Shown here: piece after piece, positions 1 through 64,000 of the stretch
Layout: each line of letters opens with the position of its first letter
How positions within the stretch are numbered: the first letter of the stretch is position 1
Origin: Aminobacter anthyllidis
Lineage (GTDB): Bacteria; Pseudomonadota; Alphaproteobacteria; Rhizobiales; Rhizobiaceae
Length of the DNA stretch: 64,000 nucleotides
Direction of reading: 5' to 3'
Assembly (NCBI RefSeq): GCF_018555685.1
Contig: NZ_JAFLWW010000004.1
Span: 372,001 to 436,000, forward strand
The notes under the pieces: generated by a model
Seen by the model: only the letters and a program-made list of their open reading frames with translations
Database searches by the model: none
Told to the model about the DNA's origin: nothing
Position numbers and translations under genes: made by a program

Positions 1-1
1 T

Positions 2-310
2 CTAATCAATGCCGAACGGCTTGCCTCAATGAAGCGCGGCGCGTTCCTGATCAACACGGCGCGTGGCGACGTGGTCGACCAGAAAGCGCTGGTCGCGGCG
101 CTCGATAGCGGCACCATCGCCGGCGCTGGCCTCGACGTCTATGACGGCGAGCCCGACGTACCTGGAGCGCTGATGCGCATGGAAAATGTGGTGCTGTTGC
201 CGCATCTGGGCAGCGCCACCGAAGAAACCCGCGTGGCCATGGGCATGAAGGCGGTAGACAATCTGACCGCCTTCTTCGAAGGCCGCGCCTTACCCGACAA
301 GGTGGTGTGA
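2..310 (+). CDS. D-isomer 2-hydroxyacid dehydrogenase, C-terminal part (probable hydroxypyruvate reductase)
   Basis: Only the last ~102 codons are present; the frame is open from base 2 to a TGA at 308-310. The residues LINTARGDVVDQKAL, GAGLDVYDGEP and LLPHLGSAT are the end of the NAD-binding domain and the C-terminal catalytic block of D-2-hydroxyacid dehydrogenases. The catalytic histidine lies in LPHLGSAT and the conserved glutamate in DGEP. Family members reduce hydroxypyruvate or glyoxylate. Because glycerate kinase follows directly, with its ATG overlapping this stop codon (TGATG), hydroxypyruvate reductase of the serine cycle is the best reading. Glyoxylate reductase or another 2-ketoacid reductase cannot be excluded without the N-terminus. 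Confidence 0.85.
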   Translation, partial: LINAERLASMKRGAFLINTARGDVVDQKALVAALDSGTIAGAGLDVYDGEPDVPGALMRMENVVLLPHLGSATEETRVAMGMKAVDNLTAFFEGRALPDKVV

Positions 311-1611
311 TGTATCTCGACTGCTCGGTCTCGGCACTGGTCAAGCTTCGCGCGCAGGCAACGGCCCTGTTTCGCGAAGGTATCGCGGCTTCCGATCCCG
401 AGCAGGCGGTCATCTCCGCCCTTGAAACGAAAACGGATGAAATCGCCGCTGCAAGGCGGGTCATCCTGATCGCCTTCGGCAAGGCGGCGTGCCCGATGGC
501 GCGCGCGGCCTTGCCTTTCGTTGGCGACAAGCTCGTTACCGCCGTTGCGGTGACCAATTTCGAGAACCTGGCCGAAATCGAAGGCGTGGAAGTGATATCA
601 GGCGGTCACCCCTTGCCCGACGAAGGCAGCATCAGGGGCGCCGAGGTCATCGAGCGCGCCGCCTTGTCGGCCGAAACAGACGATCTTGTGCTGGTGCTGG
701 TCAGCGGCGGCGGTTCGGCGCTCACCTGCGCTCCTGCCGCGGGCATCGCGCTCGCGGACAAGATCGCGCTCAACGACACGCTGATCCGCTGCGGCGCCGA
801 CATCAGCGAAATCAATGCCGTCAGGCAGCTGTTCTCGCGGCTCAAGGGCGGACGTCTCGCCCAACTCGCTTCACGGGCCAAGGTGCTTTCGCTCATCCTG
901 TCCGACGTGCCCGGCGACGATGTCGGCACTGTTGCAAGTGGTCCGACCGCGCGGCCTTCGGCGACGCAGGCCGAGGCAATCGCCATTCTCGACCGCTATG
1001 ATCTGGTCAAGACGTTGTCGCCGGCGCTCAAGGCGCATCTCGACCTGCTCGTCGAACGCGACGAGGTCGCACCCAGCTTCGATCATGTCGAAAACCTCGT
1101 CATCGGCAGTAACGGCATCAGCCTGCAAAGGGTGATGCACAGCGCCGAAGCCAACTATCCCGTCGTAGTCAAGGCAGACGACTGGCTGAGTGGCGATGTC
1201 TCCGATGTCGCCAAGACCTTGCACCGCATGGCGGTGTTTGCAGCCAGCCAGCGCGGTCCCGTTGCGATCGTTGCTGGTGGTGAGCCGACGGTACGTGTCG
1301 CCGGCAACGGCAAGGGCGGGCGCAACCAGGAACTGGCGCTGCGTTTTGCGCTGCTCAACGAGTGGACGTCGATCAAGCGTCCCTGGGTTTTTCTGAGCGG
1401 CGGAACAGACGGCCGCGATGGCCCCACCGATGCGGCGGGCGCCATCGTCGACGCCGGGTCGACGACCTGGATGCGCAAGCTCGGCTGCAATCCGGTGGCG
1501 CTGCTGCAGAACAACGACTCATACCATGCACTGGCATCATCCGGCGATCTGCTGATGACCGGTGCCACCGGCACCAATGTTGCGGACCTGCAAATACTGC
1601 TGATGCAGTAG
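310..1611 (+). CDS. gckA: Glycerate 2-kinase (MOFRL / DUF4147 family)
   Basis: 433 residues, the usual size for GckA/TtuD glycerate kinases. They phosphorylate D-glycerate to 2-phosphoglycerate in the cytoplasm. The N-terminal DUF4147 domain shows GKAACPMARAA near residue 55, GGHPLPDEGS near 98 and SGGGSALTCAPAAG near 135. The C-terminal MOFRL domain shows GGEPTVRVAGNGKGGRNQE near 320 and LSGGTDGRDGPTDAAGA near 360. The ATG at 310 overlaps the stop of the preceding dehydrogenase, which suggests coupled translation; a GTG one codon upstream is also possible. With that neighbour it supplies the hydroxypyruvate to glycerate to 2-phosphoglycerate steps of the serine cycle. PEP carboxylase and serine hydroxymethyltransferase lie 35 kb downstream. 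Confidence 0.93.
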   Translation: MYLDCSVSALVKLRAQATALFREGIAASDPEQAVISALETKTDEIAAARRVILIAFGKAACPMARAALPFVGDKLVTAVAVTNFENLAEIEGVEVISGGHPLPDEGSIRGAEVIERAALSAETDDLVLVLVSGGGSALTCAPAAGIALADKIALNDTLIRCGADISEINAVRQLFSRLKGGRLAQLASRAKVLSLILSDVPGDDVGTVASGPTARPSATQAEAIAILDRYDLVKTLSPALKAHLDLLVERDEVAPSFDHVENLVIGSNGISLQRVMHSAEANYPVVVKADDWLSGDVSDVAKTLHRMAVFAASQRGPVAIVAGGEPTVRVAGNGKGGRNQELALRFALLNEWTSIKRPWVFLSGGTDGRDGPTDAAGAIVDAGSTTWMRKLGCNPVALLQNNDSYHALASSGDLLMTGATGTNVADLQILLMQ

Positions 1612-1701
1612 CCGGGCTCACCCGTCAAAACTTCCAACCGAATGCCTGGCCAGCTTGCGTTTCGCCGGCCGCCGTCGATCCGCTGCGTTTGTCAGAATCT
1701 G

Positions 1702-1733
1702 TTGAACCCGACACTGAAAATGTTTACTGTCGG
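1702..1733 (+). promoter_or_regulatory. Promoter-like element with inverted repeat upstream of the XRE-cupin gene
   Basis: TTGAAC (1702-1707) and TACTGT (1725-1730) are 17 bases apart and could be -35 and -10 boxes. The inverted repeat CCGACA (1708-1713) and TGTCGG (1728-1733) fills the spacer and covers the -10 box. This layout suits autorepression by the downstream helix-turn-helix protein. The -10 match is weak. Confidence 0.35.
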
Positions 1734-1771
1734 TGAAATAGATTCAGCGAGCAGAGGCAGGCGGCGTCAAT

Positions 1772-2512
1772 ATGAGCAAAGCTAAGGCGGCAGAAAAGAA
1801 CGGGCATTCGAAGAAGAATGGCAAGGCGCTGTCGGCTGCGGTTTCAGCCGGCGCCGCGAAATCCGCTCTGGCTCACGTCTCGCCGCCGCTGCACCAGGAT
1901 CCGCATGCCGTTCGCGACACCCGGGAAAAGGTGCTCGAAGTGGCGATCGGCCACGAAGTTCGTGCCTTCCGCAAGAAGCTCGGCATTACGGTTGCCGACC
2001 TTGCATCGGCCACCGACATTTCGCTTGGCATGCTGTCGAAGATCGAAAACGGCATCACCTCGCCGTCTTTGACGACACTGCAGGCGCTGTCACGGGCGCT
2101 GGGCGTACCGGTCACCGCCTTCTTCCGCCGCTTCGAGGAAGAACGCAACGCCGTCTTCGTCAAGGCCGGCGAAGGGGTCGACGTTGAACGTCGCGGCACG
2201 CGCGCCGGGCACCAATACACGCTGCTTGGCCATATCGGCTCCGACACGTCGGGCGTGACGGTCGAACCCTACCTGATTTCGCTGTCGGAGGATTCGGACG
2301 TCTTCCCGACCTTCCAGCATGACGGAATGGAGTTCCTCTACATGCTGGAAGGCGAGGTCGTTTATCGTCACAGCAACAATCTTTATCGCATGACGCCCGG
2401 CGACAGCCTGTTCTTCGACGCCGACGCACCGCATGGCCCGGAAGAGCTGACCCATTTGCCGATCAAGTATCTGTCGATCATTTCTTATCCGCGCGGCCGC
2501 GGCGGCGACTGA
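1772..2512 (+). CDS. XRE-family regulator with C-terminal cupin domain
   Basis: 246 residues. After a lysine/alanine-rich N-terminal tail (~1-60) comes an XRE helix-turn-helix at ~70-125, including VRAFRKKLGITVADLA, GMLSKIENG and SPSLTTLQALSRALGV. A cupin_2 domain follows at ~165-240, with FPTFQHDGMEFLYMLEGEV and a GD-S-FFDADAPHGPEE stretch carrying the usual metal-site histidines and glutamates. Such proteins are small-molecule-responsive transcription regulators. Its place right after glycerate kinase, and facing the mgs operon across the inserted island, suggests control of C1 or methylamine genes; that is inference. No good Shine-Dalgarno precedes the ATG, so a start a few codons away is possible. 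Confidence 0.88.
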   Translation: MSKAKAAEKNGHSKKNGKALSAAVSAGAAKSALAHVSPPLHQDPHAVRDTREKVLEVAIGHEVRAFRKKLGITVADLASATDISLGMLSKIENGITSPSLTTLQALSRALGVPVTAFFRRFEEERNAVFVKAGEGVDVERRGTRAGHQYTLLGHIGSDTSGVTVEPYLISLSEDSDVFPTFQHDGMEFLYMLEGEVVYRHSNNLYRMTPGDSLFFDADAPHGPEELTHLPIKYLSIISYPRGRGGD

Positions 2513-2584
2513 GGGCGGCGAGGCGAGATTGAAGCTTTTTCTCCCTCGCCCACTGATCACTTTGCATCTATGGTTTTATCGACC

Positions 2585-2657
2585 TGCGCCTCGAAGGCAG
2601 AGGTCACAGGTCCGAATCGTGGATCCCGACAGGAATCGAATCTGTGCCTGCAGATTA
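2585..2657. pseudogene. tRNA-derived fragments at the island's left edge
   Basis: On the plus strand, CTGCGCCTCGAAGGCAG is an anticodon-arm-like hairpin. It is followed by AGGTCACAGGTCCGAATC, a variable loop and half a T-arm, resembling the 3' half of an Arg-type tRNA with several mismatches. Immediately after it, read on the minus strand, GGCACAGATTCGATTCCTGT is a second T-arm-like piece. Neither has a matching acceptor stem or D-arm, so no working tRNA is present. Such fragments usually mark an integration site. The tRNA identity is from memory of tRNA-Arg sequences and is uncertain. Confidence 0.35.
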
Positions 2658-2766
2658 GGAATTTGGTCCAAAGTGGAATCGCTCCATCCGAGATTGGCTG
2701 CGAGAGCACTCAGCCTAGGCACGGCAAGCTTCGGGACAGGGCGCTCAACCAGTCGCCATTAGTGTT

Positions 2767-2829
2767 GGTTGCGTGTCCCGCAACCATTGATAACGACACT
2801 CCCGTGAGCCCAGCTCCGGGAGTGTTTTT
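2767..2829 (+). terminator. Hairpin plus rho-independent terminator (possible small-RNA 3' end)
   Basis: A 7-bp hairpin GGTTGCG-TGTCC-CGCAACC (2767-2785) is followed by a 9-bp terminator stem ACACTCCCG (2796-2804) with CGGGAGTGT (2817-2825), running into TTTTT. The terminator points along the plus strand, but no intact plus-strand gene ends just before it. It could therefore end a small RNA or be left from a lost gene. Confidence 0.6.
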
Positions 2830-2869
2830 GTTTGCAGACCCAACATCCTGCCGCTTGGTCCAGTTCAGG

Positions 2870-3400
2870 ATACTGTCCCACTCGACAGCCGCTAGGGAGC
2901 GAAATGCCGTTTCGCTCCGCGAATGCCAGCAAACTTCCTTTGTCGGGTGACCATACGATTGCCTTCTGCGACCTAGAAAAAGTGACCTGGAAAGTCTGAT
3001 CCGGATCACCGGTTGGCTTTGCCGGTGACTTGAAAGCTTCGCGAAAGATATCGAAGGACGGCACGCCTCTGGCGAGAAGCTGAGCGGTTATGCCGTTCAT
3101 CATAGGCTCCGGCCCGCAAAAATAAAATCGCGCCCGCCGATGAACGAGGGAATCATCAACAACGTCGGCCGTTAACCGGCCAATGATATCCCCACCTTTC
3201 ACATCGGGGTCATCGCACGCGTTGAACACCTGCAGGGTCGGTAAGTGCGTCTTCAATTCAGCAATTCGTTGAGCAAAAGCTTGGCTGCTCAAATTGCGAT
3301 TTGCATAGTAAAGCCAAACGGCAGGTGGCTCTGCCTGGCTGGCGATCGTTTCCAAATATGAGAGAAACGGGGTAATCCCGATGCCGCCAGCGAACCGGTG
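2870..3400 (-). pseudogene. Truncated ferredoxin-type flavin reductase (FNR NAD domain plus start of 2Fe-2S domain)
   Basis: The minus strand encodes AGGIGITPFLSYLETIA, YFCGPEPMMNGI and FDIFREAF, the NAD-binding half of ferredoxin-NADP+-reductase-like oxidoreductases. Next comes LLAFAERNGISLPSGCRVGQ, the start of a plant-type 2Fe-2S domain. The FAD-binding half is missing upstream, where the reading joins a phage-like sequence around 3390-3400. The remaining cluster cysteines are missing downstream, where the sequence changes abruptly after GCRVGQ near 2875. This is a remnant cut at both ends, probably of a reductase for a Rieske-type oxygenase. It sits inside the island and has no neighbour of related function. 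Confidence 0.7.
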
Positions 3401-3526
3401 CGCATCTGGTGGCGAAAGGCGACATACATCGCGCGCGACCATCCCTACTTGTGGGCGCTCGCGATTGAACTAGGGCTATCAGAAGCGATGGTCGACGCGC
3501 TGTTTGTGGCCGCCGGCAAGACATAG
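3388..3526 (+). pseudogene. C-terminal fragment of a phage-like protein
   Basis: The plus strand reads EPVRIWWRKATYIARDHPYL, then LWALAIELGLSEAMVDALFVAAGKT and a TAG at 3524-3526. The pattern (aromatic patch, charged helix, short GLSE-type helix, VDALF-AA end) resembles the C-terminus of small phage structural proteins. It has no start and runs straight into the truncated reductase on the other strand. The assignment to a phage protein is tentative. Confidence 0.35.
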
Positions 3527-3529
3527 CCG

Positions 3530-4384
3530 TCACTTTGCCTCAAGGATCACGGAAGTCTGGAAGGTGTCGAAGACAGAGCGGTCGTATCCTAGAAACTGCC
3601 ATCGCTCATGTCCTTTGAAGAAATCAAAGGTCAAGGAAGTGTCACCATAGGTCTCGCCTTCGACGCCCCCATGGGGCAGGTAGGCGACGCCACTCGAGCG
3701 ATGAGCTTGCATTAACGTGGACTGGTGTTTCGTCTTTCGAGCCGCGTCAATGTAGGGCCAGAACTCGATTGGGCGGATGGTTAGAATGAAGACTGCGCCG
3801 TCGACCATGTGTTCTCGAACTGCATTTAAACAGGCGATCGCTGCGCTTGGCGCTAGATGCGTAAAGACCGAGAATGCAAATGCCACGTCAAATTTGGTGT
3901 CTCCGACCGGCAAATTGATAGGCACCCGATCCGATTGGGCGAAGTTGCCAAGTAGTCTAACTTCCTTGCAAGTAGCCAAGGACTTGTCCCAAGCGTCGAC
4001 ACCCCAGATTTTCTCTGGATCCGAGTAGTAATACATCATCCGAAGGATGCGGCCGTATCCGCAGCCGAAATCGAGAATTGAGGCATCGTGGAGAGTTCTG
4101 CCCGTGTGGCGAACGACCATGTTTTCGACGATGCGGGTAAACGCCAACGTCTGTTTCAGCAATTCGACGCCGCTAGCGCCTGTCCACGTTTCCTGAATGT
4201 GGTTGCTGGCCATGTTTGGCAAGACGTTCGAGAGCGCAGGATAGCGTTTGTTCGGCAATGAGATCATGAACAAGCCAAAATCATCGAGGCTCAACTTACG
4301 CAGCGGCACCATTGCTTTGACTGGATCGCGTGTCTCGGTGGCAACTCGCTCTGCCTCGGCCAAAAACGAAAAGGTATGTTCCAC
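3530..4384 (-). CDS. Class I SAM-dependent methyltransferase
   Basis: 284 residues from a GTG start at 4384, preceded by a GGAG element seven bases upstream. The SAM-binding motif I is ILDFGCGYGRILRMMYY (~residue 105). IWGVDAWDKSL gives the acidic residue after strand 2, and FDVAFAFSVFTHLAP with GAVFILTIRP are later Rossmann strands. The first ~90 residues are not recognised and may bind the substrate. Low-GC codon use and glycan-type neighbours suggest modification of a surface sugar, but the substrate cannot be read from sequence. The gene ends four bases after the phage-like fragment on the other strand. Confidence 0.8.
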   Translation of the reverse strand: MEHTFSFLAEAERVATETRDPVKAMVPLRKLSLDDFGLFMISLPNKRYPALSNVLPNMASNHIQETWTGASGVELLKQTLAFTRIVENMVVRHTGRTLHDASILDFGCGYGRILRMMYYYSDPEKIWGVDAWDKSLATCKEVRLLGNFAQSDRVPINLPVGDTKFDVAFAFSVFTHLAPSAAIACLNAVREHMVDGAVFILTIRPIEFWPYIDAARKTKHQSTLMQAHRSSGVAYLPHGGVEGETYGDTSLTFDFFKGHERWQFLGYDRSVFDTFQTSVILEAK

Positions 4385-4515
4385 GATAATCTCCAGGCAG
4401 GTTGCGTCAGATACTTATGCGTACATAGCCAGTCGAGGCGCCTTCCGCAAACAGAGTGAGCGAACACGCTAGCTGCTTCGCAAAATTGCCTGAACTTTTG
4501 CCTCGCTTGCTTTCT

Positions 4516-4732
4516 GAGACACGGCCTGGATAAACGTCGATCGCCGCGAGTGTTTGACCGCCGACAACGCCATCCTGGTCAATGCCCAGCACCTTCTGCA
4601 GGCGCTTAACCGCGGTCGCAGGGCCAGAGTTCACGCCGTAGTCAAGAGACGAATAGTCGAGGCCAGCCGGCAGCAGGTCGCCACCAGACTGCGTCCAGTA
4701 GGACTTGCGACAGACGTCTTCGGCTATTGAGA
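4516..4732 (-). pseudogene. Fragment of phage endolysin (GH108-type), inverted relative to the 9.3-10 kb copy
   Basis: On the minus strand AEDVCRKSYWTQSGGDLLP, LDYGVNSGPATAVKRLQKVL and GIDQDGVVGGQTLAA match the central part of the lysozyme remnant at 9.4-9.6 kb, with scattered differences. Similarity stops after VSES near 4518 and before SIAEDV near 4730. The catalytic N-terminus is absent. Its first bases overlap the stop codon of the acyltransferase gene, so the recombination joint lies at about 4726-4732. From 4385 to 4516 nothing recognisable remains. Confidence 0.75.
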
Positions 4733-6616
4733 CGCCTTGAGTTCTAGCCCCTCTTTGGCAGGCTGCACAAAAGTAAACGTCTCAGCCCATTGGGATGAAA
4801 TGATACCGGCCAGGTACTTAGAGCCGGCCAACGTCAGATGCCCAAAATCCAGAAAGATCAGTTTCCCTTCGCTATCGAAAATCCGGCACTTCGACCCGCA
4901 CATCGTAGCGTGGATATCTAGGTAGCTTGCACCAGCATCGTTGGCCCACTCGCCAAGGAACGGGTTAACCTGATCTCCAGGATGTCGTCTTTCGAGCACA
5001 TAGGCCTCGATTTTCTGCACTGAAATGAGTCCCGATTCATAGATCAGATTTGGGACGCCGTCTCTAAACCGAACTGGCGGGCCAGCTACTATCACCTTGC
5101 CGACTCTGGCGCGCAGATGCTGCACTGTTTTTCCCAAGGTGTGCTGCTCGTTGAACCCCCAGCTAGCGTTCAAGACGACTGCATCGAGCCGGACGTCGTC
5201 GATGAACTTGAGAAAAACGAAATCAAGTAGCTCCTTGCAGTTGCCGCCCTTTTTTGTTTCGAGGACCGGCGTGCAGTTGCCCGATGTCGCCTCAAGAAAA
5301 TTTACGCCAGGGAACGCAGTGCCCAGTGCGCTAAAAAGGTCAGCCGCCATGCTGTCGCCAACAATAAGCACATTGGGCCGATCATTCGCCAGTGCGAGGC
5401 ACGTAGCCTGGTTGAACTCATCGAAACTCGCGGCCTCCACTAGGAAGCATTCCCCAACCCGAACAACTGGATTTCTTTCCAGCCACATATCTCGCGCGGT
5501 CTGAATTTTCTGAAGTTCCGGAGGCAGGCGAAATCTCCATCCCTCAGTCGCGATCGCGTGAAAAGCAACCAACGAAACAGACGCCGCAGAGACCATCGAG
5601 AGCGGAAACGCCAGACGACGACCAGAGGTGAAATGTCGTTTTGCAGGTACTTCAACTAGCCAATGGACCAACGCCGCGAGTGCGAGGCACAACGCGACAT
5701 ATCCCAAGGTATTTGTCAGGACGTTCGGGAAGAAAACAACCAGTGGCCAATGCACGAGATAAAGCGGGTACGAAACCTTTCCCACGAACTGCATAAGAGG
5801 GTTGGTGAGGACGAATGTTGGATTGCTACGCCCAGCAAGGATCACCAACGCAGTGCCAACGCAAGGAATGAGTGACAGAACTCCTGGCATCGGCGTCTCG
5901 GTGGTCATCACGCACAATGAATAGCCAATGAGGGCCAAGCCGATTCCTTGCAGCACGGTCCCAGCGATACGCCCTAGGCTTGGGGTCCAAGGCGATAGCG
6001 CAAGACATGCCCCGAGGCCAAATTCAAATAGCCTGAACGGCATGAGGTAGAAGACCGCCGATGGGGCGATATTCAGCAGCAGCTGCGCTCCTGCAAGTGA
6101 CAGCAAGGAGACGCCGACTAGCAACCAAACAACGAACTTCAAGCCCTTGCGGCGTAGACCTAACACGAGCACTGCAGGCCAAATCAGGTAGAACTGTTCT
6201 TCGACGCCGAGGGACCATGTATGCAGCAAGGGCTTTTGGTAAACTGCGAGATCGAAGTAACCGACTTGGCTCCAAAAAACGAAATTCGATAGCCCGAATG
6301 CCGCCGCGATTGCCGATTGCGATAGAGCAATAACTTGGTCAGGCGATTGCAACAGATAAGCAGCGAAGAGCGAAAGCAGGATGGTAACAAAAGCTGCTGG
6401 AGCCAATCGAACAAGCCTGCGCCGGTAGAAATCCAGGAAGCTGAATTCTCCGGTATTCACGTCTCGGTGAATGTTTCGCGTGATCAGATAACCTGAGATC
6501 ACGAAGAACGCATCCACGCCTAGAAAGCCACCTGGGAAGGTCGAGACCCCTGCGTGAAAAAGCAGGACCGCAACTACTGCGATAGCCCGCAGCCCCTGAA
6601 TGTCTGGCCGAAACAT
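4724..6616 (-). CDS. Acyltransferase 3 family protein with SGNH domain (OafA/YrhL-like O-acyltransferase)
   Basis: About 630 residues from the ATG at 6616, chosen because CAGGGGGC lies seven bases upstream and FRPDIQGLRAIAV is the family's usual start; further ATGs lie upstream to 6670. The N-terminal ~340 residues form the multi-helix acyltransferase 3 domain, with RPDIQGLRA, FFVISGYLIT, FYRRRLVRLAP and HTWSLGVEEQFYLIWP. The C-terminal ~250 residues are an SGNH domain with VLIVGDSMAADL and a final DFGHLTLAGS block. Such proteins O-acetylate or otherwise acylate surface polysaccharides at the inner membrane. The stop codon lies exactly where an endolysin fragment begins, so the native C-terminus may be a few residues different. 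Confidence 0.88.
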   Translation of the reverse strand: MFRPDIQGLRAIAVVAVLLFHAGVSTFPGGFLGVDAFFVISGYLITRNIHRDVNTGEFSFLDFYRRRLVRLAPAAFVTILLSLFAAYLLQSPDQVIALSQSAIAAAFGLSNFVFWSQVGYFDLAVYQKPLLHTWSLGVEEQFYLIWPAVLVLGLRRKGLKFVVWLLVGVSLLSLAGAQLLLNIAPSAVFYLMPFRLFEFGLGACLALSPWTPSLGRIAGTVLQGIGLALIGYSLCVMTTETPMPGVLSLIPCVGTALVILAGRSNPTFVLTNPLMQFVGKVSYPLYLVHWPLVVFFPNVLTNTLGYVALCLALAALVHWLVEVPAKRHFTSGRRLAFPLSMVSAASVSLVAFHAIATEGWRFRLPPELQKIQTARDMWLERNPVVRVGECFLVEAASFDEFNQATCLALANDRPNVLIVGDSMAADLFSALGTAFPGVNFLEATSGNCTPVLETKKGGNCKELLDFVFLKFIDDVRLDAVVLNASWGFNEQHTLGKTVQHLRARVGKVIVAGPPVRFRDGVPNLIYESGLISVQKIEAYVLERRHPGDQVNPFLGEWANDAGASYLDIHATMCGSKCRIFDSEGKLIFLDFGHLTLAGSKYLAGIISSQWAETFTFVQPAKEGLELKASQ

Positions 6617-7439
6617 AAGTGCCCCCTGCATCGATGCGAGATACCGCATCAGCACTTGGTTGGCCAGCATCCTAAGTCATCATAGCTTCTATTCGTGCGG
6701 CTAGATGATCTTGCCAGCTGCAACGAACAGCCCGTCGACCGTCTGTTCGGATAAATCAAGTTCGATCGTCAATGCCGCAAGGTACGGATGATCGCGCGCT
6801 AGTCGAGCGAAATGCGAATACCTGCGATATTGCCAGATTGTTCGAGACGGCGCGGGAATGCCCCGCCCCTAGTTGGTACAACGCCATAGAGTAAGGCCCA
6901 GGGAGTATGCTGCCCCTCTAATGCAATCCTTAGTCGCAGTTTCTAACGAAAAGCAATAGGCGATTGCCTGGACCACCGAGGCGGGGCGTAGGCGTCTTTG
7001 TGGCCTAAATGGCTTCAGCCTGGAAGCCATTGGCGCGGTGAAAACCGCAGTCGGAGGCACCAACCTGCGCATCGATCGTATGTGGGAGAGCCACGGCAAG
7101 CCGACACCAAGGGCAAGTTTACGGCAACCACGAGGCGTTGCTCCGGGGTGAAGGTGTCCCAGATCAAGCGAAGGTCGGCGCAGATGAATGGCCGCCATCC
7201 GCCAACGTCCAGTTCGGGATGCTGATCCCATTCCGTGACGTCCGGACGGGGAACAACATGACACCTTCGAATGCTTCATCGTCCATTTGGAAGCGTCCTC
7301 CACTTCTGCGGCAAACCCGTTGAAGCGACACCGATACCTGAAACCGTAGAGGGTTTCCAATGACTATCTAAAATGCTCTAACACGCGGAAGCGTGAGGTG
7401 CAGTGGCGATAGTGAGTTTGAGCCGTGGGAATTTTTTGA
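6617..7439. other. Gene-poor stretch with phage debris
   Basis: No intact gene is seen in these ~820 bases. The piece at 7023-7115 is a phage remnant listed separately. On the minus strand around 7140-7290 one frame reads WRPFICADLRLIWDTFTPEQ, which looks like a small phage protein end, but stops and frame changes surround it. A short hairpin CACGC-GGAA-GCGTG lies near 7382-7395, upstream of the pyruvyl transferase gene. Confidence 0.4.
7023..7115 (+). pseudogene. Phage holin-like C-terminal fragment, copy 1
   Basis: The bases encode EAIGAVKTAVGGTNLRIDRM followed by WESHGKPTPRA. A second copy lies at 10657-10749. Comparing the two by eye gives 13 differences in 93 bases; nine of the twelve changed codons are synonymous. 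The copies therefore diverged as working genes before they decayed. No start or stop belongs to this copy. Confidence 0.65.
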
Positions 7440-8633
7440 ATGAAGGTCCTTTTTCTCGGGGCGCCGATTGCCCCGCATTCCGATGTTACAATATCGTGGC
7501 AGCAACAGTTCGAGTATTATGGAAGTAATGCTGGAAATCTTCTCATCGGTCAGTCTTTGAAAGAGGAGATTTGCTTATCTGATTTCTATCACGGCCATGA
7601 TATAAACCCAAAGGAAGCCTCCGAACGCTTCGATATGATTCTTATTCCTTCGGCAAATTTTTTGTTTAAGGATTTCGATTTTGGTTACTTGGCGGATTTT
7701 GTCGAGGCCACCACGCTGCCTTGCATGATGGTTGGATTGGGCGCGCAGGCGCCGGCAGCCGATGGCACGCGGATGGATGGTATTCCTGCCGGCACCATGC
7801 GGTTGCTTCAGCTTGTAGCGGACCGCAGCAAGGTGATCGGTGTTCGTGGAGACTTCACCGCCCAGATCATGAATGACCTGGGCTTCAAAAGTGTGGAACC
7901 ACTCGGTTGCCCCAGTCTGTATCGAACGCAGAAACGTGAGTTGAGGATCAAGCGCACGCACGCTGCTAACGACCTTAGGCTGTCCTTGAATGGATCGAGC
8001 AATGTTGTCGAACATTCAGTTTCGCCTGAAGCCGCCAAGATGGTGGAGCGCGCGCTGCTGCGGCTCTCGTTGGAGAAAGGCCTAAACTACGTCCTTCAGA
8101 ACGAAACCCCTGAGATGACGGTCCAACTTAGCGATGATCCAACAACTGACGACCTTGCGGTCATGCGGACGCTTGTAAACCGTTTTGATCTTGGTGCGAG
8201 TCCCCAGGAATATGCTGCACATATCCGTTCGAAGTTCAGAAGCTTTTTTGATCTGAAGTCTTGGGATGAATATATACAGAATTTTGATGCATCGATCGGC
8301 ACGCGGTTTCATGGAAACCTTATTGCGTTGACGAATGGCGTACCGGCATTTGTCGTTACGCACGACTCTAGAACGAGCGAAATGGCTGAACTCATGCGGA
8401 TCCCACATCGTCGGGTCGACCACATCGACAGATTTGACGTTGATGAATTGTTCGCTTCGGCCGATTTCGACGCCTTCGAGTCGCGCTACACGCAATTGTT
8501 TGATCGCTATGTCGCCTTTCTCACCCAGAATGGTGTGCGTCATAGACTTGAGCTTCCGGTAGCAACATCGCAGATGCCCACTTGGCAGAAGTTCCGCGGC
8601 GTTCTGACGCGCCTGCTGCCGAAGCTGCACTAA
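7440..8633 (+). CDS. Polysaccharide pyruvyl transferase family protein
   Basis: 397 residues. The fold signature is seen as FLGAPIAPHS at the N-terminus, YYGSNAGNLLIGQSL near 28, VIGVRGDFTAQIMNDLG near 130, and the C-terminal block DASIGTRFHGNLIALTNGVP (~residue 285) with FVVTHDSRTSEMAE. The GTRFHG-N element is the hallmark of PF04230 enzymes, which move pyruvate from PEP onto sugars as ketals. Some members act on other groups, so the substrate is open. Codon use is AT-richer than the flanking core genes. The gene stands alone between two stretches of phage debris and has no good ribosome site. Confidence 0.82.
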   Translation: MKVLFLGAPIAPHSDVTISWQQQFEYYGSNAGNLLIGQSLKEEICLSDFYHGHDINPKEASERFDMILIPSANFLFKDFDFGYLADFVEATTLPCMMVGLGAQAPAADGTRMDGIPAGTMRLLQLVADRSKVIGVRGDFTAQIMNDLGFKSVEPLGCPSLYRTQKRELRIKRTHAANDLRLSLNGSSNVVEHSVSPEAAKMVERALLRLSLEKGLNYVLQNETPEMTVQLSDDPTTDDLAVMRTLVNRFDLGASPQEYAAHIRSKFRSFFDLKSWDEYIQNFDASIGTRFHGNLIALTNGVPAFVVTHDSRTSEMAELMRIPHRRVDHIDRFDVDELFASADFDAFESRYTQLFDRYVAFLTQNGVRHRLELPVATSQMPTWQKFRGVLTRLLPKLH

Positions 8634-9278
8634 GGCGCAATAGCCGCCGGCACCGTTGATAGTTTCATAGGCTGGCTTGACCAGGTGACCCCTTCCGACA
8701 ATAAAACGCCGGGGGACGAACGTTGTTGATCCTGAGCGAATTCATCGGATCTGGCACCTAGCGGGATGTGTATCGTCATCCCGACAGACCGGGGCGCATC
8801 ATCAACGTTAGGCGTGCCGGTTCCCATGTTGACCGAGATGCCGTCGAACACGCTTACCATCAAGCGATCGGCAACTCGAGCTTTTGCGGCTTACCAAAAT
8901 GGTGCGATCAGCGCTCCTGACGCGCGGGCACTTGCCCTCGTCCAGGCTGATCGGATCATTAACCAGATGTCCTAACACCCGGCCAGCCAAAATAGGCCGC
9001 TGGCCGTTCCGAGCGCCACGGCAATGTAAACAGGTCTGTCCATCGGGGCTCTGTAATGTCGCTCAAATGGTCAATAGGTGCCATGTGATCGACCCGAGAC
9101 CCCCAGAACCACGGAAATATACAGCGCGTCTTTGAAGGTCATTGTCGCTGCGAGACGACTTCAGATCGGCCGTCATTTTCGCCCCCCTGTGAAGATCGCT
9201 TAACTCCCTAGCTCGCCGTGCGTATTGCGCTGTTTCGGTACGTCTGGCGCACCAACCAATTCCACAAGGGCCAACGAA
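8634..9278. other. Gene-poor stretch between pyruvyl transferase gene and endolysin remnant
   Basis: No convincing gene. An open frame at 8766-8975 (69 codons) ends RAFAAYQNGAISAPDARALA and has no ribosome site; it may be a decayed phage gene. On the minus strand near 9025-9045 a short hydrophobic stretch MDRPVYIAVALGTASGLFW begins with an ATG, again without other support. Confidence 0.35.
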
Positions 9279-10040
9279 ATGGCTAAAGAAACTCTGCCTG
9301 CAGCGCTTACTGGGTCAACGGCAGCTTGTCGGCACGAAACATGGCGTTACCGGAAAGATGCTTGCGGCCCACTGCGGCAAGACAGTGACGGCGGCTGACG
9401 TCAAGGCGCTGACCCTGTCAGAGGCCGAAGACGTCTACCGCAAGTCCTACTGGACGCAGTCCGGCGGCGATCTGCTTCCGGTCGGCCTCGATTACATGTC
9501 CTTCGACTACGGTGTGAACTCCGGTCGGGCGACGGTCGTCAAGCGCCTGCAGAAGGTGTTCGGCATCGACCAGGATGGCATAGTTGGCGGCCAGACGCTT
9601 GCGGCTGTCGAGGCATACCCTGGCGGTCTGTCCGAACTTATCAAGGCTTACGCCGAAGAGCGCATGCGCTACCTGCGAGGCGTTAAGACATGGAACAAGC
9701 ACGGCCGAGGCTGGACCATCCGGGTCACCGACAAGGATCCGAAGGGCCAGTACCAGCCTGCTCTCGGTGTCGTTGGCAATGCCGTCGTATGGCAGCAGGC
9801 CGCACGACTGATCTTCCCGTAGCGCCTGTTGGCTCACCCAAGGCTCCGCGGGCCGAGACCAGCGTTACTGAGACGCCGAAGAAGCCGGAGGCCTCGGCGC
9901 CGTTGGGCGGCCTGCTGTCGGCGATTGGCGGCATGGCGGCTGGCGCAGGGCCGGTGCAGTGGGCGTTGGCTTTCGTGCTGGTGGCTGCGGTTGGCTATGG
10001 CGTTTATCGCCTGGTGAAGCGTGAAAGGGCGACTGCATGA
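9279..10040 (+). pseudogene. Decayed phage endolysin (GH108-type muramidase) with C-terminal membrane anchor
   Basis: The gene opens at 9279 with MAKETLPAAL, then loses the reading frame. From about 9331 the sequence continues as GTKHGVTGKMLAAH, KALTLSEAEDVYRKSYW and LDYMSFDYGVNSGRATVVKR, which is GH108 lysozyme sequence. The segment that should carry the catalytic EGGY and DPGG motifs is missing, so the enzyme cannot work. A second frameshift near 9810-9820 puts a stop (TAG, 9820-9822) before the tail PVAPVGSPKAPRAET and the helix VQWALAFVLVAAVGYGVYRL, which ends at 10040. In intact relatives this anchor is part of the same protein. The spanin pair follows at once. Confidence 0.78.
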
Positions 10041-10270
10041 TTGCTCGGTGGACTGCAGCCTGCTCGCGCATTGCTGGTTGGCTATCTGCTGCGGGTGTGG
10101 TGTTGGCCATCCTGTTTGCTGCATACACCAAAGGGCGGCAGGACGCCGCGGCGACCCAGACCGAGCACCGCCTCGAGACAATCAAGAAAGCACGGAAAAT
10201 CGAAGATGAAGTGGATCGCCTCGAACCTGCTGGCGTCGACACTCGTCTTCGCGAGTGGATGCGTTTCTAG
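10037..10270 (+). CDS. Phage inner-membrane spanin (Rz-like)
   Basis: 77 residues: an N-terminal membrane helix (AGWLSAAGVVLAILFAAYT, ~12-30), then a charged helical part with TEHRLETIKKARKIEDEVDR. Size, topology and position after an endolysin fit an i-spanin, which joins an outer-membrane lipoprotein to disrupt the envelope in the last step of lysis. The start ATG overlaps the end of the endolysin remnant by four bases. The companion o-spanin is encoded in another frame inside its 3' part. Sequence identity of Rz proteins is low, so the call rests on architecture. Confidence 0.7.
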   Translation: MIARWTAACSRIAGWLSAAGVVLAILFAAYTKGRQDAAATQTEHRLETIKKARKIEDEVDRLEPAGVDTRLREWMRF

Positions 10271-10397
10271 CGGCAACTATTGTGACGTGGCGCGACCAGT
10301 GCGGCCGTCCGTCGATGACCGTCTAACGGAAGGTACGGCGCGCCAGATTTTGGCCGAGAATGAGAAGGTGCCGAAGCTGTGCGGGGTGCGGCCATGA
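10206..10397 (+). CDS. Phage outer-membrane spanin lipoprotein (Rz1-like), overlapping the Rz-like gene
   Basis: 63 residues: MKWIASNLLASTLVFASGC is a lipoprotein signal with a lipobox ending at Cys19. A short mature part follows, including VRPSVDDRLTEGTARQILAE. The first 65 bases overlap the Rz-like gene in another frame, the nested order typical of spanin pairs. Together they would bridge the periplasm. The pair looks intact although the endolysin and holin around it are broken. Confidence 0.72.
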   Translation: MKWIASNLLASTLVFASGCVSSGNYCDVARPVRPSVDDRLTEGTARQILAENEKVPKLCGVRP

Positions 10398-10455
10398 GAG
10401 TTTGGCTGTACGTTCAGGCGCTGACGCTCACCGTCGGGCTGCGAGGGCTGGTGGG

Positions 10456-10767
10456 ATGATCCTAACCGAAAGCATGGTCGTCTTCGCGCTGCTGCTCTTC
10501 GGCGCGCTGTTCGAAGCGCTGTGGCGTATCCGGGGCCTTATTCGTGAGGCAGCAGGCAAGGGGAAGCGGCCAGACCGACTTGGCGGCGCATAAGCTGCAT
10601 GTCGCCGAGACTTGCGTCACGAAGGCGGGTCACCGCGAGCGACTGATCAAGTGATTGAGGCTATTGGCGCGGTGAAAACCTCAGTCGAGGGCACCAATCT
10701 GCGCATTGATCGCTTGTGGGAGAGTCACGGCAAGCCGACGCCTAGGGCGCCAAGGGTAGCATATTGA
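10456..10767 (+). pseudogene. Decayed phage holin-like gene
   Basis: Starts with MILTESMVVFALLLFGALFE, one membrane helix, and reaches a stop at 10591-10593. In another frame GQTDLAAHKLHVAETCVTKA and GHRERLIK run to a TGA near 10654. A third frame continues EAIGAVKTSVEGTNLRIDRL and WESHGKPTPRAPRVAY to a TGA at 10765-10767. Together these read like one holin or holin-associated protein broken by two frame changes. A 21-codon frame at 10394-10459 precedes it and overlaps its ATG; whether that is real is unclear. Confidence 0.6.
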
Positions 10768-10913
10768 GCTGCGGTGAAAGAGCCGATTTCGTTGCGAAAT
10801 TGAGCGCCAAAAAGCTACACTTCAGGTCAGTACTCAACGCGAATAGTTTTCAACCGACGCCCGAAATATGTTAATTGGTGATTGCCAACAGAGCTTTGGA
10901 CAGATTATCTTGC

Positions 10914-10944
10914 CCCGTTACTCCGCGAGTGGCGGGATTTTTTT
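10914..10944 (+). terminator. Rho-independent terminator after the phage lysis remnant
   Basis: Stem 10914-10923 pairs with 10927-10936 around the loop CGC, followed by seven T at 10938-10944. It is preceded by a small TTGG-TGATTG-CCAA hairpin near 10874-10888, the same order (small hairpin, then terminator) as at 2767-2829. Confidence 0.7.
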
Positions 10945-10991
10945 GTGTTATTGGCGTGATTGGTGGCGGTTGCACTCTTGCTCCCGTCCTT

Positions 10992-12335
10992 CTAACGCAG
11001 AAATTTGGGCACAAACACTTGTTTCAGCCTGCGCTCGAGCTCCAAACCTGCTTTTTGACCTGTCAATTTTTTATCGAGCTCGGCCAACTTTGAATCGATT
11101 GCCAAGAGCATGTCGCTTTGTCTGGTCGCGCCCTCTGCCAACTTAGCATCGAACGCCCGGAGCAAACGGTCTTGCTTGGTTTCGGCCTTAGCCAATTTGT
11201 CATCGATGGCCACACTTTGCCGGGTCTCGGCCTGTGCAATCTTGTCGGTTTGGCGAGATATGATCTCGACAATGACTTGTTCAGATATCGCAGCTTCCGG
11301 TGGGTCGTAAATGCCGAGTTCGGCGGCTACAGCTTTCCACTTCCGATGCGTCGCACTAGTAACGGCCAACTCCTCGACCCATTGGGCCGTCGCCAGCGTG
11401 GACGCCTCAGGCGATGGGCTAGGCCGACTAAGGGCGCGCCTGTAGATGTCGAGATGGCTTTCTATGAAGTCGTTTAGGCCGACATTCAAACGGAGTTCGT
11501 CGGTAACGGCGCTGGCGTCAGTTGCATCGTATTGGGCGATTGCTTGTGCGAGGCCATCCCGCGTCACTGGCTGCGTTAGTATCCCGACGCCGAAATTCAT
11601 CAGCCGCCATTTAGGGAGGTTGGCGTTGGTCAGCCTTCCTGCGAAACCACGTTCATCGCAGACGACCACCGAGCAGCCGACCGCGGCCGCCTCGAGTGCC
11701 ATGCGCGCGGTGGCAAAGACAATATCGTAGTCGCCCAAAACGGTTTCGATCGCTGGGTTGAAGTTTTGCGTACCCGGCCCCAACTCGTCGAGTTGGAGGT
11801 CGGCTTTTGCGCAAGCTCCGCGAACCTTCTCTAGATGGCCGCGATTCTTGGTGAGCAACAATGCTTTCCGTGGAGTCTGGGGCAGCTGGCCTCGTCGGGC
11901 AAATCGATCAAGATCAACGGCGTTCAGCACGATTGAAAGCCGCTCGGGAGCGACACCAACTTCCCGGCATTTGGCAGCGCATCGTTCGTCCACTGCGATC
12001 ACTTCGCGGATCTGTGGATGTGGCATCACGGCGTCCACAGTGAAGTATGAGCTGTGGCAGGAATAGACCACTGGTACGTTGGGGAAACGCGCCATGGCGA
12101 TCAGGCATGGCGTTGTTTGTTGCGCGTGTATGACATCCGGCATTTCATTTAGTTGCGACACCCTGTCGACGACGCTAATGCCGTGTTGGCGCAGCTTGTC
12201 CGCCTGACTACCCAAGAGAGGCGCATACACCATGGGTTGATGGCCGGCTCGTCGCAGTCCGGTGGCTAGCAGTTCGACGACGTTTTCAGACCCGGAGTAT
12301 CCCTTGACGAAAAGGTTGGTTATTAGGACACGCAA
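10992..12335 (-). CDS. GT4-type glycosyltransferase with C-terminal repeat coiled coil
   Basis: 447 residues from a TTG start at 12335, supported by GAGGGGGTG upstream. The N-terminal Rossmann half has LFVKGYSGSENVVELLATGL (~8-27) and VVYSCHSSYF. The C-terminal half has RLSIVLNAVDLDRF and FATARMALEAAAVGCSVVV (~residue 215), the donor-binding block of GT-B enzymes. The last ~110 residues form a charged helix with repeats such as QTDKIAQAETRQS, DKLAKAETKQDRLL and AKLAEGATRQSD, probably a coiled coil for oligomers or membrane attachment. Sugar and acceptor are unknown. It is divergent to the PIG-L-like gene. Confidence 0.8.
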   Translation of the reverse strand: MRVLITNLFVKGYSGSENVVELLATGLRRAGHQPMVYAPLLGSQADKLRQHGISVVDRVSQLNEMPDVIHAQQTTPCLIAMARFPNVPVVYSCHSSYFTVDAVMPHPQIREVIAVDERCAAKCREVGVAPERLSIVLNAVDLDRFARRGQLPQTPRKALLLTKNRGHLEKVRGACAKADLQLDELGPGTQNFNPAIETVLGDYDIVFATARMALEAAAVGCSVVVCDERGFAGRLTNANLPKWRLMNFGVGILTQPVTRDGLAQAIAQYDATDASAVTDELRLNVGLNDFIESHLDIYRRALSRPSPSPEASTLATAQWVEELAVTSATHRKWKAVAAELGIYDPPEAAISEQVIVEIISRQTDKIAQAETRQSVAIDDKLAKAETKQDRLLRAFDAKLAEGATRQSDMLLAIDSKLAELDKKLTGQKAGLELERRLKQVFVPKFLR

Positions 12336-12382
12336 ATTTTAGCACCCCCTCAAGTACCAGAACGGACAAAAGCTTGCATCCG

Positions 12383-13102
12383 ATGAAGACACTGCTGGTT
12401 CTAGCGCACCCCGGGCATGAGTTGCGAGTTTTCCATTGGATGGAGTGCGTCAGCCCTGAGGTTTTCATCCTCACGGATGGCTCGGGTGGAAGCCAGGCAC
12501 CGAGAACGTCCTATTCGGCGGAAGTGGTTGCTCGTGCAGGGGCAAAGGCAGGTCAGCCGTTCGGCGCAATGAGCGATCGATTGTGGTATGACGCGATCCT
12601 TGCCAAAGATCCAGATCCATTTCGTCAATTTGCCGACGCGGTGTTCAACGCTGCGGAGGGAGCCGATGCCGTAACCGTCGTGTCCGATGCAGTCGATGGC
12701 TACAATCCAGTTCACGATCTGACATCGGCAATCGGCACGTCAGTGTGCATGCGGCTCAGGCAAGCTGGCATTGCAATGACTGACCACCTTGTTTCGGCAG
12801 CCGTGCCCGGCGTGACTGGGTGCGAAGCTCTGGAAGTAAGGCTGGATGCCGATGCCCGCGAGCGGAAGTTAAACGCGGTTCGCGCCTATGCACCCTTGGC
12901 TGACGAGGCGCGCCGTGTCCTGGCAGAAGCGCCAGACTCGTTTTCCCATGAAGTGCTGCATCGACAAGACTTTCATTGGTCGGACGACTTCGTGCCTTTT
13001 TGGGAGAAGTTAGCACGCGATCGCGTATCGACCGGGCGGTATACACACGCAATCACCTATCGTGATCACGTGTTGCCAATTGCACGGTTACTTATGGGGT
13101 AG
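12383..13102 (+). CDS. PIG-L/LmbE-like deacetylase family protein with altered motif
   Basis: 239 residues from the ATG at 12383; a TTG at 12374 is in frame. The start KTLLVLAHPGHELRVFHWM has the position and pattern of the LmbE motif AHPDDE, but reads AHPGHE. FILTDGSGG follows, as in PIG-L proteins, and YNPVHDLTSAIG may supply a later metal ligand. Family members remove acetyl groups from N-acetylglucosamine-type sugars with a zinc site of two His and one Asp; here the Asp position is Gly-His. A shifted metal site or another reaction is possible. Only ~47 bases separate it from the divergent glycosyltransferase. Confidence 0.62.
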   Translation: MKTLLVLAHPGHELRVFHWMECVSPEVFILTDGSGGSQAPRTSYSAEVVARAGAKAGQPFGAMSDRLWYDAILAKDPDPFRQFADAVFNAAEGADAVTVVSDAVDGYNPVHDLTSAIGTSVCMRLRQAGIAMTDHLVSAAVPGVTGCEALEVRLDADARERKLNAVRAYAPLADEARRVLAEAPDSFSHEVLHRQDFHWSDDFVPFWEKLARDRVSTGRYTHAITYRDHVLPIARLLMG

Positions 13103-13410
13103 GCGGGAACGGCCGTCACCCATCCTAATCACCCATCCTAATATTGGCGGGAATCTTTTGGAGTTCGGTCCACGTTGGTTATGCTTCCAGTACCATTTAC
13201 TGCTGTGCGATAGACAGACTTTCGCGGGCCCATGCGCTAAGCGTAGAAGGTCAAGCCACCACTAGTTGTCGCAACCACCGAGTACCCGACGGCCCAGGCG
13301 CTGACGATACGACAATAGTTGTCAGCCACATACATACACCCGTTTCGGAAAGGCAAATGGAAGCGAGGGCGAGGCTGCAACTGCCTGTAGATCGGGCATC
13401 GATCTTTTGC
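13103..13410. other. Intergenic stretch with a 13-base tandem duplication
   Basis: TCACCCATCCTAA occurs twice in a row at 13116-13141. No gene, terminator or promoter is otherwise convincing between the PIG-L-like gene and the convergent GtrII-like gene. Confidence 0.5.
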
Positions 13411-14925
13411 CTACCGATTGCCTGCCCGCTTCAGAGCCTGTTGATTTGCATAGCTGGGCGTCTCCCCCAACCTTACCAGGGCAATACTGCCGTCGATCTG
13501 AACACTACCGGGCGCCGGCCACACAGGTAGGGTCGCAAGTCGTACGATAGTTTGATCGACCTGTTCGGGCGTTGCTCCGGTCAAATTGGTGAAACCGAGC
13601 AGCCGCATGTAGGAGGCAATTCGCCACGGATTGCCGCCGTCCCACTCGAAGAATGAATGTCCGACTGTCGAATTATCCGGCCTCGGGTAGACCGTTGTGA
13701 ATGGACGGGAACCAAAGGTACTCAAGGCATACGTGATTTTGGGATCAAATCCCGGTGCCAGGGACAGACGTTGCTGGACCGATGCAGCAAGCAGTGCGTC
13801 ATGCTTGCCAGCGAGATAACTGGATGCTTGGTAGGAATTCTGAATGACCAGTATCTGAAACAGCGCCGCCATAAGCATGACACGGGCTGGAACACGCAGC
13901 TTGGAATGTCGGCTGTCCACCGCAGCGTAAGTGAAAAGCCAGATAGCGATTGGTACCCCTACAAGACTGCGCATCGGCATGTTCCCGGCCGATACGAGAT
14001 GCAGGCCGAAGGGAACAAGTAGGGAAACCGCTGCCGCGGCGGTCAACACCATCCGTTGGCGCGATAGTCCGAAGAAAATTGCCGCCCCACCCAGGGCGAG
14101 CAATGGTGGAATTGCCCAGAGGGTCGCGCCATAACCATGTTCGCGCAAACCGATAGTATCGGCCATTGCGGTGAAGGCGCGCGAGGCGACCATCAAGGGC
14201 TGCTGAAGCAGAACCGCAGGTTGTAATAGCGAGTCAAAATACTCGCTTTTGAGCGTGATGAAAGCCTTGAAGGCGATGAGGCCGACAGCATAGAGCATCA
14301 GCGAACCGATGAGCAGGAAGCCGATCCGAACGAGATTCTTCGGAAAGGACTCTTCGGATCCGCGGAGGGCACGCAGCACGGCAATGGCAATGCCCATCGT
14401 CAGCATCGCCGGCGCCAGACTCTGGTAAATCGAGAACGCAAATGCACCTGCCGCGATCGCGCAGCAGAATTGGAGTATCGGTTTCGAACCATTTTGATGG
14501 ATGGCGAGCCAAACCGCAAAGGTCATGAATGCAAAGGCGATGCCGACGGCAGCGATATTCGAGTAGAACTCGACGATGAAGAACCACGTGGGGAAGCCGC
14601 AGAAGATGGCGAAACACGCGTACTCGGTCAGAGAGAGCTCGCTCTGTCCAATCATGTCCATGACCAACAGGTATGCGACAACACAACCAACGCCAAAAAT
14701 GGCTGGGGTGATGAAGGGAAGGATTGGTTGAGGCATAATGAAGGTTTCGATGAGATATGCCCCCCATCTTCCTTGCGCGACCCATACCGAAGCATCAGTT
14801 CTAAACGCAGCTAATTCTTCATCGATCGAAAGTGGAAACGACGCCAACTCGAAGAAATATATCGCACAGAATATCGCAAATAGGATCGACGCTTGGCGAA
14901 CTGAAGTCTGACTCTGCATCACCAT
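13411..14925 (-). CDS. GtrII-like membrane glucosyltransferase
   Basis: About 504 residues from the ATG at 14925, within the end of gtrA. The protein is mostly hydrophobic helices: ASILFAIFCAIYFFELASFP opens it, ADASV-type residues follow SIDEELAAFRTDASVWV, and more than ten further helices continue to ~residue 390. The C-terminal ~115 residues are soluble. SIDEELA near the first helix corresponds to the acidic catalytic region of GtrII/PF14264 proteins, which transfer a sugar from undecaprenyl phosphate to O-antigen on the periplasmic side. It is the last gene of a five-gene minus-strand operon that makes, flips and attaches one sugar. Confidence 0.78.
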   Translation of the reverse strand: MVMQSQTSVRQASILFAIFCAIYFFELASFPLSIDEELAAFRTDASVWVAQGRWGAYLIETFIMPQPILPFITPAIFGVGCVVAYLLVMDMIGQSELSLTEYACFAIFCGFPTWFFIVEFYSNIAAVGIAFAFMTFAVWLAIHQNGSKPILQFCCAIAAGAFAFSIYQSLAPAMLTMGIAIAVLRALRGSEESFPKNLVRIGFLLIGSLMLYAVGLIAFKAFITLKSEYFDSLLQPAVLLQQPLMVASRAFTAMADTIGLREHGYGATLWAIPPLLALGGAAIFFGLSRQRMVLTAAAAVSLLVPFGLHLVSAGNMPMRSLVGVPIAIWLFTYAAVDSRHSKLRVPARVMLMAALFQILVIQNSYQASSYLAGKHDALLAASVQQRLSLAPGFDPKITYALSTFGSRPFTTVYPRPDNSTVGHSFFEWDGGNPWRIASYMRLLGFTNLTGATPEQVDQTIVRLATLPVWPAPGSVQIDGSIALVRLGETPSYANQQALKRAGNR

Positions 14926-15299
14926 GTTCTTCGAAGTATCCAGCGAGAAATAGCGAAATTGAGAATGGTCGTCATGACCAGCGTGATGAAAAACGCAGCC
15001 GTTGCATTTGTCAGCGCGCGTTCGAGCAGGTGCAGGCTTGCCAGTCCGATCAGGAAGACGGCAATCACCGAAGCTCCCATCGCCAGCCTGTCGGCAATCC
15101 CCGTCCGACCACCGAGGAACACCCGCTCGGGGTAATACACCATCACGAATGCAAGGCCGGCCAGCCAAGCCATTGTGTATGAAACCCCTGACGGAACGAC
15201 TGTCAGGCCAATGAAGTACACGAGGCTGGTCAGTGCCGTGTTGAGTCCGCCCGCGACCAGGAAGCGGACTGCGTCACCGGTTAGCCTATCCCCTGCCAT
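14919..15299 (-). CDS. gtrA: GtrA-family flippase
   Basis: 126 residues from the ATG at 15299: MAGDRLTGDAVRFLVAGGLN, then four membrane helices and the end FAISRWILRRTW. The RFL-GG-N-T start and the F-I-R-W end are standard for GtrA proteins, which help move undecaprenyl-phosphate-linked sugar across the inner membrane. The start overlaps the end of the acyltransferase/isomerase gene by 14 bases, and its stop overlaps the GtrII start. The order gtrB-wxcM-gtrA-gtrII differs from the phage gtrABC order. Confidence 0.85.
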   Translation of the reverse strand: MAGDRLTGDAVRFLVAGGLNTALTSLVYFIGLTVVPSGVSYTMAWLAGLAFVMVYYPERVFLGGRTGIADRLAMGASVIAVFLIGLASLHLLERALTNATAAFFITLVMTTILNFAISRWILRRTW

Positions 15300-16239
15300 T
15301 ATGCTGTGTCGTCTGCAGGAATTGCGAGTAATCCCTGATGTAGTCGCTGGCGTCATAGGTGTGCGAGGCCATGACCAAAAGGGTGGTGTCAGCCAGAAAC
15401 TTGTACTGAATACCCCAGACGCCGGGCGGCATGTAAAGCCCGATCGACGGCTCGGTCAGCGACACTTCCTTGCGGTTCTTGCCATCATCGACAACGACCG
15501 ACAGCCGGCCATGGGCCGCAATGAGGAATTGATGACATTCGCGGTGGGCGTGTTCGCCGCGAACCTTGTCCGAAGGCACGCCATATACGAGGAAGGACCT
15601 GAGTGGCGTGAAGGGCAGGTTCGAGCCAAACTCAAGCGGCGCCAGTTCGCCACGCAGATCGCCGAAATGCGGCAGCCGCCAAAGCTCGCAGCCGCCGACA
15701 TCGAGCGCAAGCCTGTCTCCGACGCGGCCGGGCATCGTCTGAGTTACCATCGGCTCGACCTGCGGACCGGTCTGGTAGCCTACGATGACGGCTGGGTTCC
15801 CAACCACGACTGCATTGGCCGGGACGTTCTTGGTGACGACTGCGCCAGCGCCGATCATCGCCTGCCTGCCGATGGTGATGCCGGGCAGGATAGTGGCATT
15901 GGCGCCGATGGACGCGCCTTCTTCAACTGTGGTCAGCAGAAAAGTGTCAGGATATTGCTTCGAGCGCGGGAACCGGTCGTTGGTGAATGTGGCGTTCGGG
16001 CCAACAAATACCCGGTCGCCGACGCGGACGCCGTCCCAGAGCTGAACTCCGCTCTTGATAGTCACGTCGTTGCCTACGACCACATCGTTTTCGATGAAGA
16101 CATGATCGCAGATATTGCAGTTCGAACCGATCGTAGCGCCCGCAAGCACATGAGCAAAGGCCCAGATACGCGTTCCCTGGCCGATCTGCGAGCTTTCGCA
16201 AATGCCGCGCTCATGAACGAAGAAGGCCTTGTCGGTCAT
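15286..16239 (-). CDS. Bifunctional sugar N-acetyltransferase / dTDP-6-deoxy-hexulose 3,4-ketoisomerase (WxcM/FdtD-like)
   Basis: 317 residues from the ATG at 16239. Residues ~1-165 form a left-handed beta-helix acyltransferase with hexapeptide repeats (ICESSQIGQGTRIWAFAHV, IGANATILPGITIGRQAMIG, ending NAVVVGNPAVIVGYQ), as in FdtC/QdtC. Residues ~180-317 are a FdtA/QdtA-type cupin with RSFLVYGVPSDKVRGEHAHR, HQFLIAAHGRLSVVVDDG and SIGLYMPPGVW. The pair isomerises dTDP-4-keto-6-deoxyglucose to the 3-keto sugar and acetylates the 3-amino product. With the DegT-type aminotransferase upstream the product should be dTDP-Fuc3NAc or dTDP-Qui3NAc. The start overlaps gtrB by four bases (ATGA). Confidence 0.87.
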   Translation of the reverse strand: MTDKAFFVHERGICESSQIGQGTRIWAFAHVLAGATIGSNCNICDHVFIENDVVVGNDVTIKSGVQLWDGVRVGDRVFVGPNATFTNDRFPRSKQYPDTFLLTTVEEGASIGANATILPGITIGRQAMIGAGAVVTKNVPANAVVVGNPAVIVGYQTGPQVEPMVTQTMPGRVGDRLALDVGGCELWRLPHFGDLRGELAPLEFGSNLPFTPLRSFLVYGVPSDKVRGEHAHRECHQFLIAAHGRLSVVVDDGKNRKEVSLTEPSIGLYMPPGVWGIQYKFLADTTLLVMASHTYDASDYIRDYSQFLQTTQHNGRG

Positions 16240-17174
16240 TTCGATTTCCCGTCGACGACGCGGCTGATGATTCTGAGCGGCCGCGTCTTGGTATTTTCTA
16301 CCGTCCGCCAGAGATAGCAGCCGAGAATGCCTTGAACGGCCAGACTCGCCGAGCCGAAGCCGGTAATGAGCAGCACCAGCGATGTGTAGCCGGCAGGATC
16401 GATATGGCCGAACAGGCGCGCAATCACGGTGACTCCCGCAAACAGCAGGCTTAACAAGCAGCCAATCACGCCCGCCCAAAGCGTCAGCACAATGGGGAGG
16501 TCGGTGAATGAAAGGATGCTGTCCATCATGTATCTGAACCTGCGTCCGATACCCCATGCACTCTTTCCGTGCTCGCGCTCGCGACGCGTATAGGGCACGA
16601 ACTCACGCCTGAAGCCGACCCAGAATAACTGCACGACCAGGGAGCTATTCGGTTCTTCGATCGACAGGATCGCCGAGAGGACTTGGCGGTTGCATGCAAA
16701 GATATCAACGCCGCCGCTCGGCATACTGGGTAGGACTAGGCGGCGATAGGCACCCCAGAAGGTTCTAGACAGGAAACGGTTCAGGAGCGGGTCGTTGCGG
16801 CCGGTCCGCTGGCCGAATACGACATCCGCGCCATCCCGCTCCAGAATCGAAAAGAACTCGACGATTAGCTCCGGCGGTTCCTGCAGGTCGGCGGCCATGG
16901 CAGCGACATAGGTGCCCGAGGCATGTTCAAGCCCGGTTCTGATCGCTGTGAACGATCCGAAATTCCGGCTGTGAAAGACGATCTTGTAGTCGTAGCGAGA
17001 GGGCTTCAACGCTGCGACCAGCAGCGGACCGGATTCGTCCGGCGAACCATCGACAACGAAAATGAACTGTATGTCCCCCTGATACAGCGCATCAAAGCCG
17101 GAAACTGCCTCCAAGAGCGACGGAATGTTCTCTTGGTTGCGATAGATCGGGAAGACGATCGATCGAGTTGTCAC
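16236..17174 (-). CDS. GtrB-like family 2 glycosyltransferase (undecaprenyl-phosphate sugar transferase)
   Basis: 312 residues from a GTG at 17174 whose bases overlap the preceding stop (GTGA). The GT2 domain has SIVFPIYRNQENIPSLLEAV, FIFVVDGSPDESG with the nucleotide-binding Asp, YVAAMAADLQEPPELI with the D-Q box, and SGGVDIFACNRQV. Two helices at ~235-300 (LTLWAGVIGCLLSLLF and YTSLVLLITGFGSASLAVQG) anchor it in the inner membrane. DPM/GtrB-type enzymes load a nucleotide sugar onto undecaprenyl phosphate; here the donor is probably the dTDP-3-acetamido sugar made by its neighbours. Confidence 0.87.
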   Translation of the reverse strand: MTTRSIVFPIYRNQENIPSLLEAVSGFDALYQGDIQFIFVVDGSPDESGPLLVAALKPSRYDYKIVFHSRNFGSFTAIRTGLEHASGTYVAAMAADLQEPPELIVEFFSILERDGADVVFGQRTGRNDPLLNRFLSRTFWGAYRRLVLPSMPSGGVDIFACNRQVLSAILSIEEPNSSLVVQLFWVGFRREFVPYTRREREHGKSAWGIGRRFRYMMDSILSFTDLPIVLTLWAGVIGCLLSLLFAGVTVIARLFGHIDPAGYTSLVLLITGFGSASLAVQGILGCYLWRTVENTKTRPLRIISRVVDGKSK

Positions 17175-18301
17175 AGCGTCTCCCACTCTTCTATGGCGGA
17201 GCATACGTGTGTGACTTCATCCGCGGTCATCTCGGGATAACATGGGACAGAACACAGGCGACCTACACTGGCTCGTGAAACAGAGAGGTTGGCCACCCCC
17301 TTCATTGGCAACTGGGCCCAGCCGGTTTGGTCGCAATCTAGAACGGGGTAATGGATGTCGGTTTCAATGCCACGCTCTTTCATGAAAGCACGGAACGTGT
17401 CACGTCCGTCGCAAAGGGCGACAGCAAGGTGAGCGACTTCGCCGACGCCGCTATGGATGAATTGTAGCCGCTGCTGCGCCGCTGATCTGTATTGATTGAG
17501 GATTTCGCAACGACGTTGGTTGCGCTCGTCGAGCTGTGGTAACAAGACGTCCAGCAACGCGGCCTGAACCTCGTCCATCCGGGAATTGCGGCCGTTCGGC
17601 ACGCCGACATGATACTTTGAACTCCAGCCATATTGCTGCAACTGTCGAACATGCCCGGCAATCGCTGCATCGGCCGTGACCAGCGCGCCGCCGTCACCCA
17701 TGGCTCCGAGATTCTTGGTCGGATAGAAGCTGAACGTTGCGACGTCGCCGAGCGAACCGGTCATTTCACCGTTGATACGAGCGCCGTGCGATTGGGCACA
17801 ATCCTCGATGATCGGGATATGCGAAAAGCCGGCCTTGGCTAGGCCGTGTCGAATGGCGCGAACATCGACTGCACCGCCATAAAGGTGGGTGACGACAATC
17901 GCCGCGGTGTTCTCGCTGACTGCTGCAACCGCAGATGGAACACTCATGAGTTGACTGGAGAGCTCGATGTCAACGAAATGCGGCACGAGACCATTGTGCC
18001 AGCAGGCACAACTCGCATAGCCCCCGGCATTGGCGACCAAGACCACCTCGCGGCCGTGTGCCGGTGTCAAATTGGCAACAGCTGCCAAGGCAAGTTCGAG
18101 AGCGTCGGTTCCGTTGGCAACAAGAACGCAATCACTGACGCCGATGAACCGAGCAAAATTGGCAGCAAATCTCTTGCCCATGGCACCGTTTAGCCACCAG
18201 CCAGTCCGTAGCGTACCAATGACCTCACGTTCGATCTCTGACTGGTAGCGCTGATACATGCGCTTGAGATCGTTCATAGCTATGGATTCTTGTTTTGTCA
18301 T
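17171..18301 (-). CDS. DegT/DnrJ/EryC1/StrS aminotransferase (FdtB/QdtB-like)
   Basis: 376 residues, PLP-dependent. VANGTDALELALAAV (~residue 80) binds the cofactor phosphate, PIIEDCAQSHGARINGEMTG (~165-185) carries the cofactor-ring Asp, and FSFYPTKNLGAMGDGGALVT (~200) holds the Schiff-base lysine. It should transaminate the 3-keto sugar nucleotide to the 3-amino sugar. It is the first gene of the overlapping operon with gtrB, the WxcM-like gene, gtrA and gtrII. An internal Met at codon 9 is another possible start; no clear ribosome site supports either. Confidence 0.87.
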   Translation of the reverse strand: MTKQESIAMNDLKRMYQRYQSEIEREVIGTLRTGWWLNGAMGKRFAANFARFIGVSDCVLVANGTDALELALAAVANLTPAHGREVVLVANAGGYASCACWHNGLVPHFVDIELSSQLMSVPSAVAAVSENTAAIVVTHLYGGAVDVRAIRHGLAKAGFSHIPIIEDCAQSHGARINGEMTGSLGDVATFSFYPTKNLGAMGDGGALVTADAAIAGHVRQLQQYGWSSKYHVGVPNGRNSRMDEVQAALLDVLLPQLDERNQRRCEILNQYRSAAQQRLQFIHSGVGEVAHLAVALCDGRDTFRAFMKERGIETDIHYPVLDCDQTGWAQLPMKGVANLSVSRASVGRLCSVPCYPEMTADEVTHVCSAIEEWETL

Positions 18302-18962
18302 CTGCGACTCAAAGGTTCAGCCGAGGCTTGTCTAAATTGGCTAGTCGAAAAGCCATGCAATCTCAACTGCTGTCGGCACAAGCCAGCTGCATTTGGCTGG
18401 GCCGGGGACGGCCGCGCCGTTTTCAACAAAAGATGCAGCAACCAAGCGGCGACTTGGTGAGGGTGCCGGCTGCTATGTTCGACGCGTGAGACGAGTACTA
18501 GCCCCGCTGAGGAAAGGTCACACGGCTTTATTCTACAAGTGGCTGGCGATTTCGCCCGAGGCTCCGCCATAATGACTATCGCAGAAAGGGCACAATCCCG
18601 CGGCACTATCGACAAGGAACGCGGCATAGCGACGTGCACCGACGAGCCTAGCCCAGGACGTGACGGCCAAAGTTTTCCCAGCTTCTAGGGACAATATTTC
18701 GTCCGAGGCGACGATCGTCGCATTACTGTAGGTTGCGCAGATTGATCTTACCAACCTGGGGAATAGGTTCATGCAAGCAACCTCGGAGCTTTACATGGCT
18801 TCCGACGTCTGGCATGCGCACTTCCTCACCCTTTCGATAGCTAGGGCCGATTCCTGAATCGAGGGTTTAGTGACTGCATTATTGGGAATGATGTCAGCTG
18901 AACACACTGCAGCTTTGGCTTTGCCGCAGCAGATGTGAATGGCTAGCCCGCGAGAGTTGCCT
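18302..18962. other. Divergent intergenic region, no recognised gene
   Basis: About 660 bases between the aminotransferase operon (minus) and the large fused glycan enzyme (plus). It must hold both promoters, but no clear -35/-10 pair, operator or RNA could be picked out. Confidence 0.4.
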
Positions 18963-21900
18963 ATGGACGATAACGACCACGCTGTGTCCAATTTGCTTGG
19001 CCAGTTTGCGTTTCCCAACCCAGAAAAGAAGTTTCAGTTCACTGGTGAACGCTACGTGACAGGCCTGGCCGGGCCAATCCAGCATGAGCACTATCATCGC
19101 TATCTTTTTGCGGCTCCATATTGCCGTGACCGTAGCGTACTCGATATTGCATGCGGCGAAGGCTATGGCTGCCATCTTCTGGCGCAAATTGCAGGTTCGG
19201 TGGTCGGCGTCGACATAGATGGCGAAACGATCCGCTATGCACAAGGACAGTACGCATCATCACGCTTGCGGTTCGAAATCGGCGATGCAACCGCCATTCC
19301 GCTGCCAGCCGAGAGCGTCGACATCGTCACGAGCTTCGAGACCATCGAGCACTTTTCCGACCACGAAAAGTTTCTCGCCGAGGTCGCGCGCGTCCTGCGG
19401 CCAGGCGGCTTGCTGATTATTTCGTCTCCGAACCGCCCGATCTATTCCGAGGAGAACCAACACAGCAATCCGTTCCACGCGCGCGAACTTGACCGGGAGG
19501 AGTTCCGCTCGGCGCTGCAGTTGAAGTTCGCAAATGTTGTGCTGTTCGAGCAGCGTTCCATCGACGGCTCGGTCATCATCGCAGAAACGCCTACGCGTAC
19601 GCAGATTGAGGGGCTCGACAGTCCCGACGGGCTGGCCTACGGCCATTATTCTGGATTACCTTCGCCCCACTATTTCGTGGCCGTTGCGTCGATGGGTGAG
19701 TTGCCGGACGTTGCCAGTAGCCTTCTGTTTAGCGGCGCCTATCTAGGCAGTTTGCACAGTACGATTGAGGAACTGAACAAACGCATTAGCACCTCGGAAG
19801 GCGAAATCGCCACGTTGAAATTCCAACTGGACAGGGCTGAGAGACAGGCGGGAGGATTACGAGCTGCACTGGAGCAATGGCGCGTCGGAAACACGCAAGC
19901 AGATGGTGAGAATGTTGCGATACCGACGCTGCAATCAGTCGCAACTATCGCGCAACCCGACAAGCGTCGGCGACGTTCTTTGCTGCGGAGGATGTCAGAG
20001 TTCTGGCGTCGCCGTCGGACAAAGCGGCAGTTCGACGCCGCCTATTACATCCGCCAGAACCCTGACGTTGCCGCTGCGGGCGTCGATCCCTTCCTGCACT
20101 ATCTTCGGACCGGCTGGCGGGAGGGACGCGATCCGACATCCACTTTCTCGACCTCCTATTATCTCGAGAACTATCCGGACGTCGTGGCACGTGGGGTGAA
20201 CCCCTTTGTTCATTATGTCTCGAAGGGACGGGCTGAAGGCAGGCGACCCAATGCACTGGTTGAGTTGGAAGATGCGCCCGTTGTTCCGGTGCCGTTGTTG
20301 ACGGCCGCCACCCCCGTGACAAAGCCCGCGCGCGTCATTGCCTTTTACCTCCCGCAGTTTCACGCCATTCCCGAGAACGATCAGTGGTGGGGGGAAGGCT
20401 TCACCGAGTGGACGAACGTACGCGCTGCCGAGCCCCAGTTCAAAGGTCACTATCAGCCCCACGTGCCGGGGGAACTTGGCTACTACAATCTCCTGGATAC
20501 TGCTGTGCAGCGCAGGCAGATCGAATTGGCCAAGCTCTATGGTGTTGAAGGGTTCTGCTTCTATTTCTACTGGTTCGGCAGCAAGAGGTTGCTGGAGAAG
20601 CCCGTCGAGAATTGGCTGAACGACAAGAGTCTGGACCTGCCGTTCTGCCTTTGCTGGGCAAACGAAAACTGGACGCGTCGCTGGGACGGGCTAGACGCAG
20701 AAATTCTCATCGACCAGAAACACTCGCCAGAAGACGATATTGCTTTCATCGCCGAGGTTGCGCCTTATCTGCGCGATCCAAGGTACATCCGTGTCGATGG
20801 CAAGCCTCTGCTATTGGTCTATCGTCCGAGCGAGTTACCGTCAGCAAAACAAACCGCGCAACGTTGGCGTAAATGGTGCGCCGAAAATGGCATCGGCGAT
20901 ATCCATCTCGCTTACACGCAGTCGTTCGAGCAGGTAGACCCGAGCGTATATGGCTTTGACGCGGCGATCGAATTCCCACCAAATCGGTCACACCCGCCGG
21001 ACATGACTCAAGCAGTTACGCCACTGCATGCAGAGTTCTCAATGAAGGTCTACGATTGGCGTGTTTTCAAGGAGCGCAGCGAATCTTACGGCGACCCTGG
21101 CTATTCGTTGTACCGCACCGTCTGCCCCGGCTGGGATAATACGGCACGGCGCAAGAATGCTGGCACAGCCTTTATCAACAACACCCCCGAGCTGTATCGC
21201 GGTTGGTTGGCCGATGCCATCAAAGACACCAAGAAGCGCTTCGCCCGCCCAGACCAGCGGCTGATCTTCGTCAATGCTTGGAACGAGTGGGCAGAAGGAG
21301 CCCATCTCGAGCCCGATGCCCGTTATGGCTATGCTTGGCTGCAGGCCACGCGCGACGCGTTGGAAGGCCCAACGACCGGTCCCGCCGCCGGCAGGCCGCG
21401 GGTTGTTGTGGTATCACACGATGCGCATCCACATGGGGCACAATACCTTGCGTTACACATGGCGCGCACCTTTGGCGAGCTCGGTTTCGACACCGACATG
21501 ATCGTACTCGGCGATGGTCCGTTACTGGCTCGCTTTGCGGAGGTGGCAAAGGTTCACCGCATCGATCTGAACAGTCACTCCGAAGCGGAAGTGGTCAGGC
21601 GACTAGAGCAATTGCGCGAGAATGGCGCGGAAGTCGCAATTGCCAATACCACCGTTTCGGGCCTGCTGGTTCCACTGCTTAAGCGTGCGGGATTCCGCAC
21701 GGTTGCACTCGTGCATGAATTGCCGGGGATCCTGAACAGCTACAAGCTGCTGAACCATGCTCGCGCTATCGCCGGACATGCAGACAAGGTGGTCTTTGCC
21801 GCCCGTCAGGTGCAGGATGGGTTCAACCGGTTCGTTGGCAAGCCGGTTGAGCAGGCCGTGATCCGGCCGCAGGGGCTATACCAACGTACTCCATTCCGCC

Positions 21901-23408
21901 GATCAGCTCATGTGGACACAGCCCGCCGCACGGTGCGTGAGAAGCTCAACTTTGCTCCCGACGCTTCTATCGTACTCGGCGTTGGCTACGGCGATAACCG
22001 AAAGGGTTTCGATCTCTTCGTCGACGCCTGCATGGTCCTGATGGCAAGTGACCGACGGGCATGTGCTGTCTGGGTTGGCAATGTGGAGCGCCAGCTCATG
22101 GACACGCAGATGAAGCGAATCCGGTCTGCAGGGCTGGCCAACCGGTTCGCGTTCACCGGACTGGTCGAAAAGCCCCAGGAATATTATGCCGCCGCCGACG
22201 TCTACGCTCTGACCTCGCGTGAAGACCCGTTCCCCTCAGTTGTACTCGAGGCGCTTGATGTCGAGATACCAGTGGTGGCGTTCGACGGTGCTGGCGGCTT
22301 CACCGACCTACTCGTGCGTGGTTGCGGTCACCTCGTTCCGCCCTTCGATACTGACGCGATGGCTGCGGATATCGCAAAACTGCTCAACGAGCCGCAACGC
22401 GCGGCGGAGCTCGGGCGCAATGGCAGAGCCATAGTCGAACGCGAATTTAGCTTCCGCCACTACCTGGATGACCTGATGGCATTCGCGGGTAGCCCGCTGC
22501 TGCGGGTCTCGGTTGTCGTACCGAATTACAACTACGCCCGCTACATCAGCAAACGCCTCGCCTCGATTGCGGCACAGACGGTGGTTCCGTATGAACTGAT
22601 CGTCCTCGATGACGCCTCGACCGATGCCAGTGTTGCGGCGATTGACGAGTTCCTTGCGGATTGCCCCATTCCCTCAACGCTGATCGTCAACCGGGAGAAT
22701 TCTGGCTCTGTGTTTCGCCAGTGGCAGCGAGGTGTCGAAATGGCACGCGGCGATTTCGTATGGATCGCCGAGGCAGATGATCTTGCTGATCCGGAATTCC
22801 TCTCCGAACTGCTGCCCGCATTTGCACGGGCGGACGTGGTCATGAGCTACTGCCAGTCGCGTCAGATGGACGGCGGAGGCAAGGTTCTGAGCGAGGACTA
22901 CCTCGACTATGTCGCCGACATCGACGTCGAACGCTGGACCAAGCCCTACGTTACCGAGGGCCGTGAGGAGATAGCTCGGTCCCTCCACGTCAAAAACACC
23001 ATACCGAATGTCAGCGCGGTGCTTTTCCGGCGGGATGCTCTACAGACGATGCTCGCCGCACATGGTGACGAGATCGCATCGTTCCGGCATGCGGGCGATT
23101 GGGTGGCCTATCTGCGCCTGCTTGAAAGTGGCGCTGTAGCCTTCTCGCCCAAGTCGCGCAATTCGCACCGACGGCACCAGGGAAGCGTCACTGTGGGCAA
23201 TTTCAACCTCGGGCAGCTACGCGAGATCGTGCAGGTACAGCGCGACACCACCCGACGGTTCCAACTCGGAGCGTCGGCCAAACTTGCATCAGAGCGATAC
23301 GCACAGCGGCTCTACGAGCAGTTCGGGTTGGCGACGAGCAAGCATCCGCGCTTTGATTTGAATCCGGAGTTGTCGGATGTTTCTGGTAGGGCCAAGGGCG
23401 CCCCATGA
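18963..23408 (+). CDS. Giant fused glycan enzyme: methyltransferase + WbsX-like domain + GT4 + GT2
   Basis: About 1,481 residues from the ATG at 18963 (GAGAG upstream); an ATG at 18939 is also in frame. Order of parts: SAM methyltransferase (~30-255; SVLDIACGEGYGCHLLAQ, VDIVTSFETIEHF); short coiled coil (~265-310); two ~35-residue repeats (~355-430; FDAAYYIRQNPDVAAAGVDP, TSYYLENYPDVVARGVNP); WbsX-type GH99-like domain (~457-790; VIAFYLPQFHAIPENDQWWG, FCLCWANENWTRRWDG, FVNAWNEWAEGAHLEPD); GT4 domain (~810-1170; VLGVGYGDNRKGFDLFVDA, ALTSREDPFPSVVLEALD); GT2 domain (~1180-1400; VSVVVPNYNYARYISKRL, WIAEADDLADPEFL). It probably builds and methylates a repeating glycan in the cytoplasm. Sugars are unknown. 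Confidence 0.85.
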   Translation: MDDNDHAVSNLLGQFAFPNPEKKFQFTGERYVTGLAGPIQHEHYHRYLFAAPYCRDRSVLDIACGEGYGCHLLAQIAGSVVGVDIDGETIRYAQGQYASSRLRFEIGDATAIPLPAESVDIVTSFETIEHFSDHEKFLAEVARVLRPGGLLIISSPNRPIYSEENQHSNPFHARELDREEFRSALQLKFANVVLFEQRSIDGSVIIAETPTRTQIEGLDSPDGLAYGHYSGLPSPHYFVAVASMGELPDVASSLLFSGAYLGSLHSTIEELNKRISTSEGEIATLKFQLDRAERQAGGLRAALEQWRVGNTQADGENVAIPTLQSVATIAQPDKRRRRSLLRRMSEFWRRRRTKRQFDAAYYIRQNPDVAAAGVDPFLHYLRTGWREGRDPTSTFSTSYYLENYPDVVARGVNPFVHYVSKGRAEGRRPNALVELEDAPVVPVPLLTAATPVTKPARVIAFYLPQFHAIPENDQWWGEGFTEWTNVRAAEPQFKGHYQPHVPGELGYYNLLDTAVQRRQIELAKLYGVEGFCFYFYWFGSKRLLEKPVENWLNDKSLDLPFCLCWANENWTRRWDGLDAEILIDQKHSPEDDIAFIAEVAPYLRDPRYIRVDGKPLLLVYRPSELPSAKQTAQRWRKWCAENGIGDIHLAYTQSFEQVDPSVYGFDAAIEFPPNRSHPPDMTQAVTPLHAEFSMKVYDWRVFKERSESYGDPGYSLYRTVCPGWDNTARRKNAGTAFINNTPELYRGWLADAIKDTKKRFARPDQRLIFVNAWNEWAEGAHLEPDARYGYAWLQATRDALEGPTTGPAAGRPRVVVVSHDAHPHGAQYLALHMARTFGELGFDTDMIVLGDGPLLARFAEVAKVHRIDLNSHSEAEVVRRLEQLRENGAEVAIANTTVSGLLVPLLKRAGFRTVALVHELPGILNSYKLLNHARAIAGHADKVVFAARQVQDGFNRFVGKPVEQAVIRPQGLYQRTPFRRSAHVDTARRTVREKLNFAPDASIVLGVGYGDNRKGFDLFVDACMVLMASDRRACAVWVGNVERQLMDTQMKRIRSAGLANRFAFTGLVEKPQEYYAAADVYALTSREDPFPSVVLEALDVEIPVVAFDGAGGFTDLLVRGCGHLVPPFDTDAMAADIAKLLNEPQRAAELGRNGRAIVEREFSFRHYLDDLMAFAGSPLLRVSVVVPNYNYARYISKRLASIAAQTVVPYELIVLDDASTDASVAAIDEFLADCPIPSTLIVNRENSGSVFRQWQRGVEMARGDFVWIAEADDLADPEFLSELLPAFARADVVMSYCQSRQMDGGGKVLSEDYLDYVADIDVERWTKPYVTEGREEIARSLHVKNTIPNVSAVLFRRDALQTMLAAHGDEIASFRHAGDWVAYLRLLESGAVAFSPKSRNSHRRHQGSVTVGNFNLGQLREIVQVQRDTTRRFQLGASAKLASERYAQRLYEQFGLATSKHPRFDLNPELSDVSGRAKGAP

Positions 23409-23505
23409 AGAGGTCAATGTCGATGGCCGTTGTCAGAGCTCCTTGATTGCTTGACCTTCGCGCTGTGTCCGGCATGACCAGCAAAACAGTAACGAGAAAC
23501 GCCTA

Positions 23506-25071
23506 ATGAATCAACGCTCTCCGGTTTATAGCCGCGCCGGCTATTGCTCTATCTGTGAGGCAGCTACCAATTTCGTGGCACAATACGACTGGTATCGTGA
23601 CCACCTGAACTGTGCGCAATGTGGGTCCATTCCGCGTGAGCGGGCACTGGCGTTGGTGCTGTCACGCCACTTTCCGAATTGGCGCACGCTCGCAATTCAT
23701 GAATCTTCGCCCGGTCTCCGCAGAATTTCCCCGAAGTTGCAGCGGGATTGCGCTGGCTACGTGGCGTCGCAATTCTTCCCGGACAAGCCGCTCGGGAAAC
23801 AAATCAATGGTTTCCGCAACGAAAATCTGGAACTTCAGACATTCGCCGACGAAAGCTTCGATCTGGTCGTTACGCAAGACGTGATGGAACACGTGAACCA
23901 ACCCGCTGACGTATTGTGCGAGGTCGCGCGAACTCTTAAGCCTGGAGGCGTCTTTCTCTTCACTGCCCCAACCTATAAGGAACGAGTAACAAGCGAGCGG
24001 CGAGCGCTGTATGGGCCCGACGGCACTATCGACCACTATGCTGAACCCGAGTATCACGGCAACCCCATCAGCGATGCGGGATCGCTGGTAACTTTCCATT
24101 ATGGCTACGATCTCGCCGAACTGATCCACAAATGGTCTGGAATGGACGTGCAGGTGGTGCGCTTCCACGATCACCGCCATGGCATTATTGGGGACTTTAC
24201 CGAAGTGTACTTGGCCACGAAGCCATTTGCCCACTCACAGGAGGAGACGGGAACTCCCTTTGTCGATCATACGTGGCCTGCCGAGTTGCGCGCTACATGC
24301 GAGGACGTATCTCGGGCGCTGAACGTGCCACCGGAGGTACATGGGAAAGATCACACTTTCCGCTTTCTCCACGATCATCCGGGCTTCCCTACAAAGAACG
24401 AGGCGATCGACTACTACTTCAAGGATGGTGCGCGATCTGCTGCCAAGGTGCGCAGGATCGTTGACGAGTGGGTGCCTGCCGGAGTTCCGCTGACGATTCT
24501 GGAGTTCGCTGCGGGCTTCGGCGCGGTGACCAGGCATGCCGTGGCGGCACTGGTGCCGCACATACTCCACAGTTCGAACGTTGACGCACAAGCCAACGAC
24601 TTTCTCTCCAGCGTGTTTGGGGTCCAGTCAGTACAGTCGACGCATGTGCCGGAGGAGCTGTTGCTGCCAACGGAATATGACGTTATTTTTGCGCTGTCCT
24701 TCTTTTCACATATGCCTCGGTCGACTTGGGGACGATGGCTCCAGCGGCTTTATGCCGGGCTCCAACCCGGGGGCATCCTCCTCTTCACGACCCACGGCAC
24801 GACCAGCATGCAGTATTTCCCTCAGGCGATGCTGGATGGCACGGGATTCTGGTTTGATCAGAGCAGTGAGCAAGGCGATCTCGAAGCTGCAAAATACGGC
24901 CAGACGGTCACGTCAAAGGAATTTGTTGATGGGCAAATCGCACAACTATCCGGTGCTGAGTACCTAACCTACGAACCTGCCGGTTGGTGGGAACACCAGG
25001 ATCTTTACGTCGTCCGCAAGCCTTCCGCCGCTGCTCACATGGGGAACCAAATGAAGGCAGCTGGAGACTAA
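23506..25071 (+). CDS. Tandem SAM methyltransferase with N-terminal zinc-ribbon
   Basis: 521 residues. An N-terminal C-x2-C ... C-x2-C element (YCSICEA, residues ~13-20; NCAQCGS, ~36-42) looks like a zinc ribbon. The first methyltransferase-like part follows with FADESFDLVVTQDVMEHVNQ and VARTLKPGGVFLFTAPT (~110-165). A second, C-terminal one (~320-480) has LTILEFAAGFGAVTRHAVAA, YDVIFALSFFSHMPRSTWG and GLQPGGILLFTTHG. The first part lacks a clear glycine-rich motif I, so it may be only structural. It follows the giant glycan enzyme by 97 bases and probably works on the same product. Confidence 0.75.
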   Translation: MNQRSPVYSRAGYCSICEAATNFVAQYDWYRDHLNCAQCGSIPRERALALVLSRHFPNWRTLAIHESSPGLRRISPKLQRDCAGYVASQFFPDKPLGKQINGFRNENLELQTFADESFDLVVTQDVMEHVNQPADVLCEVARTLKPGGVFLFTAPTYKERVTSERRALYGPDGTIDHYAEPEYHGNPISDAGSLVTFHYGYDLAELIHKWSGMDVQVVRFHDHRHGIIGDFTEVYLATKPFAHSQEETGTPFVDHTWPAELRATCEDVSRALNVPPEVHGKDHTFRFLHDHPGFPTKNEAIDYYFKDGARSAAKVRRIVDEWVPAGVPLTILEFAAGFGAVTRHAVAALVPHILHSSNVDAQANDFLSSVFGVQSVQSTHVPEELLLPTEYDVIFALSFFSHMPRSTWGRWLQRLYAGLQPGGILLFTTHGTTSMQYFPQAMLDGTGFWFDQSSEQGDLEAAKYGQTVTSKEFVDGQIAQLSGAEYLTYEPAGWWEHQDLYVVRKPSAAAHMGNQMKAAGD

Positions 25072-25179
25072 TATTGATCGAGTATGCTTTTCAACTCAAG
25101 CGGTGCCTACTTAAATGGTTCTATCATGAGTTGCTGACAGCTGCGGGCAGATGCGTACGAAAGTCTTGATTAGGCAGCC

Positions 25180-25800
25180 CTACGTATCGACGACCGTCAG
25201 GTCACGGATTTTATTGCCCGTAGCGAGTTGGTCGTGAACGAAGTCCATGGCCCGCACGTCGTTGGGCTCGACGGCCGGCTAACGATCGTCTCGTAGCTTC
25301 GCCTTCACGCGCCCCCGCGTCGTACAGATGTCTTTGCTCCGAGCATCGATGCCGGCCTGATCGCGGCTACGGGACTGGTAGTGATAGGTCGAGGTGTCGA
25401 ACTCCCGAACCCGACAAGCTCTCCGGATCGACACGTTCCACTCAGTACAGGTAATCCGCCACCAACTCGCGTTTGCGACCAGGCCTCACAGTTTTCGGCG
25501 GATCACGTCCTGCAGCATCTCCTTGTCCAGCGACAGGTCGGCGACCAGCTTCCTGAGCTTGACGTTCTCGTTCTCAAGCTGCTTCCGTCGCTTCATCTGC
25601 GTCGGCAGCAGCCCGTCATATTTCTCTTTCCAGTTGAAGTAGGTTGCCTGGCTGATCCCGGCGCGGCGACAGATCTCCGCCACCGGAATTCCGTCCGCTC
25701 CCTGCTTCAAAATGAACGCCTTCTGTGCGTTCGAAAACTTCGAAAGCTCTCCGCTCCTCTCTCAGCCGGAAAACTACAGCGGAAAACTCCAATTCTGAAC
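25180..25800 (-). pseudogene. IS3-family transposase remnant (OrfA and OrfB pieces)
   Basis: The minus strand at ~25486-25740 encodes FSNAQKAFILKQGADGIPV, ICRRAGISQATYFNWKEKYD and LENENVKLRKLVADLSLDKE, an IS3 OrfA with its helix-turn-helix and leucine-zipper end. At ~25278-25470 another frame has EWNVSIRRACRV, STYHYQSRSRDQAGIDAR and RVKAKLRDDR, OrfB sequence with a deletion after ICTTRG. At ~25182-25285 NDVRAMDFVHDQLATGNKI carries the first Asp of the DDE site, then a stop. The rest of OrfB and the left end are missing, so it cannot move. The stretch 25072-25180 shows nothing else. Confidence 0.85.
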
Positions 25801-25992
25801 GATCCAGTTTCCGGGGATCAGATCAGTTGGCATCATCGGGCGGAGCTGCGCGCAACTCCATCTCTTGAGTGTCCCGTCATCCACTCGCAGCAAGGTTGAA
25901 GCAGAGTGCCGCGGCCGGGTGAGCCAGCGTTGGCTGTAAGCCCTTTGTCAGCCGCTCGTTGTTTTTCTACAGGAATAAAAAATTCATCACAG

Positions 25993-26021
25993 TTGAATTG
26001 GCGTCCGGAACCTGCTAGCTT
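25993..26021 (+). promoter_or_regulatory. Candidate promoter of the mgs-gmaS-mgd operon
   Basis: TTGAAT (25993-25998) and TAGCTT (26016-26021) are 17 bases apart, 36 bases before the mgsA ATG. GAGGAAA (26043-26049) is a good ribosome site for that start. The -10 match is partial; no clear operator is seen in the preceding 200 bases, which adjoin the IS remnant. Confidence 0.35.
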
Positions 26022-26056
26022 TTGTCACAGGCAGCCAATCAGGTGAGGAAACCGGG

Positions 26057-26953
26057 ATGTGCGGAATTGTAGGACTCTTTTTGAAGGACAAGTCGCTGGA
26101 GCCCCAATTGGGCGCACTGCTGTCCGAAATGCTCGTAACCATGACCGATCGTGGCCCCGATAGCGCGGGCATCGCCATTTACGGCGGTGGCACCAAGGGT
26201 CATGCCAAGGTCACCATCCAGTCGGCTAACCCGGACGCGGATTTCAAGGGTCTCGACGCCGAACTCGGCAAGAAGATCGGTGCCAAGGTTTCATCGACGG
26301 TGAAGTCCACCCATGCGGTGCTGGACGTGCCGACCGAAAAGGTCGCGGAAGCCCGCGCGGCACTTGCCGAACTGCGCCCCAACGTCCGTGTCATGGGCGC
26401 TGGCGAGGCGATCGAAATCTATAAGGAAGTCGGCCTGCCGGTCGAAGTGGTAAAGCGCTTCGACGTCACCAAGATGAGCGGCAGCCATGGCATCGGCCAT
26501 ACCCGCATGGCCACCGAATCCGCCGTCACCACGCTCGGCGCGCATCCTTTCTCGACCGGCCCCGACCAGTGCCTGGTGCACAATGGCTCGCTGTCGAACC
26601 ACAACAACCTGCGCCGCGAGCTGATCCGCGACGGCATGCGCTTCGAGACCGAGAACGACACCGAAGTCGCCGCCGCCTACCTGTCCTCGAAGATCGCGCA
26701 TGGCCAGAACCTCGGTGAGGCGCTGGAAAGCAGCCTGAACGACCTCGACGGCTTCTTCACCTTCGTGGTCGGAACCAAGAACGGCTTCGGCGTCGTCCGC
26801 GACCCGATCTCCTGCAAGCCCGCCGTCATGGCCGAGACCGACCAGTACGTCGCCTTCGGCTCCGAGTATCGCGCCCTCGCCAATCTGCCTGGCATCGAAG
26901 ACGCCAAGGTCTGGGAGCCCGAGCCGTCCACCGTCTATTTCTGGGAGCACTGA
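26057..26953 (+). CDS. mgsA: N-methylglutamate synthase subunit A (glutamine amidotransferase class II; GlxB-like)
   Basis: 298 residues starting MCGIVGLFLKD; after Met removal Cys2 is the N-terminal nucleophile of class II (Ntn) amidotransferases. MTDRGPDSAGIA (~residue 33), SGSHGIGHTRMATESAV (~143) and CLVHNGSLSNHNNLRRELI (~173) are the glutamine-binding and catalytic blocks. Family knowledge: MgsABC resembles a glutamate synthase split into three and converts gamma-glutamylmethylamide plus 2-oxoglutarate to N-methylglutamate and glutamate. This subunit opens the amide. First gene of an eight-gene operon; mgsB follows after four bases. GlxB of plain glutamate-synthase-like clusters is similar, but gmaS and mgdABCD settle the role. 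Confidence 0.92.
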   Translation: MCGIVGLFLKDKSLEPQLGALLSEMLVTMTDRGPDSAGIAIYGGGTKGHAKVTIQSANPDADFKGLDAELGKKIGAKVSSTVKSTHAVLDVPTEKVAEARAALAELRPNVRVMGAGEAIEIYKEVGLPVEVVKRFDVTKMSGSHGIGHTRMATESAVTTLGAHPFSTGPDQCLVHNGSLSNHNNLRRELIRDGMRFETENDTEVAAAYLSSKIAHGQNLGEALESSLNDLDGFFTFVVGTKNGFGVVRDPISCKPAVMAETDQYVAFGSEYRALANLPGIEDAKVWEPEPSTVYFWEH

Positions 26954-26957
26954 GATT

Positions 26958-27695
26958 ATGCATTCAACAAATCTTGCGACCGCGCCTCTGCACCAGGCCA
27001 ACTACGCGCCGAAGACCTTCGATCTGTCCAAGATCACTTTGCGCGAGTTCAACCAGGCCCTTCATAATGTGAAGGATGCCGCCGGTGAATCGAACTGGGA
27101 GGTTCTCAACCCCAAGGGCAGCCATGCCGTTGCCGTCGGCGCCGAACACGCGATCTCGATCGATGTGCAGGGCTCCGTTGGCTACTATTGCGGCGGTATG
27201 AACCAGAACAGCACGATCACCGTGCACGGTTCCGCCGGCCCCGGCGTTGGTGAAAACATGATGTCGGGCACGATTGTCGTGAAGGGCGACGCCAGCCAGT
27301 ACGCCGGCGCCACCGGCCGCGGCGGCCTGCTTGTCATCGAAGGCAACGCCTCGTCGCGCTGCGGCATCTCGATGAAGGGCATCAACATCGTTGTCCGTGG
27401 CAACATCGGCCACATGTCGGCCTTTATGGCCCAGTCGGGCAACCTCGTCGTCCTCGGCGATGCCGGCGATGCGCTGGGCGACTCGATCTATGAGGCCCGC
27501 CTGTTCGTGCGCGGGTCGGTGAAGAGCCTCGGTGCCGACTGCATCAAGAAGGAAATGCGCCCCGAGCACATCGCCATCCTGAAGGACCTGCTTGATCGCG
27601 CCGGTATCACCGACGTCAAGCCGGAAGAGTTCTCGCGCTACGGTTCGGCGCGCACGCTCTACAACTTCAACATCGACAACGCCGACGCTTACTGA
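26958..27695 (+). CDS. mgsB: N-methylglutamate synthase subunit B (GXGXG domain; GlxC-like)
   Basis: 245 residues. From ~residue 55 on it is a right-handed beta-helix of the kind at the C-terminus of glutamate synthase large subunits: VQGSVGYYCGGMNQNSTITV, GPGVGENMMSGTIVVKGDA, YAGATGRGGLLVIEGNASSR and GNIGHMSAFMAQSGNLVVLG, each turn rich in glycine. In glutamate synthase this part has a structural role, joining the amidotransferase and FMN parts. It lies four bases after mgsA and eight before mgsC, matching a 1:1:1 complex. Confidence 0.92.
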   Translation: MHSTNLATAPLHQANYAPKTFDLSKITLREFNQALHNVKDAAGESNWEVLNPKGSHAVAVGAEHAISIDVQGSVGYYCGGMNQNSTITVHGSAGPGVGENMMSGTIVVKGDASQYAGATGRGGLLVIEGNASSRCGISMKGINIVVRGNIGHMSAFMAQSGNLVVLGDAGDALGDSIYEARLFVRGSVKSLGADCIKKEMRPEHIAILKDLLDRAGITDVKPEEFSRYGSARTLYNFNIDNADAY

Positions 27696-27703
27696 GGAAC
27701 AAA

Positions 27704-29032
27704 ATGAGCTATCACAATCCTCCGACGACGCCACGTAAGTCGGCCACGTTCGATGAATACGCGATGTCCGAAATCCGTCGCGCCGCAGCGACCGGCATCT
27801 ACGACATTCGCGGCTCCGGTGCGAAGCGCAAGGTCCCGCATTTCGACGACCTGCTGTTCCTCGGCGCCTCGATCTCGCGCTATCCGCTCGAAGGCTACCG
27901 CGAAAAGTGCGACACCACTGTCGTGCTGGGCACCCGTTTCGCCAAGAAGCCGATCGAGCTGAAGATCCCGATCACGGTCGCCGGCATGAGCTTCGGCTCG
28001 CTGTCGGGCCCGGCCAAGGAAGCCCTTGGCCGCGGCGCAACGCTGTCCGGCACCTCGACCACCACCGGCGACGGCGGCATGACCGAGGAAGAGCGCGGCC
28101 ATTCCAAGCAGCTGGTCTACCAGTACCTGCCGTCGCGCTACGGCATGAACCCGCGTGACCTGCGCCGCGCCGACGCCATCGAAATCGTTGTCGGCCAGGG
28201 CGCAAAGCCAGGCGGCGGCGGCATGCTTTTGGGCCAGAAGATCTCCGACCGCGTCGCCGAGATGCGCACGCTGCCCAAGGGCATCGACCAGCGCTCGGCC
28301 TGCCGTCACCCCGACTGGACCGGTCCGGACGATCTCGAGATCAAGATCCTCGAAATCCGTGAAATCACCGACTGGGAAAAGCCGATCTACGTCAAGGTTG
28401 GCGGCGCACGCCCCTACTACGACACCGCGCTTGCAGTAAAGGCTGGTGCTGACGTCGTCGTGCTCGACGGCATGCAGGGTGGCACGGCTGCGACCCAGGA
28501 AGTGTTCATCGAGCATGTCGGACAGCCGACGCTTGCTTGTATCCGTCCGGCAGTGAAGGCGCTGCAGGATCTCGGCATGCACCGCAAGGTTCAGCTCATC
28601 GTCTCCGGTGGCATACGCAATGGTGCTGATGTGGCCAAAGCGCTGGCGCTCGGTGCCGATGCAGTATCGGTCGGTACCGCGGCACTTATCGCACTCGGCG
28701 ACAACGACCCGCGTTGGGAGGAAGAATACCAGAAGCTTGGCACCACTGCCGGTGCCTACGACGATTGGCACGAGGGCAAGGACCCAGCCGGCATCACCAC
28801 GCAGGACGTCGAGCTGATGAAGCGCGTCGATCCGATCGCGGCTGGTCGCCGTCTGGCGAATTATCTCAAAGTCATGACGCTTGAGGCACAGACGATTGCC
28901 CGTGCCTGCGGCAAAAATCACCTGCACAATCTCGAGCCTGAGGATCTCTGCGCTCTTTCGATCGAAGCTGCCGCCATGGCTGGCGTGCCGCTTGCGGGGA
29001 CAAGCTGGGTACCTGGTAAGGGTCCCTTTTAA
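27704..29032 (+). CDS. mgsC: N-methylglutamate synthase subunit C (FMN-binding glutamate synthase domain; GlxD-like)
   Basis: 442 residues forming the FMN TIM-barrel of glutamate synthase. KIPITVAGMSFGSLSGPAKE (~residue 87), STTTGDGGMTEEERGHSK (~120), VGQGAKPGGGGMLLGQKISD (~165), VDVVVLDGMQGGTAATQEVF-like sequence near 250 and IVSGGIRNGADVAKALALGA (~300) are FMN- and substrate-binding elements. Cys residues near ARACGKNHLHNLEPEDLC in the C-terminal part could serve an iron-sulphur site, but the classic 3Fe-4S spacing is not clear. It should receive ammonia or methylamine from MgsA and reductively add it to 2-oxoglutarate. gmaS starts 27 bases later. Confidence 0.92.
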   Translation: MSYHNPPTTPRKSATFDEYAMSEIRRAAATGIYDIRGSGAKRKVPHFDDLLFLGASISRYPLEGYREKCDTTVVLGTRFAKKPIELKIPITVAGMSFGSLSGPAKEALGRGATLSGTSTTTGDGGMTEEERGHSKQLVYQYLPSRYGMNPRDLRRADAIEIVVGQGAKPGGGGMLLGQKISDRVAEMRTLPKGIDQRSACRHPDWTGPDDLEIKILEIREITDWEKPIYVKVGGARPYYDTALAVKAGADVVVLDGMQGGTAATQEVFIEHVGQPTLACIRPAVKALQDLGMHRKVQLIVSGGIRNGADVAKALALGADAVSVGTAALIALGDNDPRWEEEYQKLGTTAGAYDDWHEGKDPAGITTQDVELMKRVDPIAAGRRLANYLKVMTLEAQTIARACGKNHLHNLEPEDLCALSIEAAAMAGVPLAGTSWVPGKGPF

Positions 29033-29059
29033 AACCACGAGGATTGGGAGGAGCAATTC

Positions 29060-30403
29060 ATGGGTACGGCCTTCGAAGCCAAAATCGATCAGTCAGAGGT
29101 GACCGATCTCAGAGAGTTCGCAAGAGCTCGCAACATCAGATACTTCATGGTCTCGTATACGGACCTGTTCGGCGGCCAGCGCGCCAAGCTGGTTCCGGCC
29201 CAGGCCATCTCGGACATGCAGAAGGACGGAGCCGGCTTTGCCGGCTTCGCGACCTGGCTGGATCTGACGCCTGCACACCCCGACATGCTTGCCGTGCCGG
29301 ACCCGCTTTCGGTCATCCAGCTGCCGTGGCGGCCGGAAGTGGCTTGGCTAGCGTCTGACTGCCTGATGGAAGGCAAGGGCGTTGCCCAGGCTCCGCGCAA
29401 CACGCTGAAGCGTCTTGTCGCCGAAGCTGCCAAGGAAGGCATGCGCGTCAAGACCGGCGTCGAGCCGGAATTCTTCCTGACGACTCCGGATGGCAATCAG
29501 ATTGCCGACGAGTACGATACGGCTGCAAAATCCTGCTACGACCAGCAGGCCGTGATGCGCCGCTTCGACGTCATCGCCGAAATCTGCGATGCCATGCTCG
29601 ACCTTGGCTGGAAGCCCTACCAGAACGACCATGAGGACGCGAACGGCCAGTTCGAAATGAACTGGGAGTACGACGACGTTCTGCAGACCGCCGACAAGCA
29701 TTCCTTCTTCAAGTTCATGGTTCGCTCGATCGCCGAAAAGCACGGCCTGCGCGCGACCTTCATGCCGAAGCCCTTCCAGGGGCTCACGGGCAGCGGCTGC
29801 CATGCCCATATCTCGGTATGGGATCTTGCCGGCAAGTCCAACGCCTTCGCCGACAAGAACATGGAACTCGGCCTGTCGGAGAAGGGCCGTCACTTCCTCG
29901 GCGGCATCATGAAGCACGCCTCGGCACTCGCCGCGATCTGCAACCCGACCGTCAACTCCTACAAGCGCATCAACGCACCGCGCACTGTTTCGGGTGCGAC
30001 CTGGGCACCGAACACGGTGACCTGGACCGGCAACAACCGTACCCACATGGTGCGTGTGCCCGGTCCCGGCCGCTTCGAACTGCGTCTGCCCGACGGTGCT
30101 GCCAACCCGTACCTGATGCAGGCGATCATCATCGCCGCCGGCCTCAGCGGCATCCGCTCCAAGGCCGATCCCGGTCCGCGCAGCGACGTCGACATGTACC
30201 GCGAGGGCCACACCGTCACGCATGGTGCCAAGCTGCCGCTCAACCTGCTCGACGCGCTTCGCGCCTATGATGAAGACAGCGAGCTGAAGGCTGCCATGGG
30301 CGAGGAGTTCTCCGCCGCCTATGTCAAGCTCAAGCACCAGGAATGGAACTCCTACGCTTCCCACTTCACCCAGTGGGAACGCGACCACACGCTGGACGTC
30401 TGA
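29060..30403 (+). CDS. gmaS: Gamma-glutamylmethylamide synthetase (GlnT/GlnA-III-like)
   Basis: 447 residues, glutamine-synthetase fold: beta-grasp start (YFMVSYTDLFGGQRAKLVPA), then catalytic blocks KTGVEPEFFLTTPDG (~135, metal-binding Glu), YQNDHEDANGQFEMNWEYDD (~190-210), FMPKPFQGLTGSGCHAHISV (~235-255) and NNRTHMVRVPGPGRFELRLP (~325-345). GmaS ligates methylamine to the gamma-carboxyl of glutamate with ATP, the first step of the indirect methylamine pathway. Between mgsABC and mgdABCD this role is far more likely than glutamine synthesis. GGAGGAGCAA precedes the ATG. Confidence 0.92.
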   Translation: MGTAFEAKIDQSEVTDLREFARARNIRYFMVSYTDLFGGQRAKLVPAQAISDMQKDGAGFAGFATWLDLTPAHPDMLAVPDPLSVIQLPWRPEVAWLASDCLMEGKGVAQAPRNTLKRLVAEAAKEGMRVKTGVEPEFFLTTPDGNQIADEYDTAAKSCYDQQAVMRRFDVIAEICDAMLDLGWKPYQNDHEDANGQFEMNWEYDDVLQTADKHSFFKFMVRSIAEKHGLRATFMPKPFQGLTGSGCHAHISVWDLAGKSNAFADKNMELGLSEKGRHFLGGIMKHASALAAICNPTVNSYKRINAPRTVSGATWAPNTVTWTGNNRTHMVRVPGPGRFELRLPDGAANPYLMQAIIIAAGLSGIRSKADPGPRSDVDMYREGHTVTHGAKLPLNLLDALRAYDEDSELKAAMGEEFSAAYVKLKHQEWNSYASHFTQWERDHTLDV

Positions 30404-30486
30404 GGCACCCAAACAGGTACTGCGCCCGGTCATCCAGATCGGGCGCGGGCCTCGGACACACCTCACATTTCGCCGGAACACATGCG

Positions 30487-31740
30487 ATGAAATACTCGAT
30501 CTTCTCACTCGCCAAGGCAGCTTTGTCCGGCCACAAGGGCTGGACCCGGGCCTGGCGCGATCCGGCACCCAAGAGCCACTACGACGTGGTGATCATCGGC
30601 GGCGGCGGCCATGGCCTGGCCACTGCCTACTTCCTCGCCAACGAGTACGGCATCCGCAATGTCGCGGTGCTTGAAAAGGGCTGGATCGGCTCCGGCAATG
30701 CCGGCCGCAACACCACCATCATCCGCTCCAATTACGGCCTTCCAGGCAATACCGGCTTCTACGAGATGTCGATGAAGCTGTGGGAGCGCATGGAGCAGGA
30801 CCTTAACTACAACGCGATGGTTTCCCAGCGCGGCATCATCAACCTCTACCATTCTGATGCCCAGCGCGACGCCTTTGCCCGTCGCGGCAACACCATGCGC
30901 ATCAACGGCATCGACGCCGAACTGCTCGACGCGGCGCAGATCCGCAAGGAACTTCCGTTCCTCAATTATGACAGCCCACGCTTCCCGATCATGGGCGGGC
31001 TCATGCAACGCCGCGGCGGCACTGCCCGCCACGATGCGGTCGTGTGGGGTTATGCCCGTGCTGCCGACCAGCGCGGCGTCGACATAATCCAGAATTGCGA
31101 GGTCACCGGCTTCGTGCGCGATCACAACGGCAAGGTCACCGGCGTCGAGACGTCGCGCGGCAAGATCAGCGCCGGCAAGGTCGGCATGGCGGTCGCCGGC
31201 AACACCTCGCGCGTTGCCGCCATGGCCGGCATGAAGCTGCCGATCGAAAGCCACGTGCTGCAGGCCTTCGTCTCCGAGGCGATCAAGCCGCTCATCCCCG
31301 GTGTTATCACCTTCGGCGCCGGCCATTTCTACATCAGCCAATCCGATAAGGGCGGCCTTGTCTTCGGCGGCGACCTCGACGGCTACAACTCCTACGCCCA
31401 GCGCGGCAACATGCCGGTAGTCGAGGACGTCTGCGAAGGCGGCATGGCGGTAATGCCGATGATCGGCCGCGTCCGCATGCTGCGCCAGTGGGGCGGCATC
31501 ATGGACATGTCGATGGACGGCACGCCGATCATCGACAAGACGCCGATCGACGGCCTCTATCTCAACGCCGGCTGGTGTTATGGCGGCTTCAAGGCAACGC
31601 CTGCTTCCGGCCTCGTCTTCGCCCATCTGCTGGCGCGCGACGAACCGCACCCAGAGGCTGCGCGCTTCCGGCTCGACCGGTTCCGCCGCGGCGCGATGAT
31701 CGATGAAAAGGGCCAGGGCGCCCAACCCAACCTGCACTGA
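30487..31740 (+). CDS. mgdA: N-methylglutamate dehydrogenase subunit A (SoxB-like, FAD/FMN)
   Basis: 417 residues related to the beta subunit of heterotetrameric sarcosine oxidase. YDVVIIGGGGHGLATAYFLA (~residue 32) is the dinucleotide site, GWIGSGNAGRNTTIIRSNY (~62) follows as in the DAO family, and RRGGTARHDAVVWGYARAA (~175) carries the histidine that in SoxB binds FMN covalently. YLNAGWCYGGFKATPASG (~360) closes the flavin site. It oxidises N-methylglutamate to glutamate and a C1 unit. An 83-base gap after gmaS holds no terminator, so one operon is likely. Confidence 0.92.
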   Translation: MKYSIFSLAKAALSGHKGWTRAWRDPAPKSHYDVVIIGGGGHGLATAYFLANEYGIRNVAVLEKGWIGSGNAGRNTTIIRSNYGLPGNTGFYEMSMKLWERMEQDLNYNAMVSQRGIINLYHSDAQRDAFARRGNTMRINGIDAELLDAAQIRKELPFLNYDSPRFPIMGGLMQRRGGTARHDAVVWGYARAADQRGVDIIQNCEVTGFVRDHNGKVTGVETSRGKISAGKVGMAVAGNTSRVAAMAGMKLPIESHVLQAFVSEAIKPLIPGVITFGAGHFYISQSDKGGLVFGGDLDGYNSYAQRGNMPVVEDVCEGGMAVMPMIGRVRMLRQWGGIMDMSMDGTPIIDKTPIDGLYLNAGWCYGGFKATPASGLVFAHLLARDEPHPEAARFRLDRFRRGAMIDEKGQGAQPNLH

Positions 31741-31756
31741 AAGCGAGACTGGCGGA

Positions 31757-32065
31757 ATGCGTATTGCATGTCCTTTCTGCGGCGAACGCGAGAATGGCGA
31801 GTTCACCTATCTCGGCGACGCTTCGCCCAAGCGGCCCAACTTCGCAGTCGATAGCGGCGAAAGCCCTGGGGGCGTCGAGGACGCCTTCTACGACTATGTC
31901 TATCTGCGCGACAACGTCGCCGGCTACATGCGCGAGTACTGGTACCACGGCGGCGGTTGCCGCTCCTGGCTGATAGCCGAGCGCAACACGGTGACGCACG
32001 AATTCAGATCGGTGACCGCAGCCCCAGGCGTTGGCGCGGCCAAGCCGGTGCAGGCAGGAGAATAA
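31757..32065 (+). CDS. mgdB: N-methylglutamate dehydrogenase subunit B (SoxD-like)
   Basis: 102 residues, the usual size of sarcosine oxidase delta subunits. RIACPFCGERENGEFTYLGD at the start has the C-x2-C of the zinc site; its other ligands (a His and a Cys in WYHGGGCRSWL, ~65-72) are also present. The DAFYDYVYLRDNVAGYMREY segment is typical of the family. The subunit is structural. It lies 16 bases after mgdA and two before the mgdC ATG. Confidence 0.92.
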   Translation: MRIACPFCGERENGEFTYLGDASPKRPNFAVDSGESPGGVEDAFYDYVYLRDNVAGYMREYWYHGGGCRSWLIAERNTVTHEFRSVTAAPGVGAAKPVQAGE

Positions 32066-32067
32066 AC

Positions 32068-35000
32068 ATGTCGGGCTATTCCGGATCCGAACCGCTCGGC
32101 AGGACGGCCGCACTTGAGGGAACAACCCCAAGTGCGCGCAGCCAGGCAGCATCGGCCAGCCAGTCGCACCGGCTGCGCAGCGGCGGTCTGATCGATCGCC
32201 AGCAGCCACTGCAGTTTTCTTTCGACGACAAGGTCATGTCGGGCTTTGCCGGCGACACGCTCGCCTCCGCACTCGTTGCCAACGGTGTCAAGCTGGTGGC
32301 GCGTTCGTTCAAGTACCATCGCCCGCGCGGCATCATCACCGCCGGTTCCGAGGAGCCGAGCGCGCTGGTGGAAATGCGCACCGGCGCCCGCAAGGAACCA
32401 AACACCCGCGCCACCACGCAGGAGCTCTATGACGGGCTTGTCGCCCAGAGCCAGAACCGCTGGCCGTCGCTGCGCCGCGACTTCATGTCGATCAACCAAC
32501 TGTTTTCGCCGATCTTCGTCGCCGGCTTCTACTACAAGACCTTCATGTGGCCGGCGAAGTTCTGGGAGGCGATCTACGAGCCGATCATCCGCCGCGCCGC
32601 CGGTCTCGGCAAAAGCGCGGCGCTGCCCGACCCCGATCACTACGACAAGGCCTGGGCGCACTGTGACGTGCTCGTCATCGGCGGCGGCGCGGCTGGTCTT
32701 TCGGCCGCCTTGGCGGCTGGCCGTGCCGGTTCGCGTGTCATCCTCGTTGAAGAAGACAGCCGCCTTGGCGGCCGCCTGCTCAGCGATGGCGGCGAGATTG
32801 ATGGCATGCATGCCGAGGAGTGGGTGCGTCGTACGACCGACGAACTCACAGCGCTTGCGAATGTCCGCATCATGGTCCGCACCGCGCTGTTCGGCGTCTA
32901 TGATGGCGGCGTCTATGCCGCGCTCGAGCGCGTCAACGACCACGTTCCGGTGCCGGGTCCGCATCAGGTCCGCCAGCGCGTCTGGCGTATCGTCGCCAAG
33001 CGCTCCGTCGTGACAGCCGGCGCCATCGAGCGCCCGGTCGTCTTCCCGGGAAATGACCGCCCGGGCGTGATGATGGCGTCCGCCGTGCGCACCTATGTCC
33101 ACCGCTTCGCTGCGATGCCGGGCCGCAAGGTTGCCTTGTTCACCAACAATGACGACGGCTGGCGCACGGTCGAGGCCGTCCAGCAGGCGGGCGGCGACAT
33201 CGCCGCTGTCATTGACCCGCGCGGAAAAGTGCCGGCGGAATATCAGGCGCTGGCCGAGCTCTCCGACCTGCGCGTGTTTTCGGGCGGCGTCTCGGACGTC
33301 AAGGGCGGCGTGGACGGTGTACGTGGTGTTGTCGTCACCGACGGCAACGGCCGCACCCAGCAGATCGACGCCGACTGCCTCGCCGTCTCAGGCGGCTGGA
33401 ACCCGAATGTAGGGCTCTCCTGCTTCCACCGCGGGCGGCCTGTCTGGCGCGACGACATCGCAGCCTTTGTTCCCGGGGATTCGCCCAAGGGCATGACCAC
33501 GGCTGGTGCCGCCAATGGTGAATTCTCGCTCGGCGCCTGCCTGCGTGATGGCCATGCGGCTGGTGTCGCAGCCGCCGCAGAATGCGGCGCGACTGGCAAT
33601 GCCGGCGAGGCGGCGGAGGCCGGCGACGAAATCTATGCGATCTCACCGCTCTGGCAGGTCAAGGCCAAGGGCAAGGCGTTCGTCGACTTCCAGCACGACG
33701 TCACCGCATCGGACGTGACGCTGGCGCAGCGCGAAGGTTTCGAGAGCGTCGAACACCTCAAGCGTTACACCACGCTTGGCATGGCGACCGACCAGGGCAA
33801 GACCTCCAACATCACCGGCCTTGCGATCATGGCCGAAGCCACCGGCCGCACCATCCCGCAGACCGGCACGACGATCTACCGTCCGCCCTATGCACCGGTG
33901 GCGATCGGCGCGCTCGCCGGGCATCACCGCGACGAGAATTTCCACGCCTGGCGCTTGACCCCGTCGCATCACTGGGCAGCGGCCCGGGGCGCTGTCTTCG
34001 TCGACACCGGCCTGTGGAAGCGCGCGCAGTGGTATCCGCAGCCTGGCGAGAAGGACTGGATTGAATCAGTTACCCGCGAAGTGCTCGCGGTCCGCAACGG
34101 CGTTGGTTTCTGCGATGTCTCCACGCTCGGCAAGGTTGACGTGCGTGGCGCGGATGCCGGTACCTTCCTCGACCGTGTCTACATCAATGCCTTCTCTTCG
34201 CTTGCCGTGGGCAAGGCGCGTTACGGCCTGATGCTGCGCGAAGACGGCATCGTCATGGACGACGGCACGACCTCGCGTATCGCCGAAGACCACTATTTCC
34301 TGACCACCACCACGGCCAAAGCCGGTCCTGTGATGGCGCATCTCGAATTCTGCCGCCAGGTGCTCTGGCCCGAGCTCGACGTGCAGCTGTCGTCGGCGTC
34401 GGATCAGTGGGCGCAGTTCTCCATCGCCGGGCCCAACACCCGCAAGCTGCTGCAGGAACTCGTCGATCCGTCCGAAGACATGTCCAACGAAGGCTTCCCC
34501 TTCATGGGCGCTCGCGAGGTCATGCTGCGCGGCGGTATCACCGCGCGCCTGTTCCGCATCTCGTTCTCCGGCGAAATCGCCTTCGAAATCTCGGTCCCCG
34601 CCCGCTACGGCGGTGCCATGGCGCAAAACCTGATGATTGCCGGTCGTGATCTGGGCGTCACGCCCTATGGCACCGAAGCACTCGGCGTCATGCGCATTGA
34701 AAAGGGCCACGTCGCCGGGCCAGAGCTCAACGGCACCACGACCGCCGACGATCTTGGCCTTGGCAAGATGATGTCGAAGAAGAAGGACTTCATCGGCCGC
34801 GTCATGGCTGGCCGCGAAGCGCTGACGGCACCCGACCGCCAGGTGGTTGTCGGCATCAAGCCGCTTGACCAGAAGCGTCGCCTGCGCTCCGGCGCGCATG
34901 TCTTGCCCAAGGGGGCGATACCTGGTCCTGAGACCGACCAGGGCTACGTCACCTCGGTCTGCTATTCGCCGATGCTGGAGCAATGGATCGGTCTTGGCCT

Positions 35001-35130
35001 GGTCGAACGCGGCCGCGAGCGCTTCGGCGAAATCGTGCGCATCCACGATCCGCTGCGCAACGAAGACTATGAAGCCGAAATCTGCAACCCAGTCTTCTAT
35101 GATCCAGAAGGAGCGCGCCAGCGTGGTTGA
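32068..35130 (+). CDS. mgdC: N-methylglutamate dehydrogenase subunit C (SoxA-like alpha subunit)
   Basis: 1,020 residues from the ATG at 32068 (AGGAGAATAA just before it). Order: N-terminal ferredoxin-like/2Fe-2S-derived fold (LQFSFDDKVMSGFAGDTLAS, RSFKYHRPRGI); NAD/FAD part with CDVLVIGGGAAGLSAALAAG (~205) and RPVVFPGNDRPGVMMASAVR (~330); then from ~600 a GcvT-type aminomethyltransferase part (HHWAAARGAVFVDTGLWKRA, IAGPNTRKLLQELVDPSE, GVMRIEKGHVAGPELNGTTT) that in SoxA binds tetrahydrofolate. The C1 unit is probably handed to THF as 5,10-methylene-THF, the substrate of GlyA encoded 4 kb downstream. Its stop overlaps mgdD by eight bases. Confidence 0.92.
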   Translation: MSGYSGSEPLGRTAALEGTTPSARSQAASASQSHRLRSGGLIDRQQPLQFSFDDKVMSGFAGDTLASALVANGVKLVARSFKYHRPRGIITAGSEEPSALVEMRTGARKEPNTRATTQELYDGLVAQSQNRWPSLRRDFMSINQLFSPIFVAGFYYKTFMWPAKFWEAIYEPIIRRAAGLGKSAALPDPDHYDKAWAHCDVLVIGGGAAGLSAALAAGRAGSRVILVEEDSRLGGRLLSDGGEIDGMHAEEWVRRTTDELTALANVRIMVRTALFGVYDGGVYAALERVNDHVPVPGPHQVRQRVWRIVAKRSVVTAGAIERPVVFPGNDRPGVMMASAVRTYVHRFAAMPGRKVALFTNNDDGWRTVEAVQQAGGDIAAVIDPRGKVPAEYQALAELSDLRVFSGGVSDVKGGVDGVRGVVVTDGNGRTQQIDADCLAVSGGWNPNVGLSCFHRGRPVWRDDIAAFVPGDSPKGMTTAGAANGEFSLGACLRDGHAAGVAAAAECGATGNAGEAAEAGDEIYAISPLWQVKAKGKAFVDFQHDVTASDVTLAQREGFESVEHLKRYTTLGMATDQGKTSNITGLAIMAEATGRTIPQTGTTIYRPPYAPVAIGALAGHHRDENFHAWRLTPSHHWAAARGAVFVDTGLWKRAQWYPQPGEKDWIESVTREVLAVRNGVGFCDVSTLGKVDVRGADAGTFLDRVYINAFSSLAVGKARYGLMLREDGIVMDDGTTSRIAEDHYFLTTTTAKAGPVMAHLEFCRQVLWPELDVQLSSASDQWAQFSIAGPNTRKLLQELVDPSEDMSNEGFPFMGAREVMLRGGITARLFRISFSGEIAFEISVPARYGGAMAQNLMIAGRDLGVTPYGTEALGVMRIEKGHVAGPELNGTTTADDLGLGKMMSKKKDFIGRVMAGREALTAPDRQVVVGIKPLDQKRRLRSGAHVLPKGAIPGPETDQGYVTSVCYSPMLEQWIGLGLVERGRERFGEIVRIHDPLRNEDYEAEICNPVFYDPEGARQRG

Positions 35131-35755
35131 TTATCTCTGGAACACCCAATCACCGCTGCAGAAGGCGCTTGTTCCCGGCCGTCATGGCGCAGCTGGAGCA
35201 CATGCAGGCGTGACGCTCAACGAAGTGCGCGACATCGTGCTGGTGCAGGTCATGGCACGGCGCGGCAAGGCAGCGGAAACCGGCAAGGCGGCCAAGAAGC
35301 TGTTCGGCGTGGAGGCACCTGCCACGCCGAAGGCTGTCATTGGCAAAACCGCCACGTTGATATGGTCCGGCCCCGATCAGTTCACTGTCATCGCACCACG
35401 TACAGACGAGGCCTCGCAGCTTGCGGCCATGGCGCAGGTCTTTGCCGGATCAGCATCTTTGTCCGACCAGTCGGATGGCCGCTGCCTGATAAGGGTTTCA
35501 GGCCCGCGTGGCCGCGATGCCATCGCCAAGTTCTCGTCGCTTGATCTGCACGACCTGGCCTTTCCGGTCGGCGCTGCGGCGAACACCTCGGTCGACCACA
35601 CGGCGGTGAACCTGTGGCGCGAGGCAAATGGCGCTGACGGGCACCCAGTCTACAACATGCTGGTCTTCACCAGCTTTTCCGACAGCCTGTGGCACACCAT
35701 CGTGGATTCGTCGCTGGAGTATGGCGTCGAGGCGGCGAGCGCCCGGGCGGCCTGA
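35123..35755 (+). CDS. mgdD: N-methylglutamate dehydrogenase subunit D (SoxG-like gamma subunit)
   Basis: 210 residues from a GTG at 35123, set by GAAGGAG ten bases upstream and by the eight-base overlap with mgdC. LRD-type beta strands, DQFTVIAPRTDEASQLAAMA (~95) and SLSDQSDGRCLIRVSGPRGR (~118) are the truncated GcvT fold typical of sarcosine oxidase gamma. The subunit is needed for assembly, not for catalysis. It ends the operon; a strong terminator follows after ~20 bases. Confidence 0.9.
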   Translation: MVDYLWNTQSPLQKALVPGRHGAAGAHAGVTLNEVRDIVLVQVMARRGKAAETGKAAKKLFGVEAPATPKAVIGKTATLIWSGPDQFTVIAPRTDEASQLAAMAQVFAGSASLSDQSDGRCLIRVSGPRGRDAIAKFSSLDLHDLAFPVGAAANTSVDHTAVNLWREANGADGHPVYNMLVFTSFSDSLWHTIVDSSLEYGVEAASARAA

Positions 35756-35777
35756 CGCACGCTACCCGTCAAACTGG

Positions 35778-35807
35778 AAAGCCCCGTTCGACCGGACGGG
35801 GCTTTTT
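35778..35807 (+). terminator. Rho-independent terminator of the mgs-gmaS-mgd operon
   Basis: Stem AAAGCCCCGT (35778-35787) pairs with ACGGGGCTTT (35796-35805) around an eight-base loop and runs into TTTTT. It lies 22 bases after the mgdD stop. Confidence 0.92.
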
Positions 35808-35915
35808 CATTTGGCGCTGGCTCCAGCGCCAGGCAAGGCAGACATTCAGGCGCAAAAAAAGCTCCACCCCAAGCGCGGGAGCGCCTGCGGCAGAGCTCAT
35901 TGGGATCCGACCGGA

Positions 35916-36296
35916 TCAGGCCTCGACGCAGGCCTTGTGCAACTGGATCAGCGATGCCGTCGGACGCAGCAGCGACAGCGTCAGACGCTCGACGCAGATC
36001 GGCATCACCAGCTTGGCGCCATCCGCATAAAACGAACCGCCCGAGGCGCGGAACGAACCCTTGTCGACGATGGTTTCGAGCACGTCGCGCGTGCGCAGCG
36101 GCAAGAGGTCGGTGCAGGCGCTCATCCGAGCGAAGATGTGACTGATGGGGACGTTGTAGCCATCGACGGCTACGAGAGGCTCTTCATTGCCTTCTTTCCA
36201 TTCCTCCAGCGCTTCGAGCGCATCATGGAAAGCGTTGTGAAGGGTAATGGGCGCGTGGCCCTCGAAAAGTTCCGGCAGCACTTTCTGCATTGGCAT
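35916..36296 (-). CDS. Conserved-looking protein of unknown function
   Basis: 126 residues from the ATG at 36296 (AGAGGA just upstream; a second ATG two codons on fits the spacing better). Not recognised. LHNAFHDALEALEEWKEGNE is a charged helix, followed by VAVDGYNVPISHIFARMSAC and PICVERLTLSLLRPTASLIQ. There is no signal peptide or membrane helix. It is transcribed against the mgd operon and divergently from ppc. A near-perfect ATGCAA-N5-TTGCAC palindrome lies ~90 bases upstream. Confidence 0.6.
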   Translation of the reverse strand: MPMQKVLPELFEGHAPITLHNAFHDALEALEEWKEGNEEPLVAVDGYNVPISHIFARMSACTDLLPLRTRDVLETIVDKGSFRASGGSFYADGAKLVMPICVERLTLSLLRPTASLIQLHKACVEA

Positions 36297-36386
36297 GTTC
36301 CTCTTCAAGCTCGATTGGATCGTGCTGCGGCGATGCGGAATTCGATAGTGGACCTCACTTTCAAGCGCCTCCCTTACTTGCCTTAT

Positions 36387-36403
36387 ATGCAACATATTTG
36401 CAC
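36387..36403. promoter_or_regulatory. Palindrome ATGCAA-N5-TTGCAC upstream of the unknown gene
   Basis: ATGCAA (36387-36392), CATAT, TTGCAC (36398-36403). The inner five bases on each side are perfectly inverted. The same 6-5-6 pattern, fully perfect, occurs at 51804-51820 between hpd and an Lrp-type gene. Likely an operator. The rest of 36297-36657 shows no other clear signal. Confidence 0.4.
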
Positions 36404-36657
36404 ATGAGTTAAATCTCGTCCACTGCAAAACGCACTGGACCAATCCTCGGCAAGATCCTGATTTTCAATATGGTGCGGTAGTCCAATTTGGGCTTTGCGA
36501 CCATCGTTCGGCCAGTGTCGGCACCACCCGAACGAATAGGAAATCTACCCGTCCGGGGCGTTTTCAAGCCGGCACAAAAACTGTCTGCTGTCAGTTAGGA
36601 AAACTGCATCTTCCCGGACAGCCGGCTCAACAAGGCGAAGTTCGGGAACAACTCGAG

Positions 36658-39366
36658 ATGAATGGGTGCCGCTTGGAGGAGAGCAGACCACTCAGCTTTC
36701 GCGAGGACGTCCGCAGCCTGTTGTTCAGGGTGCTTTTGGCCGTCGTCAGCGAACGCGAGCCCGATATGGCGGAGGTGCTGACCGGCCGTGCGAGCCTCGA
36801 CGCGCTTGAAAGCGGGCAACGCATCGCTGCGTTGCAGGCAACCGGCATCTGGTTCCAGCTCGTCGCCATTGCCAATGAGCTTTTGGCCATGCGGTCGCGT
36901 CGTGAGCTGGAGCAGATGGGAGGCGCTGACGAGGTCATCGGCTCCTTCGCCAATGTCGTGGGCGAGATCGCCGCCGCCGGCTACCCGGCCGAGGAGATCC
37001 AGACTACCCTCGACGGGCTCAGTGTCGGGCCGACAATGACGGCGCATCCGACCGAAGCCAAGCGCGTCACTGTGCTCGAAATTCATCGCCGTATCTATCG
37101 CAAGCTGACCGAACTCGAACAGCAGCGCTGGGCGCCGCGCGAACGCGAACAGCTGATCGACGATCTCAAGAGCGAGATCGAGCTTCTGTGGATGTCGGGC
37201 GAGCTTCGGCTCGAGCGCCCGTCGGTCGAACGCGAGATCGCCTGGGGCCTGCACTTCTTCCGAGAGGTCATATTCGAGGCCACACCTAAGCTCTACGACT
37301 CGGTCGAAGAGGCGCTCGCTCGCCACTATCCGGAATACGATCTGAAGGTGCCGTCCTTCATGCGCTATGCCTCCTGGATCGGCGGCGACCGCGACGGCAA
37401 TCCCAATGTCACCGCCAAGACCACGGCCTATGCGCTCAACGAGTGTCGCCAGGCGATCATCGGCTGGTATATCGGCCAGGTGCGCAAGCTGGTCACCGTG
37501 CTCAGCATCAGCGCCAATGTCGTCGATGTCCCTGATGCCTTCATCAAGGCGCTGGGGCATGCGCTGCACCGCAGTGGCAATGCCTCGGAGATCGTCGCGC
37601 GTAATCCCGACGAGCCGCTGCGCCAGTTCGCTGCCGCGATGCTAGATCGCCTGGAAGCGATGCGCGGCGAGGCCTCGGCCAAGCCTTATGCCCGCTCTGA
37701 TGGCTTCAAGACCGACCTGCGCGAGCTTGAAAACGTGCTGGCCCAGCTCGGCGGCAAGCTGATCGCCAGACGCTTCGTCCGGCCCTTGCGCCAACAAGTC
37801 GAAACCTTCGGTTTCCGTACCGTCTCGCTCGACATCAGGCAGAATTCCACCGTCGTCAATCGCGTGCTGGCGGAACTGTTCAAGCTTGCCGATCCGGCTG
37901 CGGCGCCAGCACCCGATACGCCACAATGGACGCAGCGTATACGCGCGGCGCTGAACTCCGGCGAACAGCTGGAAGTCGACCGGCTGGCATTGTCTGAAGA
38001 AGCACAGGAACTGCTCGACCTGTTCGATGTCATCCGCAAGGCTTCGGCTGGCTTGAATGGCGGTGCCGTCGGCGCCTTCATCCTGTCAATGACGCGGTCG
38101 AGCGACGATCTTCTGGCCGTCTATCTGCTGGCGCAGTATTCCGGCTTGGCCACGGCGATGGACGGCAGCGGAACCATCGCGCTCCGCGTTGTCCCGCTGT
38201 TCGAGACCATTACCGATCTGCGCGCAGCGCCCGAAATCCTCGACCAGCTGTTCGGCGTCTCGATCGTGCGCCGCTCGGTGCGCGATTTCGGCAACGCCCA
38301 GGAAGTGATGCTCGGCTACTCCGACTCCAACAAGGATGGCGGCTTCCTTGCTTCCAACTGGGAGCTGAACAAGGCACAGCGCCGCATCACCGCGCTCGGC
38401 ATCAAGCGCAAGGTCAAGATCAGCTTCTTCCACGGTCGCGGCGGCTCGGTCAGCCGCGGCGGTGCGCCGACGGGCAGGGCGATTGCCGCTCAACCAGCTG
38501 GCACGATCGGCGGCGCGATGCGTGTCACCGAACAGGGCGAGGTTGTGTCGTCGAAGTTCGCCAATCGCGGCACCGGGCTCTATCAGCTCGAAATCCTTGC
38601 CGCGAGTGTCTTTGCCCACAGCGTCAAGTCGCCGAATGAAGCCGAGCTGAAGGACATTCCCGAGTTCAGCGAGGCACTGGAAGCGCTGACAGGCATGTCG
38701 CAGGCCTCATATTCGGGCCTGATCAACGAGCCCGGCTTCATCGACTACTTCCACCAGGCAAGTCCGGTCGAGGAGTTGTCGCTGCTCAAGATCGGCTCGC
38801 GCCCGGCGCGGCGTTTCGGTGCTCGCGACATCTCCGACCTGCGCGCTATCCCTTGGGTCTTTGCCTGGAGCCAGAACCGTCATCTCTTGACCAACTGGTA
38901 CGGTATCGGCAGCGCGCTGAACTCTTTCGTCAATGTGCGCGGCGATGCCGGCCTGGAATTGCTCCAGCAGATGTTCGAGCGTTCACGCTTCTTCCGGCTC
39001 GTCATCGATGAGGTCGACAAGGGCCTCTACCAGTCCGACATGGACATCGGAAAGCTCTATGCCGGGTTGGTGCAGGAACGCGAGGTTGGCGAGCGCATCT
39101 ACGCTAAGATTTCAGCTGAATATGCGCTGACGCGGCGGATGATCTCCGAGGTCAATGGCGGCTTGAAATTGTCCGAGCGCTTCCCAGCCTTCAAGCGGCA
39201 TTTCGATCGCATCCGCCCGCAGATGGACTCGATCCACCGGCTGCAGGTGCAGCTGTTGCGCGAGGTTCGTGCCCAGGATGATGCCACCGTCAATCCCAAG
39301 CGCGCGGTCAACGCGCTCCTGCTTTCGATCAACTGCATTTCCGCCGGCCTCGGCTGGACCGGATGA
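36658..39366 (+). CDS. ppc: Phosphoenolpyruvate carboxylase
   Basis: 902 residues. VGPTMTAHPTEAKRVTVLEI (~residue 122) has the catalytic His, SWIGGDRDGNPNVTAKTT (~240), MLGYSDSNKDGGFLASNWEL (~553) and KISFFHGRGGSVSRGGAPTG (~588) are the phosphate- and PEP-binding loops, and the protein ends NCISAGLGWTG. It makes oxaloacetate from PEP and bicarbonate. Beside glyA and near a methylamine operon it probably serves the serine cycle. The first ATG is used; the ribosome site is poor. glyA starts 40 bases after the stop, so the two are probably co-transcribed. Confidence 0.95.
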   Translation: MNGCRLEESRPLSFREDVRSLLFRVLLAVVSEREPDMAEVLTGRASLDALESGQRIAALQATGIWFQLVAIANELLAMRSRRELEQMGGADEVIGSFANVVGEIAAAGYPAEEIQTTLDGLSVGPTMTAHPTEAKRVTVLEIHRRIYRKLTELEQQRWAPREREQLIDDLKSEIELLWMSGELRLERPSVEREIAWGLHFFREVIFEATPKLYDSVEEALARHYPEYDLKVPSFMRYASWIGGDRDGNPNVTAKTTAYALNECRQAIIGWYIGQVRKLVTVLSISANVVDVPDAFIKALGHALHRSGNASEIVARNPDEPLRQFAAAMLDRLEAMRGEASAKPYARSDGFKTDLRELENVLAQLGGKLIARRFVRPLRQQVETFGFRTVSLDIRQNSTVVNRVLAELFKLADPAAAPAPDTPQWTQRIRAALNSGEQLEVDRLALSEEAQELLDLFDVIRKASAGLNGGAVGAFILSMTRSSDDLLAVYLLAQYSGLATAMDGSGTIALRVVPLFETITDLRAAPEILDQLFGVSIVRRSVRDFGNAQEVMLGYSDSNKDGGFLASNWELNKAQRRITALGIKRKVKISFFHGRGGSVSRGGAPTGRAIAAQPAGTIGGAMRVTEQGEVVSSKFANRGTGLYQLEILAASVFAHSVKSPNEAELKDIPEFSEALEALTGMSQASYSGLINEPGFIDYFHQASPVEELSLLKIGSRPARRFGARDISDLRAIPWVFAWSQNRHLLTNWYGIGSALNSFVNVRGDAGLELLQQMFERSRFFRLVIDEVDKGLYQSDMDIGKLYAGLVQEREVGERIYAKISAEYALTRRMISEVNGGLKLSERFPAFKRHFDRIRPQMDSIHRLQVQLLREVRAQDDATVNPKRAVNALLLSINCISAGLGWTG

Positions 39367-39406
39367 CCCAGATTTCAGGCGCCTCAGGCGCTGCTAGGAG
39401 GAGCCT

Positions 39407-40711
39407 ATGAATATCCCTACCAGACCCGGCATCGGCAGTGCCCGCAACTTCTTTCGCACCGGCGTCGCGCAGGCGGATCCAGCCGTCAGCGCTTCGATGG
39501 ACCGCGAACTCCAGCGCCAGCGCGACGAGATCGAACTGATCGCGTCGGAAAACATCGTCTCCAGGGCGGTGCTCGAGGCGCAAGGCTCGGTTCTGACCAA
39601 CAAGTACGCCGAGGGCTATCCCGGCCGTCGCTACTATGGCGGTTGCGCTTACGTCGACGAGGTCGAGAATCTGGCGCGCGAACGCGCCAAGACGATGTTC
39701 AACTGCAGCTTCGCCAACGTCCAGCCCAATTCGGGCAGCCAGGCCAACCAGGCGGTGTTCATGGCGCTGATGCAGCCGGGCGACACGTTCCTCGGCCTCA
39801 ATCTGGCCGCCGGCGGCCACCTTACCCATGGCGCGCCGGTCAACCAGTCCGGCAAGTGGTTCAACGTCGTCTCCTATGGCGTCAAGCCCGACACGCATCG
39901 CATCGACATGGACGAGGTCCGCGACCTGGCCAAGAAGCACCAGCCCAAGGTGATCCTTGCCGGTGGCTCGGCTTATCCGCGCATCATCGACTTCAAGGCG
40001 TTCCGTGAGATCGCCGACGAGGTTGGCGCCAAGCTGTTTGTCGACATGGCGCATTTCGCCGGTCTGGTTGCCGGTGGCGTGCACCCCAACCCGCTCGAAC
40101 ACGCCCATGTCGTGACGACAACCACGCACAAGACCTTGCGCGGCCCGCGCGGCGGCATGGTGCTGTCCAATGACGAAGAGATCGGCAAGAAGATCAATTC
40201 GGCGGTTTTTCCGGGCCTTCAGGGCGGTCCGCTGATGCATGTCATCGCCGCCAAGGCGGTCGCCTTCGGCGAGGCGCTGACGCCCGACTTCAAGGTCTAT
40301 GCCGCCAACGTCGTCTCCAACGCCAAGGCGCTGGCCGAAACGCTGCAAGAGGGTGGTGTCGACATCGTCTCCGGCGGCACTGACACGCATCTGATGCTTG
40401 TCGACCTGCGCCGCAAGAACCTCACCGGCAAGGCCGTGGAAGCCTCGCTCGGCCGTGCCCATATCACCTGCAACAAGAACGGCATTCCGTTCGATCCGCA
40501 GGGGCCGATGGTCACATCGGGTGTTCGTTTAGGCACGCCGGCATGCACGACGCGCGGTTTCCTCAATGAAGAGTTCCGCCAGGTTGGCCGCATGACGATG
40601 GCCGTCATCGACGGGCTTGCGGCTAATGGCGAGGAGGGCAACGCCAAGATCGAGGCTGCCGTTCGTGAAGAAACGCACGATTTGGTCAGCCGATTCCGAA
40701 TCTACGACTGA
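39407..40711 (+). CDS. glyA: Serine hydroxymethyltransferase
   Basis: 434 residues, PLP enzyme. [20 protein letters not shown] (~44), [16 protein letters not shown] (~65), [20 protein letters not shown] (~210) and [20 protein letters not shown] (~235, Schiff-base Lys in the HKT element) are the family marks. It adds the C1 unit of 5,10-methylene-THF to glycine to make serine, the entry reaction of the serine cycle. AGGAGGAG at 39396-39403 fixes the start at 39407. Coupling with ppc suggests a dedicated methylotrophy copy; whether another glyA exists elsewhere cannot be seen. Confidence 0.96.
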
Positions 40712-40735
40712 TTTTTGTCGTAGAAGAGCAGGCAC

Positions 40736-40768
40736 GCCTTGGCGAATTCGAGTGGAATGCGCCAAGGC
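40736..40768. terminator. Hairpin after glyA
   Basis: GCCTTGGCG (40736-40744) pairs with CGCCAAGGC (40760-40768). There is no T-run, so it may protect the mRNA end or attenuate transcription rather than terminate. The LuxR-type gene starts 24 bases later. Confidence 0.45.
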
Positions 40769-40791
40769 ACGATGCCTAAGATGGCGGGCTG

Positions 40792-41439
40792 ATGGCGCAA
40801 CAAAAGAAGCTGAACGTCCTGATCGCCGAGCGCAACCCGCTGGTGATATCGGCTTTGCGCGACATGATCAGCCGCGACGAGCGGTTTACCTTCGTCGAAG
40901 GCGTGCAGAGCGGCGACGCCTTCATCAAGGCTGTCGCGGCAGTAGAGCCGGCATTCGACGTCGCAATCGTTGCCTGGAAGCTGTCCGACATGGACGCCAG
41001 CGAAGTTCTTACCGAGCTGCAGCGCCGACAGCTTACTGCTCGTATGGTGATCTTTTCCAACGACCATGACATCGGCATATTGAAGCAGTGCGTGCGATTG
41101 GGCGTGCAAGGCTTCTGCTATCAGTTCGATGATCCATGTATCCTGTTCGACACGCTGCTTGCCGTCGCGAACGGGCGCATCTGCATTCCCTACATCGATG
41201 TTGCAAAGATCAACGAGACGCCGCTGTCGCGCCTCACGACGCGCGAACTCGAGCTGCTTGGCGTGCTGGCGGATGGCTGGACCAACCTGCAGATCGCGAC
41301 AAGGACCGGGATCTCGGAGAACACGGTCAAGTATCACCTCAAAAATCTCTACGACAAGCTGGGCGTGCGCAACCGCGCCATGGCGGTTGCGCTCTATGCC
41401 AGCGAGCGCAAGCGCGGTCCGCAACCGAACCCGCGATAG
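40792..41439 (+). CDS. LuxR/NarL-type regulator with degenerate receiver domain
   Basis: 215 residues. The receiver-like domain (~1-125) starts NVLIAERNPLVISALRDMI, where the usual acidic pair is reduced to Glu-Arg. Its phosphorylation-site strand reads FDVAIVAWKLSDMDASEVL; aligned to the common pattern with Asp after the beta-3 strand, that position is Ala. A LuxR helix-turn-helix at ~140-200 is intact: LTTRELELLGVLADGWTNLQ, then GISENTVKYHLKNLYDKLGV. It probably binds DNA without phosphorylation control. Its place 80 bases after glyA suggests a role in C1 genes, which is inference. Confidence 0.85.
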   Translation: MAQQKKLNVLIAERNPLVISALRDMISRDERFTFVEGVQSGDAFIKAVAAVEPAFDVAIVAWKLSDMDASEVLTELQRRQLTARMVIFSNDHDIGILKQCVRLGVQGFCYQFDDPCILFDTLLAVANGRICIPYIDVAKINETPLSRLTTRELELLGVLADGWTNLQIATRTGISENTVKYHLKNLYDKLGVRNRAMAVALYASERKRGPQPNPR

Positions 41440-41445
41440 AGCCGG

Positions 41446-42228
41446 TCACGGCAGGCCGAGCGCCTTTTTCTCCTCCGCTTCCGACAGCGGCGCCCCGGCG
41501 TGGATCGTGGTCAGATAGGCATCGACTGTCTCGGAGGCGCCGGCCGGAACATAGTCCTGTCCGGCAGTCGGTGCCGCAACGGCAAGCCTGAGGTCCCAGT
41601 TTTGCCCGACCCGGCAAGCGACCGAAACCAGTGACGTTTCCGATACACGATGAAGTTCGAACTCGCGGCAGAGTGCGCCTGCTTCGTCGCGGAAGCTCGA
41701 GACGAACTTGATCGTGGTGCCACCGGCATTGATGTCGGCGCCTGATGGTGTGGTGGCGAGCGCCTTGGCGACCACTGGATCACTGATCGCGGCAACCATC
41801 CCGCCTGAAACGGGTGCGCCTGCCTTGCCGGCGAGATAGCCGCCGGCGCCGACGATGACGGCTGCCAGCGAGGCCGCGAGCGGCAACGTCCAGCTCGAGC
41901 CGGCCTTGCGTGCTGCTGTCTTCGGCTGGAAGGTCACGACGTTATCGGCGGCAGGCTGCTGGCTTGTTTCAGCAGTTGCATCTTCGCGCTTGCGCACCAC
42001 GTCGATCATCTTCTGCACCGACTGTGTCAGTGCCTCGGGCACCGGCTCGTCGATCAGAGGCTTCAGCGCAGCCGATGCCTGGACGCGGCTTTCCATGAAG
42101 GCGGCGACGCGGGCAATGAGCGCGTCGTCCGAGCTCATGGCTTCCTCGATCGCCGCCGTGGTTTCGGCGTCGAGCTCGCCATCGGCGAAGGCCATCAGGG
42201 TTTCGTCGTCGAAATCGCGCCTGCTCAT
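41446..42228 (-). CDS. Membrane anti-sigma factor
   Basis: 260 residues. The cytoplasmic N-terminus has FDDETLMAFADGELDAETTA, the short anti-sigma helix pattern, but no His-Cys zinc motif. A single membrane helix at ~115-135 (LPLAASLAAVIVGAGGYLAG) leads to a ~125-residue periplasmic part with FVSSFRDEAGALCREFELHR and three or so cysteines (LCREF, VACRVG). Its ATG overlaps the sigma factor stop (ATGA), so both are translated together. It probably holds the sigma factor inactive until an envelope signal. It converges with the LuxR-type gene six bases away. Confidence 0.85.
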   Translation of the reverse strand: MSRRDFDDETLMAFADGELDAETTAAIEEAMSSDDALIARVAAFMESRVQASAALKPLIDEPVPEALTQSVQKMIDVVRKREDATAETSQQPAADNVVTFQPKTAARKAGSSWTLPLAASLAAVIVGAGGYLAGKAGAPVSGGMVAAISDPVVAKALATTPSGADINAGGTTIKFVSSFRDEAGALCREFELHRVSETSLVSVACRVGQNWDLRLAVAAPTAGQDYVPAGASETVDAYLTTIHAGAPLSEAEEKKALGLP

Positions 42229-42764
42229 GTCTTCCCACCTTTTTCGGGTGAACGGTCGGCTGCAGGGTTTATTCCGGCTGCCTCCGCAAGATTCTTGCGG
42301 GCGCGGGCCAGCCTGCTCATGACGGTACCAATGGGGATGCCCAGCACCTCGGCTGCCTCCTTGTAGGACAGATCCTCGACGCAGACGAGCAGCAGCACCT
42401 CGCGTTGCTCGTCGACAAGCTCGTCGATCGCCACAGCCACGCTTTTCAACGTCATGCGCGCTTCGACGTCACGTTCGCCGCTCGAACCGACAATGTCTTG
42501 GCGGTCGTCGATATCCTCGCGCGGGCCAGCCGTTTTGGTGCGCCTGATATGGTCGATCCACAAATTGCGCAGGATGCGGAACATCCATGCGTCAAAACGC
42601 GTGCCCGATTCGAACCTGTCCTGGCTGGCCAGAGCCCGTTCGCAGGCCGCCTGCACGAGATCGTCGGCGAGATCGCGCGACCGGCACAGCGAAATCGCGA
42701 ACCGGCGCAGATTGGGCAGGAAAGCGATCAGGCGATCGCTGACTGAAACATCGTCACCCTTCAT
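42225..42764 (-). CDS. ECF-type RNA polymerase sigma factor
   Basis: 179 residues from the ATG at 42764; longer frames reach 42851 but lack support. Region 2: LPNLRRFAISLCRSRDLADD, then RFDAWMFRILRNLWIDHIRR (~60-80). Region 4: VLLLVCVEDLSYKEAAEVLG and IPIGTVMSRLARARKNLAEA (~130-165). It directs RNA polymerase to a stress regulon and is paired with the anti-sigma factor by a four-base overlap. Two plus-strand transcription units right next to it carry GGAAT-N16-CGTT, the -35/-10 pattern known for alphaproteobacterial ECF sigma factors. No such element was found in front of the sigma gene itself. Confidence 0.92.
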   Translation of the reverse strand: MKGDDVSVSDRLIAFLPNLRRFAISLCRSRDLADDLVQAACERALASQDRFESGTRFDAWMFRILRNLWIDHIRRTKTAGPREDIDDRQDIVGSSGERDVEARMTLKSVAVAIDELVDEQREVLLLVCVEDLSYKEAAEVLGIPIGTVMSRLARARKNLAEAAGINPAADRSPEKGGKT

Positions 42765-42809
42765 GCAGTCGTATCCTGTCTCTCCCACCGCAGAAATCGG
42801 CGAGGCCAC

Positions 42810-42834
42810 GGAATAAACCGACCCCTCGTCCGTT
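42810..42834 (+). promoter_or_regulatory. ECF-type promoter element, copy 1 (upstream of subtilase gene)
   Basis: GGAAT (42810-42814), 16 bases, CGTT (42831-42834), on the plus strand 109 bases before the subtilase ATG. The same GGAAT-N16-CGTT recurs at 44414-44438. Confidence 0.55.
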
Positions 42835-42942
42835 GGGCTCAAAATGCACAAATGTAGTCAAAATGATATGGGATGCCGAAAGGCTTATGTGGATCGCTAA
42901 CAATTGCCGTCTGCGCGCCATATCGGCAGGAAAGGACGAACC

Positions 42943-44319
42943 ATGCCTCTGAAGCGCCCTTCAGGTCCCCTTGCGGTTGTTTTCGCGTTGGCCTTGAGCG
43001 GAGCGACCTTTGGTGTCCCCACGGCAAACGAGTTGCCAACGCAGGTTTTCGGAACCGGGCTTGCGATCGCCGATGACGATGATGACGGCGGCGGTGGTGG
43101 CGGAAGTTCTGCCGGAAGCAGGGACTCAAACTCGCTGGGGCAAGGGGTTGGAAAGGGGCGCAACCTTTTCGACCTTTTCCGCAAACCGGAACCACGGCGG
43201 AAGGCAGCGGCGCGGCCGGCTGCCGCACTTGTACGCCAGGCGCCGCAAGAGATCGTGGCCCTCGGTCTCGATCAGGGTGCGATCACCAACCTGACCGCCG
43301 CAGGCTATTCGGTCAGCGACCGTGCTGATGTAGCACTCGTCGGGGCCGAAATCGTCAAGCTGCGCGTTCCCAGCGGGACGACGCTCGAAGCGGCCCGCGC
43401 ACAAGTGACGGCTGCGGCACCTAACGCGGTCGTCGACTTCAACCATTTCTACCGGCCCGATCAGGACCGTCCCAATCCTTGCGGTGACGATCAGTGCTTG
43501 GCGCGCCATGTCGTTGGCTGGCCCGAGACTGGGGCGATGCCGGATCGCTGCACCGCGCCGGTGCGGATCGGCCTTATCGACACGGCCATCAATGCCGAAC
43601 ATCTCGCCTTTGCCGGCGGGCGCATTGAGACGATCAGGTTGGGAAAGGGCTCTCTTCCGGAATCTACGCGCCAGCATGGCACGGCGGTGGCGGCACTTCT
43701 TATCGGCTCGGCAAAAAGCCGAACGCCTGGCCTCGTACCCGGCGGCGAACTCATTGCGGTGGATGCTTTCCAGCGCAGTGGCAATGATGACCGTTCCGCC
43801 GTCTACGATCTCGTTCGGGCAATCGACCTGTTGGCGGGCAAGGGCGTGCTGGTCATCAACATGAGCCTGACGGGCCCGGCAAACCTTCTGCTTGAGCGAA
43901 CTGTCGAGATGGCAACGCAGCGCGACATCGTGCTGGTTGCGGCCGCCGGCAATGGCGGTCCGCGCGCGGCCCCGCTCTATCCCGGCGCCTATGACGAAGT
44001 GATCGCGGTGACGGCAATCGACCGGCGCAAGAATGCCTATCGCCGCGCCGGAGCCGGCGATCATATCGATATCGCCGCACCTGGCGTTCAGGTGTGGACG
44101 GCTGCCTCGGTCAAAGGCGCGTCATCCAAGACCGGTACGTCCTTTGCCGCCCCCTTCGTTACGGCTGCAGCCGCGATGATCAAGGCCGCCAATCCGCAGC
44201 TCACGGCTGACGAGGTCGAGGCTTTGCTGCGTCAAGGTGCCGAAGATCTCGGCAAGCCCGGCAAGGACCCGGTGTTTGGCTGGGGCCTGCTCAATGCGCG
44301 AACGATCTGCCGGAGCTGA
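42943..44319 (+). CDS. Secreted subtilisin-like serine protease (S8 family)
   Basis: 458 residues from the ATG at 42943 (AGGAAAGGA upstream). The signal sequence is followed by a low-complexity Asp/Gly stretch (ADDDDDGGGGGGSSAG, ~44-60) and a propeptide-like part to ~195. The triad is complete: Asp in VRIGLIDTAINAEHLAF (~205), His in STRQHGTAVAALLIG (~245) and Ser in SKTGTSFAAPFVTAAAAMIK (~408). It should work in the periplasm or outside. An ECF-type element lies upstream, next to the sigma/anti-sigma pair, so it may be part of the envelope response. Whether it cuts the anti-sigma factor is open. Confidence 0.9.
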   Translation: MPLKRPSGPLAVVFALALSGATFGVPTANELPTQVFGTGLAIADDDDDGGGGGGSSAGSRDSNSLGQGVGKGRNLFDLFRKPEPRRKAAARPAAALVRQAPQEIVALGLDQGAITNLTAAGYSVSDRADVALVGAEIVKLRVPSGTTLEAARAQVTAAAPNAVVDFNHFYRPDQDRPNPCGDDQCLARHVVGWPETGAMPDRCTAPVRIGLIDTAINAEHLAFAGGRIETIRLGKGSLPESTRQHGTAVAALLIGSAKSRTPGLVPGGELIAVDAFQRSGNDDRSAVYDLVRAIDLLAGKGVLVINMSLTGPANLLLERTVEMATQRDIVLVAAAGNGGPRAAPLYPGAYDEVIAVTAIDRRKNAYRRAGAGDHIDIAAPGVQVWTAASVKGASSKTGTSFAAPFVTAAAAMIKAANPQLTADEVEALLRQGAEDLGKPGKDPVFGWGLLNARTICRS

Positions 44320-44327
44320 GCTGCACT

Positions 44328-44363
44328 CGAGGCGCAGGACGCGCCTCGTATCATCCTGTTTTC
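44328..44363 (+). terminator. Probable terminator of the subtilase gene
   Basis: CGAGGCGC (44328-44335) pairs with GCGCCTCG (44341-44348) around AGGAC, nine bases after the stop. A loose T-rich tail (TATCATCCTGTTTT) follows. Confidence 0.6.
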
Positions 44364-44413
44364 ATGTTGATTTTCAGCTTATGCGCGGAGATCGAAAATA
44401 GTTTGCCGGCGAT

Positions 44414-44438
44414 GGAATAGGTTCCGGCAGCCCCCGTT
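44414..44438 (+). promoter_or_regulatory. ECF-type promoter element, copy 2 (upstream of leader-DUF4956-VTC operon)
   Basis: GGAAT (44414-44418), 16 bases, CGTT (44435-44438), 45 bases before the leader ORF start. It matches the element at 42810-42834 in both boxes and in spacing, which points to shared control by the neighbouring ECF sigma factor. Confidence 0.55.
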
Positions 44439-44482
44439 CTTCCTGACGTAGCCGCTCTGCGGCGCGATTCAGGAGAACCGAA

Positions 44483-44551
44483 ATGCCAATCCCTTGCCCG
44501 CCTTGTCAGGCGCTACGAAGGCCCTCTACGACGACCGGGAGAGGCCGATGA
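44483..44551 (+). CDS. Possible 22-residue leader peptide
   Basis: AGGAGAACCGAA directly precedes an ATG that opens MPIPCPPCQALRRPSTTTGR plus two residues. Its TGA overlaps the ATG of the DUF4956 gene (ATGA), and that gene has no good ribosome site of its own. It contains a C-x2-C. Translation of this peptide probably feeds the next gene. Alternatively the ribosome site is used with a frame slip or the peptide is not kept. Confidence 0.4.
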   Translation: MPIPCPPCQALRRPSTTTGRGR

Positions 44552-45132
44552 TCGCGCAGCTTTTCCAGACGCCCTTCGCGGCCGAACTCGTTCGCTTCGG
44601 CCTCAACCTTACCGGCATGTCGGCGCTGCTGTTCGGCATGTATTACCGGCGCTACCGCGACAAGGAGCTGGTCACCGCGGCGGCCCTGTTCAACATATTT
44701 GTCTTTGCTGTGCTGACGGTACTGTCGACGGTACAGTTCGGCGTTGCCGCCGGCTTCGGGCTGTTCGCCATCCTGGCGCTGTTTACGCTTCGCTCGGAGC
44801 CACTTTCCAAGACCGAGATGACCTATTTCTTCGGCAGCGTGGCAATTGCCGTCATCTGTTCGGTCCAGGGCACGACCTTGCCTTTCGTGGCAGTGACGGT
44901 GGCCTGCGTGCTTGCAGGCGCCTTCGTCGTCGATCATCCCCGCATGCTGCAGTCGGTCAGCGGCACCAAGGTCTCGCTCGACAAGATCAACGTCGCTCTG
45001 CTGTCGGACCCTGCCGCCATGCGCACCGAATTGTCCCAGCGACTGGGCGTCGACGTGCTGTCCTACCAGGTGCTGCAGCTCGACTACATCACGGAAATGG
45101 CGAAGCTCAATGTCCATTATCGCAAGCACTGA
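44548..45132 (+). CDS. DUF4956 membrane protein
   Basis: 194 residues from the ATG at 44548. Four membrane helices lie in the first ~120 residues: FGLNLTGMSALLFGMYYRR, LFNIFVFAVLTVLSTVQFGV, AAGFGLFAILALFTLRSEPL and GSVAIAVICSVQGTTLPFVA/VACVLAGAFVVDHP. A cytoplasmic tail follows with VALLSDPAAMRTELSQRLGV. LFTLRSEPLSKTEMTYFFGS is characteristic of DUF4956. These proteins usually neighbour VTC-type polyphosphate polymerase domain genes, as here, where the VTC start lies inside this gene's end (23-base overlap). Role unknown; possibly a membrane partner of the polymerase. Confidence 0.85.
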   Translation: MIAQLFQTPFAAELVRFGLNLTGMSALLFGMYYRRYRDKELVTAAALFNIFVFAVLTVLSTVQFGVAAGFGLFAILALFTLRSEPLSKTEMTYFFGSVAIAVICSVQGTTLPFVAVTVACVLAGAFVVDHPRMLQSVSGTKVSLDKINVALLSDPAAMRTELSQRLGVDVLSYQVLQLDYITEMAKLNVHYRKH

Positions 45133-45922
45133 AGCGCTGATTTCTGGTGGTTTCGCACCGATCAGCCTGAAGGCCCTGAACGGCAAGGCCGCCATGCTCG
45201 AGCGGCTGGACAACAAGTATGTCGTCGACGGCACCGTGCTGATGCGGGCCGCCGGCGACTTCACCGAGGTGTTCGACATGCTGGAGATCGACGGTAAGCG
45301 CGCCTTCACCTACGAGACCTGCTACTTCGACGATGCCGGGCGTCGCAGCTATTTCGACCATCACCAGGGCCGGCGGCAACGCGCCAAGGTGCGCATCAGG
45401 CGCTATGTCGAGGCGGGGCTATGCTTTTTGGAAGTGAAGCTCAAGGACAAGCGCGGCATAACCGTCAAGAGGCGCCTCGACCTCGATATCGGAAGCTTCG
45501 GAAAACTCGACGACGAGGCAGTGACCTTCATCGACAAGGTCTACCACGCGCAGTACGGCCAGGCCTTTCCGCATGAACTGTCACGCGTTCTCGACATGCG
45601 CTACCGCCGCATGACGCTGGTGGCGCGACAGGGTGGCGAGCGCATGACCATCGACACGGGCCTCGAGTTCTTTGCCGGCGCCGCGCGTCGTGCCGTCGAC
45701 CCCAGCCTGTTCATCCTCGAAACCAAGTCGGCAAATGGCAATGGCGTTGCCGACGGCATCCTCAGGGCGCTGCACCAGCACCCGACCAAGCGCTGCTCGA
45801 AATACTGCGTCGCCACCGCGCTGCTGAACCCCGGAACCAAACACAATCGCTTCCTGCCGGCCCTGCGCAAGCTTGGAGGGATGCCCGCCCGTCCAGCCCT
45901 CCACCAGCCAAACATCCAATAG
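45110..45922 (+). CDS. VTC-domain protein (polyphosphate polymerase-like)
   Basis: 270 residues from the ATG at 45110, overlapping the DUF4956 gene. The VTC tunnel fold is seen in MLERLDNKYVVDGTVLMRAA (~30-50), YETCYFDDAGRRSYFDHHQG (~65), KVRIRRYVEAGLCFLEVKLK (~92-111), GKRGITVKRRL-type basic strand near 115, MRYRRMTLVARQGGERMTID (~163) and LFILETKSANGNGVADG (~203). Alternating Lys/Arg/Glu residues line the polymerase tunnel in yeast VTC4, which makes polyphosphate from ATP. No membrane helix, so it probably acts with the DUF4956 protein. Activity on polyphosphate is inferred from the fold. Confidence 0.85.
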   Translation: MSIIASTEALISGGFAPISLKALNGKAAMLERLDNKYVVDGTVLMRAAGDFTEVFDMLEIDGKRAFTYETCYFDDAGRRSYFDHHQGRRQRAKVRIRRYVEAGLCFLEVKLKDKRGITVKRRLDLDIGSFGKLDDEAVTFIDKVYHAQYGQAFPHELSRVLDMRYRRMTLVARQGGERMTIDTGLEFFAGAARRAVDPSLFILETKSANGNGVADGILRALHQHPTKRCSKYCVATALLNPGTKHNRFLPALRKLGGMPARPALHQPNIQ

Positions 45923-45933
45923 GAGTGAGAGAC

Positions 45934-46860
45934 ATGATCAAGCACTTCACCGCCGTGCTGCTCGGCGCTTCGACCCTCGTGCTCACCGCCCCTGTCATGG
46001 CTGGTTCATCCGAACTTGCCGTGCTGGACAGCAAGCCTGCTCCAGTTGCAGCGCGGGACGGTCAGTCGATCAACGAGCTGTCCGGCCTTGCCTGGGATGC
46101 CGACGAGAACCTGCTCTACGCTGTCTCCGACGACGGCATCCTGCATCACTTCCGGCTCGAGAGCGCCGACGGCAAGATATCAAGCCTGGAGCCTGTCCTC
46201 TCGGTACCGCTCAAGACAGGCGCAACCCCTCAGGTCGTCAACGCCGAGGGGCTTGCTGTCACCAATGGCGACAATGGCAAGCAGGGCGACACCGAGCTTC
46301 TCGTCGCTTTCGAGGACGGGCCGGCTATCCATCGGTTCAAGGCCGACGGCACGTCGCTCGGCGCACTGCAATTGCCCGAAGCACTCGCCGAAGCTGCCAA
46401 ATACAGCGAGGCCAACAGCCGCCTTGAGGCGGTGGCGGTCGCGGGCACGCTCGGCGTCGTCACGGCGCCGGAGGAAGCGTTGCTGAGCGAGCCCGGCGAT
46501 ACCCACACCATCCACGGCCTCGACGGCAAGCGTTGGAGCTTCGCCACCTTCCAGCCCAAGCGCAGCAACCTCAAGGCCATCGAACCCATGCCCGACGGCC
46601 GTCTATTGCTGCTTGAACGCACGCGCGAACAAAAGGGTGGGCCGAGCATCGGCCGTCTCAGGGTTTTCGACCCCAAGACTTGCGGCGAGGCCAATGCGTG
46701 TGCTGTCGAAAATCTCGATCCCGGAGCCAGCCAGTTGCTCAACGACAATTTCGAAGGGCTGACCGCCTTGGGCGGCGATCTATATCTGCTGGTCACTGAC
46801 AAGACGAAGAAAGAAGGGCCCGCAAACTTCGTTCTCGTCTCGGTCAAATCAGGCGTCTGA
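45934..46860 (+). CDS. Secreted phytase-like esterase family protein
   Basis: 308 residues from the ATG at 45934 (AGGAG upstream). A signal peptide (FTAVLLGASTLVLTAPVMAG) is followed by a beta-propeller-like repeat protein: INELSGLAWDADENLLYAVS, VNAEGLAVTNGDNG, LKAIEPMPDGRLLLLERTRE and NDNFEGLTALGGDLYLLVTD. This matches the 'esterase-like activity of phytase' family (PF13449). It would be periplasmic. It lies 11 bases after the VTC gene in the same operon, hinting at periplasmic phosphate ester or polyphosphate handling. The reaction is unproven for the family. Confidence 0.82.
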   Translation: MIKHFTAVLLGASTLVLTAPVMAGSSELAVLDSKPAPVAARDGQSINELSGLAWDADENLLYAVSDDGILHHFRLESADGKISSLEPVLSVPLKTGATPQVVNAEGLAVTNGDNGKQGDTELLVAFEDGPAIHRFKADGTSLGALQLPEALAEAAKYSEANSRLEAVAVAGTLGVVTAPEEALLSEPGDTHTIHGLDGKRWSFATFQPKRSNLKAIEPMPDGRLLLLERTREQKGGPSIGRLRVFDPKTCGEANACAVENLDPGASQLLNDNFEGLTALGGDLYLLVTDKTKKEGPANFVLVSVKSGV

Positions 46861-46877
46861 CCCTCATTTTGACAGCA

Positions 46878-46922
46878 GCCAGCGGCGGTAACCGGGATCA
46901 CATTCCGGTTGCCGCCGCTGGC
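46878..46922 (+). terminator. Long hairpin after the DUF4956-VTC-phytase operon
   Basis: An 18-base stem (46878-46895 with 46905-46922, one G-T pair) around GATCACATT, 17 bases after the stop. No real T-run follows. It likely ends or protects the operon mRNA. Confidence 0.55.
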
Positions 46923-47047
46923 GTTTGAGGCCGCCTCCGCCCTGCGCGACTCCTTTGGCGCTCACTCGGGAAAAACATAACGTGCAGTGCCGTTCCCGCC
47001 CCTTTGGGCAACGCGGACCGCCCGTTAGCGACCTCTGGCGTAAAATT

Positions 47048-47064
47048 TCCGACACCGTGTCGGA
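47048..47064. promoter_or_regulatory. Perfect palindrome TCCGACAC-C-GTGTCGGA
   Basis: Eight-base arms are perfectly inverted around one base, ~180 bases before the small membrane protein gene. Operator-like; it could also be a compact hairpin. The inverted repeat in front of the XRE-cupin gene (CCGACA/TGTCGG) shares the same arm with another spacing. Confidence 0.4.
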
Positions 47065-47140
47065 CCCACAAAATCCAATCGATTCAATGTCATTCGGCTT
47101 TGTCGAAAGTCGCAGTGCGACAAGTGCGCGCGGTCGTCAC

Positions 47141-47191
47141 TTGACAGGAAATTAACTTTGCCAGACATTCCTCAGGGGAAATTAATTTCCC
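47141..47191 (+). promoter_or_regulatory. Promoter with twin palindromic operators of the small-subunit permease operon
   Basis: TTGACA (47141-47146) is a perfect -35 box; GACATT 17 bases on is a possible -10. GGAAATTAACTTTGCC (47147-47162) fills the spacer, and GGGAAATTAATTTCCC (47176-47191), a perfect palindrome, lies about 29-30 bases further on, close to three helical turns. Both share GGAAATTAA. This is a typical setting for a dimeric repressor binding twice. Confidence 0.55.
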
Positions 47192-47242
47192 GCAGAAGCA
47201 AACCAAAATGAAGCCGAAAACGGCCGTGGTGGAGGAGGAAAT

Positions 47243-47560
47243 ATGGAAGCGACTATAAGTCAGCAACGCGGGGACGCGACTCTCGAGCAGCGCATCGACA
47301 AGATGCATAGCCGTGATCGAGCGGGCCTCGTGGTTTTCGTTGCGGTGCTCTGGTGCACCATGTTGTTCGCGCTGTTCAACATCTGGTCCTACATCTCGGT
47401 CCCAGCCATCCGCGTCATCCTGTCGATTGCCTGCGGCCTGGTGCTGGCCTTCAACACGGCGGCTATCGTCGCCATGCTGCGCCATTACGTCGAAGACAAA
47501 CATTTCATCTATGGCCTCGACATCAAGCATCTCGACGAGATGCGTCGCCGTCGGGGCTAA
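47243..47560 (+). CDS. Small membrane protein 1 of permease operon
   Basis: 105 residues. Charged N-terminus (DATLEQRIDKMHSRDRAG), two membrane helices at ~32-80 (LVVFVAVLWCTMLFALFNIW and VILSIACGLVLAFNTAAIVA), then a polar end FIYGLDIKHLDEMRRRRG. GGAGGAGG precedes the start closely. Not recognised as a named family. It is the first gene of a four-gene unit with two further small membrane proteins and an APC permease, so it may be an accessory subunit. Confidence 0.72.
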   Translation: MEATISQQRGDATLEQRIDKMHSRDRAGLVVFVAVLWCTMLFALFNIWSYISVPAIRVILSIACGLVLAFNTAAIVAMLRHYVEDKHFIYGLDIKHLDEMRRRRG

Positions 47561-47570
47561 GGAGCGCACA

Positions 47571-47954
47571 ATGGCTTACAAACCACCGAAACAGGGCCTC
47601 GCCGGCCAGATTTTCGACGTCGTGACCTTGCTCGTGCTGACCATCGGCGCACTTTATATTCCGCTCTATCTGGGCCTGGCGGGCGCGGTCAAAGTGCCGA
47701 ACCCGATCGCCAATCCGACCTGGGAGGCGCTCGGCCAGAACGCCGCCGAGCAGCAGCAGTGGGCAGCCCTCGGCATCACCGACCCGGCCGCTGCCAACGA
47801 CATCATCACCGCCCGCTTCGACTACAGCTTCAGCTGGAGCGCGCTGATCGTCATGGCCGTGCTGGTCATCGGCTATTTCGTCATGGTGGTCCGCCTGTCC
47901 GACCGTGAGTACCGCGAAGTCATCGAAGAGCGCTTCGGCGACAAGAAGCGCTAG
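47571..47954 (+). CDS. Small membrane protein 2 of permease operon
   Basis: 127 residues from the ATG at 47571 (AAGGAG upstream). Two membrane helices, VVTLLVLTIGALYIPLYLGL (~17-36) and SALIVMAVLVIGYFVMVVRL (~90-109), flank a ~50-residue loop with NPTWEALGQNAAEQQQWAAL that probably lies in the periplasm. The C-terminus is charged (SDREYREVIEERFGDKKR). Function unknown; ten bases after gene 1 and eleven before gene 3. Confidence 0.72.
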   Translation: MAYKPPKQGLAGQIFDVVTLLVLTIGALYIPLYLGLAGAVKVPNPIANPTWEALGQNAAEQQQWAALGITDPAAANDIITARFDYSFSWSALIVMAVLVIGYFVMVVRLSDREYREVIEERFGDKKR

Positions 47955-47965
47955 GGGAGGCCACA

Positions 47966-48133
47966 ATGGATACCTGGAATTATCTCGAATACGCGGCCTG
48001 GGCACTATCCGCACTTTTCGGCGTGCTGATGCTCATCGACCTCGTCCGCATCGACACCACCTACGACAACGAACTGCTGATCTCCTCTCGCGAAGGCGAG
48101 ATAGAGGCGACTGCAGAACGCCACGAGATCTGA
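47966..48133 (+). CDS. Small membrane protein 3 of permease operon (55 residues)
   Basis: MDTWNYLEYAAWALSALFGV opens a single membrane helix, followed by an acidic tail with RIDTTYDNELLISSREGEIE. GGGGAGG lies eight bases before the ATG. The next gene starts ten bases after its stop. Not recognised. Tight spacing and a good ribosome site argue for a real gene. Confidence 0.7.
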   Translation: MDTWNYLEYAAWALSALFGVLMLIDLVRIDTTYDNELLISSREGEIEATAERHEI

Positions 48134-48143
48134 GGGGGCGACG

Positions 48144-49541
48144 ATGGCAAATGTGACTTCAACCGCAGCCGAGCCGGAACGGCTTCAGCTGCTGCGCGTG
48201 CTCGGCCCCGCCCACATCTGGGCACTCGGCGTCGGCATCGTTCTTGTCGGTGAGTATATGGGCTGGAACTTCTCGGTTGGCAAAGGCGGCATGATTGCCG
48301 GCCTGATCGCCTGCTGGGTCGCCGGCCTGCTCTACACCTGCGTCGCCATGATCGACTCCGAAGTGACCTCGACGGTAGCCGCCGCTGGTGGCCAGTATGC
48401 CCAGGCAAAGCACATCGTCGGCCCGCTGATGGCCTTCAATGTGGGGCTGTTCCTGGTCATGGCCTACACCATGCTGGAAGCAGCCAATGCGATCACCGTC
48501 GGCTTCCTGCTCGACACGGTGGCCGGCTTGCAGGGCCATACAGGGCTCAACCAGCAGCCCTTCATCATCCTCGCCATCATGTTCCTGGCGTGGCTCAACT
48601 ATCGCGGCGTGCTGGCGACGCTGACCTTCAATCTGGTCATCACCGCAATCGCCTTCCTGGCGATCATCACGCTGTTCATCTCGGTGCAGTTTGGCGCGTC
48701 CAACGTGCCGCTCGACTTCTCGGCGATCACCTCCGATCCGCTGCCTTATGGCTGGGTCGGCATCGTCGCATCGTTGCACTTCGGCCTGTGGTACTATCTA
48801 GGCATCGAGGGCACCTGCCAGGCGGCCGAGGAAGTGCGCTCGCCGGCGCGTTCGCTGCCCTACGGCACCATGGCCGGCATCATGACGCTGCTGATCGCGG
48901 CGACCATGACCTGGTATGTCTGCTCGGGCCTCATCCCATGGGAATATCTCGGCCAGGCCGGCACTCCGCTGTTTGATGCCGCGCGCGTCACCGGCAGCAC
49001 CTCGCTGATGATCCTGCTTTTCGTCGGCACGACCTTCGCAACGCTGGCATCGGCCAATGGCTGCATCAACGACGCTTCGCGGGCTTGGTTCTCCATGGGC
49101 CGCGACCGATACCTGCCCAGCTGGTTCGGCGCCGTGCATCCCGTCTACCGCACGCCCTACCGGTCGATCGTGTTCCTGGTTCCGATCGCGCTTATCTTCG
49201 CGCTCGGCGCTCCGCTCGACCAGGTCGTGACCTTCTCGATCCTGTCGGGTCTGCTCGGCTACACCTTCATGACCTTCAACATGGTTATGTTCCGCAACAA
49301 GTGGCCGCTCGACACCATCAAGCGCGGCTATGTGCATCCGTTCCACCCGCTGCCGACGATCGTCCTGCTGATCCTGTGCTCGACCGCCTATTTCGCCGTG
49401 TTCCTCGGCTATGGCACGCAGCTCAGCGCGATGATGTGCTTCTACATCGTGGCGTCGCTCTGGTTCCACTTCCGGCGTTACCAGTTCGTGCGCCGTGGCG
49501 ACCAGTTCACCATGCCTTGGCCGAAGCCGGTCGGGTACTGA
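48144..49541 (+). CDS. APC-superfamily permease (ethanolamine-permease-like)
   Basis: 465 residues with about twelve membrane helices. LGPAHIWALGVGIVLVGEYM and GWNFSVGKGGMIAGLIACWV form the helix-1 unwound region, TVAAAGGQYAQAKHIVGPLM follows, and LWYYLGIEGTCQAAEEVRSP (~residue 215) is the conserved helix-6/7 segment with E-E. This resembles the amino acid/ethanolamine branch of APC transporters. Substrate unknown; in a methylamine user an amine is attractive, but nothing in the operon proves it. The three tiny membrane proteins in front are unusual for APC permeases, which normally work alone. Confidence 0.85.
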   Translation: MANVTSTAAEPERLQLLRVLGPAHIWALGVGIVLVGEYMGWNFSVGKGGMIAGLIACWVAGLLYTCVAMIDSEVTSTVAAAGGQYAQAKHIVGPLMAFNVGLFLVMAYTMLEAANAITVGFLLDTVAGLQGHTGLNQQPFIILAIMFLAWLNYRGVLATLTFNLVITAIAFLAIITLFISVQFGASNVPLDFSAITSDPLPYGWVGIVASLHFGLWYYLGIEGTCQAAEEVRSPARSLPYGTMAGIMTLLIAATMTWYVCSGLIPWEYLGQAGTPLFDAARVTGSTSLMILLFVGTTFATLASANGCINDASRAWFSMGRDRYLPSWFGAVHPVYRTPYRSIVFLVPIALIFALGAPLDQVVTFSILSGLLGYTFMTFNMVMFRNKWPLDTIKRGYVHPFHPLPTIVLLILCSTAYFAVFLGYGTQLSAMMCFYIVASLWFHFRRYQFVRRGDQFTMPWPKPVGY

Positions 49542-49551
49542 CCATACAGTG

Positions 49552-49583
49552 AATGGCGGCGCGGACCTCGCGCCGCCATTTTC
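49552..49583 (+). terminator. Rho-independent terminator of the permease operon
   Basis: AATGGCGGCGCG (49552-49563) pairs with CGCGCCGCCATT (49569-49580) around GACCT, then TTTC. It lies ten bases after the permease stop. Confidence 0.85.
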
Positions 49584-49601
49584 GCAAGCAAGGCACTCCC
49601 C

Positions 49602-50300
49602 ATGATCACCACGCTTGCTTTTTCAGCTTTCGTCGCGGTTTCCTGCGGCTGGATCGGCGTGCGTGCGGTCCGCGAGCATCGCGCCGTCCTTGCCGAACGA
49701 AGGGGCCTGCTCGACGACGCGGCCAAGCTGTTCGACAATGCCCGGATTACTTTCGGACGCGATCATTTTCCCGTACTCGTTGGCCGGCTCGACGACGGCA
49801 GGCGGGCCAAGGTCGAGCTCATCGCCGACACCATGGTCACGCGCCGGCTGCCCCAGCTCTGGCTCAGGGTCACGCTTAGCGAAGGCAAGGAGTGTGCGAG
49901 GCCGACAATCGGTGCGCTCGCCCGCCCGACAGGCGCTGAATATTACTCACTCGTCCACGACATGCCGGAATGGATGACGCCGCCCCAGACCGAAACATCA
50001 CTCCTGATGCGCGGTGACGGTAGCGCGACCGCCTGGCAGGCCGAACGGGTTTCGGCGCTTTTCAGAAGCCTGTTTGCCGACCCGCAGGTCAAGGAAGCAG
50101 TCATCACGCCACGTGGCACACGCGTCATCAGGCAGGCGGCTCAGGGCGATCCTGGCGCGCATAAGGTTCTCCGGCAGGCGCGTTTTCCGCTTAAGGCGAT
50201 CCCGTCCGAACTGGTGAGCTTGGCCATCGCCGAAGCCGAGACGCTGAGTGCCTTGCTGGCTGAAGACGACGATACGATCCCTGCCTACGAAGCAGCTTGA
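49602..50300 (+). CDS. Membrane-anchored protein of unknown function
   Basis: 232 residues. An N-terminal helix (LAFSAFVAVSCGWIGVRAVR) anchors a soluble domain with LVGRLDDGRRAKVELIADTM, TRRLPQLWLRVTLSEGKECA, PTETS-like and TRVIRQAAQGDPGAHKVLRQ. No known motif recognised. It follows the permease terminator by ~20 bases and precedes a small membrane protein gene by nine bases, so the two form a pair. Confidence 0.7.
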   Translation: MITTLAFSAFVAVSCGWIGVRAVREHRAVLAERRGLLDDAAKLFDNARITFGRDHFPVLVGRLDDGRRAKVELIADTMVTRRLPQLWLRVTLSEGKECARPTIGALARPTGAEYYSLVHDMPEWMTPPQTETSLLMRGDGSATAWQAERVSALFRSLFADPQVKEAVITPRGTRVIRQAAQGDPGAHKVLRQARFPLKAIPSELVSLAIAEAETLSALLAEDDDTIPAYEAA

Positions 50301-50309
50301 GGACAACCC

Positions 50310-50573
50310 ATGGCCAAGCCGATCAATCCCTACCTCGTGCTCGCCTTGGCAATCATCTTGCCGGGGGCAGGGCACGTCGCCACGCGCGACGCCATGCGTG
50401 GGCTGGCCTTCGCGTTCTTTGTTGTTTTGTTTTCAGTGATTTCTTACGCCACGACGACGCCGGAAACGTCCTTCATCGGCCGTCATGCCGGGGGACTGTT
50501 CGTCTGGGCGTTATCAATCCCGGACGCCTACCGGCGCGCGCGCCTGCGCTGGGCCATGGTCGAAAGGGCCTGA
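50310..50573 (+). CDS. Small membrane protein of unknown function
   Basis: 87 residues with three probable helices: LVLALAIILPGAGHVATRDA, GLAFAFFVVLFSVISYATTT and GGLFVWALSIPDAYRRARLR. The LPGAGH-A-R element near the first helix is seen in small DUF-type membrane proteins. GAGGACAACCC precedes the start. Function unknown. Confidence 0.65.
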   Translation: MAKPINPYLVLALAIILPGAGHVATRDAMRGLAFAFFVVLFSVISYATTTPETSFIGRHAGGLFVWALSIPDAYRRARLRWAMVERA

Positions 50574-50580
50574 TCGTAGA

Positions 50581-50618
50581 CAAAAAAGAAGGCGGGTTGC
50601 CTTGCGTGCAACCCGCCC
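50581..50618 (-). terminator. Rho-independent terminator of hpd
   Basis: Read on the minus strand, GGCGGGTTGC (50617-50608) pairs with GCAACCCGCC (50600-50591), followed by TTCTTTTTTG. It ends transcription from hpd just past its stop at 50646. Confidence 0.88.
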
Positions 50619-50645
50619 CAACAGAGGCCTGCTTGATGTCGCCGG

Positions 50646-51755
50646 CTATGCGGCAGTCTGCGAGATCACGCCGCGGCGGATCTGGTCTTCCTCGATGGAC
50701 TCGAACAGGGCGCGGAAGTTGCCTTCGCCAAAGCCCTCGTCGCCCTTGCGCTGGATGAATTCGAAGAAGATTGGTCCAATCACGGTCTTGGAGAAGATCT
50801 GCAGCAGGATCTTGGTCATGCCGCCATCGACCACGCCTTCGCCGTCGATCAGGATGCCGTGCTTCTTCATCTTGTCGAGCGGTTCGTCATGGCCGTGCAC
50901 GCGCTGGCGCGACATTTCATAATAGGTTTCGGGTGGACCGGGCATGAACTTCAGGCCCTTGTCGGCGATCCTGTCGGTCGCGGCGTAGATGTCGTCGCTG
51001 CCGACTGCGATGTGCTGGATGCCTTCCCCCTTGTACTTCCTGAGATATTCCTCAATCTGGCTGGTGTCGTCCTTGGACTCGTTCAGCGGGATGCGGATCT
51101 TGCCGCAGGGCGACGTGATGGCACGGCTGACGAGGCCGGTGATGCGGCCATCGATGTTGAAGAAGTGGATCTGCTTGAAGCCGAAAAGCTCGCGGTAGAA
51201 GTCCCACCACTTGTCCATGTTGCCGCGATAGACATTGTGGGTCAGGTGATCGAGGAAGTAAAAGCCGACGCCTTCGGGCTTCGGATTGGCTTCGCCAAGC
51301 CAGTCGAACTCCGCCGCATAGGTCGAGCCCTTGGCACCATACTTGTCGATGAAATAGAGCAGCGAGCCGCCGATGCCGACAATGGCGGGCACGTCGAGTG
51401 CCTTGTCGTTGCCGGTGTAGGGTGTAGCACCCTTGGAGACCGCATGGTCAAAGGCGTGCTTGGCATCGACGACCCGCCAGGCCATCGAGGCCGCGCATGG
51501 GCCGTGCTCGCCGACGAAGCGCATAGCATGGCTGCCCGGCTCGGCATTGATCAGGTAATTGATGTCGCCTTGACGCCACACGGTGATGTTCTTGGTCTTG
51601 TGGCGAGCGACCGGCGCATAGCCCATTCGGGCGAACAGCTCTTCGAGCTTATCCGGTTCGGGGTGGGCGAATTCAACGAATTCGAAGCCGTCGGTGCCTG
51701 CGGGATTGTCGGCACTGATCTTGGCCGGCGGTGCGTCGTGCGGGAACGGGCCCAT
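50646..51755 (-). CDS. hpd: 4-hydroxyphenylpyruvate dioxygenase
   Basis: 369 residues with two vicinal-oxygen-chelate domains. The C-terminal one carries the iron ligands: His in FYFLDHLTHNVYRGNMDKWW (~residue 163), His in KGEGIQHIAVGSDDIYAA (~245) and Glu in GPIFFEFIQRKGDEGFGEGN (~330). It converts 4-hydroxyphenylpyruvate to homogentisate in tyrosine breakdown. GAGGAGGAA precedes the ATG. It diverges from an Lrp-type gene with a perfect palindrome between them. hmgA and the rest of the pathway are 1 kb away on the other strand. Confidence 0.96.
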   Translation of the reverse strand: MGPFPHDAPPAKISADNPAGTDGFEFVEFAHPEPDKLEELFARMGYAPVARHKTKNITVWRQGDINYLINAEPGSHAMRFVGEHGPCAASMAWRVVDAKHAFDHAVSKGATPYTGNDKALDVPAIVGIGGSLLYFIDKYGAKGSTYAAEFDWLGEANPKPEGVGFYFLDHLTHNVYRGNMDKWWDFYRELFGFKQIHFFNIDGRITGLVSRAITSPCGKIRIPLNESKDDTSQIEEYLRKYKGEGIQHIAVGSDDIYAATDRIADKGLKFMPGPPETYYEMSRQRVHGHDEPLDKMKKHGILIDGEGVVDGGMTKILLQIFSKTVIGPIFFEFIQRKGDEGFGEGNFRALFESIEEDQIRRGVISQTAA

Positions 51756-51803
51756 GGAAATTCCTCCTCAAATCTCGGTGACGCATATTGTGCTCCCGAT
51801 TTG

Positions 51804-51820
51804 ATGCAATGTGCTTGCAT
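51804..51820. promoter_or_regulatory. Perfect palindrome ATGCAA-N5-TTGCAT between hpd and the Lrp-type gene
   Basis: ATGCAA (51804-51809), TGTGC, TTGCAT (51815-51820). It sits 49 bases upstream of hpd and 60 upstream of the regulator, a natural shared operator for both. The same pattern recurs at 36387-36403. Confidence 0.55.
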
Positions 51821-51879
51821 TCTGGGCCTATTTAAGCCGATCTATGCGTGAAGCGTGCATGGATGGGGAGTTGGGTGCA

Positions 51880-52347
51880 ATGAATGAGGTGCTCGACAAG
51901 TTCGACGTCAAGATTCTGCGCGAGCTCCAGCTCGACGGCAGGCTGACCAACAACGAGCTGTCGGAAAAGATCGCGCTGTCGGCCTCGCAATGCTCACGCC
52001 GGCGCGGCCGGCTAGAGGCCGACGGCTACATTCGCGGCTATCAGGCGATGCTCGACCGCGAACGGCTGGGGCTCGACCTTCTCGTGGTGATCTCGGTGAC
52101 GCTGGCCACCCATAACCGTGACAACGCCCAGCGTTTCGCCCGATTGGTCAACGATTTGCCCGAGGTACTCGAAGCTTATTCGCTGACTGGCGAGATGGAC
52201 TACCACATCAAGGTCGTGGTGCGCGGCCTGTCGGACCTGTCGCGCTTCGTCAATGAAGTGCTTCTGCCGCACGATTCTGTGCAGCATGTAAAAACAGCGA
52301 TCGTGCTGACGACGCTGAAGCAGTTCGGACCGCTGCCGATCGGGTGA
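51880..52347 (+). CDS. Lrp/AsnC-family transcription regulator
   Basis: 155 residues from the ATG at 51880 (GGGGAG upstream). Winged helix: LDKFDVKILRELQLDGRLTN, then LSEKIALSASQCSRRRGRLE (~15-50). RAM ligand-binding domain: GLDLLVVISVTLATHNRDNA, EVLEAYSLTGEMDYHIKVVV and DLSRFVNEVLLPHDSVQHVK. Such proteins sense amino acids; here an aromatic amino acid or 4-hydroxyphenylpyruvate is likely, from the divergent hpd gene. Its own regulation through the shared palindrome is probable. Confidence 0.92.
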   Translation: MNEVLDKFDVKILRELQLDGRLTNNELSEKIALSASQCSRRRGRLEADGYIRGYQAMLDRERLGLDLLVVISVTLATHNRDNAQRFARLVNDLPEVLEAYSLTGEMDYHIKVVVRGLSDLSRFVNEVLLPHDSVQHVKTAIVLTTLKQFGPLPIG

Positions 52348-52803
52348 TCACGCCCGCTTTCGGGGGCGGGCCAGCAGGGCCTGCTCGACATCGGCGAGCC
52401 CGGCCTCAATGCGCTCGATGGCTCCTGATCCGAGCGCCTTTTCGAGTGTGGATTGATAGGTGCGGGCGAGATCGGCAACTTCGCGATACGCCTTCTGGCC
52501 CTGCGCGGTAAGTTCGAGATGTTCGACCCGGCGGTCTGCTGCATTCTCGCTGCGTTTCAGCCAGCGGCGCTCCTCCAGCGCGTGCACCGCGCGGCTGACC
52601 TTGGTCTTGTGCATGTTGGAATGGACACCGATGTCGGTGGCGGTCATGCGGCCGACACTGCCGAGTGCCGCCAGCGCACGCCATTCAGGTCGCGTCATCT
52701 GGAAACGCTGTTTGTATTCCTTGGAAAAGCTCAGGCTGATCAGCTCGGCTGCGCGGTTCAGCCGATAGGGCAGGAAACTCTCAAGATCGAAGGGGGCCGG
52801 CAT
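52348..52803 (-). CDS. MarR-family regulator (probable homogentisate-pathway repressor)
   Basis: 151 residues from the ATG at 52803. Winged helix: FQMTRPEWRALAALGSVGRM, TATDIGVHSNMHKTKVSRAV and LEERRWLKRSENAADRRVEH with the wing. It is transcribed away from hmgA across 84 bases that hold an imperfect palindrome. Its stop abuts that of the Lrp-type gene. By comparison with HmgR-type regulators it probably represses hmgA-fah-maiA until homogentisate or a product appears; this is inference. Confidence 0.88.
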   Translation of the reverse strand: MPAPFDLESFLPYRLNRAAELISLSFSKEYKQRFQMTRPEWRALAALGSVGRMTATDIGVHSNMHKTKVSRAVHALEERRWLKRSENAADRRVEHLELTAQGQKAYREVADLARTYQSTLEKALGSGAIERIEAGLADVEQALLARPRKRA

Positions 52804-52833
52804 CGAACAGCCTTTGATAGTTACAAAATCGAC

Positions 52834-52849
52834 GGTTACACTTGCAACC
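52834..52849. promoter_or_regulatory. Imperfect palindrome between the MarR-type gene and hmgA
   Basis: GGTTACACTTGCAACC has outer arms GGTT/AACC and inner CA/TG. GTTACA also occurs 15 bases upstream as a direct repeat (starting near 52819). Candidate MarR-type operator controlling both genes. Confidence 0.4.
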
Positions 52850-52887
52850 AATTCGATGATCTCATGTGCTGATGGGAGGTGCAAGCG

Positions 52888-54237
52888 ATGCTGGACAAAA
52901 CCGACAAGCAGGTAGCCGCGGCAGCTGGCGTGAAATACATGCCAGGCTTCGGCAACGACTTCGAGACCGAAGCACTGCCAGGTGCCTTGCCGCAGGGCCA
53001 GAACAGCCCGCAGAAATGCAACTACGGCCTTTATGCCGAGCAGCTTTCAGGCTCGCCGTTCACCGCGCCGCGCGGCACCAACGAGCGCTCCTGGCTCTAT
53101 CGCATCCGCCCGAGCGTGCGCCACACCAAGCGCTTTTCGGCGGCGAGCTACCCGCACTGGAAGACAGCACCTTGCATCGACGATCATTCGCTCGCGCTCG
53201 GCCAGTTGCGCTGGGGGCCGCTGCCCACGCCAGCGGAAAAGCTCAACTTTGTCCAGGGCATCCGCACCATGACCACGGCGGGCGATGCTATGACCCAGGT
53301 CGGCATGGCGGCGCACGTCTATGCATTCAACGCCGACATGGTCGACGACTACTTCTTCAACGCCGACGGCGAACTGCTGATCGTGCCCGAGGTCGGGTCG
53401 ATTCGCATCTTCACCGAAATGGGCATCATCGATGTCGAGCCCTCGGAGATATGTTTGATCCCGCGCGGCATGATGTTCAAGGTGTCGCGCCTCGGTGACG
53501 GCGAGCTGCGGCGCGGCTACATCTGCGAGAACTACGGCGCCAAGTTCACGCTGCCCGACCGCGGCCCGATCGGTGCCAATTGCCTGGCCAATCCGCGCGA
53601 CTTCAAGACGCCGACGGCAAGCTATGAAGACAAGGAAACGCCGTGCCGCGTGCTGGTCAAATGGTGCGGCAAGTTCCATGTCACCGAAATTGGCCACTCG
53701 CCGCTCGACGTCGTCGCCTGGCACGGCAACTACGCACCGTTCAAATACGACCTCAGGACCTTCTCGCCGGTCGGCGCGATCCTGTTCGACCATCCCGACC
53801 CGTCGATCTTCACGGTGCTGACCGCACCGACCGAAGAAGCGGGCACCGCCAATGTCGACTTCGTTATCTTCCCGCCGCGCTGGCTGGTCGCCGAGCACAG
53901 CTTCCGTCCGCCCTGGTATCACCGCAACATCATGAGCGAGTTCATGGGCCTGATCTATGGCCAGTATGACGCCAAGGAAGAAGGTTTCGTTCCCGGCGGC
54001 ATGAGCCTGCACAACATGATGCTGCCGCACGGGCCTGATGCCATGGGCTTCGAGAAGGCGTCGAACGGCGAGCTCAAGCCAGTCAAGCTCGACCACACCA
54101 TGGCCTTCATGTTCGAGACGAGGTATCCCCAGCAGCTGACGAAATTCGCCGCCGAGCTGGAGACCTTGCAGGAGAATTACATCGATTGCTGGGATGGTCT
54201 CGAACGCAAGTTCGACGGCACTCCGGGCATCAAGTGA
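52888..54237 (+). CDS. hmgA: Homogentisate 1,2-dioxygenase
   Basis: 449 residues from the ATG at 52888; GGGAGG is eight bases upstream. The start [20 protein letters not shown], the middle [20 protein letters not shown] and the iron-site region [33 protein letters not shown] and [16 protein letters not shown] are all typical. The enzyme opens the homogentisate ring to maleylacetoacetate. Fumarylacetoacetase and maleylacetoacetate isomerase genes follow after 13 and 5 bases, so one operon completes the route to fumarate and acetoacetate. Confidence 0.97.
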
Positions 54238-54250
54238 AGACGGGAACATC

Positions 54251-55267
54251 ATGAAACTCGCGACGCTGAAAGACTCCACCCGCGACGGCAGGCTTGTCGT
54301 CGTCTCGAAGGATTTGACCCGCTGTTCTGAGGTCGGCCACATCGCCCGTACGCTGCAGGCAGCACTTGACGACTGGGCCCATGTCGGCCCGCGTCTTACC
54401 CTTGTCGCCGAAGGCATCGAGACAGGTGCGCAACCGACCATCCGCTTCCACGAGCATGATGCGGCCTCGCCCTTGCCGCGCGCCTATCAGTGGGCAGACG
54501 GATCGGCCTATGTGAATCATGTCGAGCTGGTGCGGAAGGCGCGTGGCGCGGAGATGCCGGCAAGCTTTTGGACCGACCCGCTGATGTACCAGGGCGGCTC
54601 CGACTCGTTCCTTGGACCGCGCGATCCGATCGTCATGGCCGATGAGGCCTGGGGCATCGATCTTGAGGGTGAGGTCGCTGTCATCGTCGACGACGTGGCC
54701 ATGGGCGCAAGCCGCGACGAGGCACTTGAGGCGATCCGCCTTGTCATGCTGGTCAACGACGTGTCTCTCCGTGGGCTGATCCCGGCCGAGCTTGCCAAGG
54801 GTTTCGGCTTCTTTCAGTCGAAGCCCTCGACGGCGTTTTCCCCCGTCGCAGTGTCGCTCGATGAGCTGGGCGATGCCTGGGACGGCGGCAAGCTGCGTCT
54901 GCCGCTTTTGGCCGGCATCAACGGCAAGCCGTTCGGCCGGGCCAACGCCGGCGTCGACATGACCTTCGATTTCGGCCAGCTCGTCGCCCATGCCGCGAAG
55001 ACGCGGCCGCTTGTGGCAGGCACGATCATCGGTTCGGGGACCGTTTCGAACAAGCTCGACGGCGGGCCGGGCAAACCAGTCAGCGACGGTGGCGCCGGCT
55101 ATTCCTGCATCGCCGAAATTCGGACCATCGAAACAATCGACCAGGGTGCTCCGAAGACCTCGTTCCTGAAGTTTGGCGACCAGGTCCGCATCGAGATGCA
55201 CGACAAATCGGGCCACTCGATCTTCGGCGCTATCGAGCAGACCGTGGCGAAGTACGAGAAAGCCTGA
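54251..55267 (+). CDS. Fumarylacetoacetate hydrolase
   Basis: 338 residues of the FAH superfamily. PRAYQWADGSAYVNHVELVR (~80), DPIVMADEAWGIDLEGEVAV (~130, metal-binding Glu residues), LVNDVSLRGLIPAELAKGFG (~165), FFQSKPSTAFSPVAVS (~187) and GTIIGSGTVSNKLDGGPGKP (~260) line the metal and substrate site. It cleaves fumarylacetoacetate to fumarate and acetoacetate. Operon position after hmgA supports this over other FAH-fold hydrolases. Confidence 0.9.
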   Translation: MKLATLKDSTRDGRLVVVSKDLTRCSEVGHIARTLQAALDDWAHVGPRLTLVAEGIETGAQPTIRFHEHDAASPLPRAYQWADGSAYVNHVELVRKARGAEMPASFWTDPLMYQGGSDSFLGPRDPIVMADEAWGIDLEGEVAVIVDDVAMGASRDEALEAIRLVMLVNDVSLRGLIPAELAKGFGFFQSKPSTAFSPVAVSLDELGDAWDGGKLRLPLLAGINGKPFGRANAGVDMTFDFGQLVAHAAKTRPLVAGTIIGSGTVSNKLDGGPGKPVSDGGAGYSCIAEIRTIETIDQGAPKTSFLKFGDQVRIEMHDKSGHSIFGAIEQTVAKYEKA

Positions 55268-55272
55268 GTACG

Positions 55273-55908
55273 ATGAGCGATACGGTTCTGTTTGACTATT
55301 GGCGCTCGTCGGCGAGTTATCGCGTGCGTATCGCGCTCAACATGCTGGGTGAAGAATTTCGCCCGGTATCCGTTGATCTGTTGGCGAAGACCCAGAAGTC
55401 AGCCGAACATCTCGCGCGCAATCCGCAAGGGTTGGTGCCGGTTCTCGACATAGATGGCCACGTCTTCACCCAGTCGCTGGCGATCATCGAATATCTCGAC
55501 GAAACGCGACATGCCGGTTTCCTGCCTGCTGATCCCGTTGGGCGCCAGCGCGTGCGCCAGCTGTCTTATGCGATCGCCATGGAAATCCACGCTGTCTGCA
55601 ACACCGGCGTGGTTGCCGAGCTGATGCGGATCACCAGCAATGGCGAGGCGGCCCGCGATGCTTGGATGCAAAAATTCATTGGCGAGGGCATGATCGCCTT
55701 CGAGAACCTGCTCGACCATCCCGCGAGTGGCAAGTTCTGCCATGGTGACACGCCTGGCATGGCCGATTTCTGCCTGGTGCCGCAGGTCTACAATGCACGG
55801 CGCTGGAACGTTGATATCTCGGCTTTGCCGCGCGTTGTCGAAATCGCCGGGCGCTGCGAAGGCCTTGATGCCTTCGCCAAGGCTCATCCCGACAGGGCCA
55901 AACCGTAA
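55273..55908 (+). CDS. maiA: Maleylacetoacetate isomerase (zeta-class glutathione S-transferase)
   Basis: 211 residues. LFDYWRSSASYRVRIALNML at the N-terminus holds the SSxxSxRVRIAL glutathione-site motif of the zeta class, with NPQGLVPVLDIDG and TQSLAIIEYLDE following; the C-terminal helical domain ends near PHP-like DRAKP. It isomerises maleylacetoacetate to fumarylacetoacetate using glutathione. Last gene of the hmgA operon; the convergent transporter gene ends two bases later. Confidence 0.94.
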   Translation: MSDTVLFDYWRSSASYRVRIALNMLGEEFRPVSVDLLAKTQKSAEHLARNPQGLVPVLDIDGHVFTQSLAIIEYLDETRHAGFLPADPVGRQRVRQLSYAIAMEIHAVCNTGVVAELMRITSNGEAARDAWMQKFIGEGMIAFENLLDHPASGKFCHGDTPGMADFCLVPQVYNARRWNVDISALPRVVEIAGRCEGLDAFAKAHPDRAKP

Positions 55909-55910
55909 TC

Positions 55911-57923
55911 CTACCGCATCCGCCACGCCTGGGTGCGAGCGATCAGCACCTTGGACAGAAACAGGTGGATCAGGCGTGCGGCGGCATTGGTGTAAAAGAT
56001 CATCATTGCCATCGCAGCAGCTGGCGCCACGTCGCCGGCGTCATCCATGTTGAGCACGGCGACCGAGGCCAGTGCGGTGTCTTTCGAATAGAGGAACACC
56101 ACCGCCGAAACCGTGGTCATGGCATTGACGAACAGGTAGATCGAAATCTCGAGAATGGCGGGCAGGCAGACCGGCACCGTGACGCGGGCAAACAGCCTGT
56201 AGAACGGCTGCTTGAGCGACGCCGCCACCGGCTCGAATTCCTGGTCGATCTGCTTCAGCGCGGTTAGCGCCGTGAGGTGCCCGACCGTGTAGAAGTGAGT
56301 GATGGTGCAGACCACCAGGATGGTCATGGTGCCATAGACGGCATGCAATGGGTTGGCCGGGTCGTTGAAGAAGAAGATGTAAGCGAGACCCAGAACCATG
56401 CCTGGCACGGCCATCGGCAGCATGGCGAGGAACTGGAATGCCGAGCGTCCCGTGCGGAAACCTTCGGTCTTTTCGACCATATAGGCGCCGACGAAAACGA
56501 TGATCGTGCCGAAGACTGCAGTCAGGCCGGCAAGCCGGATCGAGTTGTAGTACGAAGCCCATCCGCCGCCGTCCATGCGGTCGAAGGCGAAGTGCCTGAG
56601 GCTGAAGCTGAGATCATAGGGCCACAGCTTGACGACCGCTGCGAGCTGGCTTGTGGCCATGATGCCCACGATGAAGACGGCAATCAGCGAACACCAGGCG
56701 AGGCACAGCGTGTCGAAGCGGCGGCTTGGTTTGGGCTGATAGGGCACCGACCGGGCCGACAGCAGCGCCACCTGCTTCTTCGTCACCATGCGGTCGACGA
56801 TGAAGGCGGCGATGGCCGGGACGAGCAGGATCACCGAAACGACCGCGCCCATCTCGAAGTTCTGCTGACCGATCACCTGCTTGTAGATGTCGACGGCAAG
56901 CACGTTGTATTGACCGCCGATGACCTTAGGCAGGCCGAAGTCGGTGATGACGAGCGTGAAGACGACAAAGGCCGCCGAGATCAGGCCATAGCGCGCGCCG
57001 GGAATGGTGACCGTCCAGAATGTACGCCAGTTGCTGGCACGCAGCGAAGCCGCCGCTTCGTAATGGCGCTGGTCAGAGATTGCCAGTGCGGTTGATATGA
57101 TGATCATGGCGTGCGGAAAGGCGAAGAACACCGAGCCGACAATGATGCCGAGCGGCCCGTAGATCGACGCGCCCATCAGCAGGTCCTTCAACATGCCCTG
57201 ATTACCGAAGAGGTAGATCAGCGCGATACCTGGCAGCAACGAAGGCACCAGGATCGGCACCATGGCGACCAGCTTGAAGGCGTCCTTGAAGCGCATGCAG
57301 CTGCGGTTGAGCGCATAGGCAAAGCCGAATGCGAGCCCGACGGTGACGATGGTGCTGATAAAGGCGATAAAGACCGAGTTTTCGATCGAACGGAACAGCG
57401 TCGGCGTCGAGAAATAGGTTGTGTAATTTTCCAGGCCTATCGACCGCGACGGCCTGAGCATCACCCGGCGGAATTCGTTGGAACCGAGCTCCCGCCACTC
57501 TGTGCCACCGTGCAATTGCAGTCCGACGAGATAGCTCGCATCCGCTGACGTGCCGCGGATCTTGTATTTCACAGGGCTGCGGAAGCTGAAATCGGGAAAG
57601 AAGCTCGTCGCTTGCAGGCGGCCGTCGGAATTGGTTGCCAGCGCCTCCGGCGAGACAGCGGCGATCTTGTCGTTGAGTGCCGCGGCAGTGACCGGCTCGC
57701 TCCAGTTGCCAGCGGCATCGCTAACCTGGAACTCGAACCTGGCGAGATCGAAGCTGTAGGTCGAAAACGACTTCGACAGCATGACATAAAGCGGGGCAGC
57801 CAGCGCGACGATGAGATAGAGCGCGATGACCACCATCAGGCCGCGCTTGATCAATTCGTCCTTGTCGAGGGCAAGCTTCAGCGTGCGGCCGGCCGGCAGG
57901 GCGGTGTCGATTGCCATCGCCAT
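55911..57923 (-). CDS. 2-aminoethylphosphonate-type ABC transporter permease, two permease domains fused
   Basis: 670 residues. The first helix (MVVIALYLIVALAAPLYVML, ~31-50) is followed by ~125 residues outside the membrane, with FEFQVSDAAGNWSEPVTAAA and YKIRGTSADASYLVGLQLHG. Two BPD_transp_1 units come next, each with its EAA loop: DQRHYEAAASLRASNWRTFW (~285-305) and QIDQEFEPVAASLKQPFYRL (~560-580). Fused permeases of this kind serve iron- or aminoethylphosphonate-type importers; the phosphonate genes nearby support the latter. It overlaps or abuts the ATPase gene. The large N-terminal periplasmic part makes it longer than the ~550 residues I would expect. Confidence 0.86.
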   Translation of the reverse strand: MAMAIDTALPAGRTLKLALDKDELIKRGLMVVIALYLIVALAAPLYVMLSKSFSTYSFDLARFEFQVSDAAGNWSEPVTAAALNDKIAAVSPEALATNSDGRLQATSFFPDFSFRSPVKYKIRGTSADASYLVGLQLHGGTEWRELGSNEFRRVMLRPSRSIGLENYTTYFSTPTLFRSIENSVFIAFISTIVTVGLAFGFAYALNRSCMRFKDAFKLVAMVPILVPSLLPGIALIYLFGNQGMLKDLLMGASIYGPLGIIVGSVFFAFPHAMIIISTALAISDQRHYEAAASLRASNWRTFWTVTIPGARYGLISAAFVVFTLVITDFGLPKVIGGQYNVLAVDIYKQVIGQQNFEMGAVVSVILLVPAIAAFIVDRMVTKKQVALLSARSVPYQPKPSRRFDTLCLAWCSLIAVFIVGIMATSQLAAVVKLWPYDLSFSLRHFAFDRMDGGGWASYYNSIRLAGLTAVFGTIIVFVGAYMVEKTEGFRTGRSAFQFLAMLPMAVPGMVLGLAYIFFFNDPANPLHAVYGTMTILVVCTITHFYTVGHLTALTALKQIDQEFEPVAASLKQPFYRLFARVTVPVCLPAILEISIYLFVNAMTTVSAVVFLYSKDTALASVAVLNMDDAGDVAPAAAMAMMIFYTNAAARLIHLFLSKVLIARTQAWRMR

Positions 57924-57924
57924 G

Positions 57925-59049
57925 TCATTGTCCTCCGGGATAGACCAGGAGGCGTTCTTCCGGCAGCTCGACCGTAAGCGCTGTTCCCTCCGTCAGTGTC
58001 AGGCGGCGGGCGGCGTTGATCGAGAAGTCGGCAATCAGCGTCTCGTCGCCTAGATCCGCGCCACGCAGACGGGTGCGCCAGAATGAACCTAGGAATTCCA
58101 TCTCGCCGATGGTCACGTCGAGCAGGTTCGCCGGCTCTTTCACGACATCGGGCGCACCCGGCGAACGGGCACCGGGCCCGTGCGGGATGACATCCTCAGG
58201 CCGGATGGCCACGATGACAGATACACCGGCGTCGAACGAATGGGCGGCGCATTTGAAGGTCTTCGAACCGAAGCTGACAGAGCCTTTTTCGGCCGTTGCC
58301 TTGAACTTGTTCGCCTCGCCGATGAAGTCGGCGACGAACAGCGTTGCAGGATGGCGGTAGATCTCGGTTGGCGAGCCGATCTGCTCGATGACACCGTGGT
58401 TCATCACCACGATGCGGTCGGCCATCGACAGCGCTTCCTCCTGGTCGTGGGTGACCATGATGGTGGTGACGCCGAGCTTGCGCTGCAGTTCCTTGATCTC
58501 GTGGCGCAGATGCGTGCGCACCTTGGCGTCGAGCGCCGACAACGGCTCGTCGAGCAAAAGCAGGCCCGGCGAAATGGCAATCGCCCGGGCGAGCGCGATG
58601 CGCTGCTGCTGGCCGCCGGAAAGCTGTGCAGGATACTTGTTGCCCTGTTCAGGCAGGCCGACGAGCTTGAGCAGTTCGGTGACGCGGGCCTCGATCTCGG
58701 CGCGCGGGCGCTTGGTGTTTTCCAAGCCGAAGGCAATGTTCTTGGAGATCGTCAGGTTGGGAAACAGCGCGTAGGACTGGAAGACGATGCCATAGTCGCG
58801 TTGCGACGGAGGCAGCGTGGAAACGTCCTTGCCACCCTGGCGGATCGTGCCGCGTGTCTGCAGGTCGAGTCCGGCGATGGCGCGGAGCAGGGTTGTCTTG
58901 CCGCAGCCCGACGGGCCGAGGAAGCAAACGAACTCACCCTCGCGGATGTCGAGCGAGATGTCCTTCAACGCATGGAAATCGCCGAAGGCTTTCCACACGT
59001 TGGAGATCTCAAGATAGGCTGGCTTCACGTTCAGGCTGGCGGCGGTCAT
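57925..59049 (-). CDS. ABC transporter ATPase (2-aminoethylphosphonate uptake, PhnT-like)
   Basis: 374 residues from the ATG at 59049; ATGs up to 59127 are in frame and none has a strong ribosome site. Walker A is FLGPSGCGKTTLLRAIAGL, the signature is YPAQLSGGQQQRIALARAIA, Walker B is LLLLDEPLSALDAKV, and the switch His is in MVTHDQEEAL. A TOBE domain follows (VIVAIRPEDVIPHGPGARSP, GEMEFLGSFWRTRLRGADLG). It powers uptake through the fused permease encoded next. Separated from phnS by ~130 bases with a small hairpin near 59134-59157. Confidence 0.9.
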   Translation of the reverse strand: MTAASLNVKPAYLEISNVWKAFGDFHALKDISLDIREGEFVCFLGPSGCGKTTLLRAIAGLDLQTRGTIRQGGKDVSTLPPSQRDYGIVFQSYALFPNLTISKNIAFGLENTKRPRAEIEARVTELLKLVGLPEQGNKYPAQLSGGQQQRIALARAIAISPGLLLLDEPLSALDAKVRTHLRHEIKELQRKLGVTTIMVTHDQEEALSMADRIVVMNHGVIEQIGSPTEIYRHPATLFVADFIGEANKFKATAEKGSVSFGSKTFKCAAHSFDAGVSVIVAIRPEDVIPHGPGARSPGAPDVVKEPANLLDVTIGEMEFLGSFWRTRLRGADLGDETLIADFSINAARRLTLTEGTALTVELPEERLLVYPGGQ

Positions 59050-59180
59050 GGCGCTCACATCAGTCGGAGTTCGCGGCTGCCCGGCGAGGGTTTCGTGTCT
59101 CATCGTGATCATCCGGCTTGGGGGCAAGAGATCGGACGCCGCCCCTCGGCGACGTCCGGTTCAACTGGAAAAGCCGGTGG

Positions 59181-60203
59181 TCAGCTCTTCGGCTCGGACT
59201 TCGAGTCGTAGCGCTTGGTCCACTCCTCGAGGATGGCCTTGCGGTTGTTGGCCGCCCACTCGAAGTCGTTCTTGATCATCTTGTCTTCGATATCGGCCGG
59301 CAGGTACTGAACCGGCTTGGCGACACCCGGCATGGCGACCACAGCGTAGCCGACATTGTACATCTCGTTGGCCTTCTTGCTGATCGACCAGTCAAGCAGG
59401 GTCTTGGCCGCTTCCTCGTTGGCGGTGCCGGCAACGATCGCCGACGCTTCCATGTCCCAGCCAATGCCTTCGGAAGGGATGACGATGTCGAGCGGGGCGC
59501 CTTCAGCCTTGGACTTTGCGGCGCGGAATTCGAAGGAAATGCCGATGACCGTTTCGCCCGCCGCAGCCATCTTGCAAGGCTTTGAGCCGGAATGCGTGTA
59601 GGTGGCGACGTTCTGGTGCAGGCCATCCATGTAGGACCAGCCGTCTTTCTCGCCGAACAGCTGCAGCCAGCTCGATACATCGAGGAAGCCGGTTCCCGAC
59701 GATGCCGGGTTTGGCATCACGACATGGCCTTTGTATTCGGGCTTGATGAGGTCTTTCCAGCTTTTCGGCGCGGTCAGGCCGAGCTTCTGACCCTCAACCG
59801 TGTTGAAGCAGATCGAGGCAGCCCAGGCGTCCATGCCGACCCAGCTTGGCGGCGTGTCCTTGTCGATGAAGTTGGGCTTGAGCTGTTCCACGCCCTTCGG
59901 CGCATAGGCCTCGAGCATGCCTTCGCTCTTCAGCACCAGGAGCGAGGTTGCCGCCAGTCCCCAGATCACGTCGGCTTGCGGATTGTCCTTTTCGGCAAGC
60001 AGCTTGGCGGTGATGACGCCAGTGGAGTCGCGGATGAAGTTGAGCTTGATGTCGGGGTGATCCTGGATGAAGGACTCGGCGTAGCGCTTGAGGTCTTCCG
60101 CTTCGATCGCCGTGTAGACGGTGAGCTCGGTCCCCGACCATGCAGCCGACGACATCATCATCGTTGCGAAGGCGGCGAGCGCGAAGGATTTCTTGTGGTT
60201 CAT
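59181..60203 (-). CDS. phnS: Periplasmic binding protein for 2-aminoethylphosphonate (PhnS-like)
   Basis: 340 residues from the ATG at 60203. Signal peptide: KSFALAAFATMMMSSAAWS. The mature part begins TELTVYTAIEAEDLKRYAES, as in iron/AEP-type binding proteins of the extracellular family 1 class. DVIWGLAATSLLVLKSEGML and GHVVMPNPASSGTGFLDVSS continue the fold. Iron(III)-binding proteins share this fold, but the phosphonoacetaldehyde dehydrogenase and phosphonoacetate hydrolase genes upstream point to aminoethylphosphonate. Confidence 0.88.
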   Translation of the reverse strand: MNHKKSFALAAFATMMMSSAAWSGTELTVYTAIEAEDLKRYAESFIQDHPDIKLNFIRDSTGVITAKLLAEKDNPQADVIWGLAATSLLVLKSEGMLEAYAPKGVEQLKPNFIDKDTPPSWVGMDAWAASICFNTVEGQKLGLTAPKSWKDLIKPEYKGHVVMPNPASSGTGFLDVSSWLQLFGEKDGWSYMDGLHQNVATYTHSGSKPCKMAAAGETVIGISFEFRAAKSKAEGAPLDIVIPSEGIGWDMEASAIVAGTANEEAAKTLLDWSISKKANEMYNVGYAVVAMPGVAKPVQYLPADIEDKMIKNDFEWAANNRKAILEEWTKRYDSKSEPKS

Positions 60204-60430
60204 GAATATCTGGCTCCCATTTGAATCGCTTAGGCACATTCTGATTGGGAGAGGTCTGAGCAGGGATGCGCTTGCCGCGATTGCCCCGATTGCGCCTCGT
60301 CCAAGGCTGATACTGGGAACCGGGGGTCAATAAGTAAAATCTATTCTTTTTATGATACTGTAGGCTCAGCTTATGAACTGCACAGCCCTGCGACAGGCGT
60401 GTGACAAGCCTGTTTCAGGCACGTGAATTC
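60204..60430. promoter_or_regulatory. Intergenic region upstream of phnS with paired CCTG-N3-CAGG repeats
   Basis: CCTG-CGA-CAGG (60387-60397) and GCCTG-TTT-CAGGC (60408-60420) have centres 22 bases apart, two helical turns. An A/T-rich stretch lies at 60331-60363. The region must hold the phnS promoter. The repeats may be operators or the mRNA end of the upstream DMT gene. Confidence 0.4.
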
Positions 60431-61267
60431 TCAGGAAAAGGCCAGCGCAATAACGCCGCAAGCGACGATGACAGCCGAGATGACACGCGCCAGCCAAGGG
60501 CGCTCGCCGAAGATGAACAACCCGATCAGGGCGGCGATGATGACGCTCGATTCCCGTACCGCTGACACCGCACCGAGCGGGGCGATGGTCTTGGCGTAGA
60601 TAACCAGTCCATAGGCGGTGACTGCGCCCAGCCCGCCGATCAGCCCCAGCCCGACGGTGCGGAGATCGATGGTGTGGGTGGCGCCGCGCCGGCGGAACAG
60701 CACAAACAACGTCACCGGAAATTCGAGCAGGAACAGCCAGCCCATGTAACCGAACGGGCTGTCGGACAGGCGAACGCCGATACCGTCCACGACAGAGTAG
60801 GAGGCGATCAGCACGCCGTTGATCGCCGCCGCCCCCACCGCACGCGGATCAGCATTCGCCGCGCCGCGCTGGAAGGCCAGGAAGGCGATGCCGAAGGTGA
60901 CTGCGGCAAGCCCGGCCCAGCCCAGCGGCGGCAGTGTTTCGCCGATCATCACATAGGCGCCGAAGGCAACCAGGGCGGGGGCCAATCCACGCGCGATCGG
61001 ATAGACCTGGCTAAGATCGCCGAGCCGATAAGACTGGAACAGGAAGACGTAGTAGCCGAAGTGGATGACGGTCGAGAGGAAGATGTAGATCCAGCTTTCC
61101 ATCGACGGCGACGGCGCTGACAAGACAAGAACCGTGCCGAGTGTTGCGTGCGTGGCCGAGACGGCAGCGAGCACGATCGCCCTGTCGGTTGCCGCCTTGA
61201 CCACAGCGTTCCAGCTGGCGTGCAGGAATGCCGCGACCAGCACGATGGTCAGCGCGAAACCGGACAT
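60431..61267 (-). CDS. EamA/DMT-family transporter
   Basis: 278 residues, about ten membrane helices in two EamA halves: FALTIVLVAAFLHASWNAVV, VYPIARGLAPALVAFGAYVM and IGETLPPLGWAGLAAVTFGI in the first; VTAYGLVIYAKTIAPLGAVS, AVRESSVIIAALIGLFIFGE and RVISAVIVACGVIALAF in the second. The family exports or imports small metabolites. It lies between phnS and phnY on the same strand, so a link to phosphonate or acetate metabolites is possible but unproven. Confidence 0.85.
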   Translation of the reverse strand: MSGFALTIVLVAAFLHASWNAVVKAATDRAIVLAAVSATHATLGTVLVLSAPSPSMESWIYIFLSTVIHFGYYVFLFQSYRLGDLSQVYPIARGLAPALVAFGAYVMIGETLPPLGWAGLAAVTFGIAFLAFQRGAANADPRAVGAAAINGVLIASYSVVDGIGVRLSDSPFGYMGWLFLLEFPVTLFVLFRRRGATHTIDLRTVGLGLIGGLGAVTAYGLVIYAKTIAPLGAVSAVRESSVIIAALIGLFIFGERPWLARVISAVIVACGVIALAFS

Positions 61268-61365
61268 GCGATCAGGCCATCTTGCGGCGAAGGGGCAAGG
61301 TCAGTGGCGCGCAAGCAGCTCGCCACGCAACGGCATCGAACAGGTGCATTTACCCTCCAGACGCA

Positions 61366-61393
61366 GACGAGGGGACGCAAGCGCCCCCTCGTC
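61366..61393. terminator. Hairpin downstream of phnY
   Basis: GACGAGGGG (61366-61374) pairs with CCCCTCGTC (61385-61393). No T-run on either strand. It lies ~38 bases after the phnY stop and may end or protect that mRNA. Confidence 0.45.
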
Positions 61394-61430
61394 GAGACTC
61401 ATCTGATTTGCCGGCTCAAGACAAGTGCGC

Positions 61431-62888
61431 TTAGGCCCAGGGCAACGAGAATGTCTTGACGTTGGTGAAGCTCTTCATCGCCTCGATGACGCCTTCCTTG
61501 TAGCCGTTGCCGCTATCCTTGATCCCGCCAAATGGCGACATCTCGATGCGGTATCCGGGGACTTCCCAGATATTGACGGTGCCGACCTGAAGCCCGGCGA
61601 TGTATTTCTGCATGCGGCGGAAGTCGTTGGTGCACACACCTGACGACAGGCCGAAGGCGGTGGAGTTGGACAGCGCGATCAGTTCATCGTCATTGTCGGG
61701 CGCGCGCACGATCGGAATGATCGGGCCAAACGTCTCTTCCATGACCAGTTCCGACGTATGCGGAACGCGGTCGACGACGATCGGCGGCAAGAGCGCGCCC
61801 TTGCGGCCGGGGTCGTAGAGCACTTCGGCACCCTGTTCGGCGGCCATGTAGACGCGGCTTTCGAACAGTGCGGCGGCCTTTTCGTGCACCACGGTGCCGA
61901 GATCGGTCGAGCGGTCCATCGGGTCGCCGAACCTGATCTTCTTCGCCCGCTCCAGCACCATCGGCACGAAGCGGTCGGCAACACTTTCCTGGCACAGGAT
62001 GCGCTTGACCGCGGTGCAGCGCTGGCCCGAGTTCTTGGTCGCACCTGCCACCGCGAGATCGGCCGCCTTGGCGAGATCGTCATCCGAGAGATCATTGAGA
62101 ATGATCAGCGGATCGTTGCCACCGAGTTCCAGCACCTGGCGCTTGTAGCCGGCGGTGCGGGCAATCAGCTTGCCGACCGGAACGCCACCGGTGAAGGTGA
62201 TCAGTTCGATGTTGTCGTTGGTGATCATCTCGGCGCCGATGTCGGCGGGCATGCCTGTCACCACCGACAGCATCTCCGGCGGCAGACCTGCCTCGTAGAG
62301 AATGTCGGCGAGGATCAGCGCCGTCATCGGGGTGAGTTCGGTCGGCTTGACCACGACGCAATTGTTGGTGGCGATCGCCGGTGCCACCTTGTGCGAGACC
62401 ATGTTGAGCGGATGGTTGAACGGCGTGATCGCCGAGATCGCCTTCAGTGGCTCACGCGTGGTGAAGATCTTCCGTGCCTTGCCGTGCGGGGTGAGGTCGC
62501 AGGAAAAGATCTGGCCGTCGTCCTGGATGCACATCTGTGCCGACAGCGTGAATACGTCATAGGCGCGGCCGACCTCGTACAAGGAATCGGCTTTCGAGAT
62601 GCCGAGCTCCAGCGTGATGATGTCGGAGATCTCTTCCTTGCGTGCGGCAAGCGCCTCTGCCGTGCGAAACAGGATCTGCTGACGCTCGTAGCGCGTCAGC
62701 TTCGGCTTGTAGTTGGCCGCGATCTCGAAGGCCTGGCGGGCGTGCTCGGCACGCCCCGCAGGCACCGTGCCGATCACCGCATCGGTGTAGGGGTAATGGA
62801 CGTTGACGACGCCATCGGCATCGACCTTGCGTCCGGCGATGCGCATCGGTTCGTGGCGCACCTTGAACGTTGTTTCAGCCTTGACCAT
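61431..62888 (-). CDS. phnY: Phosphonoacetaldehyde dehydrogenase
   Basis: 485 residues from the ATG at 62888, set by GAGGGAGGA just upstream. Aldehyde dehydrogenase fold: [20 protein letters not shown] (~163) for NAD, the Glu in [20 protein letters not shown] (~265) and the nucleophilic Cys in [18 protein letters not shown] (~300). It oxidises phosphonoacetaldehyde to phosphonoacetate. Its place 13 bases after phnA and near an aminoethylphosphonate transporter gives the route AEP, phosphonoacetaldehyde, phosphonoacetate, acetate plus phosphate. The transaminase PhnW is not in the window. Confidence 0.9.
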
Positions 62889-62901
62889 CGTCAGTCCTCC
62901 C

Positions 62902-64000
62902 TCAGGCCAGAGCTGCCGCCATGGCGGCATAATAGAACGCATCGAAGTTGCGCAGAACCGGTTCGTTCGGCAGCGACGGCAGCTTGCGGTTGACGATGAA
63001 CGGTACCGCCTGCTCGGTCAGGCCGCCATGCGAGCGCAGCGGCTCGTTGAGCGCTGCCAGATCGTGGCGATGCTCGCTGGTGCCGATGGTCTTGTTTTCG
63101 GTGGACACCAGCACGATGTCGCCGATGCGGTCGGATGGCAGTTCGAAACGTTCGCAGGCGGTGGCGTTGTCGATGACGACGTCGATGCCTTCAATGGCGG
63201 CGAGGCGCTTCATGATGTCGGCCTGGTCGGCACCTTCGGGCAGGTAGGCGGTGGCGAACGAACCGAGCGCGCCGTGGTGGACGACATAAGGATCGGTGAT
63301 CGGCAGGATGACGCGTGCTGCGTCCTTGCCCAGCCATTCGTCGAGAACGTCCTGGACATAGACCACGTCGGGTGTGCCGTCGGCCTTGTGCTTGGGCTTC
63401 ATGCCATGGTCGGCGGTGATGACGATGGCAGCACCCAGCGCGTCGAGTTCGCCGAGATATTTGTCGAACATCTCGTAGAAGGCGTTGGCCTGCGGCACGC
63501 CGGGGGCATATTTGTGCTGCACGTAGTCGGTGGTGGTCAAATACATCACGTCAGGCTTGAATTCCTTGAGCAGCTTGACGCCGGCGGCAAAGACGAACTC
63601 CGACAGCTCGGCCGAATAGACTTCCGGAACCGGCTTGCCGAGCCAGGCGGATGCATTGTCGATGCCGTGCTCGGCCTTGGTCGAGACATCGGACTTCTCC
63701 GACGAGAAGCAGATGGCGCGGCCCTCGTCGAATTTCAGGCCGCTGCCGAGAAGAGCGCGCAGCTTGTCCTTGGCGGTGACCACGGCAACCCGCGCACCGG
63801 CATCGTAAAAGGCCTGGAAGACGGTCGGCGCGCGCAGGAAGCGCGGGTCGTTCATCATCACTTCCTTGCCGGTCTCGCGCTCGTAGAGATAGTTGCCGCA
63901 GATGCCATGCACTGCCGGCGGCCGGCCGGTGGCGATCGACAGATTGTTGGGGTTGGTGAAGCTCGGGATGACGCTGTGGGCGGTGCGTTCGGTGCCGTTG
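62902..64000 (-). CDS. phnA: Phosphonoacetate hydrolase (N-terminus beyond the window)
   Basis: The last ~366 residues are present; the frame is open to the window edge. [20 protein letters not shown] near the edge holds the nucleophilic Thr of alkaline-phosphatase-superfamily phosphonoacetate hydrolases. [20 protein letters not shown] and [20 protein letters not shown] carry zinc-binding Asp and His residues, and a late His lies in [20 protein letters not shown]. It splits phosphonoacetate to acetate and phosphate, so a C-P bond serves as phosphorus and carbon source. First visible gene of the phn unit read leftwards. Confidence 0.92.

Follow-up and report, generated by a model that had tools for sequence, protein, structure and literature searches.

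A six-gene block encoding an APC-superfamily carrier and five small membrane-protein partners is linked to the N-methylglutamate pathway and may serve methylammonium uptake

The analysed window (i.e. 64,000 nucleotides of Aminobacter anthyllidis contig NZ_JAFLWW010000004.1) carries a block of six genes, s1-s2-s3-APC-s5-s6 (Table 1). A first-pass annotation had described the first four as three small membrane-protein genes and a permease gene, and this layout was confirmed (47243-49541, all on the + strand). Intergenic gaps of 10, 11 and 10 bases agreed with the claimed spacing of 8-11 bases. Shine-Dalgarno-like sequences (i.e. GGAGG, GGAG, GGGGAGG and GGGGG) were found ahead of s1, s2, s3 and APC, respectively, matching the good ribosome sites of that annotation, and hydropathy predicted 2, 2 and 1 transmembrane (TM) segments for s1, s2 and s3. 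The four genes do not complete the block, as the annotation had it, since s5 and s6 follow and are co-conserved, with 60 bases separating APC from s5. Nor was the proposed terminator after APC upheld; because the hairpin at this point has only 4 U, is absent from the 7 sites of a terminator scan and precedes conserved genes, it is probably an attenuator or mRNA stabiliser rather than an operon end. Ratios of pN/pS were determined against 9 related loci (8 of the 9 for s6) and were 0.11-0.33 for s1, 0.07-0.15 for s2, 0-0.23 for s3 and 0.03-0.10 for APC. As far as sequence can tell, every partner is under purifying selection and the frames behave as genes, so that the possibility that the small genes are untranslated was not borne out. 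The six genes thus appear to form one operon-like unit of linked genes under selection. No report of this block was found in the literature searched.

Table 1. Features of the block and of the methylamine-pathway region in the window
Feature	Position	Strand	Description
mgsABC-like (N-methylglutamate synthase subunits)	26081-29032	+	first ORF start approximate
gmaS, gamma-glutamylmethylamide synthetase type	29060-30403	+	TIGR03105 667 bits, cut-off 469.6
mgdABCD-like (sarcosine-oxidase-type beta, delta, alpha, gamma subunits)	30487-35755	+	
ppc and glyA, serine-cycle type genes	36730-40711	+	ppc start approximate
Palindrome pair, candidate operator	47146-47191	+	perfect GGGAAATTAATTTCCC (47176-47191) and degenerate copy 30 bases upstream
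s1	47243-47560	+	105 aa; predicted TM 27-45, 58-76; C-terminal tail conserved, containing DKHFIYGLDxKHLDE
s2	47571-47954	+	127 aa; two TM helices joined by a ~55-residue loop that contains two short helices; tail EYREVIxERF
s3	47966-48133	+	55 aa; one TM; tail TTYDNELLxSSREGEIE
APC permease core	48144-49541	+	465 aa; TM1 motif VGE(Y/F)MGWN
Stable hairpin between APC and s5	49549-49585	+	-27 kcal/mol, z -4.2
s5	49602-50300	+	232 aa; N-terminal TM and alpha/beta domain, predicted TtfA-like fold
s6	50310-50573	+	87 aa; two predicted TM segments

A search for the four-gene block in other genomes, as the first-pass annotation had advised, yielded 181 confirmed loci, of which 80 were kept. The order s1-s2-s3-APC was present in all 80, and s5 and s6 were present in 78 and 76, respectively, with all gaps but one at locus ends. 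The six-gene order was retained in loci of the Rhizobiaceae, the Rhodobacterales and Paraburkholderia (L112) and in a genome outside the class (G932). In a phylum-wide sample, a close APC ortholog was detected in 14 of 388 genomes, always together with s1-s3 (14/14), while the 16 loci fetched and checked for the next-best, distant APC matches (27-31% identity) contained no partner genes. Similarly, among 247 genomes of the window's family, s2 and APC were found in an identical set of 31. The small genes are accordingly conserved beside the permease, and the arrangement lies far beyond chance. Because co-inheritance is all-or-none, a multi-subunit transporter, as suggested before, is the best reading and is partly supported, as a putative complex whose partners number five rather than three. 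No fusion of APC to one of the small proteins, which would argue strongly for a complex, came to light, although this is an incidental observation.

Bacterial APC carriers are usually regarded as acting alone. The block, as proposed here, resembles the heteromeric SLC7/SLC3 amino-acid transporters, which also join an APC carrier to an obligate membrane partner; that partner is one large glycoprotein, whereas the block has five small bacterial proteins, none of which (0/5) reached a Pfam or NCBIfam cut-off. The nearest approach among s1, s2, s3 and s6 was that of s6 to DUF6677 (18.6 bits, cut-off 24.3). A search with 34 s2 relatives gave a convincing family for none, and the sole match in an s2 fold search (E 9.9) was meaningless. 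The s5 model comprises a helix at residues 2-41 (pLDDT 91) and a folded domain on this TM anchor. Structural comparison aligned it with TtfA (Z 12.8, rmsd 3.3, 150 residues), but Foldseek gave no match at E <= 0.001, and the hits it did list, EphA7 among them (E at least 0.15), were not credible. Three multipass translocon chains also matched the model (Z 11.2, 9.4 and 8.5); weaker matches (Z 7.1 or less) were left out. PMC6593404 describes TtfA as an essential cofactor of MmpL3 in mycobacteria. Like TtfA, s5 is predicted to have an N-terminal TM segment and possibly a domain of similar fold, and it is encoded beside a transporter gene; the systems differ in that MmpL3 is of the RND superfamily and handles another substrate, and the likeness of s5 so far concerns predicted structure.

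Membership of the carrier in the APC superfamily was established with Pfam (PF13520, 89.8 bits, cut-off 24.6; PF00324, 88.6 bits, cut-off 27). The label 'ethanolamine-permease-like' is apt as a description, TIGR00908 being the best NCBIfam match, but the score of 180.3 bits lies below the curated cut-off of 381.75; the block APCs of congeners scored 177.9-186.6 bits. The TM1 segment WALGVG...G(H/E)(F/Y)xGWN is common to the block APC and the TIGR00908 ethanolamine permeases, and the GTGIF-type segment of 5oqt/6f34 is absent from both. Within TM1, Glu37 was invariant in 89/89 aligned APC orthologs, a set that holds several close relatives and omits L044, L079 and L083 (APC frame split); two loci outside it (i.e. 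L116 and L118) read VGEFTGWN, in which Glu37 is kept and Met is not. The corresponding residue is His in L140, which scores 386.5 bits with TIGR00908, and in L142, which at 359 bits narrowly misses the cut-off; L141 was not used, as the ORF picked was in the wrong frame. The block APC, 24% identical to the ethanolamine permease of L140, thus has Glu in place of its TM1 His, a comparison that is our own reading and follows no curated criterion. Unlike the block, the ethanolamine-permease-type loci (L140-L142) are without partner genes. A second APC permease of methylated-amine clusters is TmoP, the trimethylamine N-oxide (TMAO) permease that Zhu et al. reportedly described from Methylocella silvestris in 2014, as cited, for example, in PMC5520151 and PMC4543880. 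The TmoP cluster was present in 16/80 block loci. The block APC is only ~14% identical to TmoP in the TM1-comparison alignment, and the list of 16 families at E <= 1 for the block APC does not include the TmoP family NF053774, to which two TmoP proteins from these clusters scored 791 and 833 bits (cut-off 690); nor was the Amt/Mep family PF00909 listed at this threshold.

An N-methylglutamate pathway (26081-35755), not connected with the block in the first-pass annotation, lies 11-21 kb upstream of it in the same window and points to methylamine as the block's substrate. The block is linked to, and nested within, genomes with this pathway. MgsC was detected in 31/31 block genomes as compared to 79/247 family genomes overall (P = 3.4e-18) and in 19/19 block genera as compared to 41/109 (P = 3e-10), both tests ignoring the tree; 48 of the 79 MgsC genomes were without the block. 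The block was within 10 kb of mgsC in 21/31 genomes and within 50 kb in 25/31, and the two were on different contigs in 5/31. In genome G485, mgsC was 549 kb distant and no methylamine gene was near the block (L116). Using codon-scored gene calls, methylamine-pathway genes were the commonest scored neighbours, at 51/80 loci, or 46 without five Rhizobium-type loci whose sole 'gmaS' match is a glutamine-synthetase-like gene ~27% identical to GmaS, such that another amine is possible there. No scored methylotrophy gene was seen at 18/80 loci, a count in which a distant glutamine-synthetase-like gene was disregarded and some loci are cut by contig ends. The association extends to a genus of another family (L113, mgsABC-gmaS-block-amt) and to G932, where the block adjoins pathway genes 29-45% identical to those of the window. 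On pAMI6 of Paracoccus aminophilus the block is transcribed directly away from the mgs-gmaS genes, and in Aminobacter niigataensis MD1, a strain whose public RNA-seq (ERS13638631-ERS13638639) is named in PMC9699525, it occupies paAMD1 304064-307394.

Block-less methylamine neighbourhoods were sampled from 20 of the 48 MgsC-positive genomes; L135 (45% GC) was dropped as it lacked gene calls, the gene caller being trained on high-GC genes. An Amt gene was present in 2/19, a different APC was near by in 4/19, and 13/19 had none of the transporter types searched for. Amt/Mep (PF00909), a family unrelated to the block APC, is the proposed methylamine transporter of a similar kind of cluster, the gmas-mgsABC-amt operon of Pseudomonas sp. 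C5pp, and methylamine entry is assigned to Amt in PMC8292978. Table 3 of PMC5023235 names no permease, which speaks neither for nor against the block. In L113 and L114 the Amt gene has a 78-aa partner that by appearance resembled s3 but was rejected (s3 profile -1.0 and -1.5 bits; best score with s1, s2, s3 or s6 3.4 bits).

Methylated amines in sea and soil are nitrogen compounds that act on climate, and a main bacterial route for methylamine is the N-methylglutamate pathway. From gene content and linkage, the six-gene block is rather probably a multi-subunit uptake system for methylammonium (i.e. monomethylamine, possibly also dimethylamine); we infer the substrate, the direction, complex formation and the role of each partner. 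The APC protein would be the carrier, taking CH3NH3+ from outside and using the acidic TM1 site (Glu37) at the position that binds the carboxylate in amino-acid carriers. Integral partners s1, s2, s3 and s6 would assemble with or stabilise this carrier, and s5 would provide a membrane-anchored domain needed for its work, as TtfA does for MmpL3. Imported methylammonium would be trapped by GmaS and enter the N-methylglutamate pathway. More tentatively, the block could represent the first multi-subunit APC transporter known from bacteria, a carrier with five obligatory small membrane partners that is dedicated to high-affinity methylammonium uptake. Docking of the carrier to GmaS would be through the cytoplasmic tails and the TtfA-like subunit and would capture the leaky amine on entry; this extension is possible rather than probable. 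A defined six-gene candidate makes the methylamine uptake step directly testable and, if the uptake system is real, would show that APC carriers may depend on several small subunits.

The strongest competing explanation, although an unlikely one, is that the APC protein acts alone and that s1-s3, s5 and s6 aid its insertion or stability as dedicated chaperones, without being parts of the finished carrier. The resemblance of s5 to translocon chains is consistent with such a role. In our judgement, a single 465-aa carrier with five factors of its own would be unusual, and the invariant residues of s2 and s3 lie in the loop and tails as well as the TM parts, as in binding surfaces, a pattern with which transient binding is still compatible. 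Slightly less likely again is that the same six-protein transporter handles another substrate, such as dimethylamine, ethylamine-like or other small alkylamines, N-methylglutamate or gamma-glutamylmethylamide. Two Paraburkholderia loci, in which no methylamine gene was seen, have the block beside dimethylamine (dmm) and TMAO-permease genes; dmm and tmm genes each occur in 14/80 loci, and a different glutamine-synthetase-like gene directly precedes s1 in L034 and L110. Methylammonium is favoured by the predominance of methylamine-pathway neighbours and the presence of MgsC in every block genome of the family sample, and by the window's own genome, in which the block is on the methylamine contig (C25) and a dimethylamine monooxygenase subunit gene is on another (C12). 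An amino-acid substrate is further opposed by TM1, which lacks the GTGIF-type segment found in the amino-acid transporters 5oqt/6f34.

A transceptor, in which amine sensing by the APC protein would be relayed via s5 or the small tails, had been proposed in the first-pass annotation as a sensor complex, and the folded domain of s5 on its TM anchor would suit it. This is improbable: the Pfam and NCBIfam searches identified no signalling domain over cut-off in any of s1-s6, and such clusters often include an HTH-cupin regulator of their own (16/19 block-less neighbourhoods). Chance adjacency of two unrelated operons, to which the hairpin and the 60-base gap might point, is scarcely credible given the six-gene order kept across Rhizobiaceae, Rhodobacterales, Paraburkholderia and G932.

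Upstream of the block, a sigma-70 promoter scan of 46800-50800 returned 0 sites (1.2 expected). The palindrome at 47176 scored 26.8, a value that is circular because the weight matrix was built from sites ahead of s1, as compared to a best score of 10.2 upstream of the window's mgsA. Co-regulation of the block and mgsA via that site is therefore unsupported. Among 91 other loci, 59 had no such site upstream of s1 and 32 had a palindrome-like site with at least 12/16 matches.

The first-pass annotation had described three small membrane-protein genes (s1, s2 and s3), closely spaced and with good ribosome sites, ahead of an ethanolamine-permease-like APC gene and a terminator, and had suggested a possible multi-subunit transporter or a permease with a sensor complex. 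All four genes were present where described, with gaps of 10, 11 and 10 bases and a Shine-Dalgarno-like sequence ahead of every start. A strong hairpin (-27 kcal/mol, z -4.2) does lie 3' of APC, but it has just 4 U and was absent from the sites listed by a terminator scan. Two further genes follow, s5 starting 60 bases past APC with only a weak AAGG ahead of its start and s6 starting 9 bases past s5. Values of pN/pS were 0-0.34 across the six frames when compared with nine related loci (eight for s6), consistent with purifying selection. No Pfam/NCBIfam-type family model scored above cut-off for any of the partners (s1, s2, s3, s5 and s6). A perfect 16-base palindrome, GGGAAATTAATTTCCC, was observed in the window, and a degenerate copy of it lies 30 bases further upstream; sites resembling the palindrome precede s1 in 32 of 91 other loci, and no good copy lies ahead of mgsA within the window.

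The four-gene block was searched for in other genomes by scanning the s2 alignment against genome contigs. Among the best 80 of 181 relatives, s1, s2, s3 and APC retained the same order on one strand in all 80. Iterated profiles were run on 92 loci (these 80, five from further genomes, six plasmid loci and the window) and detected s1, s2, s3 and APC in all 92, s5 in 85 and s6 in 83. Within the 80 kept loci, s5 was absent from two and s6 from four: L062 and L094 stop short of both positions, L055 stops within s5, and L029 is the sole case in which s1-s5 were kept and s6 was not found despite the contig continuing. The block loci span Aminobacter, Mesorhizobium, Sinorhizobium, Rhizobium, Aureimonas, Rhodobacterales and Paracoccus. 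Two Paraburkholderia loci were added from plasmid records, one (L112) with all six genes and one (L119) in which s6 was not listed by the gene caller. Sequence evidence could hardly make it more certain that s1-s2-s3-APC-s5-s6 form one conserved unit. The APC frame was split in three assemblies (L044, L079 and L083), through sequencing error or real loss.

Carrier and partners also occurred together or not at all. In a sample of 247 genomes of the window's family (Rhizobiaceae in GTDB), the 31 genomes with s2 were exactly those with the APC (68-100% identity at E <= 1e-100); a class-wide sample had s2 in 6 of 385 genomes. A phylum sample of 388 genomes gave 14 APC matches of at least 65% identity and, below those, no match over 31% identity down to E 1e-25. 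All 14 were accompanied by s1, s2 and s3, and 13 by s5 and s6, the fourteenth locus (L163) stopping before them. None of the five partners was found at any of the 16 next-best APC loci fetched from this sample, nor at the ethanolamine-permease-type loci L140-L142.

Pfam places the carrier in the APC superfamily, and its closest solved chains are the amino-acid transporters 6f34 and 5oqt, known as GkApcT. TM1 reads VGE(Y/F)MGWN, with Glu37, like Glu112 and Glu222, invariant in 89 orthologs. At this position the ethanolamine permease of L140 (386.5 bits, cut-off 381.75) instead has SGHFSGWN and 5oqt/6f34 have a GTGIF segment; amino-acid carriers use this segment to bind the carboxylate of their substrate. 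We infer that Glu37 binds an ammonium group.

Structures were predicted for two partners. The AlphaFold model of s2 (34 sequences; mean pLDDT 77, pTM 0.38) contains helices at 10-33 and 89-122 with short helices at 58-66 and 72-81, and had no match in the PDB. The s5 model was confident (pLDDT 91, pTM 0.86), with a helix at 2-41 and an alpha/beta domain. Foldseek returned nothing significant for s5, and structural comparison placed TtfA first (6t84; Z 12.8, rmsd 3.3, 150 residues), followed by the multipass or related translocon chains 7tm3_4, 9i78_4 and 6w6l_7 (Z 11.2, 9.4 and 8.5), which we take to be CCDC47, and by remaining rows from Z 7.1 downward. As an accessory protein, TtfA binds MmpL3, and transport by MmpL3 depends on it (PMC6593404). 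Neither likeness is proof, and together they point to a predicted accessory role for s5 at a membrane protein. On balance we lean towards the partners being lasting subunits, not assembly factors.

Upstream of the block, NCBIfam named a type III glutamate-ammonia ligase (GmaS type; 667 bits vs 469.6), sarcosine-oxidase-type alpha and beta subunits above cut-offs, delta and gamma subunits and a PEP carboxylase somewhat below them, and a serine hydroxymethyltransferase; glutamate-synthase-like, amidotransferase-like and GXGXG-like proteins matched distant models only. In their order the genes are mgsABC-gmaS-mgdABCD-ppc-glyA, which belong to the N-methylglutamate pathway and the serine cycle; the nomenclature is that of PMC4543880 and of the annotated pAMI6 and pAA01 records. 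MgsC of this pathway was present in 79 of the 247 family genomes, including all 31 with the block (hypergeometric p 3.4e-18 per genome and 3e-10 per genus, both blind to the tree). Of the 31, 21 have mgsC <10 kb from the block and 25 have it <50 kb away; one has it at a distance of 549 kb, and in five the two are on separate contigs. A pathway-cluster member lay within 51 of the 80 block loci, or 46 after removal of five whose sole match was a distant glutamine-synthetase-like gene; some scored methylotrophy gene then remained in 62 and none in 18, some of these cut by contig ends. That gene is ~27% identical to GmaS in L030, L032, L034, L053 and L065; in L034 and L110 it is far under the TIGR03105 cut-off and directly ahead of s1. 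At these six loci another amine may be glutamylated.

Gene order varied between loci. Paracoccus aminophilus pAMI6 carries the block and mgsA-mgsB-mgsC-gmaS in divergent orientation. The mgsABC-gmaS operon is described in PMC4543880, where the two permease mentions found concern TmoP, the TMAO permease. L113 has the order regulator-mgsABC-gmaS-block-amt, and in L114 amt sits between gmaS and the block. G932 is a genome from outside the class, with 46% GC over the fetched region. Its block adjoins mgd, gmaS and mgsA genes; its APC is 68% identical to that of the window, yet these pathway genes are just 29-45% identical.

A transport function for the block predicts varied transporters beside one pathway. 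Twenty neighbourhoods were fetched from the 48 MgsC-positive block-less genomes, and 19 remained after one low-GC locus without gene calls. An Amt gene adjoined gmaS or dmm genes in two and a different APC (~400-500 aa) lay near mgsA in four, with no transporter of these two kinds seen in 13. The sample is small and mostly empty. The different APC (L127, L128, L137 and L138; 395-503 aa, ~26% identical to TmoP) is another candidate methylamine carrier. An HTH_3-Cupin_2 regulator in the window, of a kind adjoining mgs/gmaS in 16 of the 19 neighbourhoods, is a candidate for controlling the pathway, and possibly the block as well. The Amt gene of the methylamine cluster in L113 and L114 has its own 78-aa neighbour, with no Pfam match (L113) and no profile relation to s1, s2, s3 or s6.

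The block probably imports a methylated amine, and methylammonium in particular is a fairly likely substrate. In the window's own genome a dmm subunit gene is on contig C12 and the block is on C25 beside methylamine genes. The block of A. niigataensis MD1 is on plasmid paAMD1, ~19 kb from mgsC. PMC9699525 assigns the dimethylamine genes of MD1 to the chromosome and its methylamine genes to paAMD1, and reports that most plasmid methylamine-cluster genes were up in transcript and protein on dimethylamine and metformin. At the Paraburkholderia loci the block stands with genes for dimethylamine and TMAO, which counts against methylamine rather than dimethylamine as the substrate. Uptake of methylamine by 'Pseudomonas sp. 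MA' (today Aminobacter aminovorans) was reportedly measured in the 1980s, with no gene assigned; if so, the block would be the natural candidate for that activity. Open-licence literature was searched for the permease, for methylamine transporters, for N-methylglutamate clusters and for accessory subunits of APC carriers, and no report on the partners was recognised; for related steps, PMC5520151 and PMC8292978 cover TmoP, TmoXVW and Amt. Genes following the block are included in the table.

Coordinates of features at the block and at related loci
Feature	Sequence	Coordinates	Basis
HTH_3-Cupin_2 regulator	window	1772-2512	
Palindrome and degenerate copy	window	47146-47191	
Tyrosine/homogentisate breakdown cluster directly after block (hppD, Lrp/AsnC, MarR, hmgA, fumarylacetoacetase-like, maiA)	window	50646-55908	annotation of matching A. 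aminovorans pAA01 region
Putative 2-aminoethylphosphonate ABC transporter homolog (permease, ATPase, binding protein)	window	55911-60203	pAA01 annotation names
Block with s1-s5	L029	12674-20378	
Amt gene with 78-aa neighbour	L113	12743-14406	
Amt gene with 78-aa neighbour	L114	10604-12277
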